This document shows positions 1 to 64,000 of a stretch of DNA of 64,000 nucleotides, one piece after another. Under the pieces are notes generated by a model. It searched no databases, was not told the origin of the DNA, and was given only the letters and a program-made list of their open reading frames with translations. Location: contig JALXFN010000074.1 of the NCBI GenBank assembly GCA_027068975.1, positions 62,001 through 126,000 on the forward strand, given 5' to 3'. Within the stretch, counting starts at the first letter, position 1. Every line of letters starts with the position of its first letter. The translations under genes were made by a program, and so were the position numbers. This DNA is from Campylobacteraceae bacterium (lineage in GTDB: Bacteria; Campylobacterota; Campylobacteria; Campylobacterales; Sulfurovaceae).

Positions 1-334
1 CTATTTTAAGAAGTAGGGTAGATTTACCAATTCCTGGGCTACCACCTATAAGTGTTAGTGACCCAGGAACGATACCCCCACCTAAGACCAAGTCTAACTC
101 TTTTGAGCCAGAGGTAAAGCGTTTTATATTCTCTTGTTTCACTTCTGTAATAGAGGTAGCTTTATTTTTGGGTGAAGAGCCACTACTGCTTTTAGTCTCT
201 TCTACAAATTTTATCTGTTCTGTTGTGAGTTCGACAAAGGTATCCCACTGGTTACAACCCGTACATTTACCTAACCAACGAGGACTTTGAAGTCCACAAG
301 CTTGACACTCAAATAGTATTTTTTTCTTTGCCAT
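1..334 (-). CDS. radA: DNA repair protein RadA (5' part, cut by window edge)
   Basis: RadA is a RecA-like branch-migration ATPase acting in recombinational repair. Only about 111 N-terminal residues are in the window. The start ATG reads MAKKKILFE, followed by a zinc finger with Cys10, Cys13, Cys24 and Cys27. A variable linker rich in Ser and Lys follows, then GGSPGIGKST near residue 100, which is the Walker A motif of the RadA/Sms family. The zinc finger plus this Walker A makes the assignment firm. The rest of the gene lies left of the window. Nothing unusual is visible in the part present. Confidence 0.95.
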   Translation of the reverse strand, partial: MAKKKILFECQACGLQSPRWLGKCTGCNQWDTFVELTTEQIKFVEETKSSSGSSPKNKATSITEVKQENIKRFTSGSKELDLVLGGGIVPGSLTLIGGSPGIGKSTLLLKI

Positions 335-414
335 AGTTACTCTTTTTTATTTTATATCTAATCATAGACTAATAAAATAAAAAAGTCTAAATATATGTCA
401 AATTGTCATCTTTT

Positions 415-1125
415 TTAGCACTCAGGTATCTCTTCACTATCTCGTGCATTTTGATAATAGAACTGATAGAGGTCTGCTGACCACTCTTTGTTGTATGAGG
501 GTTCTATCTGTGGACAGATTTCAAATATAGCATTTTCAAACTTTCCTTCACTGGCAAAAGCTTCCCACTCATCTTGAGAGTAGTGTTCTGAGAGTTCAGA
601 TTTGTTTGTATCGCAAATCTTTTTTAACCTTTTTTTGTAAATCTCTTCACCCTTTTCAAGGCTTCCTTTGCTCATGTCAAAAGTCTCTTTGTTGAGTTTG
701 GTTGTGTTTTCTTCTACTATGCTACTATTAACTTCTGCTGTAAGATTCTCCTCTATAAGTAAAACAGACTCTATTGTTGGAGCAGGGATACTATTGTTCT
801 CATCCATATCTTTTTTAGAGATATTTGATTCTTGAGTTATATTTTTATCTAATGCTATAATAATAGGTTCTTTTGCTATAAAATTATCTGTAACAACAGA
901 CTCCATCTCATCTTTAGAAACATTTGCTTCTATAGTTATATTTTCATCAACTATAATAGCTTCTTTTTCTATGGATTCATCCGTAATAACAGACTCTATC
1001 TCATTTTGAATCTCTACAGTTGCTTGGGATGCTTTAGCAATAATCTCATTAGTATCATTTAAATCGAGTGTATGAGATTGCAGAGTAATTAGGAGTAGAA
1101 ATAGTATATGTTTTTTATATATCAT
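415..1125 (-). CDS. secreted protein with haem-less cytochrome c-like C-terminal domain
   Basis: A 236-residue protein of unknown function. Residues 1-20 form a short hydrophobic signal-like segment. Residues 25-150 are acidic and low-complexity, with recurring VTDES/VDEN/EENLT patterns built of Asp, Glu, Asn and Thr. The last 80 residues begin KGEEIYKKRLKKICDTNK, which follows the way class I cytochrome c domains begin (GEEIYKKxCxxCH) but has no CxxCH haem site. This domain also contains Trp and two Cys near the C terminus, which could form a disulfide. Similar haem-less domains occur in Campylobacterota as I know them. It stands alone between radA and pepD and is divergent from pepD. Confidence 0.6.
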   Translation of the reverse strand: MIYKKHILFLLLITLQSHTLDLNDTNEIIAKASQATVEIQNEIESVITDESIEKEAIIVDENITIEANVSKDEMESVVTDNFIAKEPIIIALDKNITQESNISKKDMDENNSIPAPTIESVLLIEENLTAEVNSSIVEENTTKLNKETFDMSKGSLEKGEEIYKKRLKKICDTNKSELSEHYSQDEWEAFASEGKFENAIFEICPQIEPSYNKEWSADLYQFYYQNARDSEEIPEC

Positions 1126-1186
1126 TTAAAGAGACCTTTTATTTGTTAACTAACATGTTATAATGATAACTAAAAAAAGAGAATAT

Positions 1187-2464
1187 ATGCAAGAAAAAAT
1201 AGTAGAACATTTTATAAAAATCACAAAATTACCACATTGTAGTGAACAAGCAGAGGCTTTGTTTGATTACCTAGTTAACTTTGCAAAAGAGCAAGGCTAT
1301 GAGGTTCAGAGTGATGAGACTAAAAATATACTCATAAAAAAAGGCTCTCCAAAGTTGGCTCTTCAAGCCCATTATGATATGGTTTGTATGGGTAAAGCTC
1401 CTAACATAGAGACTTATGTAGAAGAAGGGTGGATGTACGCAAAAGAGTCATCACTTGGTGCAGACAATGGCATGGCCATAGCTATGATGATGACCCTTAT
1501 GGAGCAGGGCAAAGAGTTAGAGTTTGTTTTAACCTCAGATGAAGAGATAGGACTTGTAGGTGCAACTGCCATAGAGTTAGAGTTATCTGCCTCATACATG
1601 TTAAACCTTGACTTTGAAGATGAGGGGGTTGTCTGTATTGGTTGTGCAGGTGGGGCTGATTTGTTGGCTGAACAAACACTCTATAAGTCTGAGGCTTATG
1701 AGTACAACTATGAACTTACCGTTTCAGGTTTGGCTGGTGGTCACTCTGGTGTAGAGATTCATAAAAACATACCTAATGCCATAAAAGTTTTAGCAGAGTA
1801 TTTGTCTGACAAAGAGGTTCTTGTGGCTTCTTGTCATGGAGGGGAGAGAAGAAACTCTATACCTACTGCTATGAGTATGAAACTCTCTTCAACAGAGCCT
1901 TTAATGGGTAATGACTTGATTCAAGTAAGAGAGCTAAATGAGCCTTTAGAGGTCTATGAGAGTGATGAGTTTTTAAATCTTCTTGTCGAGTTTCAACATG
2001 GAGTAAACAGCTACAATAAAGAGTTTGATTTGCCTGATACGAGTATAAACCTAGCTCTTGCGAGTGTTGAAAATGGAGTAGCTAAGGTAGAGTGTAGCTC
2101 ACGAGCCATGAGCGAAGAGGGCTTAGAAGAGATAAACGAGAAGTTTTTAAAGTTATTTGAAAAGTATAATTTCTCAACAGCCATAGAGTACAAATATCCC
2201 TCATGGAAACCAGAAGTAAACACTTTTACCTCGCTCATAAATGATGCGATGACAAAAGAGTATGGCAAGAGTAAATATGAAGCGATTCATGCTGGGCTAG
2301 AGTGTGGAGTTCTGCTTGAACGTTACCCAAATATGAAGTTTGCTTCTATTGGTCCGACTATTGTCTCTCCTCACTCCATACATGAGAAGGTGAAGTTGGA
2401 CTCTGTGGGGAAGATATTTAGGGTGGTGGAAGAGGTGATGGCTGGTATTGAAATTGGAGTGTAA
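1187..2464 (+). CDS. pepD: aminoacyl-histidine dipeptidase, M20 metallopeptidase (PepD-like)
   Basis: A cytosolic nonspecific dipeptidase that hydrolyses Xaa-His and other dipeptides using a two-metal centre. Metal-site segments of the M20 family are visible: AHYDMV, SSLGADNGMA, TSDEEIGLVGA, LNLDFEDEG, and near the C terminus PHSIHEKV. The start is placed at MQEKIVEHF because a purine-rich AAAAAGAGA lies just upstream; an in-frame ATG eight codons earlier is less convincing. At 425 residues it is shorter than E. coli PepD (about 485) but carries both halves of the catalytic domain and the lid domain. The histidine kinase gene begins 2 bases after its stop, so the two are probably co-transcribed. 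Confidence 0.9.
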   Translation: MQEKIVEHFIKITKLPHCSEQAEALFDYLVNFAKEQGYEVQSDETKNILIKKGSPKLALQAHYDMVCMGKAPNIETYVEEGWMYAKESSLGADNGMAIAMMMTLMEQGKELEFVLTSDEEIGLVGATAIELELSASYMLNLDFEDEGVVCIGCAGGADLLAEQTLYKSEAYEYNYELTVSGLAGGHSGVEIHKNIPNAIKVLAEYLSDKEVLVASCHGGERRNSIPTAMSMKLSSTEPLMGNDLIQVRELNEPLEVYESDEFLNLLVEFQHGVNSYNKEFDLPDTSINLALASVENGVAKVECSSRAMSEEGLEEINEKFLKLFEKYNFSTAIEYKYPSWKPEVNTFTSLINDAMTKEYGKSKYEAIHAGLECGVLLERYPNMKFASIGPTIVSPHSIHEKVKLDSVGKIFRVVEEVMAGIEIGV

Positions 2465-2466
2465 TT

Positions 2467-3778
2467 ATGGTTGGTGAAGGGGTAAATAATACGTATAAAA
2501 ATAATTTGATTGAAGATAAAGATTTAAGTTTGTTTCGTACTTCGTTACTTAATGCAGTCTTATTAACAGCTTTTTTTGTGGGTTCCTTTATAGCAACACT
2601 CTCTTTATTTGATGTTTTTCCTCTGACTAGACTTTATATGATGATACTTTATGGGTACAGTGCAATAAATCTTTTAGCCTATTTTCTACTAAAACAAAAT
2701 CAAAAAAATTATTTTCTTGCTGTTAATATTGCTACCTTTTCTTCTTTGTTTACTTTTACCGTTATGACCATAACTGTACTACATGATGAGTTTCGGATTG
2801 TTTGGTTTTTTTTTAACCTCTTTTGGTAGTTTTATATTGGGTGGTAGACGTTATGGATTTTTTATTGCCACCATTATTATAGCTATTATTGTTTATCTTT
2901 ATAATACTTTAGATATTAATCTTTCTGTTTATGCGATATTTACTTTTATTGTTGCATTGTTTGTATTTAATATTTTTTCATTCTATTTTCTTAGAAAAAT
3001 AGAAAATGATTCAAAAAGACTTGAAGAGAGGGTGATAGAAGAGGTAGCAAAACGACAATTACATGAGCAGATGCTTTTACGTCAGTGTCGCATGGCAAAC
3101 ATGGGTGAGATGATAGACACCATAGCTCATCAATGGAGGCAACCACTTATGCAAAACAGTATGATGTTACTTAATCTTTATGATGAGGTAGAGAGTGATA
3201 ATTGTAATAAAAATTATGTATTGAAAAAGATAGAGAGTTTAAGTAAAGTAACTACACATATGTCGCAGACCATTGAAGATTTTAGAAATTTACTCAATCA
3301 TGATAAAAAAGTAACTCTAGTTAACTTAGATGAGGTTATAGAAGAGATTTTAGTACTAATGAAAAGTAATTTAAAAGAAATAACTGTAACAGATAAAAAA
3401 TGTGAAATTTCTGTTTTAGCTTTAAAAAGTGAGTTGATACAGGTACTCATTATACTAATTTCAAATAGTATTGAAGCTTTAGAAAATAAAAAAGTTAGTG
3501 AAAAGTTTATAAAAATAGATATTGAAAAATTAGATAAAGATGTAGAAATAACGGTAGAAGATAATGCAGGAGGGATAAATAACTCTATTATAAGAAAGAT
3601 ATTTGACCCCTATTTTACAACTAAAAAACAACAAGGTGGTACAGGATTGGGTTTATATATAGTTCAACTTATAGTGGAGCAAAATATGCAAGGTAGTATA
3701 GAGGTAGAAAATACCTTAGAAGGGGTAAAGTTTAAAATTCGATTAAGAGGGGAAAATGATGGAATCAAAAAAATATAG
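2467..3778 (+). CDS. membrane sensor histidine kinase, split by a +1 frameshift at a T9 tract
   Basis: Sensor kinase partner of the response regulator that follows. Frame 1 (from 2467) encodes an N-terminal membrane region with about four hydrophobic segments and stops at 2829. Frame 2 (open from 2783) continues with two or more membrane segments, a short coiled linker, and a kinase core. The core has the phospho-acceptor region around AHQWRQPL, N box ISNSIEAL, G1 DNAGGI, and FDPYFTTK...GGTGLGLYIV. The shift falls in a run of nine T at 2806-2814. With eight T the reading would be IVWFFLTSFGSFILGG, a smooth membrane segment. The gene is therefore phase-variable, slipped, mis-sequenced, or newly inactivated. 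GGAG precedes the start; it overlaps the regulator by 23 bases. Confidence 0.8.
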
Positions 3779-4436
3779 CATACTCTATGCAGAAGACAAT
3801 CGGGAAGTACAAACTGAGGTTGTAGAGTATTTGCAAAAATATTTTAAAGAAATTTATGTAGCCAATGATGGGAGAGAGGCATTAAAACTTTATAATGAAC
3901 AAAGAGTGGACAGTTTACTGCTAGATATCGATATGCCTTTTATTGATGGTCTAGCTGTAGCTAAAGAGGTTAGAGTTTCCGATAAAAATATACCTATTGT
4001 TATGTTAACAGCTTTTACTGATACTGATAAATTACTATGTGCTACAGAGTTACATCTTTGTAAGTATTTGGTAAAACCCATTGAGCTTTTGGGTTTTAGG
4101 CATATGATAAAAAAACTTTTAGTTGAGATAGATGAACTTCAATCACATAAATTAGAGATAGCTCCTAATTATGTTTGGAATAGTGATGCTAAAGAACTTT
4201 ACTATAATAATCAACTTATTTCACTGACCCAAAAAGAGCAGACTTTACTTGCTTTATTTATTCAAAAACGAAATGAGTGTGTAGCCTTTACTGAAATTAT
4301 GGCTTTAGTATGGGAAGATGATTTTGATAAAGAAGTTTCAATACAGTCAGTAAAGTTCCAAGTAACCCTTTTACGTAAAAAACTTCCTAAAAATAGTATC
4401 CAAAATGTTTATGGAAAAGGTTATATTTTCTCATAA
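3756..4436 (+). CDS. OmpR-family response regulator
   Basis: A 226-residue DNA-binding response regulator. The receiver domain (about residues 1-120) shows the acidic pair in YAEDN, the phospho-acceptor Asp in LLLDIDMP, the Thr of MLTAFT and the Lys of YLVKPI. Residues 140-226 form a winged-helix Trans_reg_C domain ending in VYGKGYIFS, typical of the OmpR/PhoB class. Two ATG codons are adjacent (3756 and 3759); GAGGGGAAA just upstream serves either. It overlaps the 3' end of the histidine kinase, so they are a translationally coupled pair. Its targets are not shown, but the envelope gene cluster immediately downstream is a candidate. Confidence 0.93.
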   Translation: MMESKKYSILYAEDNREVQTEVVEYLQKYFKEIYVANDGREALKLYNEQRVDSLLLDIDMPFIDGLAVAKEVRVSDKNIPIVMLTAFTDTDKLLCATELHLCKYLVKPIELLGFRHMIKKLLVEIDELQSHKLEIAPNYVWNSDAKELYYNNQLISLTQKEQTLLALFIQKRNECVAFTEIMALVWEDDFDKEVSIQSVKFQVTLLRKKLPKNSIQNVYGKGYIFS

Positions 4437-4535
4437 TTTTCTTTTCTATTTATTTTAGTATTAAAATTTAAGTTTAATAACACTTCATAACACTCTTCTA
4501 TTATACTTTATTTTATCTTACATAGGAGAAGTAAA

Positions 4536-4583
4536 ATGAAATTAAAAATATTTTTCAAGAGGAGTTTGTTATGTGGAGTATGA
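4536..4583 (+). other. possible 15-codon leader ORF overlapping the next gene start
   Basis: The short reading frame MKLKIFFKRSLLCGV begins 7 bases after a good GGAG ribosome site (4525-4528). It ends at a TGA inside the first codons of the next gene, which has its own GGAG at 4561-4564. Such an arrangement suggests translational coupling, or an out-of-frame remnant of an alternative signal peptide start. Evidence is limited to the ribosome site and the overlap. Confidence 0.3.
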
Positions 4584-6241
4584 GAAGTAGCTTATTAATA
4601 TTTTTTATACTTACTCAAGCTGTGGTAGCAAATAGCTTAGAGAAACTTAAATTTGAAGCAGAGAGTTCATTGAGTAGTATATTAAACGATGTAGGAAGTC
4701 GTAAAATAGAAGTAGGTGGTAATGAAAAGGCAAGTAATGGGAAATATATAGGGATATCTAATATAAATGATAGTGCTAGATTTAAAGTACATGTAGCAAA
4801 TGCAGGATTGTATACTATTGGAGTTCGAGTACGTAGTGGTGCACCACAACAGCGTGGAGTAGATTATCCATCAGGAAAGAATACTTATCTAAATAATGAA
4901 TCCTATACTATAAAAGTAAACAATACAATAGAAAATTTTGAAGGAGATGATAGTTCAATATCTTCGCTTAGTGGTTGGGTGTATTGGGGTACAATGAATA
5001 GTGTAGAGGAAGTTCATTTAAGTGCTGGAGACAACTTTATTGATATAAAAGCAAATAAAAACTGGTTGGTAGTTGATTCTTTTATTTTAGTAAAAACTAA
5101 GGGTGTTGAAGAGAAAGAGTCAAAAGAGGATAAAGAAGCACCAGTTATAACTTTAACAGGATTAAACCCACAAATGGTGATTATTGGGTATAGCTATTTT
5201 GAACAAGGTGCAACGGCTAGTGATAATATAGATGGAGACATAAGTAAAAATATTGTTATTGATACTTCGCTTCTTGATATTACAATACCTGGAGTTTATC
5301 ATGTACTTTATAATGTTCAAGATAAAGCAGGAAATAAGGCAACACAAGTAACAAGAGTAATTAAGGTGTTACGTGATAGTACAACTTATAATAAAAGTGA
5401 TAATAATGATAATGATAGTCTATTTAAAACTTATTATAAAAATTCTAAAAATGTCAATTGGTCATATTATGATGACCCTGTACCAAAAGGTGCAAATACT
5501 AGATATTGTAAAATAAGACCACCACTTTCAGCTGTTTTAGGATATCAATATGATGAGGGGAGACAGTCTAATATATTAAACCTTTCTTCAACATATGCTT
5601 GTGGAAGTGGAGCACTTTTTAAATTGGTGATGAATAATAGTCAAGTAAAAGAGTTACAGTTCGATGCCAAATATGACCATGAGTTCTATTTCCAAGTAAG
5701 TATAGAGACTAAAAAAGGCGAGAGGATATTGTATTATACTCCAACAGATAAAAAACCTAGATACTATACAAGGAAGTATGAGAAAGATTCAAAAAAACCT
5801 TACTATGGATTCATGTTAGGTAGTAAGTATAAAGATGGAAATTGGCACACAATTAGAAGAAATTTAGATAAAGACTTAAAATCTAAAGAGCCTGACAATG
5901 AGTTGGTTTCTATAAAAGACTTTTATGTATCAGGATTTGGTAGCCTTGATAATATTACAGGCATACATAGACCTGACAAAATAGCTAAAGCGTTTGTTAA
6001 AGCATATTTAGAAAACGATACAAATACAATGAAAAAAATCACATCAAATCGGATGATTGGTAAATTAAAAAGTATAGATGAAGATGTAAAAAAATATTTT
6101 AAAACCATTACATCTTATCGTGAAATGGTCTATTTCCACGATTTGAAGGCAATGGTAATAGGCATCACTAAAGAAAATGAAGAGATTAAGTTTTACTTCT
6201 CTTGGAATGGTGGTTATTGGATTATGGATGAGGTGTTGTGA
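4571..6241 (+). CDS. secreted multidomain protein: CBM-like module, Ig-like DUF5011 module, unknown C-terminal domain
   Basis: A 556-residue exported protein. Residues 1-22 are a signal peptide ending near VVANS. Residues 25-180 look like a carbohydrate-binding beta-sandwich (CBM6/35 style: KLKFEAESS..., ISNINDSARFKV, AGDNFIDIKANKNWLVVDSF). Residues 190-270 are a bacterial Ig-like DUF5011 repeat (APVITLTG, YFEQGATASDNIDGDIS, PGVYHVLYNVQDKAGN). The remaining 280 residues match nothing I recognise; they contain DKIAKAFVKAYLENDTNTMKK and end in FYFSWNGGYWIMDEVL, which resembles a regulatory or immunity-type fold more than an enzyme. A surface or periplasmic glycan-linked role is inferred only. 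Its stop overlaps the start of the next gene. Confidence 0.6.
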   Translation: MWSMRSSLLIFFILTQAVVANSLEKLKFEAESSLSSILNDVGSRKIEVGGNEKASNGKYIGISNINDSARFKVHVANAGLYTIGVRVRSGAPQQRGVDYPSGKNTYLNNESYTIKVNNTIENFEGDDSSISSLSGWVYWGTMNSVEEVHLSAGDNFIDIKANKNWLVVDSFILVKTKGVEEKESKEDKEAPVITLTGLNPQMVIIGYSYFEQGATASDNIDGDISKNIVIDTSLLDITIPGVYHVLYNVQDKAGNKATQVTRVIKVLRDSTTYNKSDNNDNDSLFKTYYKNSKNVNWSYYDDPVPKGANTRYCKIRPPLSAVLGYQYDEGRQSNILNLSSTYACGSGALFKLVMNNSQVKELQFDAKYDHEFYFQVSIETKKGERILYYTPTDKKPRYYTRKYEKDSKKPYYGFMLGSKYKDGNWHTIRRNLDKDLKSKEPDNELVSIKDFYVSGFGSLDNITGIHRPDKIAKAFVKAYLENDTNTMKKITSNRMIGKLKSIDEDVKKYFKTITSYREMVYFHDLKAMVIGITKENEEIKFYFSWNGGYWIMDEVL

Positions 6242-6687
6242 TGAATAGAGAAAAATTTATTATTTTATCGATATGGGGTTTAACTCTATTATGCTTCTAT
6301 CAAGCATTGGAGATATTTTATAGAACTTTAGGAACAAGAGAACCTGAGTTTGCTTTTTGGGGTCTTATTCCATTGGTGATTGGTATTTTATTGGCTTTAA
6401 AATATAAGTTGGGAAGATGGATAGTTTTAATTGAGATGTATGCTCTTTTTGTAACTTTTATAGAATCTATGATTCTCTTTCCTTTTCAACAGATTAGTAT
6501 ATTTTCTTTAGAAACTTTTATAGGAGCATTTGTTATTTATATTTTAAATACTAAAGAGGCACTTCTTTTGTTTAAAACAGATAGATTAAAGCAAAAAAAA
6601 GAGTTTATTATTTTAATGGTAATTGCTCTACTTCAGACAGCTGTTTCATCATATTTGATGTTAATACTTATTAGTGGAAAACAATAA
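6238..6687 (+). CDS. small integral membrane protein, four predicted helices
   Basis: A 149-residue protein with four hydrophobic stretches (about residues 6-26, 38-56, 60-95, 123-145) and little else. I do not recognise a family. It begins by ATGA-type overlap with the preceding secreted protein gene, so the two are translationally coupled and likely work together, for example as membrane anchor or exporter partner. It is followed 11 bases later by a lipoprotein gene. The function is unknown. Confidence 0.6.
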   Translation: MMNREKFIILSIWGLTLLCFYQALEIFYRTLGTREPEFAFWGLIPLVIGILLALKYKLGRWIVLIEMYALFVTFIESMILFPFQQISIFSLETFIGAFVIYILNTKEALLLFKTDRLKQKKEFIILMVIALLQTAVSSYLMLILISGKQ

Positions 6688-6698
6688 AAGGATAAAAA

Positions 6699-7085
6699 AT
6701 GCAAAATTTAAAAACTAAACTACCCCTACTTGTGCTAGTTGCAACACTATTTATAGGATGTTGTGATTCAACAGATTATTCAAAAACTATTAAAAAGGTT
6801 GCTGAACCGATGTTAAAAGAGTTGGATGTTTTTTATAAAAAAAATAAACGTCATCCCACTGTTAAAGAGAGGGATGTTATGTTGAAGAAGGTGGGGTGTA
6901 AAATGGATGGAGATGAGTGTTTGTATGATGGAGATAAGATTTTAGTTGATACATATAGTTATGATGGTGAATATACTTTTGGAATGACATTAGAAAAAAC
7001 CTATTGTAATTTTGCATTACAAAAGAATAAAAAATTTACTAGTGTTAGATGTTATAACAATCCTTGTATAAAACTTGGTCAATAG
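6699..7085 (+). CDS. putative small lipoprotein
   Basis: A 128-residue protein with a lipoprotein signal: positively charged start, hydrophobic run, then LFIGCCDST, where the first Cys fits a lipobox. The mature part has four or more further Cys (CKMDGDEC, TYCNF, VRCYNNPC), consistent with disulfides in the periplasm. Spacing of KRHPTVKERDVMLKKVGC resembles pilin-like periplasmic proteins seen in this phylum, but I cannot name the family. An AAAAGGATAAAAA ribosome site precedes the ATG. It forms part of the same run of genes as its neighbours. Confidence 0.6.
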   Translation: MQNLKTKLPLLVLVATLFIGCCDSTDYSKTIKKVAEPMLKELDVFYKKNKRHPTVKERDVMLKKVGCKMDGDECLYDGDKILVDTYSYDGEYTFGMTLEKTYCNFALQKNKKFTSVRCYNNPCIKLGQ

Positions 7086-7092
7086 GAGAGTT

Positions 7093-7668
7093 ATGATGAA
7101 AAATATAATACAGTTATTTTTACTGCTTGGAAGTTCTAACCTTTTTGCTTTTGAAGTAAATACACATCAAGCCATTACACGATGTGCTATTATGGCTAAT
7201 ACCAATAAATGTGAGACTAAAGGAGCTGAGAACTTAAACTTGTTTGTGAAACATACAGAGTTGAAAAATCAAGATTACCCAAGTCAAAAATTTGAAAAAT
7301 ATGAAGACTATACATATAAACAATATGCTGAAGGTGGAAAAGGTTTCAAAGACTGGAAAATCCAAGTAAAGCAAAACTATCTTGGTTTAATTGAAGCAGG
7401 AGTGGTTTTAGAAGATGCTGTTTATTTTAATGAAGATAAATTAGCAAAAGGTGGAGATGGGCGTTTTAATAACCATTTTTATTCAGCTCAATTTGATTCA
7501 AGAGCATGGTGTCGTGTTATGGGATTTCCAAATCTTGGAAGTAGTGATACCTTGCCTTTTGCTGATGCTGATAATATGCAAACAGCAAAAGCATTATGTA
7601 TGGGATGGGGAGAGCGAACTGACAATATTACTTGGGCATGGCATAGGGGTCAAAGCTATTTCATATAA
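7093..7668 (+). CDS. secreted protein resembling the N-terminal part of zinc phospholipase C / S1-P1 nuclease-like proteins, probably truncated
   Basis: Start placed at ATGATGAAAAATATA after TAGGAGAG (an upstream in-frame ATG at 7075 overlaps the previous gene and is less likely). Residues 1-18 form a signal peptide ending SNLFAFE. NTHQAIT, EAGVVLEDA and RFNNHFYS recall the His/Glu/Asp-rich zinc sites of secreted phospholipase C and P1-nuclease-like proteins, in which the motif order is similar. Such proteins are normally longer: here the chain ends abruptly at WHRGQSYFI and is followed by the promoter of an antitoxin-like gene. That suggests the 3' end was lost when the toxin-antitoxin block arrived. 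Family assignment is tentative. Confidence 0.45.
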   Translation: MMKNIIQLFLLLGSSNLFAFEVNTHQAITRCAIMANTNKCETKGAENLNLFVKHTELKNQDYPSQKFEKYEDYTYKQYAEGGKGFKDWKIQVKQNYLGLIEAGVVLEDAVYFNEDKLAKGGDGRFNNHFYSAQFDSRAWCRVMGFPNLGSSDTLPFADADNMQTAKALCMGWGERTDNITWAWHRGQSYFI

Positions 7669-7717
7669 CAAATCTTAATATATTTTAAAACAAAAACCTC
7701 ATTAAACTCCAAAATTC

Positions 7718-7746
7718 TTGACAAAACGGCGATATTCGCCTATAAT
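7718..7746 (+). promoter_or_regulatory. consensus sigma70 promoter with palindromic operator in its spacer
   Basis: TTGACA (7718-7723), a 17-base spacer, then TATAAT (7741-7746): a perfect consensus promoter. The spacer contains GGCGATATTCGCC at 7728-7740, an inverted repeat with 5-base arms and a 3-base centre. A repressor bound there would sit directly between -35 and -10. The HTH protein encoded 19 bases downstream is the obvious candidate for autoregulation. Confidence 0.8.
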
Positions 7747-7764
7747 CAGAAGAAAGGAGTACCC

Positions 7765-8028
7765 ATGACCCAACAACAAATACAAAAACTTCTAAATGTC
7801 CCTGAAAGAACCCTAAGAGATTGGAAAAAAGGAAACAGAGCAAAACTCTATCAGCTTTTAGAAACTTTGGACTATAACCAAGCCGAACAATTACTAAATA
7901 TGACCAACAATAATGACCTAAAAAAACTACTAGAAAATGAGAAATATTTCACTTCTCTAAGAGATTTTGAAAAAAGTCTTTACCAAACACTTGTATCGGG
8001 TCGAGACACTCTAGGGGGCAGTCGTTGA
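7765..8028 (+). CDS. HTH antitoxin-like DNA-binding protein (orphan)
   Basis: An 87-residue protein. Residues 1-35 (TQQQIQKLLNVPERTLRDWKKG) form a helix-turn-helix of the kind that recognises short operators; the rest is helical and polar. A strong AAGGAG lies 5 bases before the ATG. A consensus promoter with an internal palindrome precedes it, the normal layout of autoregulated antitoxins. In such modules a toxin gene overlaps the antitoxin stop; here only a 13-codon open frame follows (8025-8066), so the partner seems lost. Neighbouring VapBC and Phd-PIN modules support a toxin-antitoxin hotspot. I cannot name the exact family. Confidence 0.6.
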   Translation: MTQQQIQKLLNVPERTLRDWKKGNRAKLYQLLETLDYNQAEQLLNMTNNNDLKKLLENEKYFTSLRDFEKSLYQTLVSGRDTLGGSR

Positions 8029-8066
8029 ATATCTACCCATTTAGAACATTCATCAAAACGGATTAA
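8025..8066 (+). pseudogene. possible 5' remnant of the lost partner (toxin) gene
   Basis: A TTG codon overlapping the TGA stop of the HTH gene opens a frame reading NIYPFRTFIKTD before a stop. An AGGGGG ribosome-like site lies about 7 bases upstream. The start-stop overlap is typical of antitoxin-toxin pairs, but the frame is only 13 codons long. I read it as the first codons of a deleted gene; chance is not excluded. Confidence 0.3.
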
Positions 8067-8137
8067 CAATCCTCAAAACCCCATTAATCAACTTCCATCT
8101 TGTTATATCTCCACTTTTCCAATTTATAATAAAAAAC

Positions 8138-8539
8138 CTAAACCCAATTATCTAAACTCAATCCCTCAACTCTCTTAAATTCTCTAGTATTATTAGTAAC
8201 AAGTACTAAATCTAAAGCAAGAGCATGACCTGCTATTTGCATATCCATATTGCCTATGACTTGACCTTTTTTTTCTAAATTTGCTCTGATTTTTCCATAC
8301 TCAATAGAAGCGATATAATCATAATCTACTATTTCAAATGGCATTAAAAAACTCTCTATGGCTTTTAAATTTTTCTCTGTCTGTTCACTTTTATAAGCAC
8401 CATACATTAACTCTGAAACAGTTATTGTAGAAATACATAACTCGCCAATCTCAAACTCTCTAAATTTTTCCTTGACACTTCTAGGTTTATTTTTGATTAT
8501 GTAGATACATATATTGGTATCGAGCATCATTTTTCTCAA
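8138..8539 (-). CDS. vapC: VapC-family PIN-domain ribonuclease toxin
   Basis: A 133-residue PIN-domain toxin, an Mg-dependent RNase that typically cleaves tRNA or rRNA. The acidic residues of the PIN active site are visible: MMLDTNICIYII near the start (Asp), TVSELMYG (Glu), GNMDMQIAGHAL (Asp), and VTNNTREFKRV at the C terminus. Length is normal for VapC. The start overlaps the stop of the upstream vapB by 4 bases, so translation is coupled. It should be neutralised by the adjacent AbrB-type VapB. A second PIN toxin lies about 0.7 kb away on the other strand but belongs to a different subfamily. Confidence 0.9.
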   Translation of the reverse strand: MRKMMLDTNICIYIIKNKPRSVKEKFREFEIGELCISTITVSELMYGAYKSEQTEKNLKAIESFLMPFEIVDYDYIASIEYGKIRANLEKKGQVIGNMDMQIAGHALALDLVLVTNNTREFKRVEGLSLDNWV

Positions 8540-8775
8540 AACAAATCCTCTCGCTCTTGTGTAGGTTGTACTCTAGTCTGCATAAAATCATCAGAAAAAT
8601 TGTCGAGATTATCAAACATAGTATCCCATACAGTTTTGTCTGACTTTGGAATAAGCACAACCATCCCATTTATTTTTTTAATAAAAACCTCTTTTAGATT
8701 CTCAAACCTAAACTCTTTTGGTAATCGTACAGCTTGACTTTGACCATTTTGAAATAGTTTTGCAGTTGCTATCAT
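8536..8775 (-). CDS. vapB: VapB-family antitoxin (AbrB/SpoVT fold)
   Basis: A 79-residue antitoxin. The N-terminal half (ATAKLFQNGQSQAVRLPKEFRF) is the swapped-hairpin AbrB DNA-binding motif of VapB proteins; the C-terminal half (DTMFDNLDNFSDDFMQTR) is the acidic, flexible toxin-binding tail. GGAG stands 6 bases upstream of the ATG. The gene precedes and overlaps vapC. Two direct repeats of AGTATATATT lie in its promoter and are likely operator sites for VapB or VapBC, giving conditional autoregulation. Confidence 0.9.
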   Translation of the reverse strand: MIATAKLFQNGQSQAVRLPKEFRFENLKEVFIKKINGMVVLIPKSDKTVWDTMFDNLDNFSDDFMQTRVQPTQEREDLF

Positions 8776-8792
8776 AATATGCTCCTTAATTA

Positions 8793-8835
8793 AGTATATA
8801 TTTTTTAGTATATATTAATTTTGGAATTATGTCAA
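8793..8835 (-). promoter_or_regulatory. vapBC promoter with two direct-repeat operators
   Basis: On the minus strand TTGACA (8830-8835), a 17-base spacer and TATACT (8807-8812) form a near-consensus sigma70 promoter. The 10-base sequence AGTATATATT (plus strand) occurs at 8793-8802 and again at 8807-8816, covering the -10 region and the predicted start of transcription. Direct repeats in this place suit a VapBC repressor complex. Confidence 0.7.
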
Positions 8836-8850
8836 GAGGAAATTTAATAA

Positions 8851-8868
8851 GTAGGTGAAGCGACCTAC
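8851..8868 (+). repeat. GTAGG-type hairpin element
   Basis: GTAGGT and ACCTAC arms (6 bp) around GAAGCG, followed by CACGTTAGG. The GTAGG lead and the trailing CAC-GTTA resemble the other hairpin elements of this window. It lies in the 250-base gap between the divergent vapBC and Phd-PIN modules, where I see no gene. Confidence 0.5.
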
Positions 8869-8969
8869 CACGTTAGGAGTCGGACGTTGAAAAACTACTA
8901 ATCCCATTCTCACTTAAAACAAGTACTTTCATTTTATACCAATTAATGTCGTAGTGAAACACTCTGACC

Positions 8970-9006
8970 TTGACAAATCCAAAAAAGTTAGCTAACATTA
9001 GCTAAC
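8970..9006 (+). promoter_or_regulatory. Phd-PIN module promoter and operator
   Basis: TTGACA at 8970-8975 is followed 17 bases on by TAACAT (8993-8998, a weak -10). The palindrome GTTAGCTAAC (8987-8996) overlaps that -10, and a second TTAGCTAAC follows exactly 10 bases downstream (8998-9006). Two copies on the same helix face are typical of Phd/YefM operators. Confidence 0.65.
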
Positions 9007-9025
9007 TAAGTAAAAGGAGTTTTTT

Positions 9026-9259
9026 ATGACTGTAAATATGCATGAAGCTAAAACAAACCTCTCTAAACTCATTCTGCTTTTAGAGAAAGGCGAAGATATA
9101 ATTATTGCTAAAGCAGGTAACCCTGTTGCAAAACTTGTCTCTTATATTCCTAGTAAAAAAAAGAGAATACCAAATCTTTTAAAAGGACAAGTTACATTTT
9201 ATGAAGATTTCAATAGTTCAAATGATGAAATTACAACACTCTTTGAGGGTGGCTTTTAA
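9026..9259 (+). CDS. Phd/YefM-family antitoxin
   Basis: A 77-residue antitoxin. MTVNMHEAKTNLSKLILLLE and EDIIIAKAGNPVAKLV are hallmark segments of the Phd/YefM DNA-binding N-terminal domain. The C-terminal tail, ending NDEITTLFEGGF, is the toxin-binding part. An AAAGGAG ribosome site sits 7 bases before the start. The last base of its stop is the first base of the toxin ATG. Paired GTTAGCTAAC boxes upstream suggest autorepression. Confidence 0.9.
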   Translation: MTVNMHEAKTNLSKLILLLEKGEDIIIAKAGNPVAKLVSYIPSKKKRIPNLLKGQVTFYEDFNSSNDEITTLFEGGF

Positions 9260-9648
9260 TGGCTAAATATCTACTAGATACCCATATATTTTTATGGTGG
9301 ATGAGTGATGCTGACCAACTAAGTAAAGAGGTTTTTGATGTTATTTCTGATACTTCAAATCAAATTTATATCTCATCTGCCACCATTTGGGAGATAGCCA
9401 TAAAAGAGGCATTGGGAAAACTAAAAGTAGATGCAGACTTAAATAGTGCCATAGAAGCCAATGGATTTATAGAGTTGAAAATCTCTGCTATTTGTGCTAA
9501 TGCTACTAAAAAATTAGAACCTATTCACCGTGACCCATTTGATAGAATGTTGATTTCACAGGCTATTGAAGGAGAGATGACACTTATTACTGTTGATAGG
9601 TTTATTGTTCAGTATGAGGGTGTTAGGGTTTTGAGTTTTAAGAAATAA
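9259..9648 (+). CDS. PIN-domain toxin of the Phd-associated subfamily
   Basis: A 129-residue PIN ribonuclease. KYLLDTHIFLWWM at the start, SSATIWEIAIKEALGKL in the middle and HRDPFDRMLISQAIEG near residue 95 are the conserved segments of the PIN subfamily that pairs with Phd-type antitoxins; the acidic triad Asp, Glu, Asp is intact. Coupled to the antitoxin by a one-base overlap. It is not closely related to the VapC encoded at 8138-8539, so the two modules probably do not cross-neutralise. Confidence 0.9.
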   Translation: MAKYLLDTHIFLWWMSDADQLSKEVFDVISDTSNQIYISSATIWEIAIKEALGKLKVDADLNSAIEANGFIELKISAICANATKKLEPIHRDPFDRMLISQAIEGEMTLITVDRFIVQYEGVRVLSFKK

Positions 9649-9696
9649 GAGAAGTAACCTTGTTCTTCTAGTACCGTTCAGGTTATCCTATTAAAC

Positions 9697-10353
9697 TCAA
9701 ACTTTAAAAGTCTCCGAAGTCTTACAATAAGGAGCCATAAAGCAGTCATCGCATTCAGGTTTAATGGCTTTACATCTGTATCGTCCAAAAAGTACCATAG
9801 CTTGGTGGAGTAAGTGTAGGTCTGTTTTGAACTTTTTACTTAAGGTCTCTTCTGTTTTTGTGGCTGTTTTATCATCTGAAAGACCTAAACGGTGTGCTAC
9901 TCTAAATACATGGGTATCAACTGCCATAAGGTTTGCACCTGTGTACTCTATCATCACTACATTTGCTGTTTTTTGTCCTACCCCTGCTAGTTTGACCAGC
10001 TCTTTTTGTTCTAGTGGAATCTCTCCATTGTAGTTTTCTACAACTGATTGAGCCATTTTGATGAGGTTTTTTGCTTTGTTGTTAAAGAACGAGCAGGTGT
10101 TTAAAAGGGCTTTTACTTCATCCAGTTCTGCATTAGCAAGAGATATTGGGTCAGGATAGGCTTTAAAAAGAGCAGGGCTAATGATGTTGACACGTTTGTC
10201 TGTACATTGGGCAGAGAGCATAACAGCTATTAGAAGTTCATATAAGTTTTTGTAGTTAAGCTCTGTTATAGAATCAGGGTAATGTTCAAGAAAAAGTGCT
10301 TTTATAGCTTCAATCTCTTTTTTTGTTGCTTTTTTTATTTTTTTATTTGCCAT
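9697..10353 (-). CDS. nth: endonuclease III
   Basis: A 218-residue base-excision DNA glycosylase/AP lyase removing oxidised pyrimidines. The helix-hairpin-helix LAGVGQKTANVV carries the catalytic Lys, and MAVDTHVFRV the catalytic Asp. The C terminus has the 4Fe-4S motif C-x6-C-x2-C-x5-C (CKAIKPECDDC...C). The N-terminal Lys-rich extension is usual in this phylum. It is divergent from the peptidyl-prolyl isomerase gene; the order nth, PEB4-like gene, fba is also seen in Campylobacter jejuni. Confidence 0.97.
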   Translation of the reverse strand: MANKKIKKATKKEIEAIKALFLEHYPDSITELNYKNLYELLIAVMLSAQCTDKRVNIISPALFKAYPDPISLANAELDEVKALLNTCSFFNNKAKNLIKMAQSVVENYNGEIPLEQKELVKLAGVGQKTANVVMIEYTGANLMAVDTHVFRVAHRLGLSDDKTATKTEETLSKKFKTDLHLLHQAMVLFGRYRCKAIKPECDDCFMAPYCKTSETFKV

Positions 10354-10480
10354 GATTATAAATATCTTTTTTATTTAGCATGGTATATAGTGTGACTTAA
10401 ATGTAGTTTAAACTATTTAGAAATCATTTACTTTATTATGTTATAATTATTATGAATTTAATATATATATAAGGTAAAAA

Positions 10481-11299
10481 ATGAAGGTCATATTAAAGAC
10501 GATACTTTTAATGTTTTTATTGAGTACGTTTAGTCTATGGGCATCAGAAATTGTTGCATTGGTTAATGGTAAAGAGATTAGCCAAAAAGATGTAAATAAT
10601 TTTGTTATAGCAAATATGTCTGGAGCACATTATAGTTTTTTAAGTGAAGATGAAAAAAAGTCTATATTAGAACAGATGATAGATAGAAAGCTTTTTGCTG
10701 AAGAGGCAAAACGTCTTCACATCGAAAATAATTTAGAGTTTCAAATAGCATTAGAAAAGGCTAAAGATAAGTTACTCGTTGACTATTGGATGAAAGAGAA
10801 AGCAGAAGCAATTACGGTATCTGATAAAGAAGCAAAAGAGTATTATAAAAATAATTTAGATAAGTTTTATAGAGATGCCTCTGTAAAAGTACGACATATT
10901 TTGGTTGAAACCAAAGAAGAAGCTAATGAGATAATAGATGAACTTATGATGAATAAACCAGCACTTAAAGAGACATTTATTAGATTGGCAAAAACAAAAT
11001 CTATGGGTCCTAGTGCTATAAATGGTGGTGAATTAGATTGGTTTATTCAAGAACAAATGGTTCCAGAGTTTTCAGATGCTGCATTTAGTTTAGAAGTGGG
11101 AACCATAACAACAGAGCCTATTTTAACGCAGTTTGGTTATCATGTTATCTATTTAGAAGATAAAAAAGAGAAAGGAATTGCTCCTTTTAAAGATGTAAAA
11201 CAAGATATTGTAAAAACTCTAAAAGTTCTTCAATTTAAAAAAGAATTGAAAGATATAAGTCAAAAAATGAGAAAAACAGCAAAAATTATTGTAAAATAA
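10481..11299 (+). CDS. periplasmic peptidyl-prolyl cis-trans isomerase, PEB4/SurA-like
   Basis: A 272-residue chaperone/isomerase for outer membrane protein biogenesis. Signal peptide 1-21 (ending LWASE), a SurA-like N-terminal helical domain (ALVNGKEISQKDVNNF), and a parvulin domain around residues 135-240 with KVRHILVETKEEA, GGELDWF, MVPEFSDAAF and TQFGYHVIYLE. This corresponds to the PEB4 (Cbf2) antigen of Campylobacter. The gene is followed 26 bases later by fba, matching the known Campylobacter order. An AAGGTAAAAA ribosome site precedes the ATG. Confidence 0.93.
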   Translation: MKVILKTILLMFLLSTFSLWASEIVALVNGKEISQKDVNNFVIANMSGAHYSFLSEDEKKSILEQMIDRKLFAEEAKRLHIENNLEFQIALEKAKDKLLVDYWMKEKAEAITVSDKEAKEYYKNNLDKFYRDASVKVRHILVETKEEANEIIDELMMNKPALKETFIRLAKTKSMGPSAINGGELDWFIQEQMVPEFSDAAFSLEVGTITTEPILTQFGYHVIYLEDKKEKGIAPFKDVKQDIVKTLKVLQFKKELKDISQKMRKTAKIIVK

Positions 11300-11325
11300 A
11301 CAAAAAATATTTAAGGTAAAGTTAA

Positions 11326-12399
11326 ATGAGTAATAGAGTATTAGATAGTCTACCATGTGGTGTTTTGAGTGGGAGTCAAGTCCAAAAGTTATTTTCAATA
11401 GCAAAAAAAGAAGGTTTTGCTATTCCTGCCGTGAATGTTGTGGGAACATCATCTATAAATGCTGTTTTAGAAGCTGCATCTAAAGTAAATTCCCCTGTTA
11501 TTATTCAGTTCTCTAACGGTGGAGGAGAGTTTTATGCTGGTAAAGGAATGCCAAGTGAAAAAAGAGCCGTTCTTGGAACCATTTCAGGGGCTCAGCATGT
11601 ACATACGGTAGCAGAAGCTTATGGTGTACCTGTACTTATACACACAGACCATGCAGCAAGAAAACTTCTTCCATGGATTGATGCGCTTTTGGATGCCAGT
11701 GAAAAGCATTTTGAAGCGTATGGTAAGCCACTTTTCTCTTCACATATGATTGACCTTTCAGAAGAGCCAATAGAAGAGAACATAGCAACGTGTAAAGCCT
11801 ATTTAGAGCGTATGTCTAAAATTGGTATTACTTTAGAGATAGAGCTTGGTGTAACAGGTGGAGAAGAGGATGGTGTAGATAATACAGAAGTAGACAATGC
11901 ACTGCTTTATACTCAGCCAGAAGAGGTTGCTTATGCCTATGAAGAGTTAAAAAAAGTATCTGATATGTTTACTATTGCTGCTTCATTTGGAAATGTTCAT
12001 GGTGTTTATAAACCAGGTAATGTTGTCTTGACTCCAATCATTTTGGACAACTCTCAAAAGTATATTCAAGATAAGTTCAACACCGATGAAAAACCAGTAA
12101 ATTTTGTTTTCCACGGTGGTTCAGGCTCTACTCTTGAAGAGATAAGAGAGGGGATTGAGTATGGTGTTGTTAAGATGAATATTGACACCGATACACAGTG
12201 GGCTTTCTGGGACGGTGTACGTGCTTATGTAGCACAGTACCATGCTTACTTGCAAGGACAAATAGGTAACCCAGAGGGTGAAGACAAACCAAATAAAAAG
12301 TACTATGACCCTAGAAAATGGTTACGAGAAGGTGAACTTTCAATGGTAAAACGGTTAGAACAAGCATTTTCCGATTTGAATTGTTTGGATAGAAATTAA
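11326..12399 (+). CDS. fba: class II fructose-bisphosphate aldolase
   Basis: A 357-residue zinc aldolase of glycolysis/gluconeogenesis that cleaves fructose 1,6-bisphosphate to DHAP and glyceraldehyde 3-phosphate. Visible motifs: NVVGTSSINAVLEAA, VLIHTDHAARKLLPW (zinc His and catalytic Asp), ELGVTGGEEDGVDN, ASFGNVHGVY (zinc His), FHGGSGSTLEEI and KMNIDTDTQ. Full length for the long class IIA family. AAGGTAAAGTTAA precedes the start. In autotrophic Campylobacterota the enzyme serves gluconeogenesis from reductive TCA products (inference). Confidence 0.97.
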   Translation: MSNRVLDSLPCGVLSGSQVQKLFSIAKKEGFAIPAVNVVGTSSINAVLEAASKVNSPVIIQFSNGGGEFYAGKGMPSEKRAVLGTISGAQHVHTVAEAYGVPVLIHTDHAARKLLPWIDALLDASEKHFEAYGKPLFSSHMIDLSEEPIEENIATCKAYLERMSKIGITLEIELGVTGGEEDGVDNTEVDNALLYTQPEEVAYAYEELKKVSDMFTIAASFGNVHGVYKPGNVVLTPIILDNSQKYIQDKFNTDEKPVNFVFHGGSGSTLEEIREGIEYGVVKMNIDTDTQWAFWDGVRAYVAQYHAYLQGQIGNPEGEDKPNKKYYDPRKWLREGELSMVKRLEQAFSDLNCLDRN

Positions 12400-12452
12400 A
12401 ATTTTACAAACAGGTTGTTACTTCCTACTTTGCTTTCTTTGGCAGATAAAAA

Positions 12453-12475
12453 GTAGGGTGGGTTTTCAACCCACC
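12453..12475 (+). repeat. GTAGG-type hairpin element
   Basis: GTA followed by the perfect inverted repeat GGTGGGTT-TTC-AACCCACC (8-bp arms), then ATTTAACC. It lies 54 bases after fba and could also act as a terminator stem, although no T-run follows. The 180-base gap 12400-12579 otherwise holds only a -10-like TATAAT at about 12533 for the next gene. Confidence 0.7.
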
Positions 12476-12579
12476 ATTTAACCAAACTCGCATAAAACAA
12501 ACCCTCACCGAAAGGCTTAACTCATCTTTGCTATAATATATCTCTTGGAAATAGGAGAATTAAATCATAAGAGAAAAAA

Positions 12580-12900
12580 ATGAAAAACACCTACCAAATA
12601 ACACTCTACATCCCAAAAGCAGAATGTGAAGCCGTAAAAGAAGCCATGTTCAAAGCTGGAGCAGGTCAGATTGATACTTATGAAGCCTGTTCTTGGCAAG
12701 TTTTAGGCGAAGGACAATTTAGACCTTTGAAAGGTTCAAATCCATTTATAGGGAAACAAGATGAGTTGGAAAAAGTTTTAGAATACAAAGTAGAAATGCT
12801 TTGTGTGGGTGAGAAGCTAGAAGCTGTAATAAAAGCCATGAAAGAAGCACACCCCTATGAAGTTCCTGCTTATGGGGTGGTGGAGTTGGTGGATATTTAG
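12580..12900 (+). CDS. stand-alone NIF3/YqfO insert-domain protein (CutA/PII-like fold)
   Basis: A 106-residue protein equivalent to the PII-like domain inserted in NIF3/YqfO proteins, here free-standing. Characteristic segments are TLYIPKAECEAVKEAMFKAGAGQI, GEGQFRPLKGSNPFIG and KEAHPYEVPAYGVVEL. The His-Pro-Tyr-Glu near the C terminus and Gly-rich FRPLxGSNPFIG are the most conserved parts of the family. The biochemical role is unknown; metal or nucleotide binding has been suggested for the fold. It is convergent with the NnrS-like gene. Confidence 0.85.
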   Translation: MKNTYQITLYIPKAECEAVKEAMFKAGAGQIDTYEACSWQVLGEGQFRPLKGSNPFIGKQDELEKVLEYKVEMLCVGEKLEAVIKAMKEAHPYEVPAYGVVELVDI

Positions 12901-12923
12901 TGAGCTTGATTCTCCTCTAAAAA

Positions 12924-14204
12924 TCACCACTCCATTTTCTCTGTATGCTTCTGCGTATAGTTATATTTTCTCACTGCAAAAATCAAATGATAAAGCAACC
13001 ATCCAAATGATAGAACTACCAATAGTGATGCTAAAACATCTACCATAGGTGGGTTAAAAAGTATGAAAAGTGTCCATGCCAATAACATTGCAACATGAAT
13101 ATAGAAATGAATCTTTGCTTTTTTAGGGTGAATGACATCGTGCATCATTGGGGCTTCCATGTAGCCTTGGTTTGAGAGGTGGAACCATGTTAAAAATGGT
13201 ATTATTTTGTAGTTCATAGCAAAAACAATACTCAGAGCAAAACCTATGAAGGCTAAGTAAGAGAGCATTTTTAAACCTTCATCTATAGAGCTTATGGTAC
13301 CTAAAGCTGTAATGACCATACTAACAATAAGTAGACCCATACCTAAACGCCAAAACCATACAGTAGCATCTGATGTAGGTCGTTTTCGTCTGTAGAGTCT
13401 GTGTAGGGTGATGACTCCATAGATTATAAAAAGTAGTGCCAAGAAGAGGTCTATACCAACTGTTGGTAAGCTTGTAAATAGTGCAATCAACTTTAATACA
13501 AGAAGCATGGCAATAGTTGTCACAAGGTATTTGCTCATAATGGTTGGGTATTTGGGGGTTACATAGAACATCTCTACTACTTGGAACGAAACAGAGACAA
13601 CAAGTAGTGCAACCCAACCAAATAGAGCAAAAGAGTAGTGAGCCTCTTTAACCTGTGCAAAAGCGTCTCCTTTTATGTACCCACCAAGGGTTAAGAGTAA
13701 GTAGATACCAAAAACTATAGCTACAGTAAAACTACCTAATGAAAGTAGCATCCCCTTTGAAGAGCTGGAGTGGTCTTGAACGTTGAGTAACTCTTTTATC
13801 ATCAGTGTGGTTGCATGAAGTAGAGCAGAACCAAGAATAATCGCTGAGAATAGGTAGAGTAAGGATATAGAAGTGTTAAAGGCAAAGAGTTGTAAAAATA
13901 CTCCTACCATTAAGAGAACATGAACTACCATTGATTTTTTAGTTGGCATTTTTATAACCACACCTGCTATGACAGGAAGCATCTGAAATAATGCTCCTAG
14001 CATAAATGAAGCCATAACACCAAGTGCCAAAAAGTGGGTGATGGTGACTTTATAGGCATAGGCACTATACGTCAGTAAACCACTACTACTTGCTAAAAGA
14101 TAGAGACCTAATAGCAGACCAAATATGGATGCAGTTATAAAAAATTTCATAACTACAGAGATAGGGGGTGCTTGTTCTAGTGATAGACCACCTTGATTAA
14201 ACAT
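12924..14204 (-). CDS. polytopic membrane protein, NnrS / haem-copper-oxidase-subunit-I-like
   Basis: A 426-residue protein with about twelve hydrophobic helices. Conserved-looking His residues lie within or at the ends of helices: THFLALGVM, VHVLLMVG, LHATTLM, EAHYSFALFGW and TWFHLSNQ. This is the pattern of the NnrS and haem-copper oxidase-like membrane families. It is the third gene of an operon with hemerythrin and DUF2249, and its start overlaps the DUF2249 stop by 8 bases. That set is associated with nitric oxide or nitrosative stress in denitrifying proteobacteria (established association). Haem or copper binding here is inference. It might also be a plain redox-sensing permease. Confidence 0.65.
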   Translation of the reverse strand: MFNQGGLSLEQAPPISVVMKFFITASIFGLLLGLYLLASSSGLLTYSAYAYKVTITHFLALGVMASFMLGALFQMLPVIAGVVIKMPTKKSMVVHVLLMVGVFLQLFAFNTSISLLYLFSAIILGSALLHATTLMIKELLNVQDHSSSSKGMLLSLGSFTVAIVFGIYLLLTLGGYIKGDAFAQVKEAHYSFALFGWVALLVVSVSFQVVEMFYVTPKYPTIMSKYLVTTIAMLLVLKLIALFTSLPTVGIDLFLALLFIIYGVITLHRLYRRKRPTSDATVWFWRLGMGLLIVSMVITALGTISSIDEGLKMLSYLAFIGFALSIVFAMNYKIIPFLTWFHLSNQGYMEAPMMHDVIHPKKAKIHFYIHVAMLLAWTLFILFNPPMVDVLASLLVVLSFGWLLYHLIFAVRKYNYTQKHTEKMEW

Positions 14205-14448
14205 CTAATAACTCCTCTAAATTACAGGTAGGGTTTTTAGTTATGAGTATATGCCAAATATCTTTACTGTCTTGATGTGCTATGTAAGAAAACTCTTTCT
14301 CTTTAACTATCTCAATAAGAGGAATGGGTTTTCTACGATTTATCATATAGAGATACTCATCATTTTTCATGGTGCGTAGATGCGTCAGGGAAATTTGTAA
14401 GGGTTCAGGATGCTCCATCTCCCTTGCATCAAGTAGGATTTTCTGCAT
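14197..14448 (-). CDS. DUF2249 (TusA-like) domain protein
   Basis: An 83-residue single-domain protein. LDAREMEHPEPLQISLTHLR at the N terminus and YMINRRKPIPLIEIVKEKEF in the middle match the DUF2249 pattern (DxREMxPPEPL... RKPxPLxP). The predicted fold is the two-layer TusA-like sandwich, but the TusA catalytic Cys is absent. DUF2249 proteins cluster with hemerythrins and NnrS-like proteins, as here, in nitrogen-oxide regulons. It lies 7 bases after the hemerythrin gene and overlaps the downstream membrane-protein gene. Confidence 0.88.
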   Translation of the reverse strand: MQKILLDAREMEHPEPLQISLTHLRTMKNDEYLYMINRRKPIPLIEIVKEKEFSYIAHQDSKDIWHILITKNPTCNLEELLDV

Positions 14449-14455
14449 TGTAAAC

Positions 14456-14896
14456 TTAAAGCTCTATAGCTTTCATGGTTTCAAGTGTTGATTCTTTTAC
14501 ATCTTGAGGAATGGTTCTGTCACACATAGCGTAGAGCATCTGCTCCTCTTTCATGTTGTGCTGTTGAAGTAAAATCATCATAGATTCTGCTAATGAAAGG
14601 TAGGCATCTTTATCTTTGTTTTCAACAGCTTCTGCCATTTTACCTATTAGACCACGAACCTGTTCATGTTCAAATCTCATAATACGAGTAGGTCCTTCGG
14701 TACTACCTGTAATCTCTTCAAAGGTAGGAAAGAGAGACTCTTCCTCTTTTTTGAAGTGTCTCAATGTGTCATCTGCAAAAAGAAGAAATTGTTTTTCTGC
14801 TTGTTCAAAATCTCCATCTATAACATGTTTCTCTGCAGCTGCAAAAATTTCATCACAGGCACGGTGTTCAGTTCTCATGTAATTTGAAATTATCAT
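14456..14896 (-). CDS. hemerythrin HHE-domain protein
   Basis: A 146-residue four-helix bundle with the di-iron ligand pattern of the hemerythrin/HHE family: TEHRACDEIF (His), LRHFKKEEESLFP (His and Glu), FEHEQVRGL (His) and QQHNMKEEQMLY (His and Glu). Such proteins bind O2 or NO, or repair iron-sulfur centres (YtfE/DnrN type). It is the first gene of an operon with DUF2249 and the NnrS-like protein. An FNR-type box sits 63 bases upstream of the start codon at the classical activator position, so induction by low oxygen or NO is likely. Confidence 0.9.
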   Translation of the reverse strand: MIISNYMRTEHRACDEIFAAAEKHVIDGDFEQAEKQFLLFADDTLRHFKKEEESLFPTFEEITGSTEGPTRIMRFEHEQVRGLIGKMAEAVENKDKDAYLSLAESMMILLQQHNMKEEQMLYAMCDRTIPQDVKESTLETMKAIEL

Positions 14897-14924
14897 ATAT
14901 TTATCCTTTGTATAAATGAATATA

Positions 14925-14966
14925 AGTATAGAGTATGGTTGCTAAAAAGATATTGATATGTGTCAA
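14925..14966 (-). promoter_or_regulatory. FNR/CRP-family box at -41.5 and -10 of the hemerythrin operon
   Basis: TTGATATGTGTCAA (14953-14966) matches the FNR consensus TTGAT-N4-ATCAA at nine of ten fixed positions. On the minus strand TATACT (14925-14930) is a good -10. Taking +1 at 14918, the centre of the box lies at -41.5, the class II activation position. No -35 hexamer is evident, as expected for an activator-dependent promoter. Confidence 0.7.
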
Positions 14967-15006
14967 TATGTCATTAATGTTCAGTGGAGAAGATGTATAA
15001 TGTCAT

Positions 15007-15903
15007 ATGAATATCAAATCTTGCAAAATTATTAACTCTCCTATTGAAGAAAAGTTATTTAAGAGTCATAATATATATATAAAACGTGATGATTTATTAT
15101 CAAAAGAGTTTTCGGGCAATAAGGCACGAAAGTTTTACTACTTTTTAGAAAATGAGTTTCCTCAAATAGAAAAAGTTATCTCTTATGGCTCTAGTCAGTC
15201 TAATGCTATGTACTCTCTCTCTGTTTTAGCAAAAATGAAAGAGTGGAAATTTGACTACTATGTTGACCATCTATCCTCTTATTTAGAAGAAAATCCTCAT
15301 GGAAATTATAAATATGCTCTAAAAAATGGAATGCAAATCTACGTAGGTCGGGATGCCCCCATCCCAACAAAAAATGAGGTATTTGTAGAAGAGGGTGGAC
15401 GACAAAAAGAGGCAGAGTATGGTATAAAAAATTTAGCCAAAGAGATACTAGAGTGGAAAGAGGAGCAGGGGATTGATGAGTTGAATGTTTTTTTGCCTTC
15501 TGGTACGGGGACTACAGCTCTTTTTTTGGCTAAATCGTTTAGTGTCGGGATGTGGGCATCCCGACCTACGGTTTATACAGTTCCTTGTGTGGGGGATGTG
15601 GAGTATTTGAAAAAACAGTTCTTAATGTTGGAAGAGAATGAAAATTTTCATCCTAAAATTTTAACACCCTCTAAAAAAAGACACTTTGGAAAGCTTTACA
15701 GGGAGTCTTATAATATTTGGCTAAAATTACGTGAAGAGATGGGCATTGAATTTGATATGCTCTATGACCCACATGGATGGCTGACTCTGTTAGAAAATCC
15801 AGAAATTTTAAAAAAAACAACACTCTACATACATCAAGGTGGCTTGATAGGAAATGAGAGTATGTTGATGAGGTATAAAAGGAAATATGGTGAAAATATT
15901 TAG
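15007..15903 (+). CDS. PLP-dependent ACC deaminase / D-cysteine desulfhydrase-like protein
   Basis: A 298-residue fold-type II PLP enzyme. IYIKRDDLLSKEFSGNKARK supplies the Schiff-base Lys, SYGSSQSNAMYSL follows it, and LPSGTGTTALFLA is the phosphate-binding loop, all as in ACC deaminase/D-cysteine desulfhydrase. The substrate cannot be told. Two copies of a GTAGG hairpin element are embedded in frame (15343-15368 and, inverted, 15544-15570), encoding YVGRDAPIPTKN and SVGMWASRPTVY. They fall outside the catalytic motifs and look like tolerated insertions. The gene overlaps hisD by 17 bases. Confidence 0.8.
   Translation: MNIKSCKIINSPIEEKLFKSHNIYIKRDDLLSKEFSGNKARKFYYFLENEFPQIEKVISYGSSQSNAMYSLSVLAKMKEWKFDYYVDHLSSYLEENPHGNYKYALKNGMQIYVGRDAPIPTKNEVFVEEGGRQKEAEYGIKNLAKEILEWKEEQGIDELNVFLPSGTGTTALFLAKSFSVGMWASRPTVYTVPCVGDVEYLKKQFLMLEENENFHPKILTPSKKRHFGKLYRESYNIWLKLREEMGIEFDMLYDPHGWLTLLENPEILKKTTLYIHQGGLIGNESMLMRYKRKYGENI
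15343..15368 (+). repeat. GTAGG hairpin element inside a coding sequence (copy 1)
   Basis: GTAGGTCGGGATGCCCCCATC and onward to CCCAAC: stem GGGATG-CCCC-CATCCC with an outer G-T/A-C. It is in frame within the PLP-enzyme gene and encodes VGRDAPIPT. A close copy with the same peptide register lies in alaS, and an inverted copy 200 bases downstream. Confidence 0.8.
15544..15570 (-). repeat. GTAGG hairpin element inside a coding sequence (copy 2, inverted)
   Basis: Perfect 9-bp arms GTCGGGATG-TGGG-CATCCCGAC followed by CTACGG, i.e. CCGTAGGTCGGGATGCCCAC on the minus strand. It is the inverted counterpart of the copy at 15343 and is also in frame, encoding VGMWASRPT. Confidence 0.85.
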
Positions 15904-17176
15904 TATAAAAGATGCAAACTTTCAAAGTGAATTTGATGAGCTTTTAAAACGTGGAGCGATGGATATAGATGGTGTTACTACTATTGTAAAAGGTCTACTT
16001 GATGAGATTAAAACAGATGGAAACGCTGCTTTAAAAGGGCATATAGCTAAGTTTGATAGATGGGAGCCAAGTTCTGATGATGCTTTAGCTGTTTCAATTG
16101 CTTCTATGGAAGAGGCATATAATAACATAGATAGTACATTAAGAGATGCACTGCACTTAGCCTATGATAGAATAGAAAACTATCATAAAAAACTTATGCC
16201 TAAGTCATGGTTTGATTTTGAAAAATCAGGAAGCATGTTGGGACAAAAAGTAACAGCTGTTGACTCGGCAGGGCTTTACATTCCTGGTGGAAAGGCTGCC
16301 TACCCCTCTTCGTTACTTATGAATGCTATTCCAGCTATTGTGGCAGGAGTTGAAGAGATAGTGGTCTGTACACCTGCACCAGATGATGAGCTTAATGAAC
16401 TACTTTTGGCTGCTTGTCACCTCTGTAAAGTTACCAAGGTCTTTAAAGTAGGTGGAGCCTCTGCTATTGGAGCGATGGCTTATGGAACGCAGACGATTCC
16501 AAAAGTAGATGTTATTACGGGACCTGGGAATATCTTTGTAGCTACGGCTAAAAAGTTGGTTTATGGTGAAGTAAATATTGATATGATAGCAGGACCTAGT
16601 GAGATAGGGATTTTAGCAGACAGTTCAGCACGTGAAGATTTTATAGCCATAGATTTACTTTCTCAAGCAGAGCATGATGAGATGGCATCTTCTATATTGA
16701 TTACAACAGATGCTTCTCTTGCAGCAAAAGTTGTCGTTAAGGTTGAAGAGTTTTTAGGAACTTTGTCTCGTGAAGAGATAGCTAGAAAATCTATAGAAGA
16801 GCGTGGGGCAATTATTGTCACTGAAACGATGGATGAAGCAATTGACTTGATGAATAAAATTGCTCCTGAACACTTAGAAGTAGTAACCCAAAACCCTATG
16901 GATTTGTTAGGAAAGATTAAACATGCAGGTGCCATTTTCTTAGGTGAGTATACTCCTGAACCAATAGGTGATTATATTGCTGGACCGAACCATACTCTAC
17001 CTACAGGTGGAACAGCAAAGTTTTACTCTCCATTGAGTGTTGACCACTTCTTAAAAAAGTCTTCTATTATTGCTATGACAAAAGAGGGATTAAATGAAAT
17101 AGGTGAAGCATGTGCATTAATTGCAAATACGGAAGGGTTAACAGCTCATGAAGAGTCAGTTAGAATAAGATTGTAG
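15887..17176 (+). CDS. hisD: histidinol dehydrogenase
   Basis: A 429-residue zinc enzyme for the last two steps of histidine synthesis, oxidising L-histidinol to L-histidine with two NAD. Conserved segments: AGLYIPGGKAAYPSSLLMNAIPA, KVGGASAIGAMAYGT, DVITGPGNIFVATAKK, DMIAGPSEIGILAD, LLSQAEHDEMASSIL (Gln and His ligands), IAPEHLEVV and GPNHTLPTGGTA (Asp/His region). Full length. It starts inside the end of the upstream PLP-enzyme gene. Other his genes in the window (hisIE) are elsewhere, so the pathway is scattered. Confidence 0.97.
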   Translation: MVKIFSIKDANFQSEFDELLKRGAMDIDGVTTIVKGLLDEIKTDGNAALKGHIAKFDRWEPSSDDALAVSIASMEEAYNNIDSTLRDALHLAYDRIENYHKKLMPKSWFDFEKSGSMLGQKVTAVDSAGLYIPGGKAAYPSSLLMNAIPAIVAGVEEIVVCTPAPDDELNELLLAACHLCKVTKVFKVGGASAIGAMAYGTQTIPKVDVITGPGNIFVATAKKLVYGEVNIDMIAGPSEIGILADSSAREDFIAIDLLSQAEHDEMASSILITTDASLAAKVVVKVEEFLGTLSREEIARKSIEERGAIIVTETMDEAIDLMNKIAPEHLEVVTQNPMDLLGKIKHAGAIFLGEYTPEPIGDYIAGPNHTLPTGGTAKFYSPLSVDHFLKKSSIIAMTKEGLNEIGEACALIANTEGLTAHEESVRIRL

Positions 17177-17233
17177 GTTCGATAACACCGAATATTTCAA
17201 TTTATGTAGATAAGGTCGGTGTACCGACCCTAC
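17173..17233. repeat. pair of GTAGG-type hairpins after hisD
   Basis: GTAGGTTCGATAAC with an imperfect partner ACCGAA (17173-17192) overlaps the hisD stop. Next comes GGTCGGT-GT-ACCGACC with CCTAC (17214-17232, minus orientation), whose twin is at 57472-57491. The second copy lies between the convergent ends of hisD and a response-regulator gene and may serve as a bidirectional terminator stem. Confidence 0.6.
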
Positions 17234-17243
17234 AAAAAGAAAC

Positions 17244-17789
17244 TTACAGGTTATAGAAGTGTTTTAATGCTCTAATAATCATAGCATTTTTAGAGATACT
17301 TTCACCCTTTGCATCTTGGTCAACTTGTTCATACAAGTCAAGAGGTAAAGTAATAGAGAATATTTTTGTTCTATTTTTCTTTTGCTTCTTAAGGTCTGCG
17401 ACAATATCTTTAAGAACATCAATCATTTTATCCGTATCGATTGGTTTTCTAATAAAGTTGTTAACCCCAATTTTAACAGCTTCAGAGATATTCCCCATAT
17501 CATTACTTGCAGATACAATTACAATAATTTGCTTTGGATTGATTTCTCTAATCTCTTTAGCAACATCTAAGCCACTTTTTCCTGGTAAGATAATATCAAT
17601 AAAGATAATATCTGGACTATGCTTTTCAAAAAGTTCCATTGCTGAATCTGCATCTACTGCTGAGTGAACTTCAGAGAAAAAGTTTTTTAGTGTAGTACAC
17701 ATTAATTCATTTGTCTCTGGCTCATCTTCCAATACAAGAGTTTTTAGTTTTTTAGTCTCTTCAACTATCTTCATTAAATCATTATTCAT
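17244..17789 (-). CDS. response regulator with C-terminal ribbon-helix-helix-like domain
   Basis: A 181-residue protein. Residues 15-130 form a receiver domain: VLEDEPE (acidic pair), IIFIDIILPGKSG (phospho-acceptor Asp), IVSASND, and NFIRKPID (Lys). Residues 140-181 (FSITLPLDLYEQVDQDAKGE and SKNAMIIRALKHFYN) have the strand plus two helices pattern of a CopG/Arc ribbon-helix-helix DNA-binding domain. Receiver domains normally carry winged-helix, NarL or Fis outputs, so this pairing is uncommon. No kinase gene is adjacent, which makes it an orphan regulator. Confidence 0.8.
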   Translation of the reverse strand: MNNDLMKIVEETKKLKTLVLEDEPETNELMCTTLKNFFSEVHSAVDADSAMELFEKHSPDIIFIDIILPGKSGLDVAKEIREINPKQIIVIVSASNDMGNISEAVKIGVNNFIRKPIDTDKMIDVLKDIVADLKKQKKNRTKIFSITLPLDLYEQVDQDAKGESISKNAMIIRALKHFYNL

Positions 17790-17928
17790 GAGTTTACCTA
17801 TTCCTTACTGTGTTTGTTATTTTAATAGATTGTAACATGTTAACGATTAAGAGAAATTAAAAGATAACTAAAATAATTATACTGTATGTCGTTTTGTAAC
17901 ACTTATATTAGATAATATCTGTTTGTTA

Positions 17929-18744
17929 TTATAGTTTATTTCTAATTTTAAGTTCTTGTTCAAATCTCCAACTCTTCTTTTGCTCTTTGACAACAGATTT
18001 TTGAATGGTTTCAATCAACATAGATTCTTTATCTTCTAGCATCATATATATTTCACCTGCTGGGTCAACCAACATAGAATCACCATAGAACTTCCATTGT
18101 ATATCTTTATCTGAAAATTCTCCAAGACGATTAGCCCGAAGGATGTAACAACTGTGTAAGAATGCTTTTGTCTTTATAATTTCACGCCAACGATTATGTG
18201 AACCAAATGTTGATGCCGTTGGTAACAGAACTAGGTCAATTTTTTTTTGTGTGACATAGCTCCAAAAAGGGTCAAAGTGAAGCTCAAATCCACCCATAGC
18301 CATAATACGAAAACCATCAATAGTAAATGTCATAGGTGATGTTATGGGTTTAATTTTGTTATCAAAGAACTCTTTTTCATTCCAGTGTTTATAGGGAATA
18401 AGTATCTGTTGTTCATAGTAAGAGGTGGATTTTTCAGTAATTTTTATAATGGTTTTAATGTATCTGTTTTTCTTTATAATAAGTATGGGTGCGATAAAGA
18501 CCATATTGTATTGAATTGCAAATTTTTGAAGTAGTTCAATATGTTTATCACTCTGTTTTTTAACCATTTTCATAGGTATCTCTTGAATCTCTTTAAAAAA
18601 GTGGTTGAGTACATACTCCCCTAAAAGAACTAACTTTACACCTCTGCTATGTGCGTTGCGTAGATAAAAGTCTAATTTGGTCGCTTGCATCCCTAAGGTA
18701 GGTAGCTGTAGTGCAGCGATGGTGAGTTCATTATTTTTAGGCAT
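17929..18744 (-). CDS. carbon-nitrogen hydrolase (nitrilase-fold) protein lacking the catalytic cysteine
   Basis: A 271-residue nitrilase-superfamily protein. Of the Glu-Lys-Cys triad, Glu is seen in LLGEYVLNHFF and Lys in IPYKHWNEKEFF. Where the family has ICYDLRFPE, this protein reads AMGGFELHFDP, so the nucleophilic Cys appears to be Gly. It therefore may not be a hydrolase, or uses another residue. The fold otherwise looks complete (LLPTASTFGSHNRWREI, GDSMLVDPAGEI). The gene ends an operon metX-xseB-this gene, separated from xseB by one base. Confidence 0.8.
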   Translation of the reverse strand: MPKNNELTIAALQLPTLGMQATKLDFYLRNAHSRGVKLVLLGEYVLNHFFKEIQEIPMKMVKKQSDKHIELLQKFAIQYNMVFIAPILIIKKNRYIKTIIKITEKSTSYYEQQILIPYKHWNEKEFFDNKIKPITSPMTFTIDGFRIMAMGGFELHFDPFWSYVTQKKIDLVLLPTASTFGSHNRWREIIKTKAFLHSCYILRANRLGEFSDKDIQWKFYGDSMLVDPAGEIYMMLEDKESMLIETIQKSVVKEQKKSWRFEQELKIRNKL

Positions 18745-18745
18745 A

Positions 18746-18943
18746 TTATGACCTTGAACTGTTTTTTTCGATGGTTTCTATTTTAACTTTTGCCTCTTCA
18801 ATCATTTTTTGGGCTGATTTGATTTTTTTGAGTCCATCTTCATAGAGTTTTAAACTCTCTTCAAGGGTGATAGCAGGGTCCATTAGTTGATTTAATATCT
18901 TTTTAGATTCCTCTAGTTTGGTTTCAAATGTTTCTGCTTTCAT
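18746..18943 (-). CDS. xseB: exodeoxyribonuclease VII small subunit
   Basis: A 65-residue helical protein. FETKLEESKKILNQLMDPAI, LEESLKLYEDGLKKIKSAQKMIEEAK and KIETIE form the antiparallel two-helix pattern of XseB, which decorates the XseA catalytic subunit in degrading single-stranded DNA. The length is normal. xseA is not in the window. The gene sits between metX and the nitrilase-like gene with very short gaps, all on the minus strand. Confidence 0.93.
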   Translation of the reverse strand: MKAETFETKLEESKKILNQLMDPAITLEESLKLYEDGLKKIKSAQKMIEEAKVKIETIEKNSSRS

Positions 18944-18965
18944 ATCTTTATGCCTTTATATTGGT

Positions 18966-20063
18966 TTATTTTTCTAGTGCTTGTTTAATTATTGTATCAA
19001 ATTTTTCTATTTCAACTAAGAAAGCATCATGTCCATAGTTACTATCTATCTCATAATAAGCTGAATCTTGTTTATTTCGTTGCATCATATGGTGAATATG
19101 TTCCATCTCTTTTGGAAAGAAAAGATAGTCACCTTTAAATGAAATGAGTGTCACTTCTGCTTTAATTCGTATTATAGCATCATACAAAGAGTCATAACCT
19201 CTACTTAGATTAAACGTATTGATAGCCTTTACTATATATAGATAGCTTAATGGGTCAAATATTTTTGAAAAGTTATTGGTATTGTATTCCATATAGCGTT
19301 CCACTTCATAGCGTCCAAAGAGTTCAAATAGTCCATCATTGTTAACATAGTTTCTTCCAAACTTATCATTCATAGAGTCGGGAGAGAGGTAAGATATATG
19401 TCCTGCAATTCTTCCAATGGCTAATCCATCTAATCCATCTTCTTTAAATGCATCTTTTTCATAGTTTCCATTTTTAAAACGGGGGTCTCTTCTTATTGCT
19501 TCTATAGCGACTTTATTAAAAGCAATTGTCCACGGTTGTGTAGCATAGGTGGTTGCTAATGCAATAATTTTATCTGCAAAGTTGGGGTAGTCTACTGCAA
19601 ATTGTAATGCTTGCATTCCTCCCATAGAGCCACCGACAATAGCCTTAAGATGATGAATACCAAGTTGACTAAGTAGAGATTTTTGAGCTTTTATCATGTC
19701 TTTTATGGTTAAGACAGGAAATTTAAGTCGAAATGGTGACTCACTAGGATAGTCATTGTGCATCGGTCCAGTACTTCCAAAACAGGAACCAATAACATTG
19801 GTAGAGATTACAAAGTATTTACGCGTATCTATGGCTTTGCCATCTCCAATAAGCTCATTCCACCAACCAGCTTTTCGTTCACCTTCATGTATACCTGCAG
19901 CATGTTGTGACCCAGATAGTGCATGACAAATTAAGATAACATTTGAGGCATTATTATTTAGTTCCCCATAAGTTTCATAGGCAATTTTATATGGTTCTAA
20001 GATTCTTCCACTTTCCAAATATAAAGGATTTGTAAAATGTGCAACTTTTGTTTTTAATTTCAT
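18966..20063 (-). CDS. metX: homoserine O-acetyltransferase
   Basis: A 365-residue alpha/beta-hydrolase-fold enzyme of methionine synthesis that acetylates homoserine. GGSMGGMQALQFA is the nucleophile elbow (Ser), and SNYGHDAFLVE carries the catalytic His. NVILICHALSGSQHAAG and KYFVISTNVIGSCFGSTGP are MetX signatures. The start is placed at MKLKTKVAHFTNPLYLES; the frame is open 26 codons further upstream, but that stretch does not resemble the family. First gene of the metX-xseB-nitrilase-like operon. Confidence 0.95.
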   Translation of the reverse strand: MKLKTKVAHFTNPLYLESGRILEPYKIAYETYGELNNNASNVILICHALSGSQHAAGIHEGERKAGWWNELIGDGKAIDTRKYFVISTNVIGSCFGSTGPMHNDYPSESPFRLKFPVLTIKDMIKAQKSLLSQLGIHHLKAIVGGSMGGMQALQFAVDYPNFADKIIALATTYATQPWTIAFNKVAIEAIRRDPRFKNGNYEKDAFKEDGLDGLAIGRIAGHISYLSPDSMNDKFGRNYVNNDGLFELFGRYEVERYMEYNTNNFSKIFDPLSYLYIVKAINTFNLSRGYDSLYDAIIRIKAEVTLISFKGDYLFFPKEMEHIHHMMQRNKQDSAYYEIDSNYGHDAFLVEIEKFDTIIKQALEK

Positions 20064-20222
20064 TAAAAGAATTTTACCCAATTTGTACTTTATATAGATG
20101 GTAGATTTTAAATGAAGAACAATTTTTAGCTTATATATCAATGAATATAATTGAATTTCATGAAATTCACGTTTCTTTAACAGTGATGTGATAAAATGAC
20201 TTATACAAAAGGAGTATTAATT

Positions 20223-21050
20223 ATGAAATTGAAAATATTATTAGGAATGCTTTTAATAACTTTACAAGCAAATGCAGTTGACGACAACGGTGTTCGTCAT
20301 TATATAAAAAAGTATATGGAAAAAAAGACACATTCAACAGTGAATAATATCGAAACGATATCAAGTTATGAAATAGCTGGTACAAATGGTTGGGAAGTTT
20401 ATTTTTTATCATTAGATATGAACATAAAACTGGGTAACAGTTATCAACAGCGTACTGTACCCCAAGTAGTTTTTACTAAGGGAAATAAAATTACTTTTTC
20501 TTTAAAAGACCAATATCAACAGAGTTATGCCAAGCTTTTAAAGCCAACAGTACCTGCAGAGGCGTATAATGATGAGCATTTTTTAGCAGGAAGTAAAAAT
20601 GCTGCTCATAAAATTCTTGTCTTTTCTGACCCATTTTGTCCTTATTGTCAAGAGATAGTTCCAGAAATGATTTCAATGGTAGAGAAAAATCCTCAAGTTT
20701 TTGGACTTTATTATTATCATTTACCTTTGTTGAAAATACATCCAGCCTCGGATGTGACAACAAAAGTAATGCATCTACTTCATAAAAAAGGTGATATTAA
20801 AAATGTTAAAGCTCTTTATCATCTATCGATTGACCCAAAAGAGAAGAGTGTTAATAAAATTTTGAAAGCGATTAAAACAAAGACGGGTAAGAGTTTTTCA
20901 AAAAGTGACATTAGTAGTTCTGATGTTATATCTGCAATGGAGTATGATAAAGCAATGAAAAAAAGACTGATGGTAACAGGAACACCAACCATTTTTATAG
21001 ATGGTGTTTGGGACCCAACACGAACGAAATATAAAAGCTATATAAAATAA
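20223..21050 (+). CDS. periplasmic thiol:disulfide interchange protein, DsbC/DsbG-like
   Basis: A 275-residue exported thioredoxin-fold protein. AAAAGGAG lies 8 bases before the chosen ATG; an in-frame ATG 27 bases earlier has no ribosome site. Signal peptide 1-18 (LLITLQANAV). An N-terminal dimerisation-like region is followed by the active site FSDPFCPYCQEIVPEM (CPYC). Near the C terminus VTGTPTIFIDG contains the cis-Pro. Role inferred: isomerase or oxidase for periplasmic Cys proteins, for example cytochromes and Cys-rich lipoproteins. Confidence 0.88.
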   Translation: MKLKILLGMLLITLQANAVDDNGVRHYIKKYMEKKTHSTVNNIETISSYEIAGTNGWEVYFLSLDMNIKLGNSYQQRTVPQVVFTKGNKITFSLKDQYQQSYAKLLKPTVPAEAYNDEHFLAGSKNAAHKILVFSDPFCPYCQEIVPEMISMVEKNPQVFGLYYYHLPLLKIHPASDVTTKVMHLLHKKGDIKNVKALYHLSIDPKEKSVNKILKAIKTKTGKSFSKSDISSSDVISAMEYDKAMKKRLMVTGTPTIFIDGVWDPTRTKYKSYIK

Positions 21051-21086
21051 GCTTTAGGGGAGTATAAAAACTCCTCAAAACCAATC

Positions 21087-22406
21087 CTAAACTAAAATTT
21101 CCATACCTTGCTTCTCTTTAATACGTTTTTCAAAATCTTCAATAATGTTGATGACTTGTTGTTGTACTGAGTAGAAAGCTTCGAGGTGAGTAGGGTCAAT
21201 ATTATCACTGTTTTGCATCTCTATTAACATCTCTTCTAGTACAGCTTTTCTGCTTTTTAACTCCTCTAGTGATAATTTGTCAATTTGGCTATCTATTTTA
21301 TTTACTTTTCTATACCATCTGTTGACTTTTCTACGAGTGAAAATTTTAGAAATAGGGTAGATAACCTCAATAAAAAAAGAGATAAGACCTAAAATCACGA
21401 TAACACTCATTACCATATCTTCTAGTTTTTTAAATGTTTGAGCCAACCAAAAATGTCCACTCATGTACCCAATAGTCTCATATCTATGAAGTGGTTCTTG
21501 AAAATATGTTTTTGATGCTCCACTTTGTGGAAGTTTTAGGTTTTTTGTATTGGGAAAGGTGTTTTCACTTTTAAGAAAACCTATTTTAGAGTGAACTTTT
21601 TGTGCAACCTTTAAAAAGAGTCTGGACATTTCGGGAGAGGCATCTTTTGTAACCAACATGGTTGTTTTAGCCAAAAGTGTTTTAGAAGTCTGAGGAATCT
21701 TATTGACAAGGTCAATAGAATTTGCATCTATGGTGACGATTTCATAATAATCCTTATTTTGAATAAAAAATTTACGGTAACTTGTTGCTTCGTTGAAGTC
21801 TAAAATAGAGATGTTTTTTGTATGTAAAATGGTTTGAAGCCTAGATGATTTAATGCCTATAACATAAAACATGGCATCTATTTGATTTGCTAGAAGTTGC
21901 TCAAATGCATCTTTTGCATTGTTGAAACTTGCCTTACTATTTTGGTTGATAAGGTTCATGATTTGGGAAGCTATGGGGTAAGTTCCACTGTTTTTGTTCC
22001 CTAAGTTTACAGTTCTATTTTTTAAATCTTCTAGTGAAGTTATATTTCTATCTCTTTTAGAAAAAATCCAAATGGGTTCATAGGCAACATTGGCTAATAC
22101 TAAAGGTCTGTTTTTTTGCTGCTCTTTTTGTGTGCCACTCTGTATAAATGCAAAGTTGGCTTCACCATTCATTAGTTTAGATTGTGCTTCCATAGAACCA
22201 TCGGTATAGATAATATTTAAAGTCACTCCATATTTTTCTAGTTCTTTTTTATAGGCATGGGCATACGTGGCATAAGCACCCATAGGTTTACCTACAGCAA
22301 TATTGACAATTCTTAAATGTTTATTGCTGTCCCAAACAAGGTATGCTATAAGTAGGGAAATTAGCAATATACAGACGGGACAAGGAATCTTTTTTAATAT
22401 TTGCAT
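21087..22406 (-). CDS. membrane-anchored TAXI-family solute-binding protein
   Basis: A 439-residue protein. Residues 8-24 are a membrane anchor. Residues 30-300 form a TRAP/TAXI solute-binding domain: IVNIAVGKPMGAYATYAHAYKKEL, NGEANFAFIQSG, RTVNLGNKNSGTYPIAS and LANQIDAMFYVIG. A second membrane helix lies near 335-355 (VMSVIVILGLISFFIEVIYP), followed by a charged helical tail of about 80 residues. TAXI receptors normally serve a fused DctQM permease; none is encoded nearby. The extra helix and coiled tail suggest a sensor or anchor role instead of simple transport (inference). Confidence 0.8.
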   Translation of the reverse strand: MQILKKIPCPVCILLISLLIAYLVWDSNKHLRIVNIAVGKPMGAYATYAHAYKKELEKYGVTLNIIYTDGSMEAQSKLMNGEANFAFIQSGTQKEQQKNRPLVLANVAYEPIWIFSKRDRNITSLEDLKNRTVNLGNKNSGTYPIASQIMNLINQNSKASFNNAKDAFEQLLANQIDAMFYVIGIKSSRLQTILHTKNISILDFNEATSYRKFFIQNKDYYEIVTIDANSIDLVNKIPQTSKTLLAKTTMLVTKDASPEMSRLFLKVAQKVHSKIGFLKSENTFPNTKNLKLPQSGASKTYFQEPLHRYETIGYMSGHFWLAQTFKKLEDMVMSVIVILGLISFFIEVIYPISKIFTRRKVNRWYRKVNKIDSQIDKLSLEELKSRKAVLEEMLIEMQNSDNIDPTHLEAFYSVQQQVINIIEDFEKRIKEKQGMEILV

Positions 22407-22480
22407 GATTTAAGGATAACAGAACTATGTAAAATTTACAATGGTATAGAGAATTATAAAAAAACTTAAAGGAAAACATT

Positions 22481-23875
22481 ATGAACAAAATATTTTATTC
22501 AACACTTCTTCTTCCTCTTTTAGGATTAGCAAACATAACCGTTCCCTCTACAGGGTCAGACTTAAAAATTACTATCTATAATAATGATAAAGCTTTTATA
22601 AATGATACAAGAGAGGTAGAGGTTAAAGCAGGAAAACAGAAACTTGTTTATGAAGGTGTGCCATCTTCGGTCATTACTCAGTCTGTTGTGCCTACTTTTT
22701 CAGCTATGAAGACCAACTTGTATTCTCAAAATTATATTTATGACCTTGTCTCTTTGTCTTCCATGTTAAACAAAAGCATTAACAAAGAGGTGGAGTTTTA
22801 TAGTAATGAAAAAGAGCCAACGTTAAGTAAGGGTATTTTACTCTCTGCTTCACCTAATGTTATGGTAAAAGAGAAGAGTACAGGGAAGATTTATAGTCTA
22901 AATTCTGCTACACAAGTCATCTTCTCTAAAGTCCCTGCAAATATGATAACCAAGCCCAGTTTGGTATGGAACATGGAGGCTGAAAAAGAGGGAAAACTGG
23001 GTATTGATTTAAAATATTTGACTCGTGGAATCTCTTGGAAGAGTGACTATGTTCTAAATCTAAAAAAAGATGTTTTAGACTTAACAGGGTGGATTACGGT
23101 AAATAACAACTCTGGAGTGGCATATGAAAATGCACAGATAACCTGTTTGGCTGGAGATGTAAATGCAGTGCCTGAAAGAAGAATGTATGACAGTAAAAAT
23201 GCTATTTATAAAGAGGAAGCCATGCCAATGATGGAAATGGATGAGGTAGCAGAAGAGGCTTTTTCTGGTTATCATATCTATAAAATTCCGTTTAGAGAGA
23301 CCATTGGTAATAAAGAGCAGAAACAGATTTCGTTTATAGATAAAAAAGAGGTGAAGTACCATCAGTATGGGAAAAATATTAACAACTACTTTGAAAACTA
23401 TGGTGAGCAGAAGTTACAGTTCTCGAACATGATAGAGTTTGAAAATAAAAAAGAGAACAACATGGGGGTCTCTCTGCCTACTGGTGTGGTGCGTATGTAT
23501 CAAAAAGATAGCTCAGATGAGACACACTTTATAGGTGAGTCAAGGGTTCAAAACATACCAGAAGATGAAAATGTGACATTAACTGTGGGAACACTGTTTG
23601 ATGCCGTGGGTGAAAAAATGGTAACAAAGTTTGTGGCGAAGAAACATTACCGAAATGTGGAAACCACTTATAATGTAAGAAATCAAGGAAAAGAGCCATT
23701 AGAGCTTAGAATTGAAGAGAGCATTCCTGCTTATGGAAATGACATTACAGTCAAGAGTTCTTGTAAAGATAACTGTTCAGTGAAGAAGAAAAATGCTTTT
23801 ATGAGGGAGTTTACCATTTTGTTAAAGGCTAAAGAGAGCTATAAGTTTACTTCAGAGTTCGAGGTTAACTATTAG
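22481..23875 (+). CDS. DUF4139 domain exported protein
   Basis: A 464-residue protein with a signal peptide (1-17, LLLPLLGLANI). DLKITIYNNDKAFINDTREVEV at the N terminus, LTRGISWKSDYVLNL in the middle, NNSGVAYENAQITCLAGDVN and EESIPAYGNDITVKSS later are typical of the DUF4139 / mucoidy-inhibitor-A-like family. The function of that family is not established; the envelope is the likely site. Stand-alone gene with AAAGGAAAAC before the start. Confidence 0.85.
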   Translation: MNKIFYSTLLLPLLGLANITVPSTGSDLKITIYNNDKAFINDTREVEVKAGKQKLVYEGVPSSVITQSVVPTFSAMKTNLYSQNYIYDLVSLSSMLNKSINKEVEFYSNEKEPTLSKGILLSASPNVMVKEKSTGKIYSLNSATQVIFSKVPANMITKPSLVWNMEAEKEGKLGIDLKYLTRGISWKSDYVLNLKKDVLDLTGWITVNNNSGVAYENAQITCLAGDVNAVPERRMYDSKNAIYKEEAMPMMEMDEVAEEAFSGYHIYKIPFRETIGNKEQKQISFIDKKEVKYHQYGKNINNYFENYGEQKLQFSNMIEFENKKENNMGVSLPTGVVRMYQKDSSDETHFIGESRVQNIPEDENVTLTVGTLFDAVGEKMVTKFVAKKHYRNVETTYNVRNQGKEPLELRIEESIPAYGNDITVKSSCKDNCSVKKKNAFMREFTILLKAKESYKFTSEFEVNY

Positions 23876-23969
23876 ATGTGTGTAGGTATTCCATCGAATT
23901 TAGCGTATAATCTTCTTTGAAATTTATTAAAGCTATAATAAAAACCTATTTAAATAAAAAGGGTTACTT

Positions 23970-24752
23970 ATGAAATTGACTATATCTCAACTGGATGACT
24001 TTAACACAAATGGATATTTAATTCTACGTAATTTTGCAGATAAAGCAGCGTGTGAAGCTATTTTAGATGTAGCACAAGCCCATTTAAAACATAAGATTGA
24101 ACCTATAGAGACAGAGGTTGGTTATCATACAAAGTCCAAAGAGTATCGAACCAAAGTTGTCAACTATAATAGTATAGAAGATGAAGAAGTAGTGACCGTA
24201 AGACGGCTTCGTCAGGTTTATCATAGGGATATATTATTTAAAAATTGGATGGAAAATAGAAAAATACGTCCTATACTTGAACAAGTATTAGATGACAAGG
24301 TTGTTATTACAACGGCACATCATAACTCTATTATGACTAAAATGCCTTATACAAGCTCTGAGACTGCATGGCATCAAGATAGACGTTATTGGTCTTTTAC
24401 AGATGATAACTTGGTCTCTGTTTGGTTAGCACTGGATGAGGAACATAGTCAAAATGGTGTTTTAGAGTTTATTCCTAAAAGTCATACAATGCAGTTTTCG
24501 CAAGAGCAGTTTGGAGATAAAGATTACTTTAAAACAGAACATCCTCTTAACAAATCTCTCATAGAGACAAAACAGAGTACAAATTTAAGTCGTGGAGATG
24601 TGGTTCTTTTTCATTGTAAACTACTACATAGAGCCAATAAAAATAGTACCGATACCCCTAAAATATCTTTTGTTTACACCGTTAAAGGGGAAAGAACAAA
24701 AGCACTAAAAGGGAGCAGGTCAGCCCAATATCCTGAAATTTTATTAGATTAG
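23970..24752 (+). CDS. phytanoyl-CoA dioxygenase (PhyH) family oxygenase
   Basis: A 260-residue Fe(II)/2-oxoglutarate-type oxygenase. The iron facial triad is visible as TAWHQDRRYW (His-x-Asp) and LFHCKLLHRANKNST (distal His, with Arg two residues later for 2-oxoglutarate). NGVLEFIPKSHTMQF is the conserved central loop of PhyH proteins. The substrate is unknown; bacterial members act on small metabolites, amino acids or lipids. Single gene placed upstream of trxA with its own promoter region in between. Confidence 0.88.
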   Translation: MKLTISQLDDFNTNGYLILRNFADKAACEAILDVAQAHLKHKIEPIETEVGYHTKSKEYRTKVVNYNSIEDEEVVTVRRLRQVYHRDILFKNWMENRKIRPILEQVLDDKVVITTAHHNSIMTKMPYTSSETAWHQDRRYWSFTDDNLVSVWLALDEEHSQNGVLEFIPKSHTMQFSQEQFGDKDYFKTEHPLNKSLIETKQSTNLSRGDVVLFHCKLLHRANKNSTDTPKISFVYTVKGERTKALKGSRSAQYPEILLD

Positions 24753-24754
24753 TC

Positions 24755-24783
24755 TTGACAAATATGAAAAGATAGGTTATAAA
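24755..24783 (+). promoter_or_regulatory. sigma70-like promoter upstream of trxA
   Basis: TTGACA (24755-24760), 17 bases, then TATAAA (24778-24783), just after the PhyH stop. A second TATAAT at 24835-24840 lies closer to the trxA start and may be the principal -10. Both are read by eye only. Confidence 0.5.
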
Positions 24784-24880
24784 TCAACTACGTACCTAGA
24801 TAAGGTTTATTATTTAGGTTTAACAAAGTTGATGTATAATTACGGCATTAACGAATTTAACTAATTAAAGGATACGAAAT

Positions 24881-25198
24881 ATGGCAACATACGTAGAACT
24901 AACACAAGACAACTTTGAAGCAACAATCGCAGAAGGCGTAACAATGGTAGACTTTTGGGCTCCATGGTGTGGACCTTGTAGAATGATTGCTCCAGTTGTA
25001 GAAGAACTAGCAGAAGACTTTGATGGTAAAGCTACAATCGCAAAAGTAAACACAGATGAGCAACAAGAGATTTCTGTAAAATATGGAATCCGTTCTATTC
25101 CTGCTATTCTTTTCTTTAAAGATGGTGAGCTTGTAGACCAAATGGTAGGTGCAGCTTCTAAAGATGCATTTGCTGAAAAGATTAATGCTATTTTATAG
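24881..25198 (+). CDS. trxA: thioredoxin 1
   Basis: A 105-residue thioredoxin: MVDFWAPWCGPCRMIAPVVEEL carries the WCGPC active site, VNTDEQQEISVKYGIRSIPAILFF the cis-Pro region. Full, canonical length. It reduces cytosolic disulfides and is kept reduced by TrxB, whose gene follows 141 bases later on the same strand. The codon use (many GCA, ACA, GAA) suggests high expression. A stem follows the stop at 25207-25225. Confidence 0.97.
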   Translation: MATYVELTQDNFEATIAEGVTMVDFWAPWCGPCRMIAPVVEELAEDFDGKATIAKVNTDEQQEISVKYGIRSIPAILFFKDGELVDQMVGAASKDAFAEKINAIL

Positions 25199-25206
25199 CA
25201 ACCTTT

Positions 25207-25225
25207 TATCCCTATTTTAGGGATA
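25207..25225 (+). terminator. stem after trxA
   Basis: TATCCCTA-TTT-TAGGGATA is a perfect 8-bp stem starting 9 bases after the trxA stop. The T-run that follows is weak (ACTTCTTTG), so termination may be partial, leaving some read-through into trxB. Confidence 0.6.
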
Positions 25226-25240
25226 ACTTCTTTGTATTAT

Positions 25241-25260
25241 GTTCGACTTATCGAACCTAC
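25241..25260 (-). repeat. GTAGG-type hairpin element
   Basis: GTTCGA-CTTA-TCGAAC followed by CTAC; on the minus strand GTAGGTTCGATAAGTCGAAC. The lead GTAGGTTCGATAA is the same as in the degenerate copy at 17173. It lies in the trxA-trxB gap. Confidence 0.6.
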
Positions 25261-25339
25261 TCTCTTTTTTAAATAAAATTTTTATAAAAATCATAATAGG
25301 ATATTGTTTTCATAAAAATTTATATCAAGGAATATAATT

Positions 25340-26281
25340 ATGTTAGATTGTGCAATTATTGGTGGGGGGCCAGCAGGACTTACAGCTGGACTTTATGCGA
25401 CTAGAGGTGGTCTTAAAAATGTAACCCTATTTGAGATGGGGCTTCCTGGTGGGCAGATTACACAAAGTTCAGAAATAGAGAACTACCCAGGGTTTTTTGA
25501 ACATGACAAAACGGGTATGGACTTTATGGATACTTGGCAAAAGCAGTGTTTTCATTTTGGGTTAAAACATGAGATGAAAAAAGTAGAACGTGTGGCTAAA
25601 ACGGGTGAACACTTTACTATTACTTTAGAGGGTGGAGAAACAGTAGAGGCGTTAACAGTGATTACATGTACAGGTTCTACACCTAAAAGAGCAGGTTTTA
25701 AGGGAGAAGATGAGTTCTTTGGAAAAGGTGTCTCGACTTGTGCTACCTGTGATGGATTTTTTTACAAAGATAAACCAGTAACTGTTTTAGGTGGAGGAGA
25801 CACAGCTTTAGAAGAGGCATTTTATCTCTCAAATATCTGTTCAGATGTTTACGTGGTACATAGAAGAGATGAGTTTAGAGCAGCACCACCAACACTTGAA
25901 CGTGTTAAGAGAAAAGAGAATATACACCTTATTACTGACTCTGTTATAGAAGAAGCCTATGGTGGTATGATAGGGCTTGAAGGTGTAAAAATTAAGAATA
26001 TTAAAACCAATGAAATTACCGATATGAAAAATACAGGACTTTTTGTATTTGTAGGGCATAATGTTCAAAATTCTGTCTTAAAAGATGAAAATGGTGAGTT
26101 TATTTGTGACATGAATGATTGGGGGCAGGTGATAGTTGACCTTAGTATGAAAACATCACTAAAAGGTCTTTTTGCTGCTGGAGACATGAGAATAGAAGCA
26201 CCAAAACAAGTGGTTTCTGCTGCGGGTGATGGTTCCATTGCAGCGTTACAAGTTATTGCTTATATTCAGGAGTTGGCGTAA
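25340..26281 (+). CDS. trxB: thioredoxin reductase
   Basis: A 313-residue FAD/NADPH flavoprotein reducing thioredoxin. [20 protein letters not shown] is the FAD-binding loop, [12 protein letters not shown] the redox-active Cxx[17 protein letters not shown] the NADPH loop with HRRDEFRA, and GLFAAGDMR the C-terminal FAD motif. Full length. TrxA is encoded just upstream, so the whole cytosolic thioredoxin couple is here. Confidence 0.97.
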
Positions 26282-26409
26282 ATTTTCATTTCTATCTTAA
26301 ATTCTATGAGTTATACAACAATAAAAAGTATAAAATGTTACTAAGGTGGCATTTATTGGAAAAAAAAATATTTATAATAACAGTAGAATTTAAATTAAAA
26401 GGATTAAAA

Positions 26410-26784
26410 ATGAAAAAGAGTTTGATTGTACTAGGAAGTTTATTACTGTTGATGAGTGGATGTTCTCAACAAATAAAAAAGAGTTCAGTTGCCCCTAAAG
26501 TGACAGAAAAAGAGAATAAGGCTGAAGTCATTATTGCTCCAATTGATAAGAAAAAGGCTTTAGTTATAACTAAAGTAAAACCAGAGGTAGATGTTGTACA
26601 TGAGATTAAAAAACCAAAAGATGCTTTACCTGTTATTGTTGTTGACCCTATTGAAGAGGGAACTCCTGTTAAGGCAGTAGAAATTTTACCTGCTCATGAA
26701 GATTCTGTTCCTGTGGTTGAAAAGATTGAACCTACAGTAGAAGCAGTAGATATTATACCTTTAGAAGAAGATACTACCAACTAA
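26410..26784 (+). CDS. small acidic lipoprotein with low-complexity tail
   Basis: The start is placed at MKKSLIVLGSLLLLMSGCSQ, preceded by AAAAGGATTAAAA; the open frame extends 25 codons upstream but without a ribosome site. The lipobox is LMSGC at Cys18. The remaining 107 residues are Val, Pro, Glu and Lys rich with a loose repeat (VIIAPIDKKKA, VIVVDPIEEGTPV, VEILPAHEDSVPVV, VDIIPLEED) and no recognisable fold. It probably spans or spaces in the periplasm. Function unknown. Confidence 0.6.
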   Translation: MKKSLIVLGSLLLLMSGCSQQIKKSSVAPKVTEKENKAEVIIAPIDKKKALVITKVKPEVDVVHEIKKPKDALPVIVVDPIEEGTPVKAVEILPAHEDSVPVVEKIEPTVEAVDIIPLEEDTTN

Positions 26785-26818
26785 AAGTAAAAATTGGGAA
26801 CGATAAGATAATAGACCT

Positions 26819-26847
26819 CTCGACTTAGCTAAGGCTATGACTTCGAG
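26819..26847 (+). other. unexplained stem-loop in the lipoprotein-dapB gap
   Basis: CTCGA-CTT-AGC-TAAG-GCT-ATGACT-TCGAG forms a two-part stem. The 246-base gap 26785-27030 otherwise holds no gene that I can support. The stem may be a terminator or part of a small RNA or leader; nothing distinguishes these. Confidence 0.25.
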
Positions 26848-27030
26848 TATATTTAATAAAATCTAATGTAAAGATTATCTACAAAATATAAGGTGATGCA
26901 AGAAGTCTAATATTTATGGTTCCCTCTTCCTTTGTGTAAAAATATTAAATTTTTATTTAACTCTTACCCAACAACACATCCTTATAAAAAATTTTGTATA
27001 ATCCGACAGAAATTAACGCTAGGAAATAAC

Positions 27031-27798
27031 ATGGCAAAAGTAGGAATTTTAGGTAGTACGGGACGAATGGGTGAGCACCTTATTCATAATGTTCTTGAAC
27101 AAGATGGTTTAGAGTTAAGTGTTTTACATGTTTTTGATGAATTAAAAACAACAGTTCCTGAAACAACTTTAATCACTAATGATATGAAGGTGTTTTTAGA
27201 AAATTGTGATGTAGTTATAGACTTTTCTGCTCCTGTAGCAACACAAGCTCTGCTTGAAGCAGCACTTGAAAATCCTACACCATTGGTTATAGCAACTACT
27301 GGTTTTAATGAACATCAACAAAATCTCTTAGCCGAGGCTTCAAAAGAGATGGCTGTGCTTTACTCTTCAAATATGTCAGCAGGTATAGCCCTTCTTAAGC
27401 AGTTGGTTGAGCAGGTATCAGCAACACTTAAAGATTTTGATATTGAGATAGTAGAGCAACACCATCGGCATAAAGTGGACTCTCCATCAGGTACAGCTTT
27501 GACTTTGGGTGAGTTTGCTGCTAAGGGTAGAGGACTAGATTTAGACGCTGTTCGCATCTCTGGGCGTGATGGTCAAATAGGTGCAAGAACAAAAGATGAA
27601 ATTGCAGTTATGGCTTTAAGAGGTGGTGACATCGTAGGAAGACATACTGTAGGTTTTTATAATGATGGTGAATTTTTAGAGCTGAACCATACAGCAACCA
27701 GTCGTCAAACATTTTCTAAAGGGGCTATAAGAGCAGCTTCATGGATAGTTGGTAAACCAAGTGGTCTCTACTCTATTAATGACTGTTTAGGAATATAG
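27031..27798 (+). CDS. dapB: 4-hydroxy-tetrahydrodipicolinate reductase
   Basis: A 255-residue enzyme of the diaminopimelate/lysine pathway, feeding peptidoglycan. VGILGSTGRMGEH is the NAD(P)H loop, and EQHHRHKVDSPSGTALTLGE carries the catalytic His and Lys and the substrate loop. LVIATTGFNEHQ and YSSNMSAGIALLKQ are also typical. The start is set at MAKVGILGS after TAGGAAATAAC; the longer frame upstream (from 26932) has no family resemblance. purF starts 2 bases after its stop; the pair is also adjacent in Campylobacter jejuni. Confidence 0.96.
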   Translation: MAKVGILGSTGRMGEHLIHNVLEQDGLELSVLHVFDELKTTVPETTLITNDMKVFLENCDVVIDFSAPVATQALLEAALENPTPLVIATTGFNEHQQNLLAEASKEMAVLYSSNMSAGIALLKQLVEQVSATLKDFDIEIVEQHHRHKVDSPSGTALTLGEFAAKGRGLDLDAVRISGRDGQIGARTKDEIAVMALRGGDIVGRHTVGFYNDGEFLELNHTATSRQTFSKGAIRAASWIVGKPSGLYSINDCLGI

Positions 27799-27799
27799 T

Positions 27800-29170
27800 A
27801 TGTGTGCAATTGTAGGTGTCTTTGGAGCTGAAAATGCAGCACAGTTAGCGTACTATGCACTCTTTTCTATGCAGCATCGTGGGCAAGAATCTACGGGAAT
27901 CTCTTCTGCAGATGGAAAAAGAATACATCTTATCAAAAAAAGAGGCTTGGTAACAGAAGTCTTTCATGAAGGAAGACTAAAACTTCTCAAAGGTTTTTGT
28001 GCTATTGGACATAACCGTTACTCTACAGCAGGTAAAGATTCAGTTTTAGATGCTCAACCTGTATTTGCAAAGTACAAGCTAGGAGAGATTTCTGTAGCAC
28101 ATAATGGAAATTTAACCAATAAATACGAAGTTAGAGATGACCTTATAGAAAAAGGTGCTATTTTCCAAACAGAGATGGATACAGAAAATATAGTTCATCT
28201 TATAGCAAAAAGTCAAAAAAACAAACTTAAAGCACGTATTAAAGACATGCTAAAAAAGATAGAGGGTGCTTACTGTTTAGCCATTCAAAGTCGAAGTAAA
28301 ATGTTTGTGGTTCGTGACCGTTTTGGTATTCGTCCTTTAAGCCTTGGTAAACTTAAAAATGGGGGCTATATAGTCGCTTCAGAGACTTGTGCTTTTGATT
28401 TAGTAGGTGCAGAGTTTGTACGTGATATAAAACCAGGAGAGATGCTTATTTTTGAAAAGGGTAAAGAGCCACACTCAGAGATGATTTTTGAATCTGACCC
28501 ACACCCTTGTGCATTTGAGTATATTTATTTTGCGAGACCAGATTCTATTATTGATGGTAAAACGGTTTATAATATGCGTTTAGAGATGGGTAAACAGTTA
28601 GCAAAAGAGACTCCTGCTGATATTGATTTGGTCTTGCCTGTACCAGACTCTGGTGTAGCAGCGGCCAAAGGTTATGCCGATGGTATGGGTGTTCCTTTTG
28701 AGATGGGCATTGTGCGAAACCACTATGTGGGGCGTACCTTTATTGAGCCAACACAAGAGATAAGAGACTTAAAGGTAAAATTAAAACTTTCACCTATTAA
28801 AGATATGATAAAAGGTAAAAGAGTTGCTATAGTAGATGACTCATTAGTACGAGGAACAACCTCTAAGCAGATTGTTCAAATGCTTAAAGATGCAGGAGCA
28901 AAAGAGGTTCATATGCGTATTGCAGCACCTGAAATTAAGTACCCTTGTCGTTATGGAATAGACACTGCTACTTCACAAGAGCTTATATCCTTTTCTAAAA
29001 CACCCCAAGAGATAGCTGAGTATATTGGTGCAAAATCACTCGGTTTTTTATCGATAGAGGGTTTAAAAGAGTCATTAGGTGATGACAGTAACTATTCACT
29101 GGTGAGTTTTGATGGAAATTATTTTGCAGGTGGAAATGCAGATAGCCCTGGTTGTAGTAGAGTAGGGTAA
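27800..29170 (+). CDS. purF: amidophosphoribosyltransferase
   Basis: A 456-residue enzyme committing PRPP to purine synthesis. MCAIVGVFG gives the N-terminal nucleophile Cys2 after Met removal; SMQHRGQESTGI and GHNRYSTAG belong to the glutaminase domain. RDRFGIRPLSLG and VAIVDDSLVRGTTSKQIV (PRPP loop) mark the transferase domain. Full length. Part of the dapB-purF unit; a stem at 29191-29214 follows. Confidence 0.97.
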   Translation: MCAIVGVFGAENAAQLAYYALFSMQHRGQESTGISSADGKRIHLIKKRGLVTEVFHEGRLKLLKGFCAIGHNRYSTAGKDSVLDAQPVFAKYKLGEISVAHNGNLTNKYEVRDDLIEKGAIFQTEMDTENIVHLIAKSQKNKLKARIKDMLKKIEGAYCLAIQSRSKMFVVRDRFGIRPLSLGKLKNGGYIVASETCAFDLVGAEFVRDIKPGEMLIFEKGKEPHSEMIFESDPHPCAFEYIYFARPDSIIDGKTVYNMRLEMGKQLAKETPADIDLVLPVPDSGVAAAKGYADGMGVPFEMGIVRNHYVGRTFIEPTQEIRDLKVKLKLSPIKDMIKGKRVAIVDDSLVRGTTSKQIVQMLKDAGAKEVHMRIAAPEIKYPCRYGIDTATSQELISFSKTPQEIAEYIGAKSLGFLSIEGLKESLGDDSNYSLVSFDGNYFAGGNADSPGCSRVG

Positions 29171-29183
29171 CTTATCTTATTTA

Positions 29184-29223
29184 TATCAACGGCTCAGCCC
29201 TTAGTAGCTGAGCCTAATTGATA
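29184..29223. terminator. bidirectional stem between purF and the NlpC/P60 gene
   Basis: GGCTCAGC (29191-29198) and GCTGAGCC (29207-29214) form an 8-bp stem, extended by TATCAA / TTGATA on the outside. It lies between the convergent purF and minus-strand peptidase genes and could terminate both, although flanking T-runs are short. Confidence 0.55.
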
Positions 29224-29224
29224 C

Positions 29225-30559
29225 TTAAAAATTGACAATCCCTGTGAGTGTATTAATTAGCATACTTTTTTTACGCACATCAGAACGTTCAGCTCCTGGT
29301 TTTGTTGTTGAAATGATAGCTCTTCCCATAACCCTTTTTTTGCCGTTGTTTAATCGTACACCCCAGTAGTTGTGTAGAATAATAGGTTCACCTTTGTGTT
29401 CTCCTAAGTAGAGCATAATATGACCAGGAACACAGAGTAGGGAACGACAAGGTTTTGCATTGGCTAAAATGGTTGCTTTTTTGGTCTGTGCATCAAGACC
29501 TCTTATAGAGATAGCATCACCATCTTGTGCTTGTTGTCTTGAGTTTCTACGAAGATAAATTCCAAAAGGAGCAAAGAAGTCACGAGTTAAAGCAGAGCAG
29601 TCTCTCGTTTCCATTTTCCCACCCCAACCATATGGTTCACCTACGAGTTGGTTACTAATATAAGCAACGTTTTTTGCATTAAATTTGATAGGTTTATAGG
29701 CAATAATATTGATGTCATTATCATGTACATTTACTTTTGCTATGTTGGCATAACCGTTAGCATTTTTTTTAGCTATTAAATACTTTTTTGTTGTTGGGTC
29801 AACAGGAAAAATTGTTCCTAGTTTAACCAAGGATAGATAGACTCCATCATCTAATAGTTGTAAATTGTCTTTTATAGTAACTGCATATTTGTCATTTCTA
29901 AAACTGTTTTGAAAGTCCGAATCAACCAGTGCCATGTCAGAAACTTTTATCCATCCAAAGGCATAAGATGTTTTTACGTAAGCCCATTTTTTGTCTAAAG
30001 AGTAGTGTGAGACAAAGAGAGGAGTATTGATATAAACAGCAGAGTTTTGATTGTAGTCAAATGGAAACCCTTCCCCTGTTCTATTTGGGTTATAATATAT
30101 CTCTTTTAGAGAAGGATAAAGTTTTAAGTTAGTATGTTTAAGCGTTATACCTGGTTTATCAATACTCTCATAGTTGTTAAAATTTGAGTTTTTAATGGCA
30201 TATTTATACCAGCTCTTTGGGATTCTACTCCCATCTCTATTATAGGTTTTTTCTCTAGCATATTTAAATTGCCATGTTTTTTCAACTTCTGTTAGCTCCA
30301 TACTTGTGATATCCCAAGGTTCAAAATATTTTTGATTGTATTGGCTATCGTAGTAGAGCTGTTCTTCTCTACTCATGGGTGTAATTTGTTTTGTAAATGG
30401 TGTTGTGTCTTGTACAATGTTTGTGGTATCGGCTATTTGTTTTGCTGGCATATAGTCTATATCAGAGTTTCTACGCTCACCAAATGTTAAAATAGTATCA
30501 GCATAAACAGATGTACTAAGTAGAGAAAGTAGGCTAATAGATAAAATAATGTTTTTCAA
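29225..30559 (-). CDS. NlpC/P60 peptidoglycan endopeptidase with SH3-type domains
   Basis: A 444-residue exported protein. Signal peptide 1-20 (SLLSLLSTSVYAD). The N-terminal 130 residues match the stabilising domain preceding SH3 in this group (AREKTYNRDGSRIPKSWYKYAI). Two SH3-like parts follow (YSLDKKWAYVKTSYAFGWIKVSDM). The catalytic domain near 300-420 has PYGWGGKMETRDCSALTRDFF (Cys) and PGHIMLYLGEH (His). It should cleave stem peptides during wall remodelling. Convergent with purF. Confidence 0.9.
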   Translation of the reverse strand: MKNIILSISLLSLLSTSVYADTILTFGERRNSDIDYMPAKQIADTTNIVQDTTPFTKQITPMSREEQLYYDSQYNQKYFEPWDITSMELTEVEKTWQFKYAREKTYNRDGSRIPKSWYKYAIKNSNFNNYESIDKPGITLKHTNLKLYPSLKEIYYNPNRTGEGFPFDYNQNSAVYINTPLFVSHYSLDKKWAYVKTSYAFGWIKVSDMALVDSDFQNSFRNDKYAVTIKDNLQLLDDGVYLSLVKLGTIFPVDPTTKKYLIAKKNANGYANIAKVNVHDNDINIIAYKPIKFNAKNVAYISNQLVGEPYGWGGKMETRDCSALTRDFFAPFGIYLRRNSRQQAQDGDAISIRGLDAQTKKATILANAKPCRSLLCVPGHIMLYLGEHKGEPIILHNYWGVRLNNGKKRVMGRAIISTTKPGAERSDVRKKSMLINTLTGIVNF

Positions 30560-30750
30560 TATAATCTCCTTAGTAATTAAATTTAGTTTTATTTATTATA
30601 ATCAAAATAAAGTTTAAAAGCTAGAGTAGAGGTTATATCTATGAAGAATTTAAGATATCTTTACACACCGTTTAAATAATTTTAAACAACTCTATGTAAA
30701 TATAAATTTTATAGGAACAATGTATGTTTTTATAGGTTAATTTAACTAAA

Positions 30751-30776
30751 AAAAAGAGTTCTATTTTACTCTTTTT
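30751..30776 (-). terminator. rho-independent terminator of hisIE
   Basis: On the minus strand AAAAAGAGT-AAAATAGA-ACTCTTTTT followed by further T: a 9-bp stem with a U-run, overlapping the hisIE stop codon. The 200-base stretch 30560-30760 to its left contains no other feature that I can support. Confidence 0.75.
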
Positions 30777-31426
30777 TCTTTTTCAGTAATTCCAGATACA
30801 CCAAAACGACGTGCTAATTCTTGTTTAACACGGTCAGGTGAAATATCACGGTATCCAAGACCAACTAAAGTGTGGTAGAGTAAATCAGCTGATTCATAAA
30901 TAACTTGTTCATCAGACTCTTCATCTATCGCGACACAAACTTCGTCGGCTTCTTCACGAATTTTACTGAGCATAAGCTCTTTATCATTGAGTAATTTTTT
31001 TGTCCATGATTTTTCTGTAGATGTAGAATTTTTACGCTCTAATATAGTATGATAAAGGGTATCTACTACTCCATACATTACATTGGTGTTTACTTCTTGT
31101 TCTAATACTCTTTTTTCTTGAACAACAGAAGTAAAGAAACAGCTTTTCGTACCTGTATGACATGCCACACCATTTTGATGAATTTTAAGTACTAGTGTAT
31201 CTGCATCACAGTCGAGTAATATATCTTTAATCTCTTGTGTATGGTTTGAACTCTCACCCTTTTTCCAAATACGTTGTTTGCTACGACTAAAGTAGTGAGC
31301 ATAACCTGTAGAAAGTGTTAGTTTGTAAGCCTCTTCATTCATATAGGCTAACATAAGTACTTCATTGGTTTCATGGTCTTGTGCAATAGCAGGGATAAGG
31401 GGGGTTTTGTTCCAATTAATGGTCAT
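30761..31426 (-). CDS. hisIE: bifunctional phosphoribosyl-AMP cyclohydrolase / phosphoribosyl-ATP pyrophosphatase
   Basis: Steps 2 and 3 of histidine synthesis in one 221-residue chain. HisI part: MLAYMNEEAYKLTL, YFSRSKQRIWKKGESSNHTQ, LDCDADTLVLKI and HTGTKSCFF (zinc and Mg ligands). HisE part from about 115: LYHTILERKN, KIREEADEVCVAI, YESADLLYHTLV. The start is placed at MTINWNKTPLIPA; an in-frame ATG 11 codons upstream lies inside a GTAGG hairpin repeat and the added residues are encoded by that repeat. Confidence 0.95.
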   Translation of the reverse strand: MTINWNKTPLIPAIAQDHETNEVLMLAYMNEEAYKLTLSTGYAHYFSRSKQRIWKKGESSNHTQEIKDILLDCDADTLVLKIHQNGVACHTGTKSCFFTSVVQEKRVLEQEVNTNVMYGVVDTLYHTILERKNSTSTEKSWTKKLLNDKELMLSKIREEADEVCVAIDEESDEQVIYESADLLYHTLVGLGYRDISPDRVKQELARRFGVSGITEKEKRVK

Positions 31427-31441
31427 AATGTAAGGTTCTCC

Positions 31442-31466
31442 GTAGGGTGCGATTGCCATCGCACCG
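31442..31466 (+). repeat. GTAGG-type hairpin element
   Basis: CGTA then GGTGCGAT-TGCC-ATCGCACC (8-bp perfect arms) then GTTAATG. It sits between the SPFH gene and hisIE and reads through the upstream part of the hisIE frame. Confidence 0.75.
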
Positions 31467-31474
31467 TTAATGTA

Positions 31475-32587
31475 TTATTGTTGTGCTGAAACAGCTCTTT
31501 GTGTTTTATCTTTGGTATCTACCCAAATATTAGGAACAGCTCCACCAGGTGTTAAGAATATCTTCGCATTTTTATTTGTTTTAAGTGCTTCGTTAAATTT
31601 ACCTTGAGTTTTAATTTGTTCTAGTTGAAGTAATTCAGGTGTTAATGATGCAGAAATTAAAGAGTTAGCTTTTGCTTGTTCCTGGGCTTCAATTCTAATT
31701 TTATCAGCTTGACCTTGAGCTACAATTCTGTTTCTTTCAGCTTCACCACGTGCAATTTCAGCATTTTTCTGAGCTTCTTGTTTTGCTCGTTCTTTTTGCT
31801 GTTCTGCAATGTTTACATTTTGTTTTTCTGCTTGAAGTTGTTCAATTTTTTCTCTAATTTTTTCAGGAAGAACAATGTTTCTAAGCTCTACAGCAGATAA
31901 AATAACAGGTTTTCCATTGAGTGATTGAACTTTTTCTGTCACTTTTGTTTGAATTGCTGTTGCTATCTCATTTCTCATTTCAGGAAGTTTCTCAGCTGCA
32001 TATTTACCAATAACGTCACGAACCACTTCACGTACTTTAGAGTTAATAATCTTCTCTTCCCAAGTATGTAATCCCCATTGTTCTATGGTTTTTGGTGCAG
32101 ACTCAGCTCTGAGTTGATACTGAACTGCTAAATCTATGTGTACCGTTAATCCCCTTTTGTCTAAGACGGGAATGGCTTTGTTTCGGATTAATCCATCATC
32201 TTGAATATTATTTAGACGCTTATATTGTCCTTCACTTCCAATAACATTGTTCTCATTACTATAAATAATCTGTTTTATTTTAGTATTGACTGTAATTATT
32301 TTTTGAATCATCGGAATATAGAAGTGAAGACCTGCATTAAGGGGTTTCTCTTCAAATTTACCTGTATTTACTTTAATCCCCACTTCACCAGAGTTAATAA
32401 TAGTAAATGGTTTAAAGAAAATAGTAGCCATAATAATTGCTAATACCACAAATAGCCATGAAGGTAGAGCTTTCCCTCCACCTCCACCATTGTTAGCGTT
32501 TTGTGATTGTGGTCTGTTTGGTGTTTTGTTGTTTCCACCACTTCCTGGCTGTTTCTTTTTAAAATAGTCGTTCATGTCTGCTGGCAT
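31475..32587 (-). CDS. SPFH/prohibitin-family membrane protein
   Basis: A 370-residue protein with a Gly/Asn-rich N terminus, one membrane helix (about 43-61, SWLFVVLAIIMATIFF), an SPFH/band 7 domain (INSGEVGIKVNTGKFEEKPLNAG, DLAVQYQLRAESAP) and a long Lys/Glu/Gln coiled coil (residues 235-310). It is like HflC or prohibitin and its Campylobacter homologue also lies beside ilvE. Likely forms large rings modulating membrane proteases or lipid domains (family knowledge). The start MPADMNDYFKKK is retained; Met5 is an alternative. Confidence 0.9.
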   Translation of the reverse strand: MPADMNDYFKKKQPGSGGNNKTPNRPQSQNANNGGGGGKALPSWLFVVLAIIMATIFFKPFTIINSGEVGIKVNTGKFEEKPLNAGLHFYIPMIQKIITVNTKIKQIIYSNENNVIGSEGQYKRLNNIQDDGLIRNKAIPVLDKRGLTVHIDLAVQYQLRAESAPKTIEQWGLHTWEEKIINSKVREVVRDVIGKYAAEKLPEMRNEIATAIQTKVTEKVQSLNGKPVILSAVELRNIVLPEKIREKIEQLQAEKQNVNIAEQQKERAKQEAQKNAEIARGEAERNRIVAQGQADKIRIEAQEQAKANSLISASLTPELLQLEQIKTQGKFNEALKTNKNAKIFLTPGGAVPNIWVDTKDKTQRAVSAQQ

Positions 32588-32684
32588 GTTTTTTCCTTAA
32601 ATAATGTGGCTAGACACATGAGCTCTCGTATGAAGAAAACCATGCGTTAGCATAATGTTTTGAGCTTTTGCTCAAAATATGTTT

Positions 32685-33602
32685 TTATATATACGTTAAG
32701 TAATGTTTATATTTTTCATTTCTTCCAAATACAATGTCAAAATAATTACTTTGAATAATCTCAGTAATTGGTCCTCTTGACCCTTCTCCAATGATACGTG
32801 CATCAATCTCTCTAACAGGAGTAATCTCTGCTGCTGTTCCTGTTAAAAATGCTTCATCAGCAACATAGACCTCTTCACGGGTAATGCGTCTTCTTGTTAC
32901 AGTATATCCCATATCTTCAGCCAGTTCTATAACCATTTTTTGGGTAATAGAAGCCAAAGAGTTGTCATTTGGTGGCGAGATAAGCTCTCCATCTTTAACC
33001 ATAAAAAAACAAGCTCCTGATGCTTCTGCTACATACCCTTGGTCATCAAGAAGCAGGGCTTCATCATAACCACAATCAATGGCTTCAAATTTTGCCATTT
33101 GAGAGTTTAAGTAGTTGGCTGTTGCTTTTGCCTTACCCATGTTTGAGGTGTTTCCAGCTCTTGTCATAGATGCAATTTTAAGCTTGATTCCAGATTTTAA
33201 TCCCTCTTCACCAAGGTATGCTCCCCATTCCCATGCTGCTAGTACAGTCTCTACAGGTGCATCTTTATGGTAAACACCCATAACACCATATCCTAAAAAT
33301 GCGAAAGGTCTTAGATATACATTCTCCCCTGTAAATTCATTTTTTCTAAGCAGTTCAATCTGTGCTTCATTGAGTTCCTCTACACTGTAAGGAATATCAA
33401 TAAGTGTCATTTTTGCAGACTCTTTAAGTCTTTTTGTATGGTCATTTAGTCTAAAAATTGCATAACCATCTGCTGTTTTATATGCTTTGGTACCCTCAAT
33501 TACACCATTTCCATAGTGTAAAGTATGAGATAAAACATGAGTTTTTGCATCATCCCAAGGTTTAAACTCACCATTCATCCATATATATTTTGCTGCATCC
33601 AT
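32685..33602 (-). CDS. ilvE: branched-chain amino acid aminotransferase
   Basis: A 305-residue class IV PLP aminotransferase for Leu, Ile and Val. AKYIWMNGEFKPWDDAKTHV, HYGNGVIEGTKAY, YLRPFAFLGYGVMGV, KATANYLNSQMAKFEAIDCG (contains the PLP Lys region), DEALLLDDQGYVAEASGACFF and EAFLTGTAAEITPV are all typical. The start is set at MDAAKYIWM, with GGAG about 10 bases upstream; a longer frame from 33635 adds residues foreign to the family. Next to the SPFH gene, as in Campylobacter. Confidence 0.95.
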   Translation of the reverse strand: MDAAKYIWMNGEFKPWDDAKTHVLSHTLHYGNGVIEGTKAYKTADGYAIFRLNDHTKRLKESAKMTLIDIPYSVEELNEAQIELLRKNEFTGENVYLRPFAFLGYGVMGVYHKDAPVETVLAAWEWGAYLGEEGLKSGIKLKIASMTRAGNTSNMGKAKATANYLNSQMAKFEAIDCGYDEALLLDDQGYVAEASGACFFMVKDGELISPPNDNSLASITQKMVIELAEDMGYTVTRRRITREEVYVADEAFLTGTAAEITPVREIDARIIGEGSRGPITEIIQSNYFDIVFGRNEKYKHYLTYI

Positions 33603-33704
33603 CTCTGCTTTGCTCCGTGTAAAAATTAATTGCACATTTTAGCCAAAGTCGTGTTAAACTCTCTTTTTATGATAAAATATGAAAAAAAGTTTTGGTGGGG
33701 TGAG

Positions 33705-35237
33705 ATGAGGATTTTTGTAAAATATTTTTTATGGCTTTTAAGTTTTTTAACTATACTATTTTTCTACTTCTTAAATACCTCTATAGGTCATGCAAATTTG
33801 GGTTATTTGGTCGAAGGTTATCTCTCTAAAAAAACCTTCAATGATATAAAAGTACACTCTTTAGATTTGAGGAAATATCCCCATATCGTTATGGATATAA
33901 CAGTAAATGGCACTGCAAATGTCTTGTTAGAGGGTAAAGTAGATAAGTATAAAATAGATATGAATTATCATCTCAAAGGTAAAGCATTTAAGTTCAATGA
34001 TTTTAACATTGAAGATGATATTGATGTTCAGGGAAGTTTTTATGGTCCTTTTTCTAAACTTTTGGTTGAAGGTAAAGGGAGAGCCTTTGATGGTAATGTA
34101 GTCTATGAATTTACAAAAATACCTAGACAAATTAGAGATATGAATATAATCTTAGAGGAAGTTGATAGTCAAAAAGTTTTAAAATTTTTAAAAAAGCCTC
34201 TTATTGTAGAGGGTAAAGTAGATGTAGATGCAGCGTTTAAATCTTTTTCCAAATACAAAAAAAGAGGTCAAGCCAAGATTGTTATGTCTCATGCTCTTAT
34301 GCCTGATGTAGCCCCAAAGGTTCCATTCTCTTTGCATACAACTATAAATTTTGATGATATCGCTTATAAATATGTAGGGAAAATAGACTCAAAGATAGGA
34401 AATCTAATAGTAACTAAGGGTGAGTATCATCAAGGTAGAAAAGTAGCACAGGCAAACTATGAGTTACATTTAAAAGATTTAGCCTATTTTGAAAAGTTTT
34501 TAAAACATAAATATATAGGTAGTTTAGATGCAAATGGGAGTGTGGTTTATGATAATGGACTCTTAGTCAAAGGCTATACCCATAAGTTTGGGGGAAGATT
34601 AGACTATGTTTATAATCAAAAAAATATTGATTTAACATTAAAAGATGTCTATTTAAAGCGTCTTTTAGAACAGTTCTCTTATCCTACAGTTATAAGGTCT
34701 AATGTCTCTGGAACCATCACCTATAATATGAAAGATAAAATTGTTTTAATGGACACAATGTTACACAAAACGCGATTTGTTCAAACTAAAATGACTAAAA
34801 TGATTTACGATACTATAGGCATAAATCTACTCTCTGGAGAGTACGATAAAAGTACTTTTACAGGAGGATATCAAAATCAACTACTCTCTTCTGAACTTAA
34901 GATTGATGATGGAAAGAATCATCTCTATTTAATAGATACAAAAATGAATGCTAAAAATAACAAAGTAAATTCAAAGTTTGAGTTAAAAATGCAAGGTCAA
35001 GAGATTTATGGAGATATTTATGGAACTTTAAAAAATCCAAAAGTCTCTGTAGACATGCGTAGAATTTTAAAATATCAGATGAATAAACAGATGGGTGCAT
35101 GGTTAGGTACCCAAAACAGTGAAGTGGTTAAAAAAGAGTTAAAGAGTGTGAAAAAGGATGTTCGTGAAAAACTAAAAGAGATAGGTGTAGATGATGTTAC
35201 TCAAACAGCTAAAACAATTCTTGATGGTTTTTTTTAA
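33705..35237 (+). CDS. membrane-anchored AsmA/TamB-like beta-rich protein
   Basis: About 510 residues. One N-terminal membrane helix (MRIFVKYFLWLLSFLTILFF), then a long run of short alternating strands (VNGTANVLLEGKVDKYKI, DIDVQGSFYGPFSKLLVEGKG, KPLIVEGKVDVDAAF, YGDIYGTLKNPKVSVDMRRI) typical of AsmA/TamB-like bridge proteins that handle phospholipids or substrates across the periplasm. The closing TLKNPKVSVD is a recurrent signature there. The start at 33705 is chosen because GGGGTGAG precedes it and it places the helix at the N terminus; ATG at 33669 and 33630 are alternatives. Confidence 0.6.
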   Translation: MRIFVKYFLWLLSFLTILFFYFLNTSIGHANLGYLVEGYLSKKTFNDIKVHSLDLRKYPHIVMDITVNGTANVLLEGKVDKYKIDMNYHLKGKAFKFNDFNIEDDIDVQGSFYGPFSKLLVEGKGRAFDGNVVYEFTKIPRQIRDMNIILEEVDSQKVLKFLKKPLIVEGKVDVDAAFKSFSKYKKRGQAKIVMSHALMPDVAPKVPFSLHTTINFDDIAYKYVGKIDSKIGNLIVTKGEYHQGRKVAQANYELHLKDLAYFEKFLKHKYIGSLDANGSVVYDNGLLVKGYTHKFGGRLDYVYNQKNIDLTLKDVYLKRLLEQFSYPTVIRSNVSGTITYNMKDKIVLMDTMLHKTRFVQTKMTKMIYDTIGINLLSGEYDKSTFTGGYQNQLLSSELKIDDGKNHLYLIDTKMNAKNNKVNSKFELKMQGQEIYGDIYGTLKNPKVSVDMRRILKYQMNKQMGAWLGTQNSEVVKKELKSVKKDVREKLKEIGVDDVTQTAKTILDGFF

Positions 35238-35320
35238 TTATCAATAAAAAAACACAATTGTTCCACAAAGGTAATTTAAAATGATGCCCGTATAATTAAA
35301 AAACACATTAAAGGACAGAA

Positions 35321-35692
35321 ATGAGTAAATTTGTAAAAGTAGCAGCAGTAGCAGCATTGTTAACAACAGCAGCATTTGCAGACACAACAGCATGTGCAGG
35401 TTGTCATGGAAAAGACTTTGAGAAAGCGGCATTGGGTAAATCTAAAATTGTTAAAGATTTAAGTAAAGAAGATATCGTTAAAGCACTTAAAGGTTACAAA
35501 GCTGGTACTTATGGTGGAGCAATGAAAACAGTTATGCAAGGTCAAGTTGCTAAACTTGATGATGCTGCAATTGAAGCAATTGCTACTGAGATTAAAGGTG
35601 GTGATAGTGCAAAAGCTGATGATAATGCTACTGCAGAGACTAACGCTACAGCAGAAACCAATGCTACGGCAGAGGCTAATGCTACAAAATAG
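35321..35692 (+). CDS. c553-type monohaem cytochrome c with repetitive C-terminal tail
   Basis: A 123-residue periplasmic cytochrome. Signal peptide 1-20 (AALLTTAAFAD). Haem site TACAGCHGKDF (CxxCH) near residue 25, and an axial Met probably in GAMKTVMQGQ. The domain ends near residue 97, the usual length of small c553 cytochromes. A tail of about 25 residues then repeats NATAET three times (18-base DNA repeat, 35626-35690). The tail is unusual. AAAGGACAGAA precedes the start; a strong terminator follows. Confidence 0.88.
   Translation: MSKFVKVAAVAALLTTAAFADTTACAGCHGKDFEKAALGKSKIVKDLSKEDIVKALKGYKAGTYGGAMKTVMQGQVAKLDDAAIEAIATEIKGGDSAKADDNATAETNATAETNATAEANATK
35626..35690 (+). repeat. 18-base tandem repeat encoding NATAET
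   Basis: Three imperfect copies of an 18-base unit encode (N/D)NATAET, N(A)TAET, NATAEA at the end of the cytochrome gene. The copies differ at third positions (GCT/GCA/GCC, GAG/GAA), so the repeat is not very recent or is selected at the protein level. Confidence 0.7.
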
Positions 35693-35703
35693 TTCTCTAT
35701 TTT

Positions 35704-35746
35704 AGAAGTTTCTCTTTATGAGGAACTTCTTGTTCTTTTCTCCTTT
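35704..35746 (+). terminator. rho-independent terminator after the cytochrome gene
   Basis: AGAAGTTTCTC-TTTAT-GAGGAACTTCT, an 11-bp stem with one G-T pair, followed by TGTTCTTTTCTCCTTTA. It starts 12 bases after the stop codon. Confidence 0.8.
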
Positions 35747-35816
35747 ATTTTTTTTCGTATTTTTTTATAATCTTCTTTTGCTATAATCTTTTATATTTGT
35801 TTAGAAAAGGTAAAAT

Positions 35817-37262
35817 ATGTTTAGTATATTTAAAAGTGATTCCAGAGGAGAAGCAAAAGTTTTTATGGGCAGTTTGGAAGAGACGAGAGACGAGTTATTG
35901 GAAAGAAGAAGTCCTTATGATAATTCAGTAGTAAGTGTGGCTCCTATCTGTACAGCAGAAGATACTATTCGTGCTTTAAAGATTGCTAAACAAGCAGCAA
36001 AAGAGACAGCTAAGTCCCCTCTTCACCAACGTGTTTCATGGTTGGAAGATGTGGCTGATATGATAGAAACTCATCGAGAAGATATGGCGATGACCTTGGT
36101 TAATGAAGTGGCAAAACCACTGGCATTTGCTAGAGTTGAAGTTGACCGATGTATTGAAACCATTCGTGTAACAGCCAAAGAGTTAATTGCTCTTCATGGT
36201 GAGACCATTCCTACAGACATTGCTCCAAGTGGTAAAAAAACCATTGCTTACTTTACCCGTGTTCCTGTTGGCGTGGTAGCCTGTATTACCCCTTTTAACT
36301 TTCCTCTAAATCTAGTAGCTCATAAGATAGCCCCTGCTTTGGGTGCTGGTAATGCTGTAGTTTTAAAACCTACTCCTGAAGCACCACTTACAGCATATAA
36401 GTTAGCAAAACTTTTTAATGACTCTAAATATGCTATAAAAGATGCACTCTCCGTTGTTTATGGTGATGTTGAAGTGGGTAGTACCTTGGTAAAGAGTTCT
36501 ATTCCTCGTGTTATCTCATTTACAGGTTCTGTCCCTGTTGGAAATATTATTACCCAACAAGCAGGAATCAAAAAGGTAAGTTTGGAGTTGGGTGGAAATG
36601 CTGCAACTTTTATAGATAGTTCAGCAGATATTGAATATGCTGCCTCACGTTGTGCCTTTGGTGCTTTTGTGAACTCTGGTCAAGTTTGTATCTCTCTACA
36701 GCGTATCTATGTTCATGCTGATGTTTATGATGTGTTTGCAGAGGCTATTGCAAGAGAGACCAAAACATTAAAAGTAGGTTCTCCGTATGAAGAAGATACT
36801 TTTATGGGACCACTTATAGATGAAGAGTCACTAAGTAGAGCTAAAACATGGGTAGCCTCAGCTCAAAATGAGGGAGCAACACTTCTAACGGGTGCAGAGG
36901 TAGTAGATGGTGCCTTTACGCCAACGGTTATGACCAATGTTACTGATGATATGCAAATAGTTTGTGAAGAGGTTTTTGCTCCTATTGTCTCTTTGGTAAA
37001 AGTAGAGAGTTATGAAGAGGCAATAGAGAAGATGAATGACTCACCTTATGGCTTACAATTTTCTATCTTTACCAATGATTTAAAATTAACACAACGTTTT
37101 ATAGATGATGCAGAGTGTGGTGGGGTGGTTATCAATGATATTCCAACCCTTCGTTTTGATGTTCAGCCCTATGGTGGTTCTAAACTCTCAGGAGTAGGGC
37201 GAGAGGGACCAAAATGGGCATTGGAAGAGTTTACCGAGGTTAAGTCCGTAGTGATTTGCTAG
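35817..37262 (+). CDS. NAD(P)-dependent aldehyde dehydrogenase
   Basis: A 481-residue ALDH-superfamily enzyme. Visible: ITPFNFPLNLVAHKIAPALGAGN (cofactor region), VLKPTPEAPLTAYKLA, SFTGSVPVGNII, SLELGGNAATFID (catalytic Glu), FVNSGQVCISLQRI (nucleophile Cys) and EEVFAPIVSLVKV. Full length. The substrate is not determinable; lactaldehyde, glycolaldehyde and GapN-like members share this layout. The DUF523 gene begins at the base after its stop, so the two are co-transcribed. Confidence 0.9.
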   Translation: MFSIFKSDSRGEAKVFMGSLEETRDELLERRSPYDNSVVSVAPICTAEDTIRALKIAKQAAKETAKSPLHQRVSWLEDVADMIETHREDMAMTLVNEVAKPLAFARVEVDRCIETIRVTAKELIALHGETIPTDIAPSGKKTIAYFTRVPVGVVACITPFNFPLNLVAHKIAPALGAGNAVVLKPTPEAPLTAYKLAKLFNDSKYAIKDALSVVYGDVEVGSTLVKSSIPRVISFTGSVPVGNIITQQAGIKKVSLELGGNAATFIDSSADIEYAASRCAFGAFVNSGQVCISLQRIYVHADVYDVFAEAIARETKTLKVGSPYEEDTFMGPLIDEESLSRAKTWVASAQNEGATLLTGAEVVDGAFTPTVMTNVTDDMQIVCEEVFAPIVSLVKVESYEEAIEKMNDSPYGLQFSIFTNDLKLTQRFIDDAECGGVVINDIPTLRFDVQPYGGSKLSGVGREGPKWALEEFTEVKSVVIC

Positions 37263-37712
37263 ATGAATAAGCCAAAAGTAGCACTCTCCTCTTGTCTCAT
37301 GGGTAATGCCTGTCGTTATGATAGTGACCATAACCTAAATGAGAAGCTACTAGAGAAGTTATCTGATTATGAAATTTTTACTTTTTGTCCTGAAGATTAC
37401 TGCTTTGGGACACCACGACCTACTATGGATTTGGTAGATGATGGTAAGCGTATAGAAGCTATATCAAATGAGAGTGGTAAAATTTTATCTGAACCTATTT
37501 TCAACTATGCAAAAGATTTTTTTAAACAACATCCAGATATTGAACTTTTTGTAGGGAAAGATAGAAGTCCCTCTTGTGCTGTTTGTAGTGGAAAAGTTTA
37601 TGATAAAGATAAAAACTTACTCCATACTTATGGATCAGGTCTTATGGCTAAAGTAGCTTTAGACTTAGGGATTAAGTGTTGGGATAGTGAAGATTTTATG
37701 AAAACTTCTTAA
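37263..37712 (+). CDS. DUF523 family protein
   Basis: A 149-residue single-domain protein. ALSSCLMGNACRYDSDHNLN at the N terminus, FCPEDYCFGTPRP in the middle, and SPSCAVCSGKVYDKDK with six or more conserved Cys are the DUF523 signature (SxCLxGxxxRYDG, CPExxGGLxxPRxP, SPSCG). Several metal- or cluster-binding Cys are suggested but the function is unknown. Starts immediately after the aldehyde dehydrogenase stop. Confidence 0.9.
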   Translation: MNKPKVALSSCLMGNACRYDSDHNLNEKLLEKLSDYEIFTFCPEDYCFGTPRPTMDLVDDGKRIEAISNESGKILSEPIFNYAKDFFKQHPDIELFVGKDRSPSCAVCSGKVYDKDKNLLHTYGSGLMAKVALDLGIKCWDSEDFMKTS

Positions 37713-37899
37713 ACTGCTGTAACCACTCAATATCTTCTTCTTTTAATTTCCCAATTTTATCTATAAGTCCTTTTTTTATAGACTCTAAATCTTCAAGTTC
37801 TAAATATTCCAAATAGTTTGGATTAATCTCTAGTTTGTCGTCAGGTTTGTAGGAGAGTAGGGCTTCTATCTCTTTTAGTAATTCTTCTTTAGTTTCCAT
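37696..37899 (-). CDS. small conserved helical protein
   Basis: A 67-residue, highly charged protein (METKEELLKEIEALLSYK..., LEYLELEDLESIKKGLIDKIG, EEDIEWLQQFKKFS). It is probably a real gene: codon use is normal, the start has AGGAAACT-like purines nearby (its ATG is 17 bases left of a small gap), and its end overlaps the end of the convergent DUF523 gene by 17 bases. I do not recognise a family; similar small acidic helical proteins are common in this phylum. Confidence 0.55.
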   Translation of the reverse strand: METKEELLKEIEALLSYKPDDKLEINPNYLEYLELEDLESIKKGLIDKIGKLKEEDIEWLQQFKKFS

Positions 37900-37935
37900 T
37901 CTGCTATACTAGCGAAAAAATTATAAGGATTAACC

Positions 37936-38403
37936 ATGTTAGAAATCGGCGATGCAATTCCAGAATTTTGTTTACCAAATCAAGATGAAGAGGAGATATG
38001 CTTTAGAGATATTAAAGGACGCTGGGCAGTTATCTATTTCTACCCAAAAGATAACACCCCTGGGTGTACTACAGAAGCTTGTGATTTTACTGCTGCTTTG
38101 CCTGACTTTACAGGAATGGAAGCGATTATTTTAGGTGTTAGTCCAGACTCTCCTAAAAAACATAGAAACTTTATTGAGAAGAAAAAATTAAAAATTACAC
38201 TACTTGCAGATGAAGATAAAGAACTATGTAAAAGTTTTGGTGTGTGGCAACTTAAAAAGTTTATGGGGCGTGAGTATATGGGGGTGGTAAGAAGCACCTT
38301 TTTAATTGCCCCTGATGGAACCTTAGCATATAAGTGGGAAAAGGTAAAAGTAAAAAATCATGTAGCTGAAGTAAAAGAAAAATTAAAAGAGTTACAGGGG
38401 TAA
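37936..38403 (+). CDS. bcp: thiol peroxidase, Bcp/PrxQ-type peroxiredoxin
   Basis: A 155-residue peroxiredoxin reducing H2O2 and organic peroxides with thioredoxin. YFYPKDNTPGCTTEACDFTA contains the peroxidatic Cys and, five residues on, the second Cys of the PrxQ type. GVSPDSPKKHRNFIEKKKL and RSTFLIAPDGTL complete the fold. Full length. ATAAGGATTAACC precedes the start. Its electron donors trxA/trxB are encoded elsewhere in the window. Confidence 0.95.
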   Translation: MLEIGDAIPEFCLPNQDEEEICFRDIKGRWAVIYFYPKDNTPGCTTEACDFTAALPDFTGMEAIILGVSPDSPKKHRNFIEKKKLKITLLADEDKELCKSFGVWQLKKFMGREYMGVVRSTFLIAPDGTLAYKWEKVKVKNHVAEVKEKLKELQG

Positions 38404-38406
38404 TAT

Positions 38407-38433
38407 GTAGGGGCAGACCGATGTGTCTGCCCA
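38407..38433 (+). repeat. GTAGG-type hairpin element
   Basis: GTAGGGGCAGACCGATGTG and on to TCTGCCC: stem GGGCAGAC-CGATGT-GTCTGCCC (8-bp perfect arms), then ACAG. Nearly identical to the copy at 57965-57991. It lies between the convergent bcp and PBP1a genes. Confidence 0.8.
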
Positions 38434-38445
38434 CAGTGTTATGAT

Positions 38446-40404
38446 TTAGAACAAATCAAAATCATTATCTGGGTTTGTTTCAGACTCTGTTTCAGTAGGA
38501 AGAGGCGAAATATCAGTATACAACTCTGTTATGACACCATTTTTTGCATTGTATACACCTTCTGGACGAGTAAATCTCTTTGGCATGGCTGGGTACATCT
38601 TATGCAGTCTTTTTAAGAAGTAAGAGAATGCTGGTGCGGAAGTTCCACCACCTGTACCACCCCGTCCTATAGGTTTGTTGTTGTCTCGACCCATCCAGAC
38701 AATAACCTCTTCAGCAGGGGAGTATCCACAAAACCATGCATCAACATTTTTATTGGTTGTTCCTGTCTTACCTGCTACTTGAACACCTGGTACTTGTGCA
38801 TTTCTCCCTGTTCCTCTGGTTACAATATCTTTTAAAATATCGGTCATAAGAAATGCTTGTTCAGGTGTGGTAAAGTCAGCAATCTCTTTAGTTTTACTCT
38901 CATAAATAACCGTACCATTTCGTGAAAGAACTTTAGAGATAAGTCTTGGTTCTATCATGTGTCCACCATTGGCAAAGGCTGAATAAATCTGAGCCATTTT
39001 TACAGGACTAAGACCTAAGTTTCCTAAAGCAATAGACATATCTTGAGGAATATGAGGGATATTTAATGCTTTAAGTTTTTCATAAATTCTCTGTACTCCA
39101 ATTTCTGTTACCAAGTTAATGGTAGCAAGGTTTCGTGAGTGAACCAATGCTTCTCGTAGTTTAATAAACCCTACAAAGTTACTCTCATAGTTTTTTGGTC
39201 GCCAGATTACACGTTTACCATTTTTGTAGTATTGGAATGTTCTTGCAACATCTGTTAACTCTGTTGCTGGGTTGTACCCAAGGTCAAGAGCAATTTGATA
39301 GATAAAAGGTTTAAATGCAGAACCTGGTTGCCGTTCCATCATGGTAGCACGGTTATAGGCAGACTTTTTATAGTCTACTCCACCAATCATCGCTTTTATG
39401 TCTCCAGTCTTATTTTCTACGGCAAGTAAGGCTCCATTGAGTGTAGTGGTTTTAAGATTTTCTCTCTGTTTTTTGACAATTTTTTTATGAGCATATCGTA
39501 GTGCTTCTCTTCCAAGTTTTTGTTGCTCCATGTCAATAGTTGTGTAGATCGTGTATCCACCACTTTTTACATCTTTAAAGCCCTGTTTCTTTAGTCGTCT
39601 AACGACTTCATCTGTAATATAAGGTGCAATATTTTGGGTAAGAGTCTCCTTATAAATGGTTGGAACTTCTTTTACTGCATCAATATATTTTTCATGGGTT
39701 ATCCAGCCCAGTTTATTCATTCTTGCTAAAATCGTACTAGCCCGTGTTAAGGCTTTATCTAGGTGGCGAGTAGGGTCATAGGTCGTTGGTGCTTTCATAA
39801 GACCTGCCAACATAGCAGACTCTTTCAGGGTTAATTCATCAAGCTCTTTATGAAAATAACCTTTTGCCGCTGTTTTTACTCCATAGTACCCATGTCCAAA
39901 GAACATCTCATTTAGGTAACGCTCTAAAATTTGCTCTTTGGTTAGTTCATTTTCTATTTTCATAGATAAAATTGCCTCTTTAATTTTTCGAGAGTAGCTT
40001 CTCTCATTTGAAAGAATGGTGTTTTTTACAAGTTGTTGTGTTAGGGTACTTCCCCCTTCTACTTTATGTCCAGCTTTAAAGTTTCTAAGTGCAGCACGAA
40101 TGATTGCATCGGGGTTTACTCCATTATGTTCAAAAAAACGTGTATCTTCAATAGCAACCAATGCCTCAACAAGATAACCAGGCATCTCATCATAAGTTGC
40201 ATAGAGACGGTGTTGTCCCTTAAAAATATAGGCAATTTTTTTACCTTTGGAATCTAATATCACTGAAGAGGTAGCTGGATTGTAATTAATAAGTTTATCG
40301 GCATCTAGTTTAATTTCATTATAAGCATAGATAAACGCTGCAAAGAGAGCAATAACAAAGACCATTACGAGTACAATGGAGCCTTTAATCAGTTGATTAA
40401 CCAT
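38446..40404 (-). CDS. pbpA: penicillin-binding protein 1A (bifunctional peptidoglycan synthase)
   Basis: A 652-residue class A PBP. One N-terminal membrane helix (10-28). The glycosyltransferase (GT51) domain shows EDTRFFEHNGVNPDAIIRA (catalytic Glu), GGSTLTQQLVKN and AMLAGLMKAPTTYDPTRH. The transpeptidase has RQPGSAFKPFIY (SxxK Ser), SRN in VHSRNLATINLV, and GKTGTTN (KTGT). The C terminus ends in an acidic tail. It sits after bioF on the same strand; bioF and PBP1A genes are neighbours in Helicobacter too. Confidence 0.96.
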   Translation of the reverse strand: MVNQLIKGSIVLVMVFVIALFAAFIYAYNEIKLDADKLINYNPATSSVILDSKGKKIAYIFKGQHRLYATYDEMPGYLVEALVAIEDTRFFEHNGVNPDAIIRAALRNFKAGHKVEGGSTLTQQLVKNTILSNERSYSRKIKEAILSMKIENELTKEQILERYLNEMFFGHGYYGVKTAAKGYFHKELDELTLKESAMLAGLMKAPTTYDPTRHLDKALTRASTILARMNKLGWITHEKYIDAVKEVPTIYKETLTQNIAPYITDEVVRRLKKQGFKDVKSGGYTIYTTIDMEQQKLGREALRYAHKKIVKKQRENLKTTTLNGALLAVENKTGDIKAMIGGVDYKKSAYNRATMMERQPGSAFKPFIYQIALDLGYNPATELTDVARTFQYYKNGKRVIWRPKNYESNFVGFIKLREALVHSRNLATINLVTEIGVQRIYEKLKALNIPHIPQDMSIALGNLGLSPVKMAQIYSAFANGGHMIEPRLISKVLSRNGTVIYESKTKEIADFTTPEQAFLMTDILKDIVTRGTGRNAQVPGVQVAGKTGTTNKNVDAWFCGYSPAEEVIVWMGRDNNKPIGRGGTGGGTSAPAFSYFLKRLHKMYPAMPKRFTRPEGVYNAKNGVITELYTDISPLPTETESETNPDNDFDLF

Positions 40405-40449
40405 AGGTTAGTTCCTTTTTTAACATGTAAGTAGTGATTATATCCTAAT

Positions 40450-41535
40450 TTAGGTTTTTTTTAGATTTTGGAAAAGTTTTTCTAAAGATTTTTTACTTGA
40501 CCCCACTCTAGGAATGATTCTTAGTATAGGGGCTTGAACGGTGGGTTGTCTAATTGCTCCTACTAAAAAACCTTTTTCTATTAACTCTTTTTGCATCTTC
40601 ATAGTAGTTGAGTTATTGGTCATTTCAATGGGAAGAATAAGTGATTGAGATTTAATTCCCAAATATTTTTCTATTATTTCATAACGTTTTTGAATCTTTT
40701 CATAATATTTAAAACTCTTTTTAGCCACAGTCTCTATGTTGACTAGAGCTAAAGCCGTGTCTATAACTGAGGGTGCAGTAGAGTAGATTATGGGTTTTCC
40801 ACGGTTAACTAAAAAAGAGATTATATGTGAAGATGCCAAAATATAAGCTCCATAGCTTCCATAGGCTTTTCCGAGTGTTCCCATTTTAATATGCCGTTCA
40901 TGAGGTTCTATATTATAGTATTCAAAAATACCAAGTAAGTTTTTCCCTATTACGCCAGAACTGTGTGCTTCATCAACTATCATTAAGGCTTCATACTTAT
41001 TTGCTAAATCAAATATAGCTCTATCACATAAAGCCCCAGACATAGAGTAGACACCTTCTACAGCAATAATCTTTCGTCCACCATTAAACTTTTTGAGTTT
41101 CTCTTCCAAGTCATTTGGGTCATTATGTCTAAACTTAACAACTCTATCAGCCAAAAGCCCAGTGGTCATCATGCCTGAAGCGTGGTAATCTTCATCTATA
41201 AAAAGCATATCTTTTTTACGAACTAAAGCTTCTATCAGTGAGACATTGGCTAAAAAACCAGAACCCACTACAATGCCTTCTTCAAAACCATTGAGTTTGG
41301 CTAAAGTCTGCTCAAACCGTTTATGAATTTCATGATAGCCATTAACGAGCATACTTGCTTTTGGGGAGTGAATGATATACTCATCAAGAAGATTCAGAGC
41401 TTTTTTTAGCTGTTTTTTATCGTTAGCAAGACCCAAGTAGTCATTTGATGCAAAGTCTATTAACTCTTTGTCCCAAACTTTTCTTTGGCGAAATCGTCCT
41501 GATTTTTTTATGGCATTTAGTTCTTTTTGGTACAT
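40450..41535 (-). CDS. bioF: 8-amino-7-oxononanoate synthase-like PLP enzyme
   Basis: A 361-residue alpha-oxoamine synthase. DFASNDYLGLANDKKQL, FIDEDYHASGMMTTGLLADRV, VEGVYSMSGALCDRAIF, VDEAHSSGVIGKN (PLP Asp/His) and GTLGKAYGSYGAYI (Schiff-base Lys) fit BioF or the related 2-amino-3-ketobutyrate CoA ligase. At 361 residues it is slightly short, as in other Campylobacterota. The biotin role is likely but not certain. Its ATG overlaps the stop of the restriction-like gene by one base, though that gene arrived separately (inference). Confidence 0.88.
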   Translation of the reverse strand: MYQKELNAIKKSGRFRQRKVWDKELIDFASNDYLGLANDKKQLKKALNLLDEYIIHSPKASMLVNGYHEIHKRFEQTLAKLNGFEEGIVVGSGFLANVSLIEALVRKKDMLFIDEDYHASGMMTTGLLADRVVKFRHNDPNDLEEKLKKFNGGRKIIAVEGVYSMSGALCDRAIFDLANKYEALMIVDEAHSSGVIGKNLLGIFEYYNIEPHERHIKMGTLGKAYGSYGAYILASSHIISFLVNRGKPIIYSTAPSVIDTALALVNIETVAKKSFKYYEKIQKRYEIIEKYLGIKSQSLILPIEMTNNSTTMKMQKELIEKGFLVGAIRQPTVQAPILRIIPRVGSSKKSLEKLFQNLKKT

Positions 41536-42284
41536 TACTTTTTTGTTTCTTCTTTTATAATATTCCAGTTTTCTTTATACTTTTCGATTCTATTAAGATT
41601 AATACGTTTACACTCTTCATTTGATAATTTATCTGCAAAACTCATGGGAATTATATAGCAAATCCCTACTTGTTTATCAACAGCTACATAAATATCACAA
41701 TCCTTACTAGTAATACGTTGACCAAGATTCGTTTCATGTTTATGATCGATCCCTTGTCCACCTCTATCTCGATCTTTAAAACTAATACTATTCCCAGTGC
41801 TAATTCCCTTAATCTGAACGCGTAATAATTTATTAGAGTAATCAATTATAGCATCATATCTACTACTTCGTACATCTACACTACTGCAATTGAATCCTGC
41901 TAATATAGCTCTTGCAACAAAAATAAATTCGGCACTATCCCCTGCATTGGCTGTCATAACACCCGATTCGATATTATTAATATTAACAGGAAAACCATTT
42001 GTCATAGCAATGTATAAAGATTTTTCAATAATATGTTTTAATTTTGTTTTAATAAATTGAAATTTTTTCTTTTTCTCATTAGGAATATTTTCTTCTATTC
42101 TTTGAAGATTCATTTCTGATAGTTCTTTTAAATTAATTTCTCTAGCAATATCTAAAAAAAATGTACGGTCATAAAATTTTTCTAAATCAGATTTTTTTAA
42201 TCCAAACTCATTAGCAATTTCTTTTATTTTACTCTTTTTATATTCCTTTTCAATTAATGCTTCAATGAGTTTTTGACTATTCAT
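41535..42284 (-). CDS. putative type II restriction endonuclease, PD-(D/E)XK-like
   Basis: A 249-residue protein. An N-terminal helical region has an HTH-like KIKEIANEFGLKKSDLEKFYD. Around residue 115-170, GDSAEFIFVARAILAGFNCSSVDVRSSRYDAIIDYSNK and LLRVQIKGIS give the spaced Glu, Asp and Q-x-K of a PD-(D/E)XK nuclease core (D-x9-12-QIK variant, as in intron-encoded and Holliday-type relatives). Its start overlaps the upstream C5-methyltransferase by 8 bases, the layout of a type II modification-restriction pair. It resembles no named enzyme I know, so the specificity is open. Confidence 0.6.
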   Translation of the reverse strand: MNSQKLIEALIEKEYKKSKIKEIANEFGLKKSDLEKFYDRTFFLDIAREINLKELSEMNLQRIEENIPNEKKKKFQFIKTKLKHIIEKSLYIAMTNGFPVNINNIESGVMTANAGDSAEFIFVARAILAGFNCSSVDVRSSRYDAIIDYSNKLLRVQIKGISTGNSISFKDRDRGGQGIDHKHETNLGQRITSKDCDIYVAVDKQVGICYIIPMSFADKLSNEECKRINLNRIEKYKENWNIIKEETKK

Positions 42285-43209
42285 TTATTGCCTTTTTAAG
42301 CTCTTTAGCAATAGCTTCAATCACAGGTACGGTTACAGAATTTCCTATTTGTTTATAGAGAGAAGAGTTAGCTAATTTTTCTGGGAAAGAAAATGTTTCA
42401 GGATATCCTTGAAATCGTGCACACTCTCTTGGCGTTAATTTACGTATATCTTTATCATCAATGACCAAAGGAACATTATGTCCACCTGTTCCCATATTTG
42501 CTGTTAGAGTGGGACAAAGTTTACTTTTATTTTCTCTAACATAAACGCGTCTCCATTGATAAAGTGTATCTTTGTGTTTCATTTCATCTTTTAATTGCTT
42601 ATAATATCGACTATTAGTGTAATAATATTTTTCTTCTGTCTCTGAATCAATAAAGTCAGTTACTTTCTTATTTAGTTTTTTGGGTTTTGGAAAATTAAAT
42701 TTTTCAGCAATTTTTTTATCTTTAAATGCAAGTATATAAATTCGTTCTCTATTTTGAGGAACATTTCCATATTCACATGAATTTAATACTTTATATTTAA
42801 GCGTATATCCTCGTTCTTCTAATTCATAAGTGATACGTTTAAAAGTTTTTCCTTTATCATGTCCTACAAGGTTTTTGACATTTTCTAAAAATATTACCTT
42901 AGGACTTAAATCATCAACAAATCTTAAAATTTCAAAGAATACATTTCCTCTATCATCACGAAAACCTTTCTGATGTCCTGCAATTGAAAAAGCTTGGCAG
43001 GGAAAACCAGCAGTTAAAATGTCAACTTTTTCAACTTCTGATGTCTGTAAATCTTTTAAATCTTTTTCAAAAAGTGTATGTTTGTGGTTATGTCTATATG
43101 TTATACAAGCATTTTTATCTATTTCATTTGCCCATGAAATTTCGAAACCAGCTTTTTTAAAACCAAGTTCGACTCCACCAATTCCTGCAAATAATCCACC
43201 TACTTTCAT
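42277..43209 (-). CDS. DNA (cytosine-5) methyltransferase, type II
   Basis: A 310-residue C5-methylase. Motif I GLFAGIGGVELGFKKAGF, motif IV GFPCQAFSIAG (catalytic Cys), motif VI ENVKNLVGH, motif VIII QNRERIYIL, then a target recognition region of about 80 residues, motif IX RKLTPRECARFQGYP and motif X GNSVTVPVIEAI. The start is placed at MKVGGLFAG since GAGGAG lies 5 bases before it; ATG codons at 43212 and 43242 are possible. The target sequence cannot be read from this. Paired with the downstream PD-(D/E)XK-like gene. Confidence 0.95.
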   Translation of the reverse strand: MKVGGLFAGIGGVELGFKKAGFEISWANEIDKNACITYRHNHKHTLFEKDLKDLQTSEVEKVDILTAGFPCQAFSIAGHQKGFRDDRGNVFFEILRFVDDLSPKVIFLENVKNLVGHDKGKTFKRITYELEERGYTLKYKVLNSCEYGNVPQNRERIYILAFKDKKIAEKFNFPKPKKLNKKVTDFIDSETEEKYYYTNSRYYKQLKDEMKHKDTLYQWRRVYVRENKSKLCPTLTANMGTGGHNVPLVIDDKDIRKLTPRECARFQGYPETFSFPEKLANSSLYKQIGNSVTVPVIEAIAKELKKAINE

Positions 43210-43324
43210 CATGACTCCTCTTATTTTATTTTTATTATACAAAGAAATTAATTAGAATGACTCTTTTTATTTCAAATTGTCATATTTTAACCAAGGTAAG
43301 AGCTTCGCAACATCCAATATAAAG

Positions 43325-46300
43325 CTACACATTCAACCCAATAATCTCAAAACGATTATTGACTTGACGCATAAATTTATAATATTTTATCTCATCAGGT
43401 TTAGCGTAAACTGGTTCAGGAGTCACGAAAACAATCCTAAAGCCACGGCTGTTAGCAAAGTGACGTAGTAGGTCTTGGTTATGACTATGAAGGCGTGAAA
43501 CTTCGTCGAGAATAAGGAAAAAGGTTGATTTTTTCTCTTGGGTATAGAGTCCCAAAATAGAGACAGCCAGTGCCATTTTAAGTAAAATTGTTCCTCCTGT
43601 GGAGCTTTCATTTTTTATCTGTGTGACATTAGATTTTGTGGTTCCGTTTTCGGTAAACTCTAAACTCAAATCAATGGTATCAAGCAGAGTAATGGCTCCC
43701 CCTTTTAATGTACTTTTTATCTCTGAGAGTAGGTTGGCAACTTTTTGTAAATCTTGGTTGGTTTGAGGTTTGTCAAAAAAGAGTGAGTCACTCTGGTTGG
43801 TAATGCTTAGGTTTTGTACCAGCTTATTCATCTCTGCGAGTAGGGTCATGATACTTCTTTGGTTACCGACTTCACTCTTTATTTTAATGTCCCGTACAAT
43901 CGAAAAGTCGATGGTAGAGAGGTTTTTGTTGATTTTACGAACCTGCTCTTGGAATCTATCTTCTGAGTGAGAGAGACTTCCCAGTTTGGAAGGAATTTCA
44001 CTCTTCATAAAGTTAAAATACTTCTCATTGGTGGTGCGTTTAAGAGGTTCAAACTGCTTCTCTTTGAAGTCTCGTAACTCTTGGAGTTGTTCCAGAGTCT
44101 CTAGGTCCTCTGAAAGCAGTTCAAACTTGCTAAAGTTCTCTACCTTAAAGCTTATCTCTTTAATAGAATTATTTTTGAGGATGTTGAGTTGACTTGCTAT
44201 CTCTTTCAGGTCAGTCTTGGCTCCCTTGTAGTCTCGTTTTAGCTCTTGATAGGTACCAATAAGCATAGCCAAATAAACTTGGGTCTCCTCTTGTTCCTCC
44301 ATAGGGGTCTCAAAGTTAAGGTTTTGGACTTTCTTTAGCCCCTCTTCGAGTTGAGCCATCTCTTCTTTAATCTTTTTTATAGCCTCTTGGGTACTGTTAA
44401 ACTCTTTAACAATGCTCTGCTCTTTAAAGAGGAGTTGACGCTCTAGGTTTTCACGGGTTTGACCTGCCATGCGTAGACGACTTGTTTTTCGTGAGAGACT
44501 CTCCATAAACTCACGACGTTTTTCATACTCCTCTAGGTAGTATTTGGCATCTTGACTCTTTTGTAGTTTTTTCTTAAGCTTCTCTATACTGCTTTTTAAC
44601 TCTCCGACAAGCTCCTCTTTTGAGAACTTTTTACGGTTCTCTTTTCGCTCTTTTATCTGCTTGTCTAGTCTCTCTTGCTCTTTGTGAAGCCATTTTTTAA
44701 GACTCTTTTTTTCTACTTTTTCACTCTCTTCTAGGCTCTTTTGGTAGGCTTTAAACTGCTCTTGTTGAGTTTTTATAAAGGTGTCAAACTCTTTTTTTAA
44801 TACCTTTATCTGCTCTTTTTTCTCTTGGATGTCCTTTTCTATCTGTCCAATCTTTTGGGTAATGCTTTCTAGTTTTTTACGCTTCTCTAGCTCCAGCTCT
44901 TTCTCGTACTCAGGGGTAGCGATGCTGTTAATATGGGTAATCTTTTGACGACACTCCTCAATATTTTTCTCTATGGCTTTAAGTTGCTCTTGTGCTTGTT
45001 GCTCTTTATGGTTAAGTCGTTCTAGTTCCTGAGACTCTTGTGCATAAAGAGCCTGTTTCTCCTCTTTATGCAGTTGGTGTAAGTGGGCTTTTTTTAATCG
45101 TGCTTCACGAATAGTCTCTTCAGCTTCCTCTTGGGTAGGGATGCTTTTAAGGGTTGAGTTATCTAGTTTGATGCCCAGTGGCATCTCGGTATTGGTCACT
45201 TCAGGTTTGAGCTGTTCGGTGGGCATGGAGAGTAGGGAACTGTCCATAAACGGGTAAAGCTCCTTCTCCCATGAAAGACCACTCTGCTGTAAAAACTCTT
45301 TAAAGGAACCCTTTTGAGTCTCTAAAATACTCTTTTGTGTTGCAATGGTTTGGTTGAGGTGTTGACGCTCTTTCCATAAGCTTTGGGTTAGGCTTTTGTG
45401 TTGCTGTTGGGTCTGTTTTTTCTGTTGCTCTTTTTGGTATGTTATCTCTTTTAACTCTTTTTTAAGACTGCGTTCCTGCTCTTCTTGCTCCTCAATCTTT
45501 GATTGATAGGACTTTTTGAGTTTAAACTGCTTCTCTAAAAAGAGGTTGAGCTTTTCTCGGTAGAGTTGATGTAGCTCATTGGCTTGATCTTTTTGCTCTT
45601 CAAGCTCCTGTTCATAAGCATCTATGGCAATCTTAATCGTTGCTATCTCCCCCTCCATACGGTGTTGCGTATGCTCTTTTTCGTTACGTTGCTCCTCTTT
45701 TTTTTGGGCGAGAAGTTCTAGTGTTTGTGCTTTTAGTTGCTCTTTTTTGAGCTGTTTTTCCCGTGGTAAGTCATGGTCACGTCGTGAACTAAGTTCTAAA
45801 ATCTCTTGGTCAATGGTATTCAGAGCATTAAGAACATCAGCTTCGAGTAGGGTGAGCTGTTGCTGTTTTAGTAGAAGTTCCTTCTCTAAAAATGGGAGTT
45901 TCAAAAACTGTTGCTGTTGCTCTTTGTAGTGTTGGGGAGCAAATTTTACCTTTAACTCCTCTATATCTTTTATCTCTTTCTCTAGGGTAGCTATCTCTTT
46001 AGCAAAGCGTTCACGCATACGGTTTAGAGACTTCTCTTTTTGAGATTTTTTTACTTGATGCTCTTGGGCTTGTCGGTTAAGTCGTTCAAGTCGCTCTCTT
46101 TTTTCAAAAAGAAGTGGCTCTTCAATGCCCTTTCTGTAAGTGATTTGGGATTGAACGCTTTTTAGTTGCTTCTCTAGGTTAAGGAGTTGCTCTTGTAGGC
46201 TAAAGGCTCTCTCTATACGTTTATGCTCTTTTTCAAACTTACGAAAAAAGAGGTAGCTCTCTTGAAAGCTCTTTATCTCATCCATATATTTCTGATAGTC

Positions 46301-46903
46301 AAACTCAATGTTCTTCTCTTCCATGTTGAGCGACTTCTGAATGGCACGTTTAATACTGTTGGCATCGACAATCGATTTGTCTACATTAAAGGTCTGGTTA
46401 AATAGCTCCACAAAGACGTTGTAGTTTTTAATGTTGGTGATTTTAAAGTCAAGGTATTGACGGTTTTGACCATAGATAATCTCACGGTAACCACTGCTCT
46501 TCGAGAGGTGGGTGAGTGGAGCATCTTTTAGGTACTCCTGTATGGTTTTAAAGGGGTGAAGGGTTCCATTGTCTTGGACTATCTGCTCAATCTCAAAAGC
46601 TTTTTTAGAAAAGCGTTTAAATATCTCTCCATTTTGTTTGTACATAAAGATAAAAAAGTCATCAAAAACATAGACAATAAAGGAGTTTCGCTCATCGGGA
46701 AAGTAGTACTCTTTAAAGCTCTTTTTATCGCTACTGATTCCCAGCTTTCTACTGTTATTGTCTCCTGAAAAGAGGTAAAAAAGAGCAATAATCGTACTGG
46801 TCTTTCCTGTTCCATTGTCTCCTGCAAAAAAGATATCTTTGCTAAGGTCTATTCGGGCATAGTCAAACTCGGCTGAGTTTATTAGAATCATCTCTTTTAA
46901 CAT
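43325..46903 (-). CDS. MukB/MksB/JetC-like SMC ATPase
   Basis: A 1192-residue SMC-type protein. The N-terminal head has INSAEFDYARIDL and Walker A AGDNGTGKTSTI. Residues about 220-950 are almost entirely Glu/Lys/Gln/Leu coiled coil, with a non-coiled hinge-like part near 540-590 (SGLSWEKELYPFMDSSLLSMP). The C-terminal head has the ABC signature region ESSTGGTILLKMALA and Walker B FFLILDEVSRL. Together with two small upstream genes it forms a MukBEF/MksBEF/JetABC-type condensin. It ends 116 bases before the methyltransferase start. Confidence 0.85.
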   Translation of the reverse strand: MLKEMILINSAEFDYARIDLSKDIFFAGDNGTGKTSTIIALFYLFSGDNNSRKLGISSDKKSFKEYYFPDERNSFIVYVFDDFFIFMYKQNGEIFKRFSKKAFEIEQIVQDNGTLHPFKTIQEYLKDAPLTHLSKSSGYREIIYGQNRQYLDFKITNIKNYNVFVELFNQTFNVDKSIVDANSIKRAIQKSLNMEEKNIEFDYQKYMDEIKSFQESYLFFRKFEKEHKRIERAFSLQEQLLNLEKQLKSVQSQITYRKGIEEPLLFEKRERLERLNRQAQEHQVKKSQKEKSLNRMRERFAKEIATLEKEIKDIEELKVKFAPQHYKEQQQQFLKLPFLEKELLLKQQQLTLLEADVLNALNTIDQEILELSSRRDHDLPREKQLKKEQLKAQTLELLAQKKEEQRNEKEHTQHRMEGEIATIKIAIDAYEQELEEQKDQANELHQLYREKLNLFLEKQFKLKKSYQSKIEEQEEQERSLKKELKEITYQKEQQKKQTQQQHKSLTQSLWKERQHLNQTIATQKSILETQKGSFKEFLQQSGLSWEKELYPFMDSSLLSMPTEQLKPEVTNTEMPLGIKLDNSTLKSIPTQEEAEETIREARLKKAHLHQLHKEEKQALYAQESQELERLNHKEQQAQEQLKAIEKNIEECRQKITHINSIATPEYEKELELEKRKKLESITQKIGQIEKDIQEKKEQIKVLKKEFDTFIKTQQEQFKAYQKSLEESEKVEKKSLKKWLHKEQERLDKQIKERKENRKKFSKEELVGELKSSIEKLKKKLQKSQDAKYYLEEYEKRREFMESLSRKTSRLRMAGQTRENLERQLLFKEQSIVKEFNSTQEAIKKIKEEMAQLEEGLKKVQNLNFETPMEEQEETQVYLAMLIGTYQELKRDYKGAKTDLKEIASQLNILKNNSIKEISFKVENFSKFELLSEDLETLEQLQELRDFKEKQFEPLKRTTNEKYFNFMKSEIPSKLGSLSHSEDRFQEQVRKINKNLSTIDFSIVRDIKIKSEVGNQRSIMTLLAEMNKLVQNLSITNQSDSLFFDKPQTNQDLQKVANLLSEIKSTLKGGAITLLDTIDLSLEFTENGTTKSNVTQIKNESSTGGTILLKMALAVSILGLYTQEKKSTFFLILDEVSRLHSHNQDLLRHFANSRGFRIVFVTPEPVYAKPDEIKYYKFMRQVNNRFEIIGLNV

Positions 46904-46906
46904 CGC

Positions 46907-47434
46907 TTATACCATGCTTTCTAAGTAAGATAGATAGTAGTCTAAACTGTTGAGAATAAGGTAGCTGTCTTTGTCATTTTTGTCAATTTTTTCGATAAGG
47001 TTCTCCTGTAGTAGCCGTTTAAAAAACTGTTCGGTACTCTCTTTTTGGTCACGCTCTTTAAAAAGATATGCCCACTTCTCTTGTAGGTGTTCATCTTGTT
47101 TGTTCTCAAAGGCTGTCACAAACTCGGTATAGCGAATGCTACTCCCCGTTCGAGCGTGGGGGAGCAGATGTTTTAAAATAGAAATCATCATAAAAACATC
47201 TTTATGCCCTTGAACAAACTGCTCTATCTTTTCACTGCTGAGGGCATCGGACTGTGAGAGGTAGAAGTAGCCATTTTCTCCATTGAGTTCGTACCCCAAC
47301 TCTTGGAGCAGGTTCTCATAAGCGATGTAGTTCTCTTCATTGAGTAAAAAGTTGGCTATCTCGCCATATTTGGCAGAGTTTCGAGAGATAATTATCCCTT
47401 TCATCATGGTCTGAAATGCTGTTGCTATGTCCAT
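46907..47434 (-). CDS. MukE/MksE/JetB-like KITE subunit
   Basis: A 175-residue winged-helix-like protein. MKGIIISRNSAKYGEIANFLL, GYFYLSQSDAL, MMISILKHLLPHA, RYTEFVTAF and FFKRLLQENLIEKIDKNDKDSYLILN resemble the DUF4194/MukE class, two winged helices that bind the kleisin. It lies between the kleisin-like gene (10-base overlap) and the SMC gene (3-base gap), which fixes it as a subunit of that complex. Confidence 0.75.
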   Translation of the reverse strand: MDIATAFQTMMKGIIISRNSAKYGEIANFLLNEENYIAYENLLQELGYELNGENGYFYLSQSDALSSEKIEQFVQGHKDVFMMISILKHLLPHARTGSSIRYTEFVTAFENKQDEHLQEKWAYLFKERDQKESTEQFFKRLLQENLIEKIDKNDKDSYLILNSLDYYLSYLESMV

Positions 47435-48537
47435 TGGGCAATCCTTATGTCGTGGTCGTTGTAGTGGTGGCTAAGGGTCACATGAGGGTTAGGAGGAATG
47501 ACAAACTGCAAGTAGACTTTAAAGCTCTCCTCTTTAAGTGAACCCCCATCACTTGACTCCTCTATAAATCGTCGTAGTTCCTCATGTTGGTAAATGTAAG
47601 TAAAGATATCGTTGCTCCCCTCTGCTTTAAGTCCATCTTCGATGAGTTTGAGGTTGACCAGTTTGAGTTGCTCCTCTTTTTGCGTCTGTAGAGTAAATGT
47701 TTTTGGCTCTTTTTTTACCTTTACATTATAGAGGTGTTGTCGAAGTTTTCTAATAATCTTACTACTCTCCGAGCCATCAGGAAAGGTTTTTATCTGACTC
47801 TTTTGGCTACGATGAAGGGTGAGGTAGGCATGTTTAGTGTTGAGCTTTAGCTCCTCTTCCAAGGCTTGGTCTTTCTCTTCTAAAATCTGTGAAGCGAGTT
47901 GATGAAGCTGTCGGTTCTGAAGCCGAAGTTTTCGGGTACGCACAATAAAATCTTTGAGACGTTCTAAACTGACAGAGATGTTCTCAATAAAGGTCGCCAT
48001 CTCATCCGAGATACCCTCTATAAAGCTCTTTGTTTTAGGGTGTAAAGTAAAAAGCTCACCATAAAAGACTTCACGTATTTTATTGTTGGCAAGGTTAAGC
48101 TCTTCTATTTTTTCCAAAATATCCATCGCTTTTTCTATGAGTAGGTCAAGCTCTAGGGCATTTTCGTTCTCTACTTTAATGAGTAGAGTACGAATCTCTT
48201 GGTCACGTTGATTGAGTTTGAGGAAAATACTCTTGAGCAGGGCTAAAATCTCATCGAGATAGTAGGCTTTATGCTCTTGAAGGTAGCGAGATTTCTGTTT
48301 GAGTAGCTCTTGAAGTTCAGCATCATAGGTGTTAAAAATCACTCCATAATCAATACGCCGTAAAGTGACATCTACAAAGTGCCGATAGCTCTGAGCGAGT
48401 TCAGTTCTCTCTCCAATCTTCACCACCAAGCGTGAAGTAGCCAGTGCATCGGAAGCAGTATCTTTTTGATTTTTATAAATCTCATCAAGCTCTTGACGAT
48501 GCGTGTAGATAAATTCAATTAGTTCTATATGGGTCAT
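47425..48537 (-). CDS. MukF/MksF/JetA-like kleisin subunit
   Basis: A 370-residue, mostly helical protein. The N terminus (HIELIEFIYTHRQELDEIYKN) fits a winged-helix start; helical coils run to about 230 (MDILEKIEELNLANNKIREVFYGE, RKLRLQNRQLHQLASQILEE). A C-terminal part with IVIPPNPH-like strands (QFVIPPNPHVTLSHHYND) would contact the SMC head. First gene of the three-gene condensin operon. JetA of Wadjet is longer (about 480), so MksF-like is the better label. Confidence 0.7.
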   Translation of the reverse strand: MTHIELIEFIYTHRQELDEIYKNQKDTASDALATSRLVVKIGERTELAQSYRHFVDVTLRRIDYGVIFNTYDAELQELLKQKSRYLQEHKAYYLDEILALLKSIFLKLNQRDQEIRTLLIKVENENALELDLLIEKAMDILEKIEELNLANNKIREVFYGELFTLHPKTKSFIEGISDEMATFIENISVSLERLKDFIVRTRKLRLQNRQLHQLASQILEEKDQALEEELKLNTKHAYLTLHRSQKSQIKTFPDGSESSKIIRKLRQHLYNVKVKKEPKTFTLQTQKEEQLKLVNLKLIEDGLKAEGSNDIFTYIYQHEELRRFIEESSDGGSLKEESFKVYLQFVIPPNPHVTLSHHYNDHDIRIAQWT

Positions 48538-48628
48538 ATACTATAGGTAGCCTGTTTAAAATTTGGGGCGTATTATAACTTAAAAGGTTGAGAATCTATT
48601 AATTAAAGGTGCTTTTATTCGTAAAATC

Positions 48629-49174
48629 CTACATCCAGCCTAAAAGTCTTTCCACATTTAACCCCATTGCCGTACTTTCATTTCCTTGAACGGATTTTAT
48701 GTACTTTTTACAAAAGCCTTCAACCATACATCCACCAGCTTTTCCTTGCCAATCACCACCCTCTAGGTAGGCTTCTAAGTCTGCTTCGTCATAAGGTAAA
48801 AACTCATAGTAGGTTGCCGAGACATCAGAGAGGTAGAAGTTTTTAGTTTTGTAGTGCATAGCCGAGATAATCGCCATGCTAGAGCCACTTTGTAGCTCTA
48901 AAATACGCTTGGCATCGGCTCTATCTTTAGGTTTTCGTAATAGTGAACCGTCAGAAGACAAAACCACTGAGTCAGCCGTGAGTAGGGGAGTGGCTAGTCC
49001 AAACTCTTTTATGGCAGCTTCTAGTTTTCCTTTTGAAGCGATGTAAGCAAAATCTTTAGCATTTGTTGTGTTGATGGTCTCTTCATCATACGTAGGTGCT
49101 TGTTGTATAAAAGGGATGTTAAAGTTGTTGAGCAACAAAGCCCGAGAAGTAGAGTTAGAAGCAAGATGTATCAT
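48629..49174 (-). CDS. maf: Maf-family nucleoside triphosphate pyrophosphatase
   Basis: A 181-residue house-cleaning pyrophosphatase. IHLASNSTSRALLLNNF is the N-terminal substrate loop, TPLLTADSVV and RKPKDRADAKRIL the second conserved block, and YLEGGDWQGKAGGCMVEGF the C-terminal one, all Maf signatures. In Campylobacter jejuni maf lies directly between alaS and the PBP1A gene; here it is separated from alaS by 8.8 kb and from PBP1A by 8.2 kb of accessory DNA. Confidence 0.92.
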   Translation of the reverse strand: MIHLASNSTSRALLLNNFNIPFIQQAPTYDEETINTTNAKDFAYIASKGKLEAAIKEFGLATPLLTADSVVLSSDGSLLRKPKDRADAKRILELQSGSSMAIISAMHYKTKNFYLSDVSATYYEFLPYDEADLEAYLEGGDWQGKAGGCMVEGFCKKYIKSVQGNESTAMGLNVERLLGWM

Positions 49175-49183
49175 AAAAGTCCC

Positions 49184-49209
49184 GTAGGGTGTAGACCCTG
49201 TCTACACCG
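49184..49209 (+). repeat. GTAGG-type hairpin element
   Basis: CCCGTA then GGTGTAGA-CCCTG-TCTACACC (8-bp perfect arms) then GTGTTAATT. It lies immediately upstream of maf (9 bases before its start on the minus strand), so it would fall in the maf leader. Confidence 0.75.
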
Positions 49210-49251
49210 TGTTAATTAAATTTGTAATGTTGTTGAAATATTGAGTTTTGG

Positions 49252-49785
49252 TTAAAACCCTCGAAGGGTTATCCCCAACCAAAGTGCCATTATACCAAGC
49301 ACAATATTAATAGGCAACAAAACTTTAGGAATCAAAGCTACAGAATCCTTTGCCTTAGCCAAATCACCAGCATCAAAAAGTTTTTGAGCTTTTCTTCTTT
49401 TGATATACATCCAAGTAAAGTTCATACTCATTAGCATCCAAATAACCTCTTTAACATGAACTATGTTGTAAATATGCATTGCAACTTCAGAGATAACATT
49501 TCCATCTACATCAACAGCAGCAGCTCTAAACCCAAGCCCCACAGCCATAATGACAGCTGTTAAAATGAGCAGTAAAATAAATGGAATTACCACATTAAAA
49601 AACTTACCAGTAATGGCAAGGGTACGTCCAAGTCTAACCTTTGGGTCTTCTATAAGTTGCAGGTTAGGGTGAACAGCTAGTCGAATGGCTATCATCCCTC
49701 CTACCCACACAAAGGCAGAGAGTACATGTAAAAACACTATCTCATGGGCATAATTTCCAAAAAGTTCAATCATGGTTTGTTTCAT
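49252..49785 (-). CDS. CopD/HemJ-like four-helix membrane protein
   Basis: A 177-residue protein with four helices. IVFLHVLSAFVWVGGMIAIRL, with a His in the first helix and Trp-Val-Gly-Gly after it, plus YNIVHVKEVIWMLMSMNFTWMYIKRRK with a second His, recall the CopD/HemJ-like families that may bind haem or copper. C-terminal helix LPINIVLGIMALWLGI. Its role is unknown. Same strand as maf, 77 bases upstream of it, with the hairpin element in between. Confidence 0.75.
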   Translation of the reverse strand: MKQTMIELFGNYAHEIVFLHVLSAFVWVGGMIAIRLAVHPNLQLIEDPKVRLGRTLAITGKFFNVVIPFILLLILTAVIMAVGLGFRAAAVDVDGNVISEVAMHIYNIVHVKEVIWMLMSMNFTWMYIKRRKAQKLFDAGDLAKAKDSVALIPKVLLPINIVLGIMALWLGITLRGF

Positions 49786-49828
49786 ACTAAATTAGTCCTA
49801 TTTATAATTTTTTAAGAATATAGCTAAT

Positions 49829-49978
49829 TTAGCTTAAGGTGAGTTTTATAGTTTGAGGAATAGATGCGATTTTAACACCCATTTTGTCTAACTCTTTTTT
49901 TGTAAACGATACCTTTAAATCTGCATCTAACATATCACTTACGGTTGATGCTATTGCTTTGTTTATTTTAGTTCTCAT
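49829..49978 (-). pseudogene. short ORF resembling the N terminus of an HTH antitoxin
   Basis: 49 codons: MRTKINKAIASTVSDMLDAD..., FTKKELDKMGVKI, ending QTIKLTLS. It begins one base from the stop of the gene above. It looks like the N-terminal part of an HTH-type antitoxin that lost its DNA-binding half, but this is a weak match from memory. It lies among other truncated accessory genes. Confidence 0.3.
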
Positions 49979-49979
49979 T

Positions 49980-50180
49980 TTAAGATTGAGATAACTCCTT
50001 TTTAATTTCTTTGATTTTTTCTATTTCTACATTTGTATATTGATGAATGATTGTTATGTCTACATTTAATTTTAACATCTGTTTCACAACAATTAATATA
50101 CCCTTTTCTATACCTCTATCAATTCCCTCTTTTATCCCATCTTGATAAAACGGTATCTTTTCAATATCTACTGTTAACAT
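49980..50180 (-). CDS. short protein, copy A of a duplicated MLTVDIEK family
   Basis: A 66-residue protein beginning [19 protein letters not shown], then Gly/Lys/Glu repeats (GIDRGIEKGI) and a helical C terminus. Its first 15 residues nearly equal those of the neighbouring gene at 50188-50373. Similar short proteins resemble the C-terminal tails of Rpn/PD-(D/E)XK transposase-like nucleases (inference). Real but of unknown function. Confidence 0.45.
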   Translation of the reverse strand: MLTVDIEKIPFYQDGIKEGIDRGIEKGILIVVKQMLKLNVDITIIHQYTNVEIEKIKEIKKELSQS

Positions 50181-50187
50181 AGTTTTT

Positions 50188-50373
50188 TTATGTAAGGTTC
50201 TTCATATACTCTAAAAGCTCTTCTTTTTTTATATTTAACTCTTTTACGATGTCATCAATAGAGAGCTTAAATTTTTCAATCATTATAATTGCACTTTCAA
50301 AGCGTTCTTCTGCTTTACCTTTTTCAACACCCATCTGATAAAATGGTGTTTTTTCTATATCTACAGTTAACAT
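50188..50373 (-). CDS. short protein, copy B of the MLTVDIEK family
   Basis: A 61-residue protein: [20 protein letters not shown] at the N terminus and [18 protein letters not shown] at the C terminus. The C-terminal part recurs at 57829-57896 as a pseudogene fragment, so this family has at least three traces in the window. Its start lies inside the 3' end of the upstream XRE gene in another frame. Confidence 0.5.
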
Positions 50374-50659
50374 GTTTATTCCTTTGTATCAACTGAACTC
50401 TAAGTTCACGCCCCATTATTTTAGCAAAGTTTTGAAGTGTAGAGAGCTTTATATCCTGTGCATGGTTTTCTATGCGTGATATGGCTGATTTTTTAGTATT
50501 GAGTTGTTCAGCTAACTCTTCTTGGGTAATCCCTGCTTCAAGTCGTGCTTGTTTTAGTTCTTCACCTATCTTAAACTCTACATAACCTTCATCAAATCCA
50601 TTTGCAAACTCTTTGTCTTGTTTTTTTCTTTTTTTGATGTATTTTTGTAAATCACTCAT
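50324..50659 (-). CDS. XRE-family HTH regulator, HigA-like antitoxin with altered C terminus
   Basis: A 111-residue protein with a Cro/C1 HTH at about 35-85 ([48 protein letters not shown]). RELRVQLI ends the usual antitoxin fold; the last 20 residues ([16 protein letters not shown]) are read out of frame through the start of the next gene, so the natural end is missing. Its start codon overlaps the stop of a toxin remnant. Probably an orphaned HigA of a HigBA module. Confidence 0.7.
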
Positions 50660-50717
50660 TATCTAGGTACTCCTTTCTTCTTTGCTGTGCCAATTCAATT
50701 TCAGGCTTTTTATTTTT
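50652..50717 (-). pseudogene. C-terminal remnant of a HigB/Gp49-like toxin
   Basis: 22 codons in frame before a TGA that overlaps the XRE start: [20 protein letters not shown]. This is the kind of Lys/Glu-rich helix that ends Gp49-like HigB toxins (PKKEIELAKKRKxEY). The frame is closed immediately upstream by TAA, so the rest of the toxin is gone. Confidence 0.5.
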
Positions 50718-50730
50718 TTAATAATAACAA

Positions 50731-50748
50731 GTTAACATTAACGTTAAC
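50731..50748. promoter_or_regulatory. triple GTTAAC operator-like repeat
   Basis: GTTAACATTAACGTTAAC: three hexamers, the outer two identical, with the palindrome TTAACGTTAA at its right half. It stands upstream of the XRE/toxin-remnant unit and of the divergent methyltransferase, where a -10-like TATACT occurs at 50774-50779. It is likely the old operator of the HigA-like repressor. Confidence 0.55.
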
Positions 50749-50800
50749 CTATAACCTCTCTAATAATTCATGCTATACTTTTAAAAAATGAGATTTCAAA

Positions 50801-51412
50801 ATGAACGATACATTATCATATTACGAAACAAACGCATCACAACTTGCTAAGCGTTATGAGTCAGCCAAAGTAGAAGCACTTCATACGTTACTAACAAATA
50901 CTTTTCCTAAAAACTCTAAACTCTTAGAGATAGGTTGTGGTTCAGGTCGTGATACTAAGTTTATGATGGAGAGAGGCTACCAAGTTACAGCGATAGATGG
51001 TTCAAAAGAGATGATAAACGAAGCAAAAAAGATACACCATACTCTTACTCCTTATCTTTTTGTCAAACAGCTCCCTTATGGGTTAGATTTTCAAGAAAAT
51101 TTATTTGATGGTGTCTATTCCATCGCTACACTTATGCATTTAACTAAAGAAGAGATATCTCAAACTATTAAAAATGTTCACACATTATTAAAAGAAAAAG
51201 GTAAATTTTTATTCTCTGTCTCCATTGAAAGAGATGATACCGACCAAAACAACAGAGACTCACATCAAAGACTCTTTACTTCATTTTCTCAAAGAGAGTG
51301 GGTTACTATTTGTAAAAACTACGGTTTAAATCATCTACATACCGAAGTTACAACAGACGGACTCAATAGAAGTGGTATTGTTTGGCTTACTTGTGTTGTT
51401 GAGAAAAGTTAA
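50801..51412 (+). CDS. class I SAM-dependent methyltransferase
   Basis: A 203-residue enzyme of the small Methyltransf_11/25 type. SKLLEIGCGSGRDTKFMMERGY is motif I, VTAIDGSKEMI motif II, and FDGVYSIATLMHLTKEE the region after motif III. The substrate is unknown. A decayed paralogue lies 6.7 kb away (57299-57751), across the HNH and helicase genes. It ends in a 4-base overlap with the convergent HNH gene. DNA, tRNA or small-molecule substrates are all possible. Confidence 0.85.
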   Translation: MNDTLSYYETNASQLAKRYESAKVEALHTLLTNTFPKNSKLLEIGCGSGRDTKFMMERGYQVTAIDGSKEMINEAKKIHHTLTPYLFVKQLPYGLDFQENLFDGVYSIATLMHLTKEEISQTIKNVHTLLKEKGKFLFSVSIERDDTDQNNRDSHQRLFTSFSQREWVTICKNYGLNHLHTEVTTDGLNRSGIVWLTCVVEKS

Positions 51413-52359
51413 GCTCTATTGCACTGTAAGTTTTCAATATTGACAATTTGAAACCCTGCTTTATAGCAGTTTTCATAATAATCAGTTATATCACTATTCC
51501 ACTTACTTAATGCTCTCTGCTCATTACGAATCACTATCTTCTCAATACAATCTTTAGGAGGTAAAGAATCACTTTTAATTAAATTACATTTACTACAAGA
51601 TTGAACAAGATTCCAAAGCTCATCTTCATAAATGTATGACCATGGTATAAAGTGGTCTATATGAACATCAGTATTTTCCAATTTTGTACCACAGTAGAAA
51701 CACTCTTCTTCCATCTCCATCAAAATTTTTCTAAACTTTGTTAGTGAGTTTCTTTTAGGGTCTTTCATAAGCTCTATTTTTGAAATCAATCTAGGTGTAA
51801 AATTGGTTTTTTCTAAAAATTTAGCCCACTCTAAGACCAATATTTTTGAAAGTGTTTCATTCTCTTTTTTAAAGAATTTTAATGCTTCATATTTTAAAAT
51901 AATCTTTTTTTCAGATGAGGATTTATAGGCTTTTCCATCTTTCGCTCGACTATAGAAGTGTTGATAAAATTCATTTTGTTCATCAGGTTGAAAACGAGGT
52001 ATTACATTGTCAAAACACTTTTTTTCTATTTCCCGAATAAGTGTTTCTTGTAACTCTTGTCTATTTTTAAAATATTTTTCATACGAATCAGCAATATATT
52101 CCGTCCCACAATGCTCTTGAATAATACGAATAACTACAGGCATTTTATCTTTATTAAAATCTTGTTTAAATTTATATTTACACTCTTGAAACCAATAGTA
52201 TTCTAAAAACTTTGTAGCTATTTCATAAAAGCTTATTTCATAGTCTTCTTCTTTGAGGTTTTGAGTTTTAGAATAGTCTAAAAGAAACTTAGCTAAAGCA
52301 AATTTATAGGTATTGCTTTTTGCTCCTTTTGATACTATGCTAACAAATAAATGTTTCAT
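51409..52359 (-). CDS. HNH endonuclease
   Basis: A 316-residue protein. The last third is an HNH domain with a zinc knuckle: ECFYCGTKL (CxxC), VHIDHFIPWSYI (the His-x-Asp-His catalytic core), ELWNLVQSCSKCNLIKSD (Asn, second CxxC, and final His/Lys region). The first 200 residues are helical, charged and unlike anything I know (MKHLFVSIVSKGAKSNTYKF, FYEIATKFLEYYWFQECKYK). It lies 53 bases downstream of the helicase gene on the same strand, presumably co-transcribed. Together they suggest a DNA-targeting defence function (inference). Confidence 0.85.
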   Translation of the reverse strand: MKHLFVSIVSKGAKSNTYKFALAKFLLDYSKTQNLKEEDYEISFYEIATKFLEYYWFQECKYKFKQDFNKDKMPVVIRIIQEHCGTEYIADSYEKYFKNRQELQETLIREIEKKCFDNVIPRFQPDEQNEFYQHFYSRAKDGKAYKSSSEKKIILKYEALKFFKKENETLSKILVLEWAKFLEKTNFTPRLISKIELMKDPKRNSLTKFRKILMEMEEECFYCGTKLENTDVHIDHFIPWSYIYEDELWNLVQSCSKCNLIKSDSLPPKDCIEKIVIRNEQRALSKWNSDITDYYENCYKAGFQIVNIENLQCNRA

Positions 52360-52412
52360 AAATATATACCTTTTTCATTTTAATACTTGATTGTTGATTG
52401 TATCTAATTTTA

Positions 52413-55400
52413 TTAATTCTTCTTCAAAACAACTTTACATAAAGGATGATAATTCTCCTCACTCTTTTCCTTATTATACCATTGCACAACAAACTCAACT
52501 GATATTTTATGAAAGTAAAAATTCTTACTTAGATAAACTTGTACTTTTTCATGAAATGACTTTGACAAGAAACCTATAACTCTGTTTTTGTAAACAATAC
52601 AAAAAGCTTTACTTTTCCCTCTCATCTCAAAATTTACATTCTCTCCTGCTAAAGCAATATTTGAATTATTATGAAATCCAAGTTGTATATCTTTTAATCC
52701 CATAATTAATGTTACCAACTTTTCATTTTGAAAATACTCTTTATCATCAAAAATATATTGGGCATATCCATCTTTATTGAGACGATGAATACCATGTCTT
52801 AAAATAGTCAACTCACTTTTAGCACGTGTCATTCCTACATAATAGAGGCGAATATCGCTATCTTCTTTAGGTGTTTGATTTACAAGTAGAATAACATTCT
52901 CAAACTCCATACCTTTAGATTTGTGTATGGTTGATACAGTTACTGTTTTATGGTACTCTTCAAACTCTTCTAATTTAATTTCATCAAGATAAGCTAACCA
53001 CTGAGAAACATAATAATTCTGACTCTCCAATAAAAATCTATCAATCACTTTTTGCAAAAGTATTAAATTTTTAGAACCTTTAAATCTATTTTCTATAATT
53101 CTCCATGCCTGTTCAAAATTCTCTTCAGTATAAAAAGTATCATGTTTCAATAAGCCATTAATTGTTTTATCAAACTCTATGATTTCAATAACATTTTTAA
53201 GTGCAAAATTTTCTCTTTCTAAGATATATTTAGCTCCTATACCAAGTGTATCTAACTGAGAATAGAGTTGCATAACCTCATCATTTGTATAGGCTAGTAT
53301 TGCAATATTTTTATACTCATCATACTTTTGTACTTTTTGTATAGCTGGGGTAATAAGATTTTTAGAACTACAAGTCTGTACTAAAACTGTACCTTTATCT
53401 TCTGAGTGAGCATGTAAATTATCTTTTTTATATCTATTAGATACTCGTTCTATAAACTCATTAGAATATTTTACTATGTTTTGTTTACTTCTAAAATTTG
53501 TAAGTAACTCATACTGTCTATAGAGGTCTTGCCCATCATCTTCATCTTTTCCAAACTCTTCTGAAAATTTATCTATGAATTTTACATCAGCTCCTGCATG
53601 GGTCATAATACACTGGTCATCATCACCAACAGCAATAATTCTCATCTCTTGATTATTTGCATTATAAATAGCTTTTACAAGTTCAAAACTATCTTCGTTA
53701 ATATCTTGAAACTCATCTAAAACTAAAACCCTCTTATAGGGTAAATGAACATCTCCTTCATTTATCTGTTTTGTTGCTTCAACAATAGACTCTTTCAAAA
53801 TATCTTCATCCTCTTTTACTACTCGTGCAATAAGTTTTAGAGCGTATGAATGAAAGGTATTTATTTCAATATCATAAGAGAGTACACCAATAAGCTGATT
53901 GAGCCTAGACTTAAATTCTCCTGCTGCAGTTCGTGAAAAAGTTAACATCATAAATTGTTCAGGTTTTATATCTTCAGTTAAGATAAGAGAAGCTATTTTG
54001 TGTACCAACACCTTAGTTTTACCAGAGCCTGGACCTGCAAGTATCATCATGGCTTTTGTTTTCTTATCATTTATAATCTCTTTTTGCTCCTCAGACATTT
54101 CAGAGAAAATTTTGTTATATCTTCGTTGTGTTATGGGTCGTGATATCTTCTCTTTTAAGAGGTTATATTTTTTCTTAAACTCTTTATAGGGCAATATAAA
54201 ATAATCTTTTAGAAACATCCCTGCCTTATAATCATCACTTTGTAAACGCTTTGCATACTCTCCCATAATGTGTATTGATTCTATTTTTACTTGGTAGTGT
54301 TTGGCTAATCTATGTTCATACTCTTTAGGTGTATATTTTCGTTTAACCTTTACTTTCTCTTCTTTAGTAATTTGCATTGGAGAGTAAGAGATAAAACGAC
54401 CACCTAACAGCTCTATTACTCTTAAATGGTGCATATATAAAAGTGCTTTATCTATCTCTTTGATTGTATAGTTTTGACCTATATGAGTTCGTAAATGGGT
54501 TAATGAAAAATCTACTTTTTTTTCTCTCTTTTTCTTCTCAAAATTTTCACCAAATAGTTTCAATATCTCATTAGAAATAGTATGTTTACGCCTAATAATA
54601 GTTTCTATTTTCTCTTTATCTATAATTTCAAAATACCATAAATCATTCTGCCTATTAATTCGTTTAAACAAAAACAGAGATTTATCTTTCCAACTGCGTA
54701 TAAGATTTTTAATTAATTCAGATTCATTTTTTTTAATTAAATCCTTTTGATGTAGATGTTCATTTAGCTCTTTAATCGTTATTTGTGATGCATTTGATGT
54801 CTCTAAAAAAGTTAATAGACTTGTTTCAATATTTTGAATGTCTGTAAATTTTTTCATCGATTTTTTTTGAATTAAAAGGCTTAAATCTTTACTCTCACCT
54901 AGCACCTCTATCTCTTTTAATTGCTGTATAGCTAAGGATATGTCTGATTTTTTATAACCTAATAAGTGTGCCAACTCATCTACTTGAACAGCTTTTACTT
55001 TTCCTTGCCCAAGAATAGTTTGTAAAACAAGAATGAGTATTTGCTTCTCTTCATCATTAAAATTTGACTTTTCTAAGAACTTATGCAATTTATCCATACT
55101 GTTTGTAGCAACGGAATCTGCAAAGAAATTTGTTTTGTTTCTTTTCCTAGAGATATACCCCTCTCTTTCCAATTCTAACAAAGCTGTTTTTATTTTTGTT
55201 GAATAATCAGCAGAGTCATCTTCTACATCCCAACCAGCTTCTAATGCTATCTCAAAAGATGTTTTGGTAATAATATCACCCTTAGTTTTCTTCAATACTC
55301 TAAAGATAGAGTTTATTTCACTGGCTGTAATTTTAGAACGATTCAACGATAGAAAGTGTTTATCTAAATCATTTTCATCATAAAGTATGGGACAAAAAGC

Positions 55401-57203
55401 ATTAAGTTTTTCATCTCTAGCACCTCTTCCTGCTTCTTGTGCATAACTCTCTAACGAGTCAGACATCTCATAGTGAATTACATTGGTAATATCAGGCTTA
55501 TCTACACCCATACCAAAAGCTGTAGTTGCTACAATAACATCAATCTCACTAAGTATATAATCTTTGAGAATTTTCATTTTCTCTTGAGACTCTATTTTAG
55601 AGTGAAAAGATTTTACATTTTTATCGGTATCCATAGATAACTGCTCTGCAATCTTATCGCAATCTTTTGTTGAAGAGGGAATGTAAACAAGTGTAGCACC
55701 ATCATGCTCCTTTATTAACTTTAAAAGTTCTATATATTTATTTTTACTTTCGGATGGAATAGACTTATAGTGTAAATTTTTTCTCTCTGGTGTAGCAATA
55801 TATTCAGATAGTTGAATATCTAAACCCTCTAAAAAATATATCTTAATATCATCAATAACACTTGGTTTAGCTGTTGCAGTAAAACAAGAGATAGGTATAT
55901 GGTCTTGAAAATTTTTAACCCTCAATAACTCTTTTACGTAGTCACAGATATAGTAATAGTCTTGCCTAAAGTCATTTCCCCATGTCGATAAACAGTGTGC
56001 TTCATCCACAACAAAACGCTCAATCAATCTATTTTTCAAAATATTAAAAATAGCATTAGAACGTAAAGACTCAGGAGCCAAATATAAAATATCAGCTTCT
56101 CCATTAATGACTTGCTCTATGGCTTCACTTCTCTCCAAAGGACTCATATATCCACTAATTGCCACAGCTTTATAATTGGCTACCTTTTCATTAAAACTTG
56201 TAATATGGTCTTTTATCAATGCTTGTAAAGGTGAGACAACAACTGTCAATGCTTTATATGATTTTGCTTTTATAATTGCAGGAAGCCAAAATGTAAATGT
56301 TTTTCCTCCTCCTGTTGGTAAAACAGCAAGAAAAGATTCATCCCTAAGCGATGCTTCTATAATATCTCGTTGAGTAATTTCTGTCTCCAAGAGTGTAGGA
56401 TTTAACTTTGGAAAAGGTCTAAAAGTTCCAAATCCAAATACCTCTTTAGAGAAGTTACTTAATTCATCTTTTACCTTATCTATATTAAAACACAACTTTT
56501 TTTGTATAGGAACAATGTTACTGTAAGTATGCAGTATCTTTGGTGGATGCGATTTTATTTCAATATGTGGTGTTAGCAAAGCAAGAATATAACCTAATTC
56601 CATAGGATTATCTCTAATCACCTCTAATAGATATTTTTCATCAACAATAACATCTTTATAAAGCTTTAAGATATTATTATAAAGATTCTCCTCTAAATAT
56701 TCAAATGTATGCATCTCTGACATATAAGCAAAAAAACCAGAAAAATATTTTTCATCTTTTAATAAAGAGTAAAAAATATTTTGAGTCATAGTATCTAAAT
56801 CTAAAAATCGTGCTTCTAACTGACTTAATAATCTAGCAGTGATTTTAGAGTCTTCTACAGGGTCATTTTTAAAATCATCTTCACCTTTATAGTTCTTTGG
56901 TAATGCGTGTACGGATTTTTCATTAAACAGTAGTAGTGAAAGAGGTAAAGTATCTATAATTTGATGTGCTTTAAGTGCATGGTAAAGTGTTGTATCTTTT
57001 AATATCTCTAAATCAAAATCTATAAAATTATGCCCACATATATATTTTGCTGAAGTACATAACATCATAAAGTTAGTAGTTTCTTTAATACCTGGAGTAT
57101 TATGCTCCATCTTCTTGTGAACCATACCAAGTTCATATATTTTCTTTGTATTTAGGCTAACTTCTATATCTAAAAAAATTATATTGTCATGATTCTTTTT
57201 CAT
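52413..57203 (-). CDS. DEDD exonuclease - RecQ helicase - UvrD helicase fusion
   Basis: A 1596-residue multidomain protein. Residues 5-135: DEDD-type 3'-5' exonuclease fold (FLDIE 10-14, CGHNFIDFD 56-64, DPVEDSK 114-120). Residues 265-610: RecQ-type superfamily 2 helicase (LPTGGGKT 295-302, DEAH 400-403, SCFTATAK 439-446, QEAGRGARD 589-597). Residues 610-1020: helical/winged-helix linkers. Residues 1030-1520: UvrD-type superfamily 1 helicase (AGPGSGKT 1056-1063, VLDEFQDIN, VGDDDQCI, TIHKSKGMEFENVIL, LYYVGMTRAKSEL). A unique C-terminal end of about 100 residues follows. All three catalytic parts look intact. Operon with the HNH nuclease. Defence or repair role unknown. Confidence 0.88.
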   Translation of the reverse strand: MKKNHDNIIFLDIEVSLNTKKIYELGMVHKKMEHNTPGIKETTNFMMLCTSAKYICGHNFIDFDLEILKDTTLYHALKAHQIIDTLPLSLLLFNEKSVHALPKNYKGEDDFKNDPVEDSKITARLLSQLEARFLDLDTMTQNIFYSLLKDEKYFSGFFAYMSEMHTFEYLEENLYNNILKLYKDVIVDEKYLLEVIRDNPMELGYILALLTPHIEIKSHPPKILHTYSNIVPIQKKLCFNIDKVKDELSNFSKEVFGFGTFRPFPKLNPTLLETEITQRDIIEASLRDESFLAVLPTGGGKTFTFWLPAIIKAKSYKALTVVVSPLQALIKDHITSFNEKVANYKAVAISGYMSPLERSEAIEQVINGEADILYLAPESLRSNAIFNILKNRLIERFVVDEAHCLSTWGNDFRQDYYYICDYVKELLRVKNFQDHIPISCFTATAKPSVIDDIKIYFLEGLDIQLSEYIATPERKNLHYKSIPSESKNKYIELLKLIKEHDGATLVYIPSSTKDCDKIAEQLSMDTDKNVKSFHSKIESQEKMKILKDYILSEIDVIVATTAFGMGVDKPDITNVIHYEMSDSLESYAQEAGRGARDEKLNAFCPILYDENDLDKHFLSLNRSKITASEINSIFRVLKKTKGDIITKTSFEIALEAGWDVEDDSADYSTKIKTALLELEREGYISRKRNKTNFFADSVATNSMDKLHKFLEKSNFNDEEKQILILVLQTILGQGKVKAVQVDELAHLLGYKKSDISLAIQQLKEIEVLGESKDLSLLIQKKSMKKFTDIQNIETSLLTFLETSNASQITIKELNEHLHQKDLIKKNESELIKNLIRSWKDKSLFLFKRINRQNDLWYFEIIDKEKIETIIRRKHTISNEILKLFGENFEKKKREKKVDFSLTHLRTHIGQNYTIKEIDKALLYMHHLRVIELLGGRFISYSPMQITKEEKVKVKRKYTPKEYEHRLAKHYQVKIESIHIMGEYAKRLQSDDYKAGMFLKDYFILPYKEFKKKYNLLKEKISRPITQRRYNKIFSEMSEEQKEIINDKKTKAMMILAGPGSGKTKVLVHKIASLILTEDIKPEQFMMLTFSRTAAGEFKSRLNQLIGVLSYDIEINTFHSYALKLIARVVKEDEDILKESIVEATKQINEGDVHLPYKRVLVLDEFQDINEDSFELVKAIYNANNQEMRIIAVGDDDQCIMTHAGADVKFIDKFSEEFGKDEDDGQDLYRQYELLTNFRSKQNIVKYSNEFIERVSNRYKKDNLHAHSEDKGTVLVQTCSSKNLITPAIQKVQKYDEYKNIAILAYTNDEVMQLYSQLDTLGIGAKYILERENFALKNVIEIIEFDKTINGLLKHDTFYTEENFEQAWRIIENRFKGSKNLILLQKVIDRFLLESQNYYVSQWLAYLDEIKLEEFEEYHKTVTVSTIHKSKGMEFENVILLVNQTPKEDSDIRLYYVGMTRAKSELTILRHGIHRLNKDGYAQYIFDDKEYFQNEKLVTLIMGLKDIQLGFHNNSNIALAGENVNFEMRGKSKAFCIVYKNRVIGFLSKSFHEKVQVYLSKNFYFHKISVEFVVQWYNKEKSEENYHPLCKVVLKKN

Positions 57204-57298
57204 TAATTTTATTGAGCCTAATATAAATTTTTAACTAAAGTATAGCCCTCACCATGTTAACTTAAGTTGAGAAAAAGAAAGATAATAAAAAATAGGTT

Positions 57299-57409
57299 TT
57301 AGAATTTACAATAAACATCACTCCACTCAATATCTCTCTTCAATCCATCAAAACTAAGTACTTCATCTGCAACTTTAAACCCACTATCTAAAAAAAAACT
57401 TGAGTGCTA
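57299..57409 (-). pseudogene. C-terminal fragment of a second methyltransferase
   Basis: An open stretch encodes HSSFFLDSGFKVADEVLSF then DGLKRDIEWSDVYCKF and stops at 57299. It lines up with the end of the intact methyltransferase at 50801 (NYGLNHLHTEVTTDGLNRSGIVWL). With the N-terminal fragment at 57506-57751 it represents one gene whose middle was lost; two hairpin elements now fill the break. The 302-base gap 57204-57505 has nothing else. Confidence 0.6.
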
Positions 57410-57471
57410 TCAACACATACACGTCAACCTAAGAAAAATATTTTTTGAAATACCTAAATTTAGGCTTTTCG

Positions 57472-57491
57472 TGTAGGGTCGGTTTACCGAC
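57472..57491 (+). repeat. GTAGG-type hairpin element
   Basis: GTAG then GGTCGGT-TT-ACCGACC (7-bp perfect arms) and TTAAAATAA. Twin of the copy at 17214-17232. It lies within the deletion gap of the decayed methyltransferase. Confidence 0.75.
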
Positions 57492-57505
57492 CTTAAAATA
57501 AGCAT

Positions 57506-57751
57506 TCATTTGAATTGTTGGTCGATAAATCGACAGGTTGACACTTCTATAGCATCCACTCCCCAACACTCTACACCTAAAGTTCTAATATATTTTAAAT
57601 CATGACCCGAACCAAAATCAATATCTAGGACTTTGTAAGATTTTTGGATGTATTTTTTTAAAAGTTTGTTGAGTTGTGGTAGGGTGGCAGAGTTGTATCG
57701 TTCTATTAATTCTTTGTAGTTTTGGTTGTAGTAGGTTTGGGTTTTATTCAT
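57506..57751 (-). pseudogene. N-terminal fragment of a SAM-dependent methyltransferase
   Basis: 81 codons. MNKTQTYYNQNYKELIERYN, YKVLDIDFGSGHDLKYIRTLG (motif I) and VECWGVDAIE (motif II) match the first half of the methyltransferase at 50801. After residue 69 the chain runs into a hairpin element (CRFIDQQFK is encoded by it at 57519-57534) and stops. It is the 5' part of a broken paralogue; the matching 3' end is at 57299-57409. Confidence 0.75.
57519..57534 (-). repeat. short hairpin inside the broken methyltransferase
   Basis: GTCGAT-AA-ATCGAC, 6-bp arms, with flanks TTG and AGG; on the minus strand CTGTCGATTTATCGACC. Related in size to the other hairpins although the GTAGG lead is degraded. 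It supplies the last codons of the truncated methyltransferase. Confidence 0.5.
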
Positions 57752-57828
57752 ATAGCTTTCTTCTCAGAATCCAAACCAGTCTATATATCTTGATAACTCT
57801 TTTTTGCAAATTGTTCATAAATATAAAT

Positions 57829-57896
57829 TTATGAATTTTTCTTCTGCATATACTCTAAAAGTTCTTCTTTTTTTAGATTTAATTCTTTTTTAGTAA
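57829..57896 (-). pseudogene. C-terminal fragment of the MLTVDIEK family
   Basis: [22 protein letters not shown] followed by a stop. It matches the end of the gene at 50188-50373 ([19 protein letters not shown]). The upstream side is cut off by a GTAGG hairpin element beginning at 57898. The 268-base gap 57752-58019 holds this fragment and two hairpins and nothing else. Confidence 0.6.
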
Positions 57897-57897
57897 T

Positions 57898-57923
57898 GGG
57901 TAGACACATTGGTCTACCCCTAC
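57898..57923 (-). repeat. GTAGG-type hairpin element (inverted)
   Basis: GGGTAGAC-ACATTG-GTCTACCC (8-bp arms) then CTAC; minus strand GTAGGGGTAGACCAATGTG. Compared with the copies at 38407 and 57965 the stem has a paired change (GCAGAC/GTCTGC to GTAGAC/GTCTAC), showing that pairing is conserved. Confidence 0.8.
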
Positions 57924-57964
57924 ATGTTGCATAGGTTAAAATCTCTTTCAAATCATACCGAACC

Positions 57965-57991
57965 GTAGGGGCAGACCGAGGTGTCTGCCCA
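57965..57991 (+). repeat. GTAGG-type hairpin element
   Basis: CCGTAGGGGCAGACCGAGGT, stem GGGCAGAC-CGAGGT-GTCTGCCC, then ACAG. Differs from the copy at 38407 only in the loop (CGATGT there). It lies 29 bases after the alaS stop. Confidence 0.8.
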
Positions 57992-58019
57992 CAGATTGGC
58001 ATAAATTAATATATTAGAT

Positions 58020-60593
58020 TTACAAATTCTCTTCCAAATAAGCCAACGCCTTCTCTTTAGCCTCTCCAATCTTAGAAGCATCTTTTCCACCTGCTTGGGC
58101 GAAGTCTAGGCGACCTCCACCTCCACCACCTAAGATAGGGGCTATCTCTTTAATCCAGTTTCCAGCTTTTATGTTGGTCTCTTTTGAACCACAAGCTATC
58201 ATTACCTTTTCACCCTTTTTCTGAAAGAGCATAATAGCAATGTTTGGGTACTTGTTTTTAGCTTCATCTATAAGCTCTTTAATGTCTCCAGCTTCTACCT
58301 CTTCTACGATGACAGTTGCACCGTTAAGTTCAGTTGCTGTTAGCTCTTTTTTAGTTGAGCTTAGAGCTGTTTTAAGTTCACTTTTGAGTGTTTTAACATC
58401 CTCTTTTAGTTTGTTAATTCCAGCCAATGGATTTTGGTTTTTAAGCTCTGCTTTTATCTCGTTCATGGCTGTTCTTAAAGCGTTTACTTCTGCTATAGCT
58501 GATTTGCTACAGACAGCTTCCACTCTTCTTACTCCTGCACTTACTCCTGACTCTTTGGTAATCATAAAAAGACCAATTTCAGAGGTGTTATGAACATGTG
58601 TTCCCCCACAAAGTTCTACCGAGGCATCACCCATGCTAACTACTCTTACTTCGTCGCCATATTTTTCACCAAAAAGTGCCATTGCACCTGCTTCTTTAGC
58701 ATCGTCTACGGACATTACTTCTGTTTTTCTTGGAATGGCACGGCTGATTTTGTCATTTACCCATGCCTCTACCTCTGCTAACTCTTGAGCTGTTACAGCT
58801 TTTGGGTGAGAGAAGTCAAAACGTAGACGTTTGTCGTCGTTGAGTGAACCTGCTTGGGCGATGTGGTCACCTAAGATGGCTCGAAGTCCTGCTTGAAGTA
58901 GATGAGTGGCTGAGTGGTGACGCTCTATCTCTGCTCTTTTACTGTCAACAATGGCTTCTACTTTGTCACCTACTTTTATGTTTCCTTCTATCTCTGAGAG
59001 GTTCATGTCTAGGAATTTTTTTGTGTTTGTGACTTTGATTGTCGAGATGAGGGCATCCCGACCTATGGTGATTGTTCCAGCATCACCTACTTGTCCACCT
59101 GATTCAGCGTAGAATGGTGTGTTGCTTAGGTAGACCCAACCTTTTCCGTTTAGCTCTTCTACTCTCTTGAAGTTTTCGTCGAGTAGGGCAAGTACGGTTG
59201 CCTCAGAGCTTGTTTTTTCGTAGCCTACAAATTCGTTTACTCCAAACTCTTCTTTTATCTCTTTGAAGTCACCCGTAGCAGCTGCTTCTCCTGTACCCTT
59301 CCAACCAGCTTTGGACTGTGCTTTTTGTTCGTCCATTTTGGTGTTAAAAGCGTCAATGTCTAAAGCAATATTTTTCTCTCTTAACATATCTTCTGTAAGG
59401 TCAAGAGGGAAGCCGTAAGTGTCGTAAAGTTTGAAGGCTACTTCCCCGTTAAATGAATCTTTGGTTTTTTCAAGTTCTGCATTGAAAAGTTTAATCCCAT
59501 CTTCAATGGTCTTAAAAAAACGCTCCTCTTCAAGTTTCATAGAGGCTTTAATACTCTCGGCTCTTTCACCTAAGTACGTGTACTGCTCTCCCATTGTCTC
59601 TACAAGTGTGTCAACCATTTTGTGCATAAATGGCTCTCTTAATCCGAGTAGGTAACCATGACGAATAGCACGTCTCATAATACGTCTAAGCACGTAACCA
59701 CGCCCCTCTTTGTCAAAGTTTACACCTTGAGCCAGAAGGAAAGAACACGAACGTAAATGGTCTGCAATAACACGGTAACTAGCAGAGTTTGGTGCATTGT
59801 AGTCATATTTTTGACCTACCATCTCACCAAGCTTATCTATATATGGCATAAAGAGGCTAGAGTGGTAGTTGTTTAAAACACCCTCTTTAATGGCAGCGAC
59901 TCTTTCAAACCCCATACCAGTGTCGATACTTGGTTTTGGAAGTGGTGTTAGAGTGCCATCTTCTGAACGTTCATACTGCATGAAAACCAAGTTCCAAATC
60001 TCTAAGAAACGGTCACCTTCACCACCCATGTAGTCCTCTTCACTGTTGAAGTGCTCTTCTCCTTGGTCATAGAAAATCTCTGAACAAGGTCCACAAGCAC
60101 CTGTGTCACCCATTGCCCAGAAATTCTCTTTGTCATCAAACTTCATGATTCTATCTTTGGCTATGTGCTTTTGCCATAGCTCATAAGCTTCATCATCATC
60201 TTCATGAACAGTAACCCATAGTTTTTCTATGGGTAGGTTTAGGTATTTAGGAGAAGTAATAAACTCCCAAGCATATGCCATAACCTCTTCTTTAAAGTAG
60301 TCTCCAAAAGAGAAGTTACCTAACATCTCAAACATGGTGTGGTGTCTTGCTGTGTAGCCTACATTGTCAAGGTCATTGTGTTTTCCACCTGCACGAATAC
60401 AGGTTTGAGAACTTGTTGCTCTTGGTGGGTTGGGAATAGGGGCATCACCCGTAAAGATGCTTTTAAAGGGAACCATCCCAGCATTTACAAACATAAGTGT
60501 ACCATCATCGTCAATAGGTACTAATGGGCTACTTGGGTAGAGCTGATGCCCTTTGCTTTGAAAAAAATCTAAAAAATCTTGTCTAATGTTCAT
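58020..60593 (-). CDS. alaS: alanyl-tRNA synthetase
   Basis: An 857-residue class II synthetase. Catalytic domain: [46 protein letters not shown] and DTGMGFERV. Editing domain: [14 protein letters not shown] and [13 protein letters not shown] (zinc and editing ligands). C-Ala domain ends [17 protein letters not shown] with a Gly-rich [11 protein letters not shown] before it. A GTAGG hairpin element is inserted in frame at 59041-59067 ([10 protein letters not shown]), just after the conserved [10 protein letters not shown], where the family is variable. In Campylobacter alaS is followed directly by maf; here 8.8 kb intervenes. Confidence 0.97.
59041..59067 (-). repeat. GTAGG hairpin element inside alaS (copy 3 in coding DNA)
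   Basis: GTCGAGATG-AGGG-CATCCCGAC then CTATGG (9-bp arms, one mismatch). On the minus strand ATAGGTCGGGATGCCCTCAT encodes IGRDALIST, the same reading register as VGRDAPIPT in the PLP-enzyme gene. The lead has changed from GTAGG to ATAGG. Confidence 0.8.
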
Positions 60594-60661
60594 TGTAAAA
60601 ATCCACGTTATAAATTGTGGATATTTTATCTAAAATGTGATTATTTGGAGCTTTTTACTAT

Positions 60662-63451
60662 TTATCTTATTTGAAATCTTACTTTTCCTAAGTCATGGCT
60701 CTTTGCATTTTTTCCTCTTTGTCTTCCTAAGGTATTCAGTTGGATAGCTAAAACCCCTTTTTCTAAAAGAAAACGCTCTACACTTTTTGCACGTTTGTAG
60801 GCTATGTCCATTTCACCATGTTTAAAACCATTTAGGTCAGGGTAACCAATAATATCTAGCTTTAGTTTAGATGAATGCTTGAGGGCTTTTACAAGAGGCA
60901 TCAGCTTTTTTCTATGTTTTTTAGAGAGTTGGTATTCATCTTTTTTGAACTCAATTTTACTTAATAGTTTTTGAAGATTTTTATCTATGCTTTGATTGTT
61001 CTCTTGGCTATAAACTAAAAGTTTTTTAATCTCTTTTTTTTGAGGGGACTTAATGTAAATCTTACCCATATCCATAAGGCTCTCTTTCTGTTTCTCATCA
61101 ACAGTAAAGGAGTAGCGAGAGACTCCATTATATTGGCTCTCTTGCATAAAGGAGATGTTGTACTTTCCTATGCCAACATGGTTGATGGTAAAGGCACCTT
61201 GGTCATTGGTAAAGCTGGTACTCTTCTCTCCTGTTTGTAGATTGAAGATTTTAAACGCTTTTCCTGCGAGAGGTTTTTTGCTAATGGCATCATAAAACGC
61301 TCCCTTGACAGAGTAGAAGTTTTGAACATTTATATCCATAACGGAACCACTTTTATAGGTACTGATAAATTTTTCTTGAAACTTTTCAAGGTCAATTCCA
61401 AAATCTAAGTTAGACTCATCTACTACAAATTTTCGCTCTTCATAATCGCTTAGTTCAATGGCAAAACTGTCATAGACAAACTCATCAATATCTTGATAGT
61501 TCTGTATGCCAAGAGGTTTTTTTAGTCGGTCATCACTATCAACAATAACAAAGCTGGAAGTAATAGGCGAAGTGATGGTAGCATGTTCTCCTGCAAAGAC
61601 CATACCTGTCGCAAACTGTAGACCTAAGTTTTGAGCCTCACCATAGTTGTTTTTACTGAGGTTATAGTTACTGTTAACTCTAAACTTTTCGTTGTTAATG
61701 TCTGCTCTTAGGTTGTAGTTATCGCGTTGTTGACTCTTTTCTGCAATGAACTCACTGTTAAATCCATAGCGTTGAGATGAGTGATACTTTAGGTTAAGTT
61801 GTTCTTTCTCTTCACTAATGTAGTTGGCATAACGGGAGCTATATTCACCAAATCTATAGTCAAGCGTGAAAGAGAGTTTTCTCTGGGTGTCACTATCTAT
61901 TTGTTGTTGCTCAAAGCTAAACTCTGTTGAGAGAGCAGCAAAGTTTTTTCGTAGAACAAGGGCTTGGTTTTGCTCTCTCTTCTCTCCCTCTTTATACGAG
62001 GAGAGTGAGAGTCCCATGTTAACACCTTGACCGAGCATATAGTAGAAGTTTCCTCTGTAGAGTTGGCTATCTTTCCCCACTAGGTTACTGGAGGTTTTAA
62101 AGTTACTGTCACTCTCTTCATAAAGTAGATTCATGTGTAGCTCTTTAATGTTACTTTTATACTCTAAACCTCTTTTGTAACCCCAAGTATCATTACTTTT
62201 ATTGGCTACAACATAAGGGTTAAACAGTCCATAATTGGTACCAATAAGGAGTTCAATGTCTGTTGATAAAACATTGTTCCCACTTTGAAAACCACCCTCA
62301 ATGGTTATGTCATCTAATAATCCATACTCAATATAGGCTGAAGTAAGTTGGTTGTTCTTGTCATAGTTTAAGCCTTCTGAGCCATCATCTGAGGCTATTC
62401 CAATACCTCCACCATAGGTGAGTAAGCCTTTTTTTAAAACTTCAGAGTAGGAGAAGTCATTGAACTCTATGTACTCTATTTTCCCTCCCTCTTCGATGAC
62501 TTTGAGTTTGACGTGGTTGAGACCACTAGGAAGGTTGAGGTCGAAAAGGTTGTGGGTTCCAGCCAAGAGGTTGAGACTGTTTCTGTAACGGTTGTTGACA
62601 TATATCTCTACTTTACTACGCTTTTGAATAAAAAACTCATGGGAGTTAACGCGGGTGGTGTTTTGGTTATAACTGCTACCAAGGTTAAAGTTTTTTTCAA
62701 CAGCGACACCTAAAGCATTGAGGTAGGTAAGTCGGTTATGTGTGGGTAGGGCGATGTCGCCTAGTTGATAACGCAAGAGATTCTCTCCATCATCTTTCAC
62801 TACTCGAAAAGCTCCTCTGTTTAACTTAGCTTTCTCTTGCATGTAGTAGAGTTCTCCTTCGAGAATAAAATCATCAACATTTAAAAAGATATCAGAAGAG
62901 AGATTAATAGAACTTTTTTGAAAGTTATCACCACTGTTTTTGTTATACTGCTGATTCATATAGAGGTTGATACCTCCTGAGTAGCGTTCTGGAAGTGTTG
63001 AACCATTTGTATCTCTTTTTCTCTTGGGTGAAAAGTTAATGGTAGAAGCCTTTTTTAATGCTGCAGGTAAGGTAATGTTGAGCAGAATATTTTTACTGTC
63101 ATAAGAAGCCTTAATCCCTAAAATCTCTAACTCTTTTAGTTCTGTAAAGCCTTTTTTATCTACAGTGGGTTTAAATTTTTTTCGATAAGACTCTTTCATG
63201 AGTGAACGTAGATACTCTATGGTCTCCTGATTGACAAATAGATGCTCCTGTTTATCTATTTTTACAAAAACTTCATCTTGTAGTATATTGTTTACCTTTA
63301 AAGGCAGATAGATAGATTTGGCTTGGCTCTTTTTTTTTGAACTTTTGGCTGCAAGTTTTGATTGTAAGAGTTTCATCTTCTCCTCCATGCTCATTTTAGC
63401 TAAGAGAGGTTGGCTAAATAGTATCAAGAGAAGAAATGAAATGGCTTTCAT
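60662..63451 (-). CDS. chaperone-usher-type outer membrane usher fused to an OmpA-like domain
   Basis: A 929-residue exported protein. Signal peptide 1-18. Residues 45-120 look like an N-terminal usher domain; residues 150-650 form a long beta-barrel with many alternating strands (YSGGINLYMNQQYN, LLTYGGGIGIASDDG, LLDDITIEGGFQSGNN, RKLSFTLDYRFGEYSSRY). A plug-like region lies inside (SKVEIYVNNRYRNSLNLLAGTHN and LFDLNLPSGLNHVKLKV). Residues 715-790 are a carboxypeptidase-regulatory-like Ig module (VKGAFYDAISKKPLAGKAF). The last 100 residues are OmpA-like (LKLDIIGYPDLNGFKHGEMDIAYKRA). Ushers rarely end this way. Confidence 0.7.
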   Translation of the reverse strand: MKAISFLLLILFSQPLLAKMSMEEKMKLLQSKLAAKSSKKKSQAKSIYLPLKVNNILQDEVFVKIDKQEHLFVNQETIEYLRSLMKESYRKKFKPTVDKKGFTELKELEILGIKASYDSKNILLNITLPAALKKASTINFSPKRKRDTNGSTLPERYSGGINLYMNQQYNKNSGDNFQKSSINLSSDIFLNVDDFILEGELYYMQEKAKLNRGAFRVVKDDGENLLRYQLGDIALPTHNRLTYLNALGVAVEKNFNLGSSYNQNTTRVNSHEFFIQKRSKVEIYVNNRYRNSLNLLAGTHNLFDLNLPSGLNHVKLKVIEEGGKIEYIEFNDFSYSEVLKKGLLTYGGGIGIASDDGSEGLNYDKNNQLTSAYIEYGLLDDITIEGGFQSGNNVLSTDIELLIGTNYGLFNPYVVANKSNDTWGYKRGLEYKSNIKELHMNLLYEESDSNFKTSSNLVGKDSQLYRGNFYYMLGQGVNMGLSLSSYKEGEKREQNQALVLRKNFAALSTEFSFEQQQIDSDTQRKLSFTLDYRFGEYSSRYANYISEEKEQLNLKYHSSQRYGFNSEFIAEKSQQRDNYNLRADINNEKFRVNSNYNLSKNNYGEAQNLGLQFATGMVFAGEHATITSPITSSFVIVDSDDRLKKPLGIQNYQDIDEFVYDSFAIELSDYEERKFVVDESNLDFGIDLEKFQEKFISTYKSGSVMDINVQNFYSVKGAFYDAISKKPLAGKAFKIFNLQTGEKSTSFTNDQGAFTINHVGIGKYNISFMQESQYNGVSRYSFTVDEKQKESLMDMGKIYIKSPQKKEIKKLLVYSQENNQSIDKNLQKLLSKIEFKKDEYQLSKKHRKKLMPLVKALKHSSKLKLDIIGYPDLNGFKHGEMDIAYKRAKSVERFLLEKGVLAIQLNTLGRQRGKNAKSHDLGKVRFQIR

Positions 63452-64000
63452 TTAGTTGGCACTAACGGTTACTTGTATAACAGCTTTATAGTCACCAGCA
63501 ATGAGGTTGCCTCTTAACTTCTCTGTTTCAAACTTCATGCTACCTACTTTACTACCATTGTTCTTACCTACTATGAGAGTGAAAGGCTCTGAATTAAGAA
63601 TCTCTTGCTCTGCTTCTCCATCTTTTTGGTAGAAGTATTTCATTGGAATCTGATAATTAGAATCAATTTGACTAATAAGAGGAGAAGTGTTAAATGAGAT
63701 TTGACAAGCACCTGTGGTATTATTTTTTACGTAAATATCTCTGATTTGACGGTTAATGGTATTAAAGTTAATGAGACCATAATTGATAGAGGCATCTTTA
63801 AAGAGTTGTTGACTGCTGTAGTTTGAGACATCTTCAAAGCCTACAATGGTTACTTGCTCTACTTCTCCTGTAGCTGTTATGGTTGAAGATGAGGTATAGT
63901 TTCTGCCTACTTTTGCCTGTATGTATTTTTTAAGTTGATAGCTTCCTGCTGTTTGTATGTCGGAGAGGTTATCAACTTTAATACGAATCTGAGCAATAAG
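63452..64000 (-). CDS. fimbrial-subunit-like protein (C-terminal 182 residues, cut by window edge)
   Basis: The frame is open from the stop at 63452 to the window end. The visible chain includes IAQIRIKVDNLSDIQTAGSY, a Thr/Ser-rich middle (YTSSSTITATGE), GACQISFNTSPLISQ and a closing strand LIAGDYKAVIQVTVSAN. The alternating strands and the terminal beta strand with small residues are typical of CS1/alternate chaperone-usher pilins. It stops one base before the usher start, so the two form one operon. The true start and signal peptide lie beyond the window. Confidence 0.55.
   Translation of the reverse strand, partial: LIAQIRIKVDNLSDIQTAGSYQLKKYIQAKVGRNYTSSSTITATGEVEQVTIVGFEDVSNYSSQQLFKDASINYGLINFNTINRQIRDIYVKNNTTGACQISFNTSPLISQIDSNYQIPMKYFYQKDGEAEQEILNSEPFTLIVGKNNGSKVGSMKFETEKLRGNLIAGDYKAVIQVTVSAN

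Follow-up and report, generated by a model that had tools for sequence, protein, structure and literature searches.

The window, a 64,000-nucleotide stretch of a Campylobacteraceae draft genome, contains three adjacent open reading frames (ORFs) that resemble the genes of structural maintenance of chromosomes (SMC) complexes of the MksBEF/JetABC type, followed on the same strand by a methyltransferase and a putative nuclease. Such a set raises the question of whether it encodes a chromosome-organizing complex without a nuclease or a plasmid-removing Wadjet system in which the JetD nuclease was replaced by another, possibly the neighboring 249-residue protein; the first-pass annotation left both readings standing.

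The mksFEB operon and its relation to known SMC systems

The operon lies on the minus strand and begins with an mksF-like gene in the kleisin position (370 amino acids [aa]; positions 47425 to 48537), followed by mksE, predicted to encode a KITE subunit (175 aa; 46907 to 47434, minus strand), and mksB, predicted to encode an SMC ATPase (1,192 aa; 43325 to 46903, minus strand). The predicted ORFs bore out the gene order F-E-B and the protein lengths given in the first-pass annotation, as well as part of what it said of overlaps: mksF and mksE overlap by 10 nucleotides (nt), and mksE and mksB are separated by a gap of 3 nt. The upstream border is a maf gene (48629 to 49174, minus strand; NCBIfam NF003141, 8e-69, above cut-off). 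The downstream border, beyond the methyltransferase and the putative nuclease, is a bioF-like gene (40450 to 41535, minus strand), for which the best NCBIfam match was bioF (5.8e-82, below the cut-off of that model).

An MksE-family KITE subunit was recognized by sequence similarity (Pfam MksE, PF21980; E = 9.8e-14, above cut-off). The MksB protein matched Pfam DUF3584 (E = 1.5e-26) and contained strings resembling the Walker A (GDNGTGKT at 28), signature (SSTGG at 1100), and Walker B (LILDEV at 1130) elements of an SMC ATPase. The 370-aa F protein had no family match in Pfam or PDB searches, and profile comparisons with hhalign gave no signal between F and the MukF or local JetA profiles or between E and the MukE or local JetB profiles. 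An AlphaFold model of F (pLDDT, 49) was too poor for judging a kleisin fold. Every complete relative conserved F together with E and B; this co-conservation and the position of the gene in the operon are the basis for naming the protein MksF, as a putative kleisin. The three-gene mksF-mksE-mksB set is a genuine MksBEF operon.

The operon resembles MukBEF of Escherichia coli in its F-E-B gene order and differs from it in that similarity of F and E was undetectable by profile. Likenesses to Wadjet/MksBEFG (JetABCD) include the encoding of an SMC and an MksE-type subunit by the same operon and the presence, in distant relatives of the window operon, of a JetD_C/DUF7281 protein; the difference is that the window operon has no nuclease. 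The PADLOC Wadjet models matched the window only for JetC, weakly and locally (2e-5; best stretch, residues 2 to 53), with no match for JetA, JetB, or JetD. Classical Wadjet occurs at several loci in the family as a set of genes for proteins of ~475, ~190, ~1,100, and ~387 aa (the last being JetD), and an iterated profile built on the SMC of the window did not detect the ~1,100-aa SMC of this set. Nuclease-free MksBEF of Pseudomonas aeruginosa, in which the motor is likewise kept without the cutter, is a precedent for the reading favored here. P. aeruginosa also has Smc-ScpAB, in contrast to the window's family, in which ScpA was not found, and the window operon belongs to a separate lineage whose nuclease-bearing relatives are still visible.

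Elsewhere in the window (51409 to 57203, minus strand), an ORF for a 316-aa HNH protein lies beside one for a 1,596-aa protein with a DpdF-like DEAD/Helicase_C module and a UvrD-type helicase module. These HNH and double-helicase proteins may form a separate defense pair.

The adjoining restriction-modification pair

ORFs and Pfam matches agreed with the earlier identification of a C5 cytosine DNA methyltransferase (42277 to 43242, minus strand; 321 aa) and a PD-(D/E)XK-like protein (41535 to 42284, minus strand; 249 aa) after mksB on the same strand, the two genes overlapping by 8 nt. The methyltransferase matched Pfam DNA_methylase (PF00145, 1.3e-94) and TIGR00675. It was listed from a TTG start at 321 aa, and the start is probably an internal ATG, because most relatives are 310 to 311 aa long. 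The 249-aa protein, the putative restriction endonuclease partner, matched Pfam PDDEXK_5 (1.8e-7, above cut-off) and weakly matched PDB entry 2ost, annotated as a putative endonuclease. The nearest phage match of the methyltransferase was annotated as hpaIIM, from a Helicobacter pullorum phage (62.5% identity), and this annotation hints at CCGG as the target.

The first-pass annotation had offered the 249-aa protein as a possible replacement for JetD. It adjoins the operon on the same strand and is a credible nuclease, and its distribution speaks against its having taken over the role of nuclease of the SMC complex. The 249-aa nuclease and the methyltransferase occurred together in six other genomes of the family (G152, G159, G106, G161, G045, and G001, the last with a truncated nuclease), with no mks genes in the 3.5 to 3.7 kb read around these pairs. 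Conversely, the pair was missing between mksB and bioF in G170, G173, and G054, in which a bioF-like gene directly follows mksB, and in G165 and G166 its place is taken by two C5 methyltransferases and a NOV_C protein, next to an SMC 93 to 94% identical to that of the window. A substitution of this protein for JetD is thus contradicted and was considered highly improbable. With methyltransferase and endonuclease genes co-occurring as in type II restriction-modification (R-M) systems, the pair is best described from its gene content as a predicted type II R-M passenger that is no part of the SMC system.

A small JetD-like gene in relatives and its absence from the window clade

The host draft genome (2.78 Mb, 146 contigs, 96% complete) was searched for a JetD/MksG toprim nuclease, and none was found. 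There was no match to JetD_C (PF09983), to DUF7281 (PF23947), or to two profiles of a small JetD-like protein across the draft genome, and a six-frame scan of the 64-kb window for a JetD-like gene gave nothing significant. The earlier observation that no such gene lies beside the operon therefore held for the window and extended to the rest of the draft genome. Classical JetD was found in 20 of 175 family genomes.

Less close relatives of the operon in the Campylobacterota carry a fourth gene, predicted to encode a toprim-like DUF7281/JetD_C protein of 246 to 268 aa. In g7, g3, g10, f7, and f12 genomes, a gene for a 252- to 268-aa protein lies immediately upstream of mksF, abutting or overlapping it (the version in G064 is 206 aa, with an interrupted frame), and in two f4 genomes a 246-aa relative follows mksB, immediately in G258 and at a distance of a few genes in G213. 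More distant operons with an SMC of ~1,235 aa have a 276- to 296-aa version directly downstream. Seven loci of this kind (L043, L044, L118, L119, L163, L164, and L165) combine an F protein of ~390 aa, an E protein of ~190 aa, and the ~1,235-aa SMC with the 276- to 296-aa DUF7281 protein encoded downstream of the SMC gene; at L119, PADLOC reported a weak JetC match only and otherwise did not recognize the operon as Wadjet.

The relation of these small proteins to JetD was supported by several comparisons. In a ten-protein set drawn from both groups, DUF7281 was matched in all ten and JetD_C in five (best, 4.2e-9). The small JetD-like profile aligned with JetD of the same family in the E/N, DxD, and EQE motifs (hhalign, E = 4e-5), and JetD was reached by iterative HMM search. 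Against PDB, the profile weakly matched topoisomerase VI A, ranked second (E = 0.19), and a narrower profile had no match; topoisomerase VI A is the fold named for MksG. PADLOC recognized neither of the two small DUF7281 proteins tested, and the DUF7281 protein seems to be a marker of Wadjet-like operons missed by the PADLOC models. A 340- to 343-aa JetD_C protein was also found at L094 (G173:C103) and G152:C256, next to a PDDEXK protein of the DUF1016/YhcG type and an open frame of 742 aa, and these loci are probably another system.

All seven family genomes with a strong match to the small JetD also carried the window-type SMC, and the small JetD was present in 0 of 10 window-clade carriers, all draft genomes. 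In the SMC tree, eight g1 rows and one g9 row made up the window clade, a single branch supported at 100/100 and surrounded by clades that have the nuclease gene. The backbone between clades was weak (support, 50 to 68), and the fewest-changes count for presence of the nuclease gene was 4. Since outgroup operons on the tree also carry the gene, its loss in the window clade stands independently of the weak deep branches. By this distribution, the window clade, situated between maf and bioF, has evidently lost the fourth gene. No small JetD was present in G179, in G232, or in G177, whose genome is 100% complete on a single contig, and this suggests further separate losses in other lineages. In G444, a small JetD-like gene is located on another contig. 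A JetD homologue in sister strains had been named in the first-pass annotation as evidence against its proposal, and the outcome was mixed: beside the operon, the nearest sisters had none, and a small JetD homologue was found in more distant relatives of the operon. Because of this pattern, the operon looks like one that lost its nuclease rather than replaced it.

Distribution of the operon and interpretation of the locus

The maf-mksFEB-bioF arrangement was found in clade members, and in two genera mks has kept to this one site. Genus members that lack mks may have maf directly abutting bioF (e.g., G150 and G152), or the two genes may enclose a toxin-antitoxin pair (ParE/Phd), a C5 methyltransferase on its own, phosphomethylpyrimidine kinase, dksA, or PAS genes. 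The gap between maf and bioF, empty or differently filled in these genomes, is therefore a variable site. The SMC was present in 9 of 34 genus genomes, so MksBEF is an accessory complex without which most relatives live. Only the last 63 residues of mksB remain in G060, and the G159 operon is divided between mksE and mksB. G163 carries at L030 (G163:C173) an mksB 97% identical to that of G159 and shares with G159 a 117-nt stretch upstream of mksB; mksF was not found anywhere in this 97% complete genome. Plasmid copies of mksB were limited to partial, weak matches in 8 Bacteroidota plasmids.

Where the operon is kept, purifying selection on mksF, mksE, and mksB is strong. Compared with close sisters, dN/dS was 0.07 to 0.10 for mksB, 0 to 0.036 for mksE, and 0.057 to 0.068 for mksF, in a range similar to that of the neighboring genes (bioF, 0.10 to 0.15; a PBP gene, 0.04 to 0.08). 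MksB and BioF identities among carriers were correlated (r = 0.96 over 28 non-independent pairs), consistent with vertical descent. ScpA was found in none of 175 family genomes, with positive controls found in 9 of 14 reference genomes, and the cells of this family therefore appear to be without Smc-ScpAB.

The explanation best supported by these results, with a probability of roughly 0.6, is that the locus is an MksBEF without a nuclease that arose from a Wadjet-like MksGFEB of four genes, that it would now act as a loop-forming accessory organizer of the chromosome, and that the R-M cassette is independent of it. A small toprim-type mksG/jetD-like gene would have been lost from the four-gene operon in the ancestor of the window clade. 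The SMC ATPase with MksE and F could still extrude or bridge DNA loops without cutting, and by analogy with P. aeruginosa MksBEF may serve as an accessory chromosome-organizing condensin in cells where no Smc-ScpAB was found; the type II R-M cassette would have been inserted at the variable maf-bioF site. Retention of a loop-forming motor after loss of the cutter is the parsimonious reading, and we infer that MksBEF now organizes the chromosome. Of the options in the first-pass annotation, MksBEF acting alone in chromosome organization is thus the better supported, with no JetD found in the genome. Some observations weigh against it. Carriage by so few genus members and the empty sites or remnant in sisters indicate that the operon is dispensable, as defense systems are, and other strains have toxin-antitoxin and methyltransferase genes at the same site. 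Moreover, the genome is a draft in which a gap could hide a nuclease gene, and F is a putative kleisin.

The same patchiness, together with a site common to defense-type genes, leaves room for an anti-plasmid role. MksFEB might still sense, through loop extrusion, small circles of plasmid or other foreign DNA and, rather than have JetD cut them, restrain or silence them, or pass them to a general host nuclease. Such nuclease-free defense would fit the empty and decayed sites, the absence of the operon from most genus members, the sharing of the site with R-M and toxin-antitoxin genes, and the resemblance of the small-JetD-bearing relatives to defense operons. It fits less well with the loss of the known effector throughout the clade, with B, E, and F showing no fast evolution at close range, and with mks having kept to a single site in two genera instead of moving, and it was judged unlikely on balance. 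Less probable still is a four-gene Wadjet-like system whose nuclease acts from a gene elsewhere in the genome (in trans) that the draft assembly failed to capture. The separate contig bearing the small JetD-like gene in G444 offers a model for this arrangement, and a 96% complete genome allows for it; yet the drafts of all 10 clade carriers lack the gene, and the complete G177, from another clade, has MksFEB without it.

MksBEF, and perhaps MukBEF, have been proposed to derive from plasmid-cutting Wadjet through nuclease loss. Here a single SMC tree holds versions of one operon with and without the nuclease gene, the gene apparently having been lost several times, and Smc-ScpAB was not found in the family concerned; this makes the proposal testable by comparison of close natural relatives. 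More tentatively, and as a possibility rather than an expectation, a plasmid-cutting MksGFEB may have repeatedly lost its small nuclease within this one phylum and been kept as the sole condensin-like complex in cells without Smc-ScpAB, or as a nuclease-free restraint on foreign circles. If so, the phylum would hold a natural series of conversions from defense to housekeeping.

Follow-up and report, generated by a model that had tools for sequence, protein, structure and literature searches.

The conserved partner of the HNH nuclease described here is a methyltransferase (MT), and not the large helicase (HEL) encoded beside it. In the reading that we favour, at a probability of roughly 0.55, the MT–HNH pair is a conserved unit of defence neighbourhoods, and HEL is an independently mobile, optional companion. 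The analysis started from a stretch of 64,000 bp, called the window, which corresponds to positions 62001–126000 of contig C74 from a 2.78-Mb Campylobacterota genome. A first-pass annotation, made from the sequence alone, had proposed that HEL and HNH, perhaps with MT as a third gene, form a defence system. The features of the locus are listed below.

49786–58019, no strand: lineage-specific insertion, between alaS and the gene at 49252–49785
50801–51412, plus strand: MT (P0003), class I SAM-methyltransferase, intact, 203 aa; ORF confirmed
51409–52359, minus strand: HNH nuclease (P0002), 316 aa; ORF and Pfam
52413–57203, minus strand: HEL (P0001), exonuclease–RecQ–UvrD fusion, 1596 aa; ORF and Pfam
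about 57299–57406 (approximate limits), minus strand: MT' pseudogene, C-terminal part; sequence comparison
57506–57751, minus strand: MT' pseudogene, N-terminal part; sequence comparison

All these genes were found where the first-pass annotation had placed them: HEL with 1596 residues, HNH with 316, an intact MT and its broken paralogue MT'. HEL is followed by HNH on the same strand, with 53 bp between them, and MT is convergent with HNH, overlapping its 3' end by 4 bp. The live and the dead methyltransferase had been described as flanking the HEL–HNH genes, and they do so, MT' lying in two fragments on the side opposite to MT. The surroundings are conserved, as had also been proposed: in 10 congeners alaS and the homologue of the gene at 49252–49785 are about 50 bp apart, versus 8.2 kb in the window. 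Since the 8.2-kb block is absent from these congeners, and the inserted genes are GC-poorer (28–34% in HEL, HNH and MT, versus 38–42% in core genes nearby), it is taken as lineage-specific.

HEL is composed of a DEDD-type exonuclease (about 1–130), a RecQ core (about 250–640), a linker, a UvrD-type helicase (about 1030–1470) and a C-terminal domain; Pfam matches are to DEAD and Helicase_C for the RecQ core (about 278–596) and to the UvrD N- and C-terminal domains (1036–1467). All its motifs had been reported as intact. This holds for the RecQ and UvrD motors, which keep their motifs across aligned family members, and for the acidic residues of the exonuclease, but not for exonuclease motif III, which reads N-D-P-x-x-D in most of the family, with a conserved Asn in place of the His of DEDDh (or the Tyr of DEDDy) enzymes; because of this replacement, exonuclease activity is uncertain. 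A PDB sequence search with the exonuclease region gave no match. The RecQ core scores above the cut-off of the NCBIfam RecQ family TIGR00614 (234.2 versus 219.8 bits); that of the bacterial RecQ equivalog TIGR01389 is not reached (241 versus 640 bits). In WRN, too, an exonuclease precedes the RecQ core, but HEL differs from this order by the added second motor, of UvrD type, and by the Asn in motif III. The likeness to GajB of Gabija is that of a generic UvrD helicase core, and no GajA is found by HEL, which is adjoined by HNH and MT'. Similarly, the likeness to DpdF is limited to a generic RecQ helicase core: the DpdF equivalog cut-off is not reached (192 versus 550 bits) and no dpd genes lie alongside.

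In the HNH protein, Pfam recognizes HNH_4 at residues 220–267 (6.7e-10), about 50 residues near the C-terminus. Within this domain D235-H236, N259 and K262 are invariant, and N250 nearly so. The predicted model (pLDDT 89) shows a Cas9-type HNH domain, and the likeness to Cas9/IscB-type domains is evident by sequence and by fold, with Foldseek probabilities up to 1.0; no PDB match has E<0.001, and the structures listed are HNH proteins, mostly Cas9. The first-pass annotation could not assign the N-terminal half, and residues 1–200 indeed have neither a Pfam family nor a PDB fold match. The HNH domain alone is shared with Cas9 and IscB, as P0002 has no RuvC match in Pfam. A weak HNH-domain likeness links P0002 to PtuB of Septu (PADLOC, 1.2e-7), but the N-terminal domain does not match, and no PtuA ATPase is found by HNH, whose neighbours are MT and HEL.

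MT carries the glycine-rich SAM-binding residues. The [DNS]PP[FYW] motif of DNA methylases is absent from P0003 and from its aligned relatives, which sets MT apart from the amino-methylases of type II restriction-modification. The best match of its AlphaFold model (pLDDT 95) is RPA2492 (3e23), followed by small-molecule methylases, and its matches in Pfam and among PDB folds are class I methylases of the small-molecule type. Because the motif is absent and these are the closest folds, its substrate is probably not a DNA base modified in the manner of ordinary amino-methylases. The window MT is 53% identical to the MT of Sulfurovum sp. AR, located there 3 bp upstream of HNH. The N-terminal part of MT' shares 55% identity, over 67 aa, with the MT that overlaps HNH at locus L060 of genome G056. 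Given this resemblance, both window methyltransferases are of types that partner HNH, and MT' may once have been a partner of HNH, or be what is left of a second module.

Twelve HNH loci were collected in Campylobacterota by a phylum profile search and a family profile search. In the phylum, a single-sequence query found the window only and the profile added four genomes; most profile matches were other HNH proteins, aligned over the C-terminal part only, and were excluded from the counts. MT adjoins or is fused to HNH in nine of the 12 loci (the window, G486 twice, G479, G179, G138, G056, G098 and G080). In G168 HNH is decayed and MT lies two genes from it, in G160 an MT remnant is left at a contig edge, and in G416 HNH occurs without MT. 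Single-protein MT–HNH fusions of 580–581 aa are encoded in G479 and at the second G486 locus (G486b). HEL was not found beside HNH in eight of the 12 loci, and it adjoins HNH in four of about 105 HNH loci overall, a half-HEL in G479 included. The first G486 locus (L239) has the order HEL-MT-HNH on one strand, with junctions of a 4-bp gap and an 8-bp overlap. At the second (L240) the MT–HNH fusion lies 342 bp from HEL, in an island with type I RM and a PrrC-like PDC-S06 protein (1e-265). In G479 the fusion stands beside the C-terminal half of HEL, equivalent to P0001 residues 920–1595. The order of the three genes differs in every case.

In a tree of HNH proteins the window copy groups with that of Sulfurovum sp. 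AR (G138), near G056, and the MT tree matches in grouping the window MT with that of Sulfurovum sp. AR; the G486 and G479 HNH copies form a separate clade (100/100). Because the latter are apart from the window's, HEL must have joined MT–HNH more than once, and its link to the pair, seen twice in G486, in G479 as a C-terminal half and in the window, is recurrent but optional.

HEL itself was found in 17 of 175 genomes of the family, 23 of 397 of the phylum and 16 of 68 genera, at varied sites; the copies in G135 and G039 are decayed. It is thus accessory, contrary to what a fixed single-copy core gene would show. Full-length relatives are carried by plasmids of Aliarcobacter, Bacteroides, Phocaeicola and cyanobacteria. 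Of the 37 HEL loci in Campylobacterota, three have HNH next to HEL (the window's and both of G486), and of seven plasmid loci scanned none does; some of the 37 are decayed or on short contigs, so that neighbours could be missed. HEL is a patchy accessory gene, mostly solo. A role as substitute for RecQ was rejected because most HEL carriers also hold a canonical RecQ, although none was seen in the window's own genome. A phage origin was likewise rejected: no HEL relative was found in viral contigs, with a query covering close relatives only, and HNH relatives there were only seven, mostly partial.

Relatives of P0002, aligned over most of its length at 20–67% identity, are spread over many phyla, archaea included, both in chromosomes and on plasmids; at least 516, bacterial and archaeal, were confirmed in one scan. 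For 96 HNH loci, the neighbours within five genes of HNH were grouped into connected clusters and tallied. A MazG-like pyrophosphohydrolase is near HNH in 31 loci, mostly directly upstream; 14 loci have a member of the MT family, and about 10 have dnd-type genes. MT is strongly enriched beside HNH in other phyla as well: leaving out the window (95 loci), MT homologues (E<1e-10) make up 12 of 185 ORFs flanking HNH versus 2 of 1342 others (Fisher odds ratio 46, p=5e-10, a value that overstates independence because HNH loci are phylogenetically related). HEL is beside HNH in none of these 95. Many HNH loci have neither MT nor an obvious defence neighbour, and some archaeal ones sit amid core genes; this counts against the reading favoured here, as does the convergent, non-operonic placement of MT and HNH in the window.

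At locus L105 HNH closes a dndB-C-D-E-A operon, all five genes of which were confirmed by PADLOC (4e-17 to 8e-239; DndB 5e-128, DndC 2e-178, DndD 8e-239). Other relatives adjoin BREX or type I-F CRISPR, accompany SspB/SspC genes, lie near Piwi, or stand beside an AAA ATPase plus HNH pair or a type IV restriction helicase. In descriptive terms, the HNH family is at home in defence neighbourhoods, with Dnd, BREX, type I-F CRISPR, Ssp and type I RM nearby. HNH nucleases are reported from Dnd neighbourhoods in PMC10853773. The P0002 family resembles the Dnd-linked types (wHTH+SRA+HNH, and DUF262-DUF1524 DndI/SspE) in that some of its members adjoin a DNA-modification operon, directly behind dndBCDEA, but it matches none of SRA, DUF262 and DUF1524, and differs in domain layout from the HNH proteins described in the available parts of PMC10853773 and PMC11662687. 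In the window, dndBCDE or sspBCD were not recognised among the neighbouring genes.

The defence reading of the first-pass annotation is therefore kept in part. The insertion, the accessory character of HEL and the neighbourhoods, from which defence is read, all speak for it; HEL plus HNH as a unit does not hold, the two being rarely adjacent elsewhere, and an obligate pair was rejected on the neighbour counts given above (3/37 HEL loci, window included, and 4/~105 HNH loci). The three-gene form, suggested as a possibility, does recur in G486, as HEL-MT-HNH and as fusion plus HEL. HEL, MT and HNH might then be one Campylobacterota defence machine in which HEL is required, relatives with HEL alone or MT–HNH alone being decayed or alternative. 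The tight one-strand arrangement of L239, the fusion close to HEL in L240 and that beside the half-HEL in G479 are in its favour, and so is co-occurrence: among the five HNH genomes in the 397-genome sample two have an intact HEL (hypergeometric p=0.03), or three counting the half (p=0.002, the other genomes not having been screened for halves), and HEL is adjacent in all three. We nevertheless hold it unlikely, with HNH absent from the side of HEL at 34 of the 37 loci in Campylobacterota (a few of them decayed or cut by short contigs) and at the seven plasmid loci, HEL missing beside eight of 12 Campylobacterota HNH loci and the 95 non-window ones, and the gene order changing each time. That HEL is instead an unrelated accessory helicase of DNA repair or replication, sharing insertion hot spots with MT–HNH, is a real possibility, if short of even. 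Its neighbours are mostly varied housekeeping genes, a metE/thiC-type neighbourhood is repeated in three related genomes, as in vertical inheritance, and the same architecture occurs without HNH on plasmids of several phyla; repeated contact with MT–HNH in separate HNH lineages, patchy carriage with decayed copies and the canonical RecQ already present in most carriers argue against it.

Two further alternatives concern the pair itself. It could be a toxin-antitoxin or abortive-infection pair, HNH being a self-targeting DNase with MT or the MazG-like enzyme as keeper, a reading consistent with the tight pairing and the fusions, the decayed copies in L251 and L252 and the plasmid settings. We consider it rather improbable, as G416 has HNH without MT and Dnd-linked HNH copies have a modification module instead. 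Conventional restriction-modification, with MT methylating DNA bases and HNH cutting unmethylated DNA, would account for a methyltransferase adjoining an HNH nuclease and for the same HNH family closing Dnd modification operons; it is very improbable for an MT that lacks both [DNS]PP[FYW] and an extra target-recognition domain and matches small-molecule-type methylases.

Should the MT–HNH pair be the defence unit, with HEL as its optional companion, the HNH domain would nick or cut DNA, as its Cas9-type fold and invariant catalytic residues suggest, and the N-terminal domain might sense or license the target. MT would supply the mark or metabolite by which self is told from non-self, or by which the nuclease is restrained. 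HEL, where present, would unwind and perhaps trim the cut DNA, as a booster considered optional because its adjacency is recurrent but non-obligate. A broader proposal, which we hold as tentative and rather doubtful, is a modular defence family defined by a new nuclease N-terminal domain, in which the place of partner can be taken by a non-DNA-type MT, a MazG-like NTP pyrophosphohydrolase or a phosphorothioation module, and with Campylobacterota repeatedly recruiting the HEL motor. The switch among MT, MazG-like and Dnd partners weighs against the favoured reading, and raises the question of what could unite a methyltransferase of small-molecule type, a MazG-like enzyme and a DNA-sulfur operon as partners of one nuclease. 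Neither PADLOC nor NCBIfam has a model for the MT–HNH pair, and in an incomplete literature search no description was found of the pair, or of a defence role for a RecQ–UvrD fusion. As a defence unit, MT–HNH would belong to a widespread bacterial and archaeal nuclease family whose N-terminal domain is unassigned and for which no system model was found. The result also changes the choice of genes that belong together in a clone.

A DUF2779 protein is a second recurrent companion of HEL, the exonuclease-RecQ-UvrD fusion: in two different families its gene overlaps the start codon of HEL. In two further lineages (loci L201, L202 and L031-L033), other SAM-methyltransferase genes lie no more than about 13 bp from HEL, on its upstream or its downstream side.

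L187:5368-6849, DUF2779 protein (Pfam 5.8e-46)
L194:11483-12973, DUF2779 protein (Pfam 3.7e-45)
L201:11322-12080, other SAM-methyltransferase gene
L202:6057-6791, other SAM-methyltransferase gene

No canonical RecQ was found above threshold in the window's own genome, where HEL was the sole match, in contrast to most family genomes, which carry one. Beside relatives of the HNH nuclease at L132, L078 and L236 lie a Schlafen-group-3 helicase protein (PF09848) as well as, in Bacillota, NUDIX and DUF3427 helicase genes.

The first-pass annotation had placed toxin-antitoxin debris by the locus. The short ORFs at the insertion ends look instead like pieces of a single repeated gene family, possibly of Rpn-type nuclease/transposase kind. 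KKEELLEYM is a C-terminal motif common to both, and they also have a direct match of 15 bp (at 50203 and 57847).

50188-50373, short ORF, one end
57829-58002, short ORF, other end

The two fragments of MT', the broken methyltransferase paralogue, are separated by about 100 bp (57407-57505) resembling a small repeat insertion. One palindrome in this stretch is GGTCGGTTTACCGACC, and a second lies around TCGATAAATCGA.

At 41535-48537, PDDEXK_5 endonuclease and C5 methylase genes adjoin an SMC-type operon, weakly similar to JetC (2e-5).

Follow-up and report, generated by a model that had tools for sequence, protein, structure and literature searches.

The closest described relatives of the locus reported here are the non-classical chaperone-usher systems of the archaic (sigma) and alternative (alpha) types, such as Csu of Acinetobacter and CFA/I and ECP of E. 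coli. With these the locus shares a PapD-type chaperone with the marker proline and arginine, an usher with plug, CTD1 and CTD2, and pilin-type subunits together with a two-domain tip-like subunit. How outer-membrane pili, with their base in a fluid membrane, withstand pulling is an open mechanical question. For autotransporters there is a two-protein answer: the AtaA adhesin is backed by TpgA, which binds peptidoglycan, and passing of the mechanical load to the wall has been proposed (PMC13082670).

Here, a 64,000-nucleotide stretch of DNA from a Campylobacteraceae bacterium (the window) was analysed. By sequence comparison, one of its proteins was confirmed to be an intact outer-membrane usher of the chaperone-usher type carrying an added C-terminal OmpA-like domain.

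Domain organization of the usher-OmpA fusion

The features of the locus are the following.

60662..63451, (-): usher-OmpA fusion protein, 929 aa (open reading frame; tblastn to annotated ushers; Pfam OmpA, CarboxypepD_reg and TcfC matches; intact homologous proteins with 97% and 54-55% identity)
63398..63451, (-): N terminus resembling a signal peptide, residues 1-18 (recognised by eye in the sequence)
63047..63397, (-): N-terminal domain of the usher, roughly residues 19-135 (aligned to the N-terminal parts of annotated ushers; boundaries by eye)
61340..62899, (-): usher region with barrel, plug and CTD1, roughly residues 185-704 (aligned to the PF00577 matches of unfused relatives)
62474..62635, (-): plug/E-set part, covering residues 273-326 (residues 273-323 matched by PF16967, the TcfC E-set, at E = 0.00072, short of the Pfam cut-off)
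61049..61309, (-): usher CTD2, about residues 715-801 (PapC_C of L021 falls on window residues 718-786, CarboxypepD_reg of L015 on 714-788)
60959..61048, (-): linker, about residues 802-831 (starts at the end point of eight unfused ushers; 36% identity to G170 over residues 804-831)
60665..60958, (-): OmpA-like domain, residues 832-929, with the putative ligand pair D872 and R887 (PF00691; solved OmpA/Pal homologues; residue positions)
63452..64000, (-): last 182 residues of a pilin-like (tip-like) protein that has two domains and 307 aa in all (open reading frame; full gene L001:7452-8375)

The initial annotation had placed a barrel, a plug-like part, an Ig module and an OmpA-like C terminus in a single 929-residue chain, and the intact open reading frame, the tblastn matches to ushers and PF00691 bear this out. 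The OmpA-free part of the protein was compared with annotated ushers by tblastn and matched one of Leptolyngbya at E = 4e-23 and one of Vibrio at E = 1e-17 over 92% of the query. The usher model PF00577 was called by Pfam in seven of the relatives found in this search, in six of them above the cut-off, and no PF00577 match was obtained in the window protein, in the window's genome or in the homologous protein of genome G170; such a match is diagnostic for ushers, not defining. The family profile matched the Caf1A domain entry 3fcg at the plug/E-set position (E = 0.013). The silence of PF00577 on the window protein would suit a barrel belonging to some other outer-membrane protein with an OmpA tail, lying beside its neighbours by chance. 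This we find barely credible, given that the alignments with annotated ushers took in as much as 92% of the OmpA-free query, that chaperone and pilin-like genes accompany it in an order conserved in three genomes, and that the plug and CTD2 positions correspond to those of ushers.

The module at residues 715-791, initially described as a regulatory-like Ig module, is present, but its identity is that of the normal last usher domain, CTD2, at the PapC_C position of other ushers. Neither do classical ushers differ from the window protein in having two Ig-like end domains, as had been supposed; the window usher has both and then continues into OmpA. Replacement of a C-terminal usher domain by OmpA was considered and rejected, as PapC_C and CarboxypepD_reg of the relatives fall within residues 714-788 of the window protein, and these relatives terminate at 799-805. 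Because the C-terminal ends of eight aligned unfused ushers fall at these last positions of the window protein, the OmpA domain is an addition after CTD2.

An usher barrel has 24 strands, with periplasmic domains at its N and C termini. The full-length AlphaFold model, made from three sequences, was of low confidence (mean pLDDT 33.9), and within this poor model the N-terminal domain displayed an alpha/beta pattern at a pLDDT of about 60. The model of the C-terminal part was likewise of low confidence (mean pLDDT 42.9), and Foldseek with this model put Pal/OmpA domains on top at E values of 0.06 or above, with 0 matches at E ≤ 0.001; this ranking was not taken as proof. YfiB-YfiR was among its structural matches.

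The operon and its chaperone

The operon is complete and extends beyond the window, with two pilin-like genes followed by the gene of a PapD-type chaperone, that of the two-domain pilin-like (tip-like) protein and, as the last one, the usher. A fimbrial-subunit-like gene had been reported before the usher, and a pilin-like open reading frame is indeed located directly upstream, its stop codon being followed immediately by the usher ATG. This two-domain frame is cut by the window edge and is 307 aa long in full; its second half shows homology with the pilin of 168 aa (E = 3e-8 when only these two are compared), and the pilin-like subunits of the operon are homologous to each other. None of the Pfam pilin families, including the known archaic or alternative ones, was matched by the operon's pilins, and the best PDB hit of the pilin profile (E = 0.051), a maltose-binding-protein fusion, was read as chance.

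A periplasmic chaperone gene was sought beside the pilin and found at L001:8441-9160, about 0.44 kb past the window edge. Its product is of the PapD type (PF00345, E = 1.7e-7) and the sole one found in the genome. The chaperone profile matched CsuC (E = 1.2e-13) and CfaA, with CsuC scoring above CfaA, and P75 and R105 align with Pro59/Arg89 of CsuC (CsuC positions counted by hand), a pair which PMC4654587 gives as the signature of non-classical (archaic/alternative) chaperones. The proline and arginine signature of the predicted chaperone places the system in the non-classical (archaic/alternative) chaperone-usher pathway.

An L,D-transpeptidase (YkuD, L001:10651-11457), which lies 306 bases upstream of the pilin-like gene that opens the operon and occurs in G164 too, was considered as the enzyme attaching the system and rejected. 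It was taken as a mere neighbour because it is not among the open reading frames listed beside the G170 operon.

Distribution of the fusion

The intact fusion was detected in three genomes of one genus, those of the window, G164 (97% identity) and G170 (54-55% identity), and the gene order of the operon is identical in all three. A fourth copy is cut by the end of its contig. Chaperone-usher systems had been called untypical of this phylum, in agreement with the finding of ushers in 5 out of 397 genomes. The ushers of the other four Campylobacterota genomes (G186, G233, G443 and G460) end at CTD2, without OmpA.

Several candidates were discarded: the TcfC matches of G064 and G447, whose open reading frames are other Ig-rich proteins; the matches of G147, G166 and G044 and the second one of G164, which cover the OmpA part only; and those of G109, G116 and G132, which gave no Pfam usher match. 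A weak TcfC match is carried by the window usher as well. A search of plasmids with the full G170 protein matched 559 records, mostly with OmpA alone among the 30 matches listed, and the only place covering 80%, among those listed, was an usher without OmpA. For other phyla this search is weak evidence, since a diverged fusion could escape it.

The OmpA-like domain

PF00691 matched residues 835-925 of the window protein at E = 1.2e-10 (42.1 bits, the Pfam cut-off being 27.2) and the 54% identical G170 homologue at E = 4.1e-23 (82 bits). The G170 domain is canonical, contains HTD and NRW, and has as its closest relatives the domain of PA0833 (E = 1.8e-16), which binds peptidoglycan, and Pal. 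In the window copy YPD is found in place of HTD, the NRR-type end motif is absent and a stretch of 8 residues ahead of the last strand is missing; the G164 domain also has YPD and is devoid of the NRR-type motif. The Asp/Arg pair D872 and R887 is retained in the window copy at a spacing of 15, identical to that in G170. In AbOmpA the Asp and Arg binding diaminopimelate, D271/R286, have the same spacing (PMC6572160). Identity between the window and G170 is only 38% in the OmpA domain, against 57-59% in the usher domains, which together with the degenerate motif may mean that wall binding has been weakened or lost in the window lineage.

The degenerate motif, the low identity to G170 and the fact that only three intact fusions are known, all from one genus, could also reflect a decaying, selectively neutral tail with no present function in the window lineage. 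Against such decay, the frame has stayed open, with no stops, in three genomes that diverge by as much as 46%, and dN/dS between the window and G164 is about 0.12 for the OmpA part (based on just 6 synonymous and 3 non-synonymous substitutions) and 0.13 for the whole gene (few changes); we regard it as distinctly unlikely.

OmpA-like domains can also bind proteins, as Pal does with TolB. The domain might thus bear no load and instead position or stabilise the usher (by aiding its folding, by setting the distance beneath the pore or by fixing it locally close to the wall), or have another periplasmic protein as its main partner, for which its faster evolution relative to the usher, the motif positions lost in the window lineage and the YfiB-YfiR match would speak. 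The retention of the Asp/Arg ligand pair in both lineages and the closeness of the canonical G170 domain to peptidoglycan-binding PA0833 and to Pal argue the other way, and a domain without load appears possible but doubtful.

Proposed working and wall anchoring

From homology, the working of the system may be depicted as follows: Sec-exported pilin-like subunits would be bound by the PapD-type chaperone and handed to the usher N-terminal domain. Donor-strand exchange would chain the subunits, the two-domain one probably being the tip, and the fibre would exit through the plugged barrel while CTD1 and CTD2 hold its growing base. In known ushers CTD2 is periplasmic, and since the OmpA domain comes after CTD2 it should be able to reach the wall via the linker of about 30 residues. 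Judged from the predicted proteins, this is probably a non-classical assembly platform whose periplasmic C terminus gained an OmpA/Pal-type domain, most likely tethering the usher to peptidoglycan. The likely job of the domain would be a mechanical one, passing the fibre load to peptidoglycan and not to the fluid outer membrane alone. We lean mildly towards the usher's own OmpA-like domain gripping peptidoglycan, with the wall, and not the outer membrane alone, bearing the pull of the fibre. The sequence data establish the gene, its domains, the operon, the conservation and the retention of the ligand residues; the functions that we infer are pilus secretion, peptidoglycan binding and load bearing. 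A fixed wall tether might impede the domain movements of subunit hand-over.

The initial annotation proposed an usher branch anchored in peptidoglycan, possibly for a stalk or short fibre. The OmpA-type domain, the operon context and the conservation in three genomes agree with such a branch. The anchoring itself is a probable function, for which the window copy keeps the Asp/Arg pair but has lost other motif positions. No evidence points specifically to a stalk or a short fibre.

In searches of open-licence PMC papers no usher-OmpA fusion was found, and the passages of PMC4827864 that were consulted mention fusions of outer-membrane proteins, none of them of an usher with OmpA. The fusion is apparently an undescribed variation on a well-known machine, and a wall-anchored usher class would be one absent from the open-licence PMC literature searched. 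It would place anchor and secretion pore in one chain, and the mechanical question could therefore be tested by the deletion of one domain or the change of two residues. The locus also provides a complete pilus operon from a phylum where few such systems occur.

Comparison with known systems

Unlike in Csu, CFA/I and ECP, the usher of the window has an OmpA-like domain after CTD2, its operon's pilins match no Pfam pilin family, and its phylum is poor in ushers. The domain belongs to the same family (PF00691) as those of OmpA, Pal, YiaD and PA0833 and has the Asp/Arg pair at the spacing of 15, but it is shorter and has lost the HTD and NRR-type positions; it is also borne by an usher and not by an 8-strand barrel, a lipoprotein or a motor protein. 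A parallel in principle is TpgA/AtaA (PMC13082670), where the outer-membrane barrel of a fibre is likewise backed by an OmpA-type peptidoglycan-binding domain and the proposed principle is the same. TpgA, however, is a periplasmic protein of its own, and its partner AtaA is a trimeric autotransporter, whereas in the window the domain is fused to the usher.

Organization of the pilus operon

The usher-OmpA fusion gene is the last of five genes: two pilin genes come first, followed by those for the chaperone, the two-domain protein and the usher. This order is identical in the source genome and in two further genomes of its genus, G164 and G170. The contig extends beyond the window (G000:C74:62001-126000), and the genes located there are given by their positions in the continuing stretch L001 (window position = L001 position + 56000).

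Genes of the pilus operon
L001:9823-10344, same strand as usher, pilin-like gene, 173 aa
L001:9256-9762/9792, same strand as usher, pilin-like gene, 168/178 aa
L001:8441-9160, same strand as usher, chaperone gene, 239 aa
L001:7452-8375, same strand as usher, two-domain protein gene, 307 aa
Window 60662-63451, minus strand, usher-OmpA fusion ORF, 929 residues

The pilin-like gene that the initial annotation had placed directly before the usher is the 307-aa ORF (window 63452 onwards), which is cut by the window edge and stops directly at the usher ATG. The chaperone gene it had suggested looking for near the pilin was found at L001:8441-9160, in the operon beyond the window. The start of alaS lies 68 bases downstream of the usher gene; alaS is also the downstream neighbour in G164, and the flanking genes are different in G170. 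Upstream of the first pilin-like gene a promoter-like site with 11/12 matches was detected, but the scan gave 22 sites in all, which is no excess over the shuffle mean of 20.7. A hairpin of 9 pairs (L001:8405-8427), terminator-like on the + strand only in the scan, is located between the chaperone gene and the two-domain subunit gene and may be relevant to uneven expression.

Adjoining the operon is an L,D-transpeptidase (YkuD) gene (L001:10651-11457, minus strand), also present in G164; the ORFs listed next to the G170 operon do not include it. Elsewhere in the window, a 1596-aa ORF (52413-57203, minus strand) appeared by eye to combine an exonuclease-like start with RecQ-like and UvrD-like helicases in one chain. 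A methyltransferase-like gene survives as a remnant of 81 aa (57506-57751, minus strand) and looks truncated relative to the 204-aa version in the related contig L002 (13530-14144), which is the same locus as that of the fusion in G164.

Identity of the usher and position of the OmpA domain

In the Pfam search of the fusion protein, OmpA (residues 835-925, E = 1.2e-10) was above the cut-off; CarboxypepD_reg (715-791, 4e-5), SpaA (720-789) and the TcfC E-set (273-323, 7e-4) were below it, and the usher family PF00577 was not matched. A tblastn search with an OmpA-free query (residues 1-812) retrieved seven plasmid records, with E down to 4e-23; four are annotated as fimbria or pilus ushers and three lie at unannotated places. 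Pfam assigned PF00577 to all seven relatives, narrowly missing the cut-off in one (26.9 versus 27.1) and exceeding it in the other six, and an OmpA domain to none. The A4 profile of eight ushers matched FimD, and its plug region matched the Caf1A entry 3fcg; these matches are not independent as the profile contains the named plasmid ushers. Identity as a chaperone-usher system is secure.

In alignment A7, the PF00577 matches of five relatives finished at window residues 689-704, the PapC_C (CTD2) match of L021 corresponded to residues 718-786, and all eight unfused ushers stopped at 799-805. Based on these positions the protein has the complete usher set of NTD, barrel, plug, CTD1 and CTD2, and the linker and OmpA domain are an addition past the normal usher end. 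The "regulatory-like Ig module" of the initial annotation is, by the PapC_C mapping, CTD2.

The full-length structure model had a mean pLDDT of 33.9; its last 100 residues displayed helices and strands in OmpA-like order, no more than a suggestive result, with pLDDT reaching about 75. With the C-terminal model (mean pLDDT 42.9), Pal/OmpA domains topped the Foldseek list, but no match reached E<=0.001. The proposed usher barrel and OmpA-like last 100 residues are upheld by sequence homology and not by structure.

Conservation of the OmpA domain

The OmpA domain of G170 matched PF00691 at 4.1e-23 and the solved structures of PA0833 (1.8e-16), YiaD and Pal; that of the window was weaker (PA0833 at 7.2e-6). 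In A. baumannii OmpA, D271 and R286 are reported to be needed for diaminopimelate binding (PMC6572160). The window domain has D872 and R887, likewise 15 apart, as does G170. Against this retained putative ligand pair count, in the window domain, YPD in place of HTD, the absence of an NRR-type motif and eight residues missing before the last strand. Identity between the window and G170 was 38% in OmpA versus 58% in NTD, 57% in the barrel and 59% in CTD2, in a computation that labels residues 701-803 "CTD1". Between the window and G164, dN/dS values of 0.12 for the OmpA part (6 synonymous and 3 non-synonymous changes) and 0.13 for the whole gene suggest constraint on the OmpA part, with few changes behind the estimate. 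Other OmpA-domain proteins of the source genome were at most 29% identical to the window domain, based on the 8 of 10 for which alignment by motif was possible; the motif pattern missed L036 and L041, which were dropped.

Chaperone and subunits

The chaperone (PF00345, E = 1.7e-7) was the only one of its type found in the source genome. As a single-sequence query it gave weak matches to CfaA and 4ncd, and a profile of seven related chaperones matched CsuC at 1.2e-13, as well as 4ncd and CfaA. According to PMC4654587, one proline is invariant across all such chaperones, and an arginine, Arg89 of CsuC, is restricted to archaic and alternative ones. In the alignment with CsuC, with positions counted by hand, these residues correspond to P75 and R105 of the chaperone in this operon; P75 was found in all seven aligned chaperones and the arginine in six, L019 having a tyrosine. 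With both residues kept, the system is, as judged from the chaperone, non-classical (archaic sigma or alternative alpha).

Homology links the 168-aa pilin-like protein to the second half of the 307-aa one (29% across 154 residues, with E = 3e-8 in a single comparison), and two other subunit comparisons gave E = 2e-6 and 7e-9. The pattern A-x-x-Y occurred near the C-terminal end in 9/9 aligned sequences, with A159, Y162 and V168 (numbering of the first sequence) invariant. Since no Pfam pilin family matched the subunits, they are called pilin-like on the basis of this pattern, their position and their context.

Distribution of the fusion

The family search placed the usher in 4 of 175 genomes; in three others among the matches listed, similarity was confined to the OmpA part. 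A wider profile found it in 4 of the 34 genomes of the genus and gave matches in 7/175 of the family; G109, G116 and G132, weak matches to this profile, were ruled out as ushers by Pfam. The fusion is intact in the source genome, G164 (97%) and G170 (54-55%); the copy in G165 is broken off at residue 471 by the contig end, ahead of where an OmpA part would lie. The fusion is so far confined to one genus, and none appeared among the hits listed in searches of open-licence papers or in passages of PMC4827864.

Among 397 Campylobacterota genomes, the A7 profile detected ushers in five (the source genome, G186, G233, G443 and G460) and the narrower A2 profile in two. The other four ushers are frames of 769-795 aa without OmpA, as determined by Pfam for three and for G460 from its C-terminal sequence, near-identical to that of G443. 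A chaperone profile matched 2 of 377 genomes, G170 and G186. The latter, from another Campylobacterota family, carries a complete short operon (L025:3130-6704) of pilin, chaperone and a 765-aa usher without OmpA. Within the source genome's own family, weak usher-profile matches were also seen in two genomes, L046:646-3129 (828 aa, with a CarboxypepD-like end) and L048:442-2766 (775 aa); neither protein had an usher match in Pfam.

Proposed anchoring in the cell wall

The C-terminal domains of known ushers lie in the periplasm, and a domain following CTD2 would therefore sit where peptidoglycan is. From there the OmpA domain would grip peptidoglycan, and anchoring of the fusion in the wall is likely; a load-bearing role for the domain is plausible. 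A related arrangement is described for the fibre adhesin AtaA, the barrel of which is backed by the peptidoglycan-binding TpgA, and in simulations pulling out the AtaA barrel took about twice as much force with the N-terminal domain of TpgA bound (PMC13082670). Whereas AtaA and TpgA are two chains, the usher fusion would perform the same job in one, bearing the load on the fibre as their single-chain counterpart.
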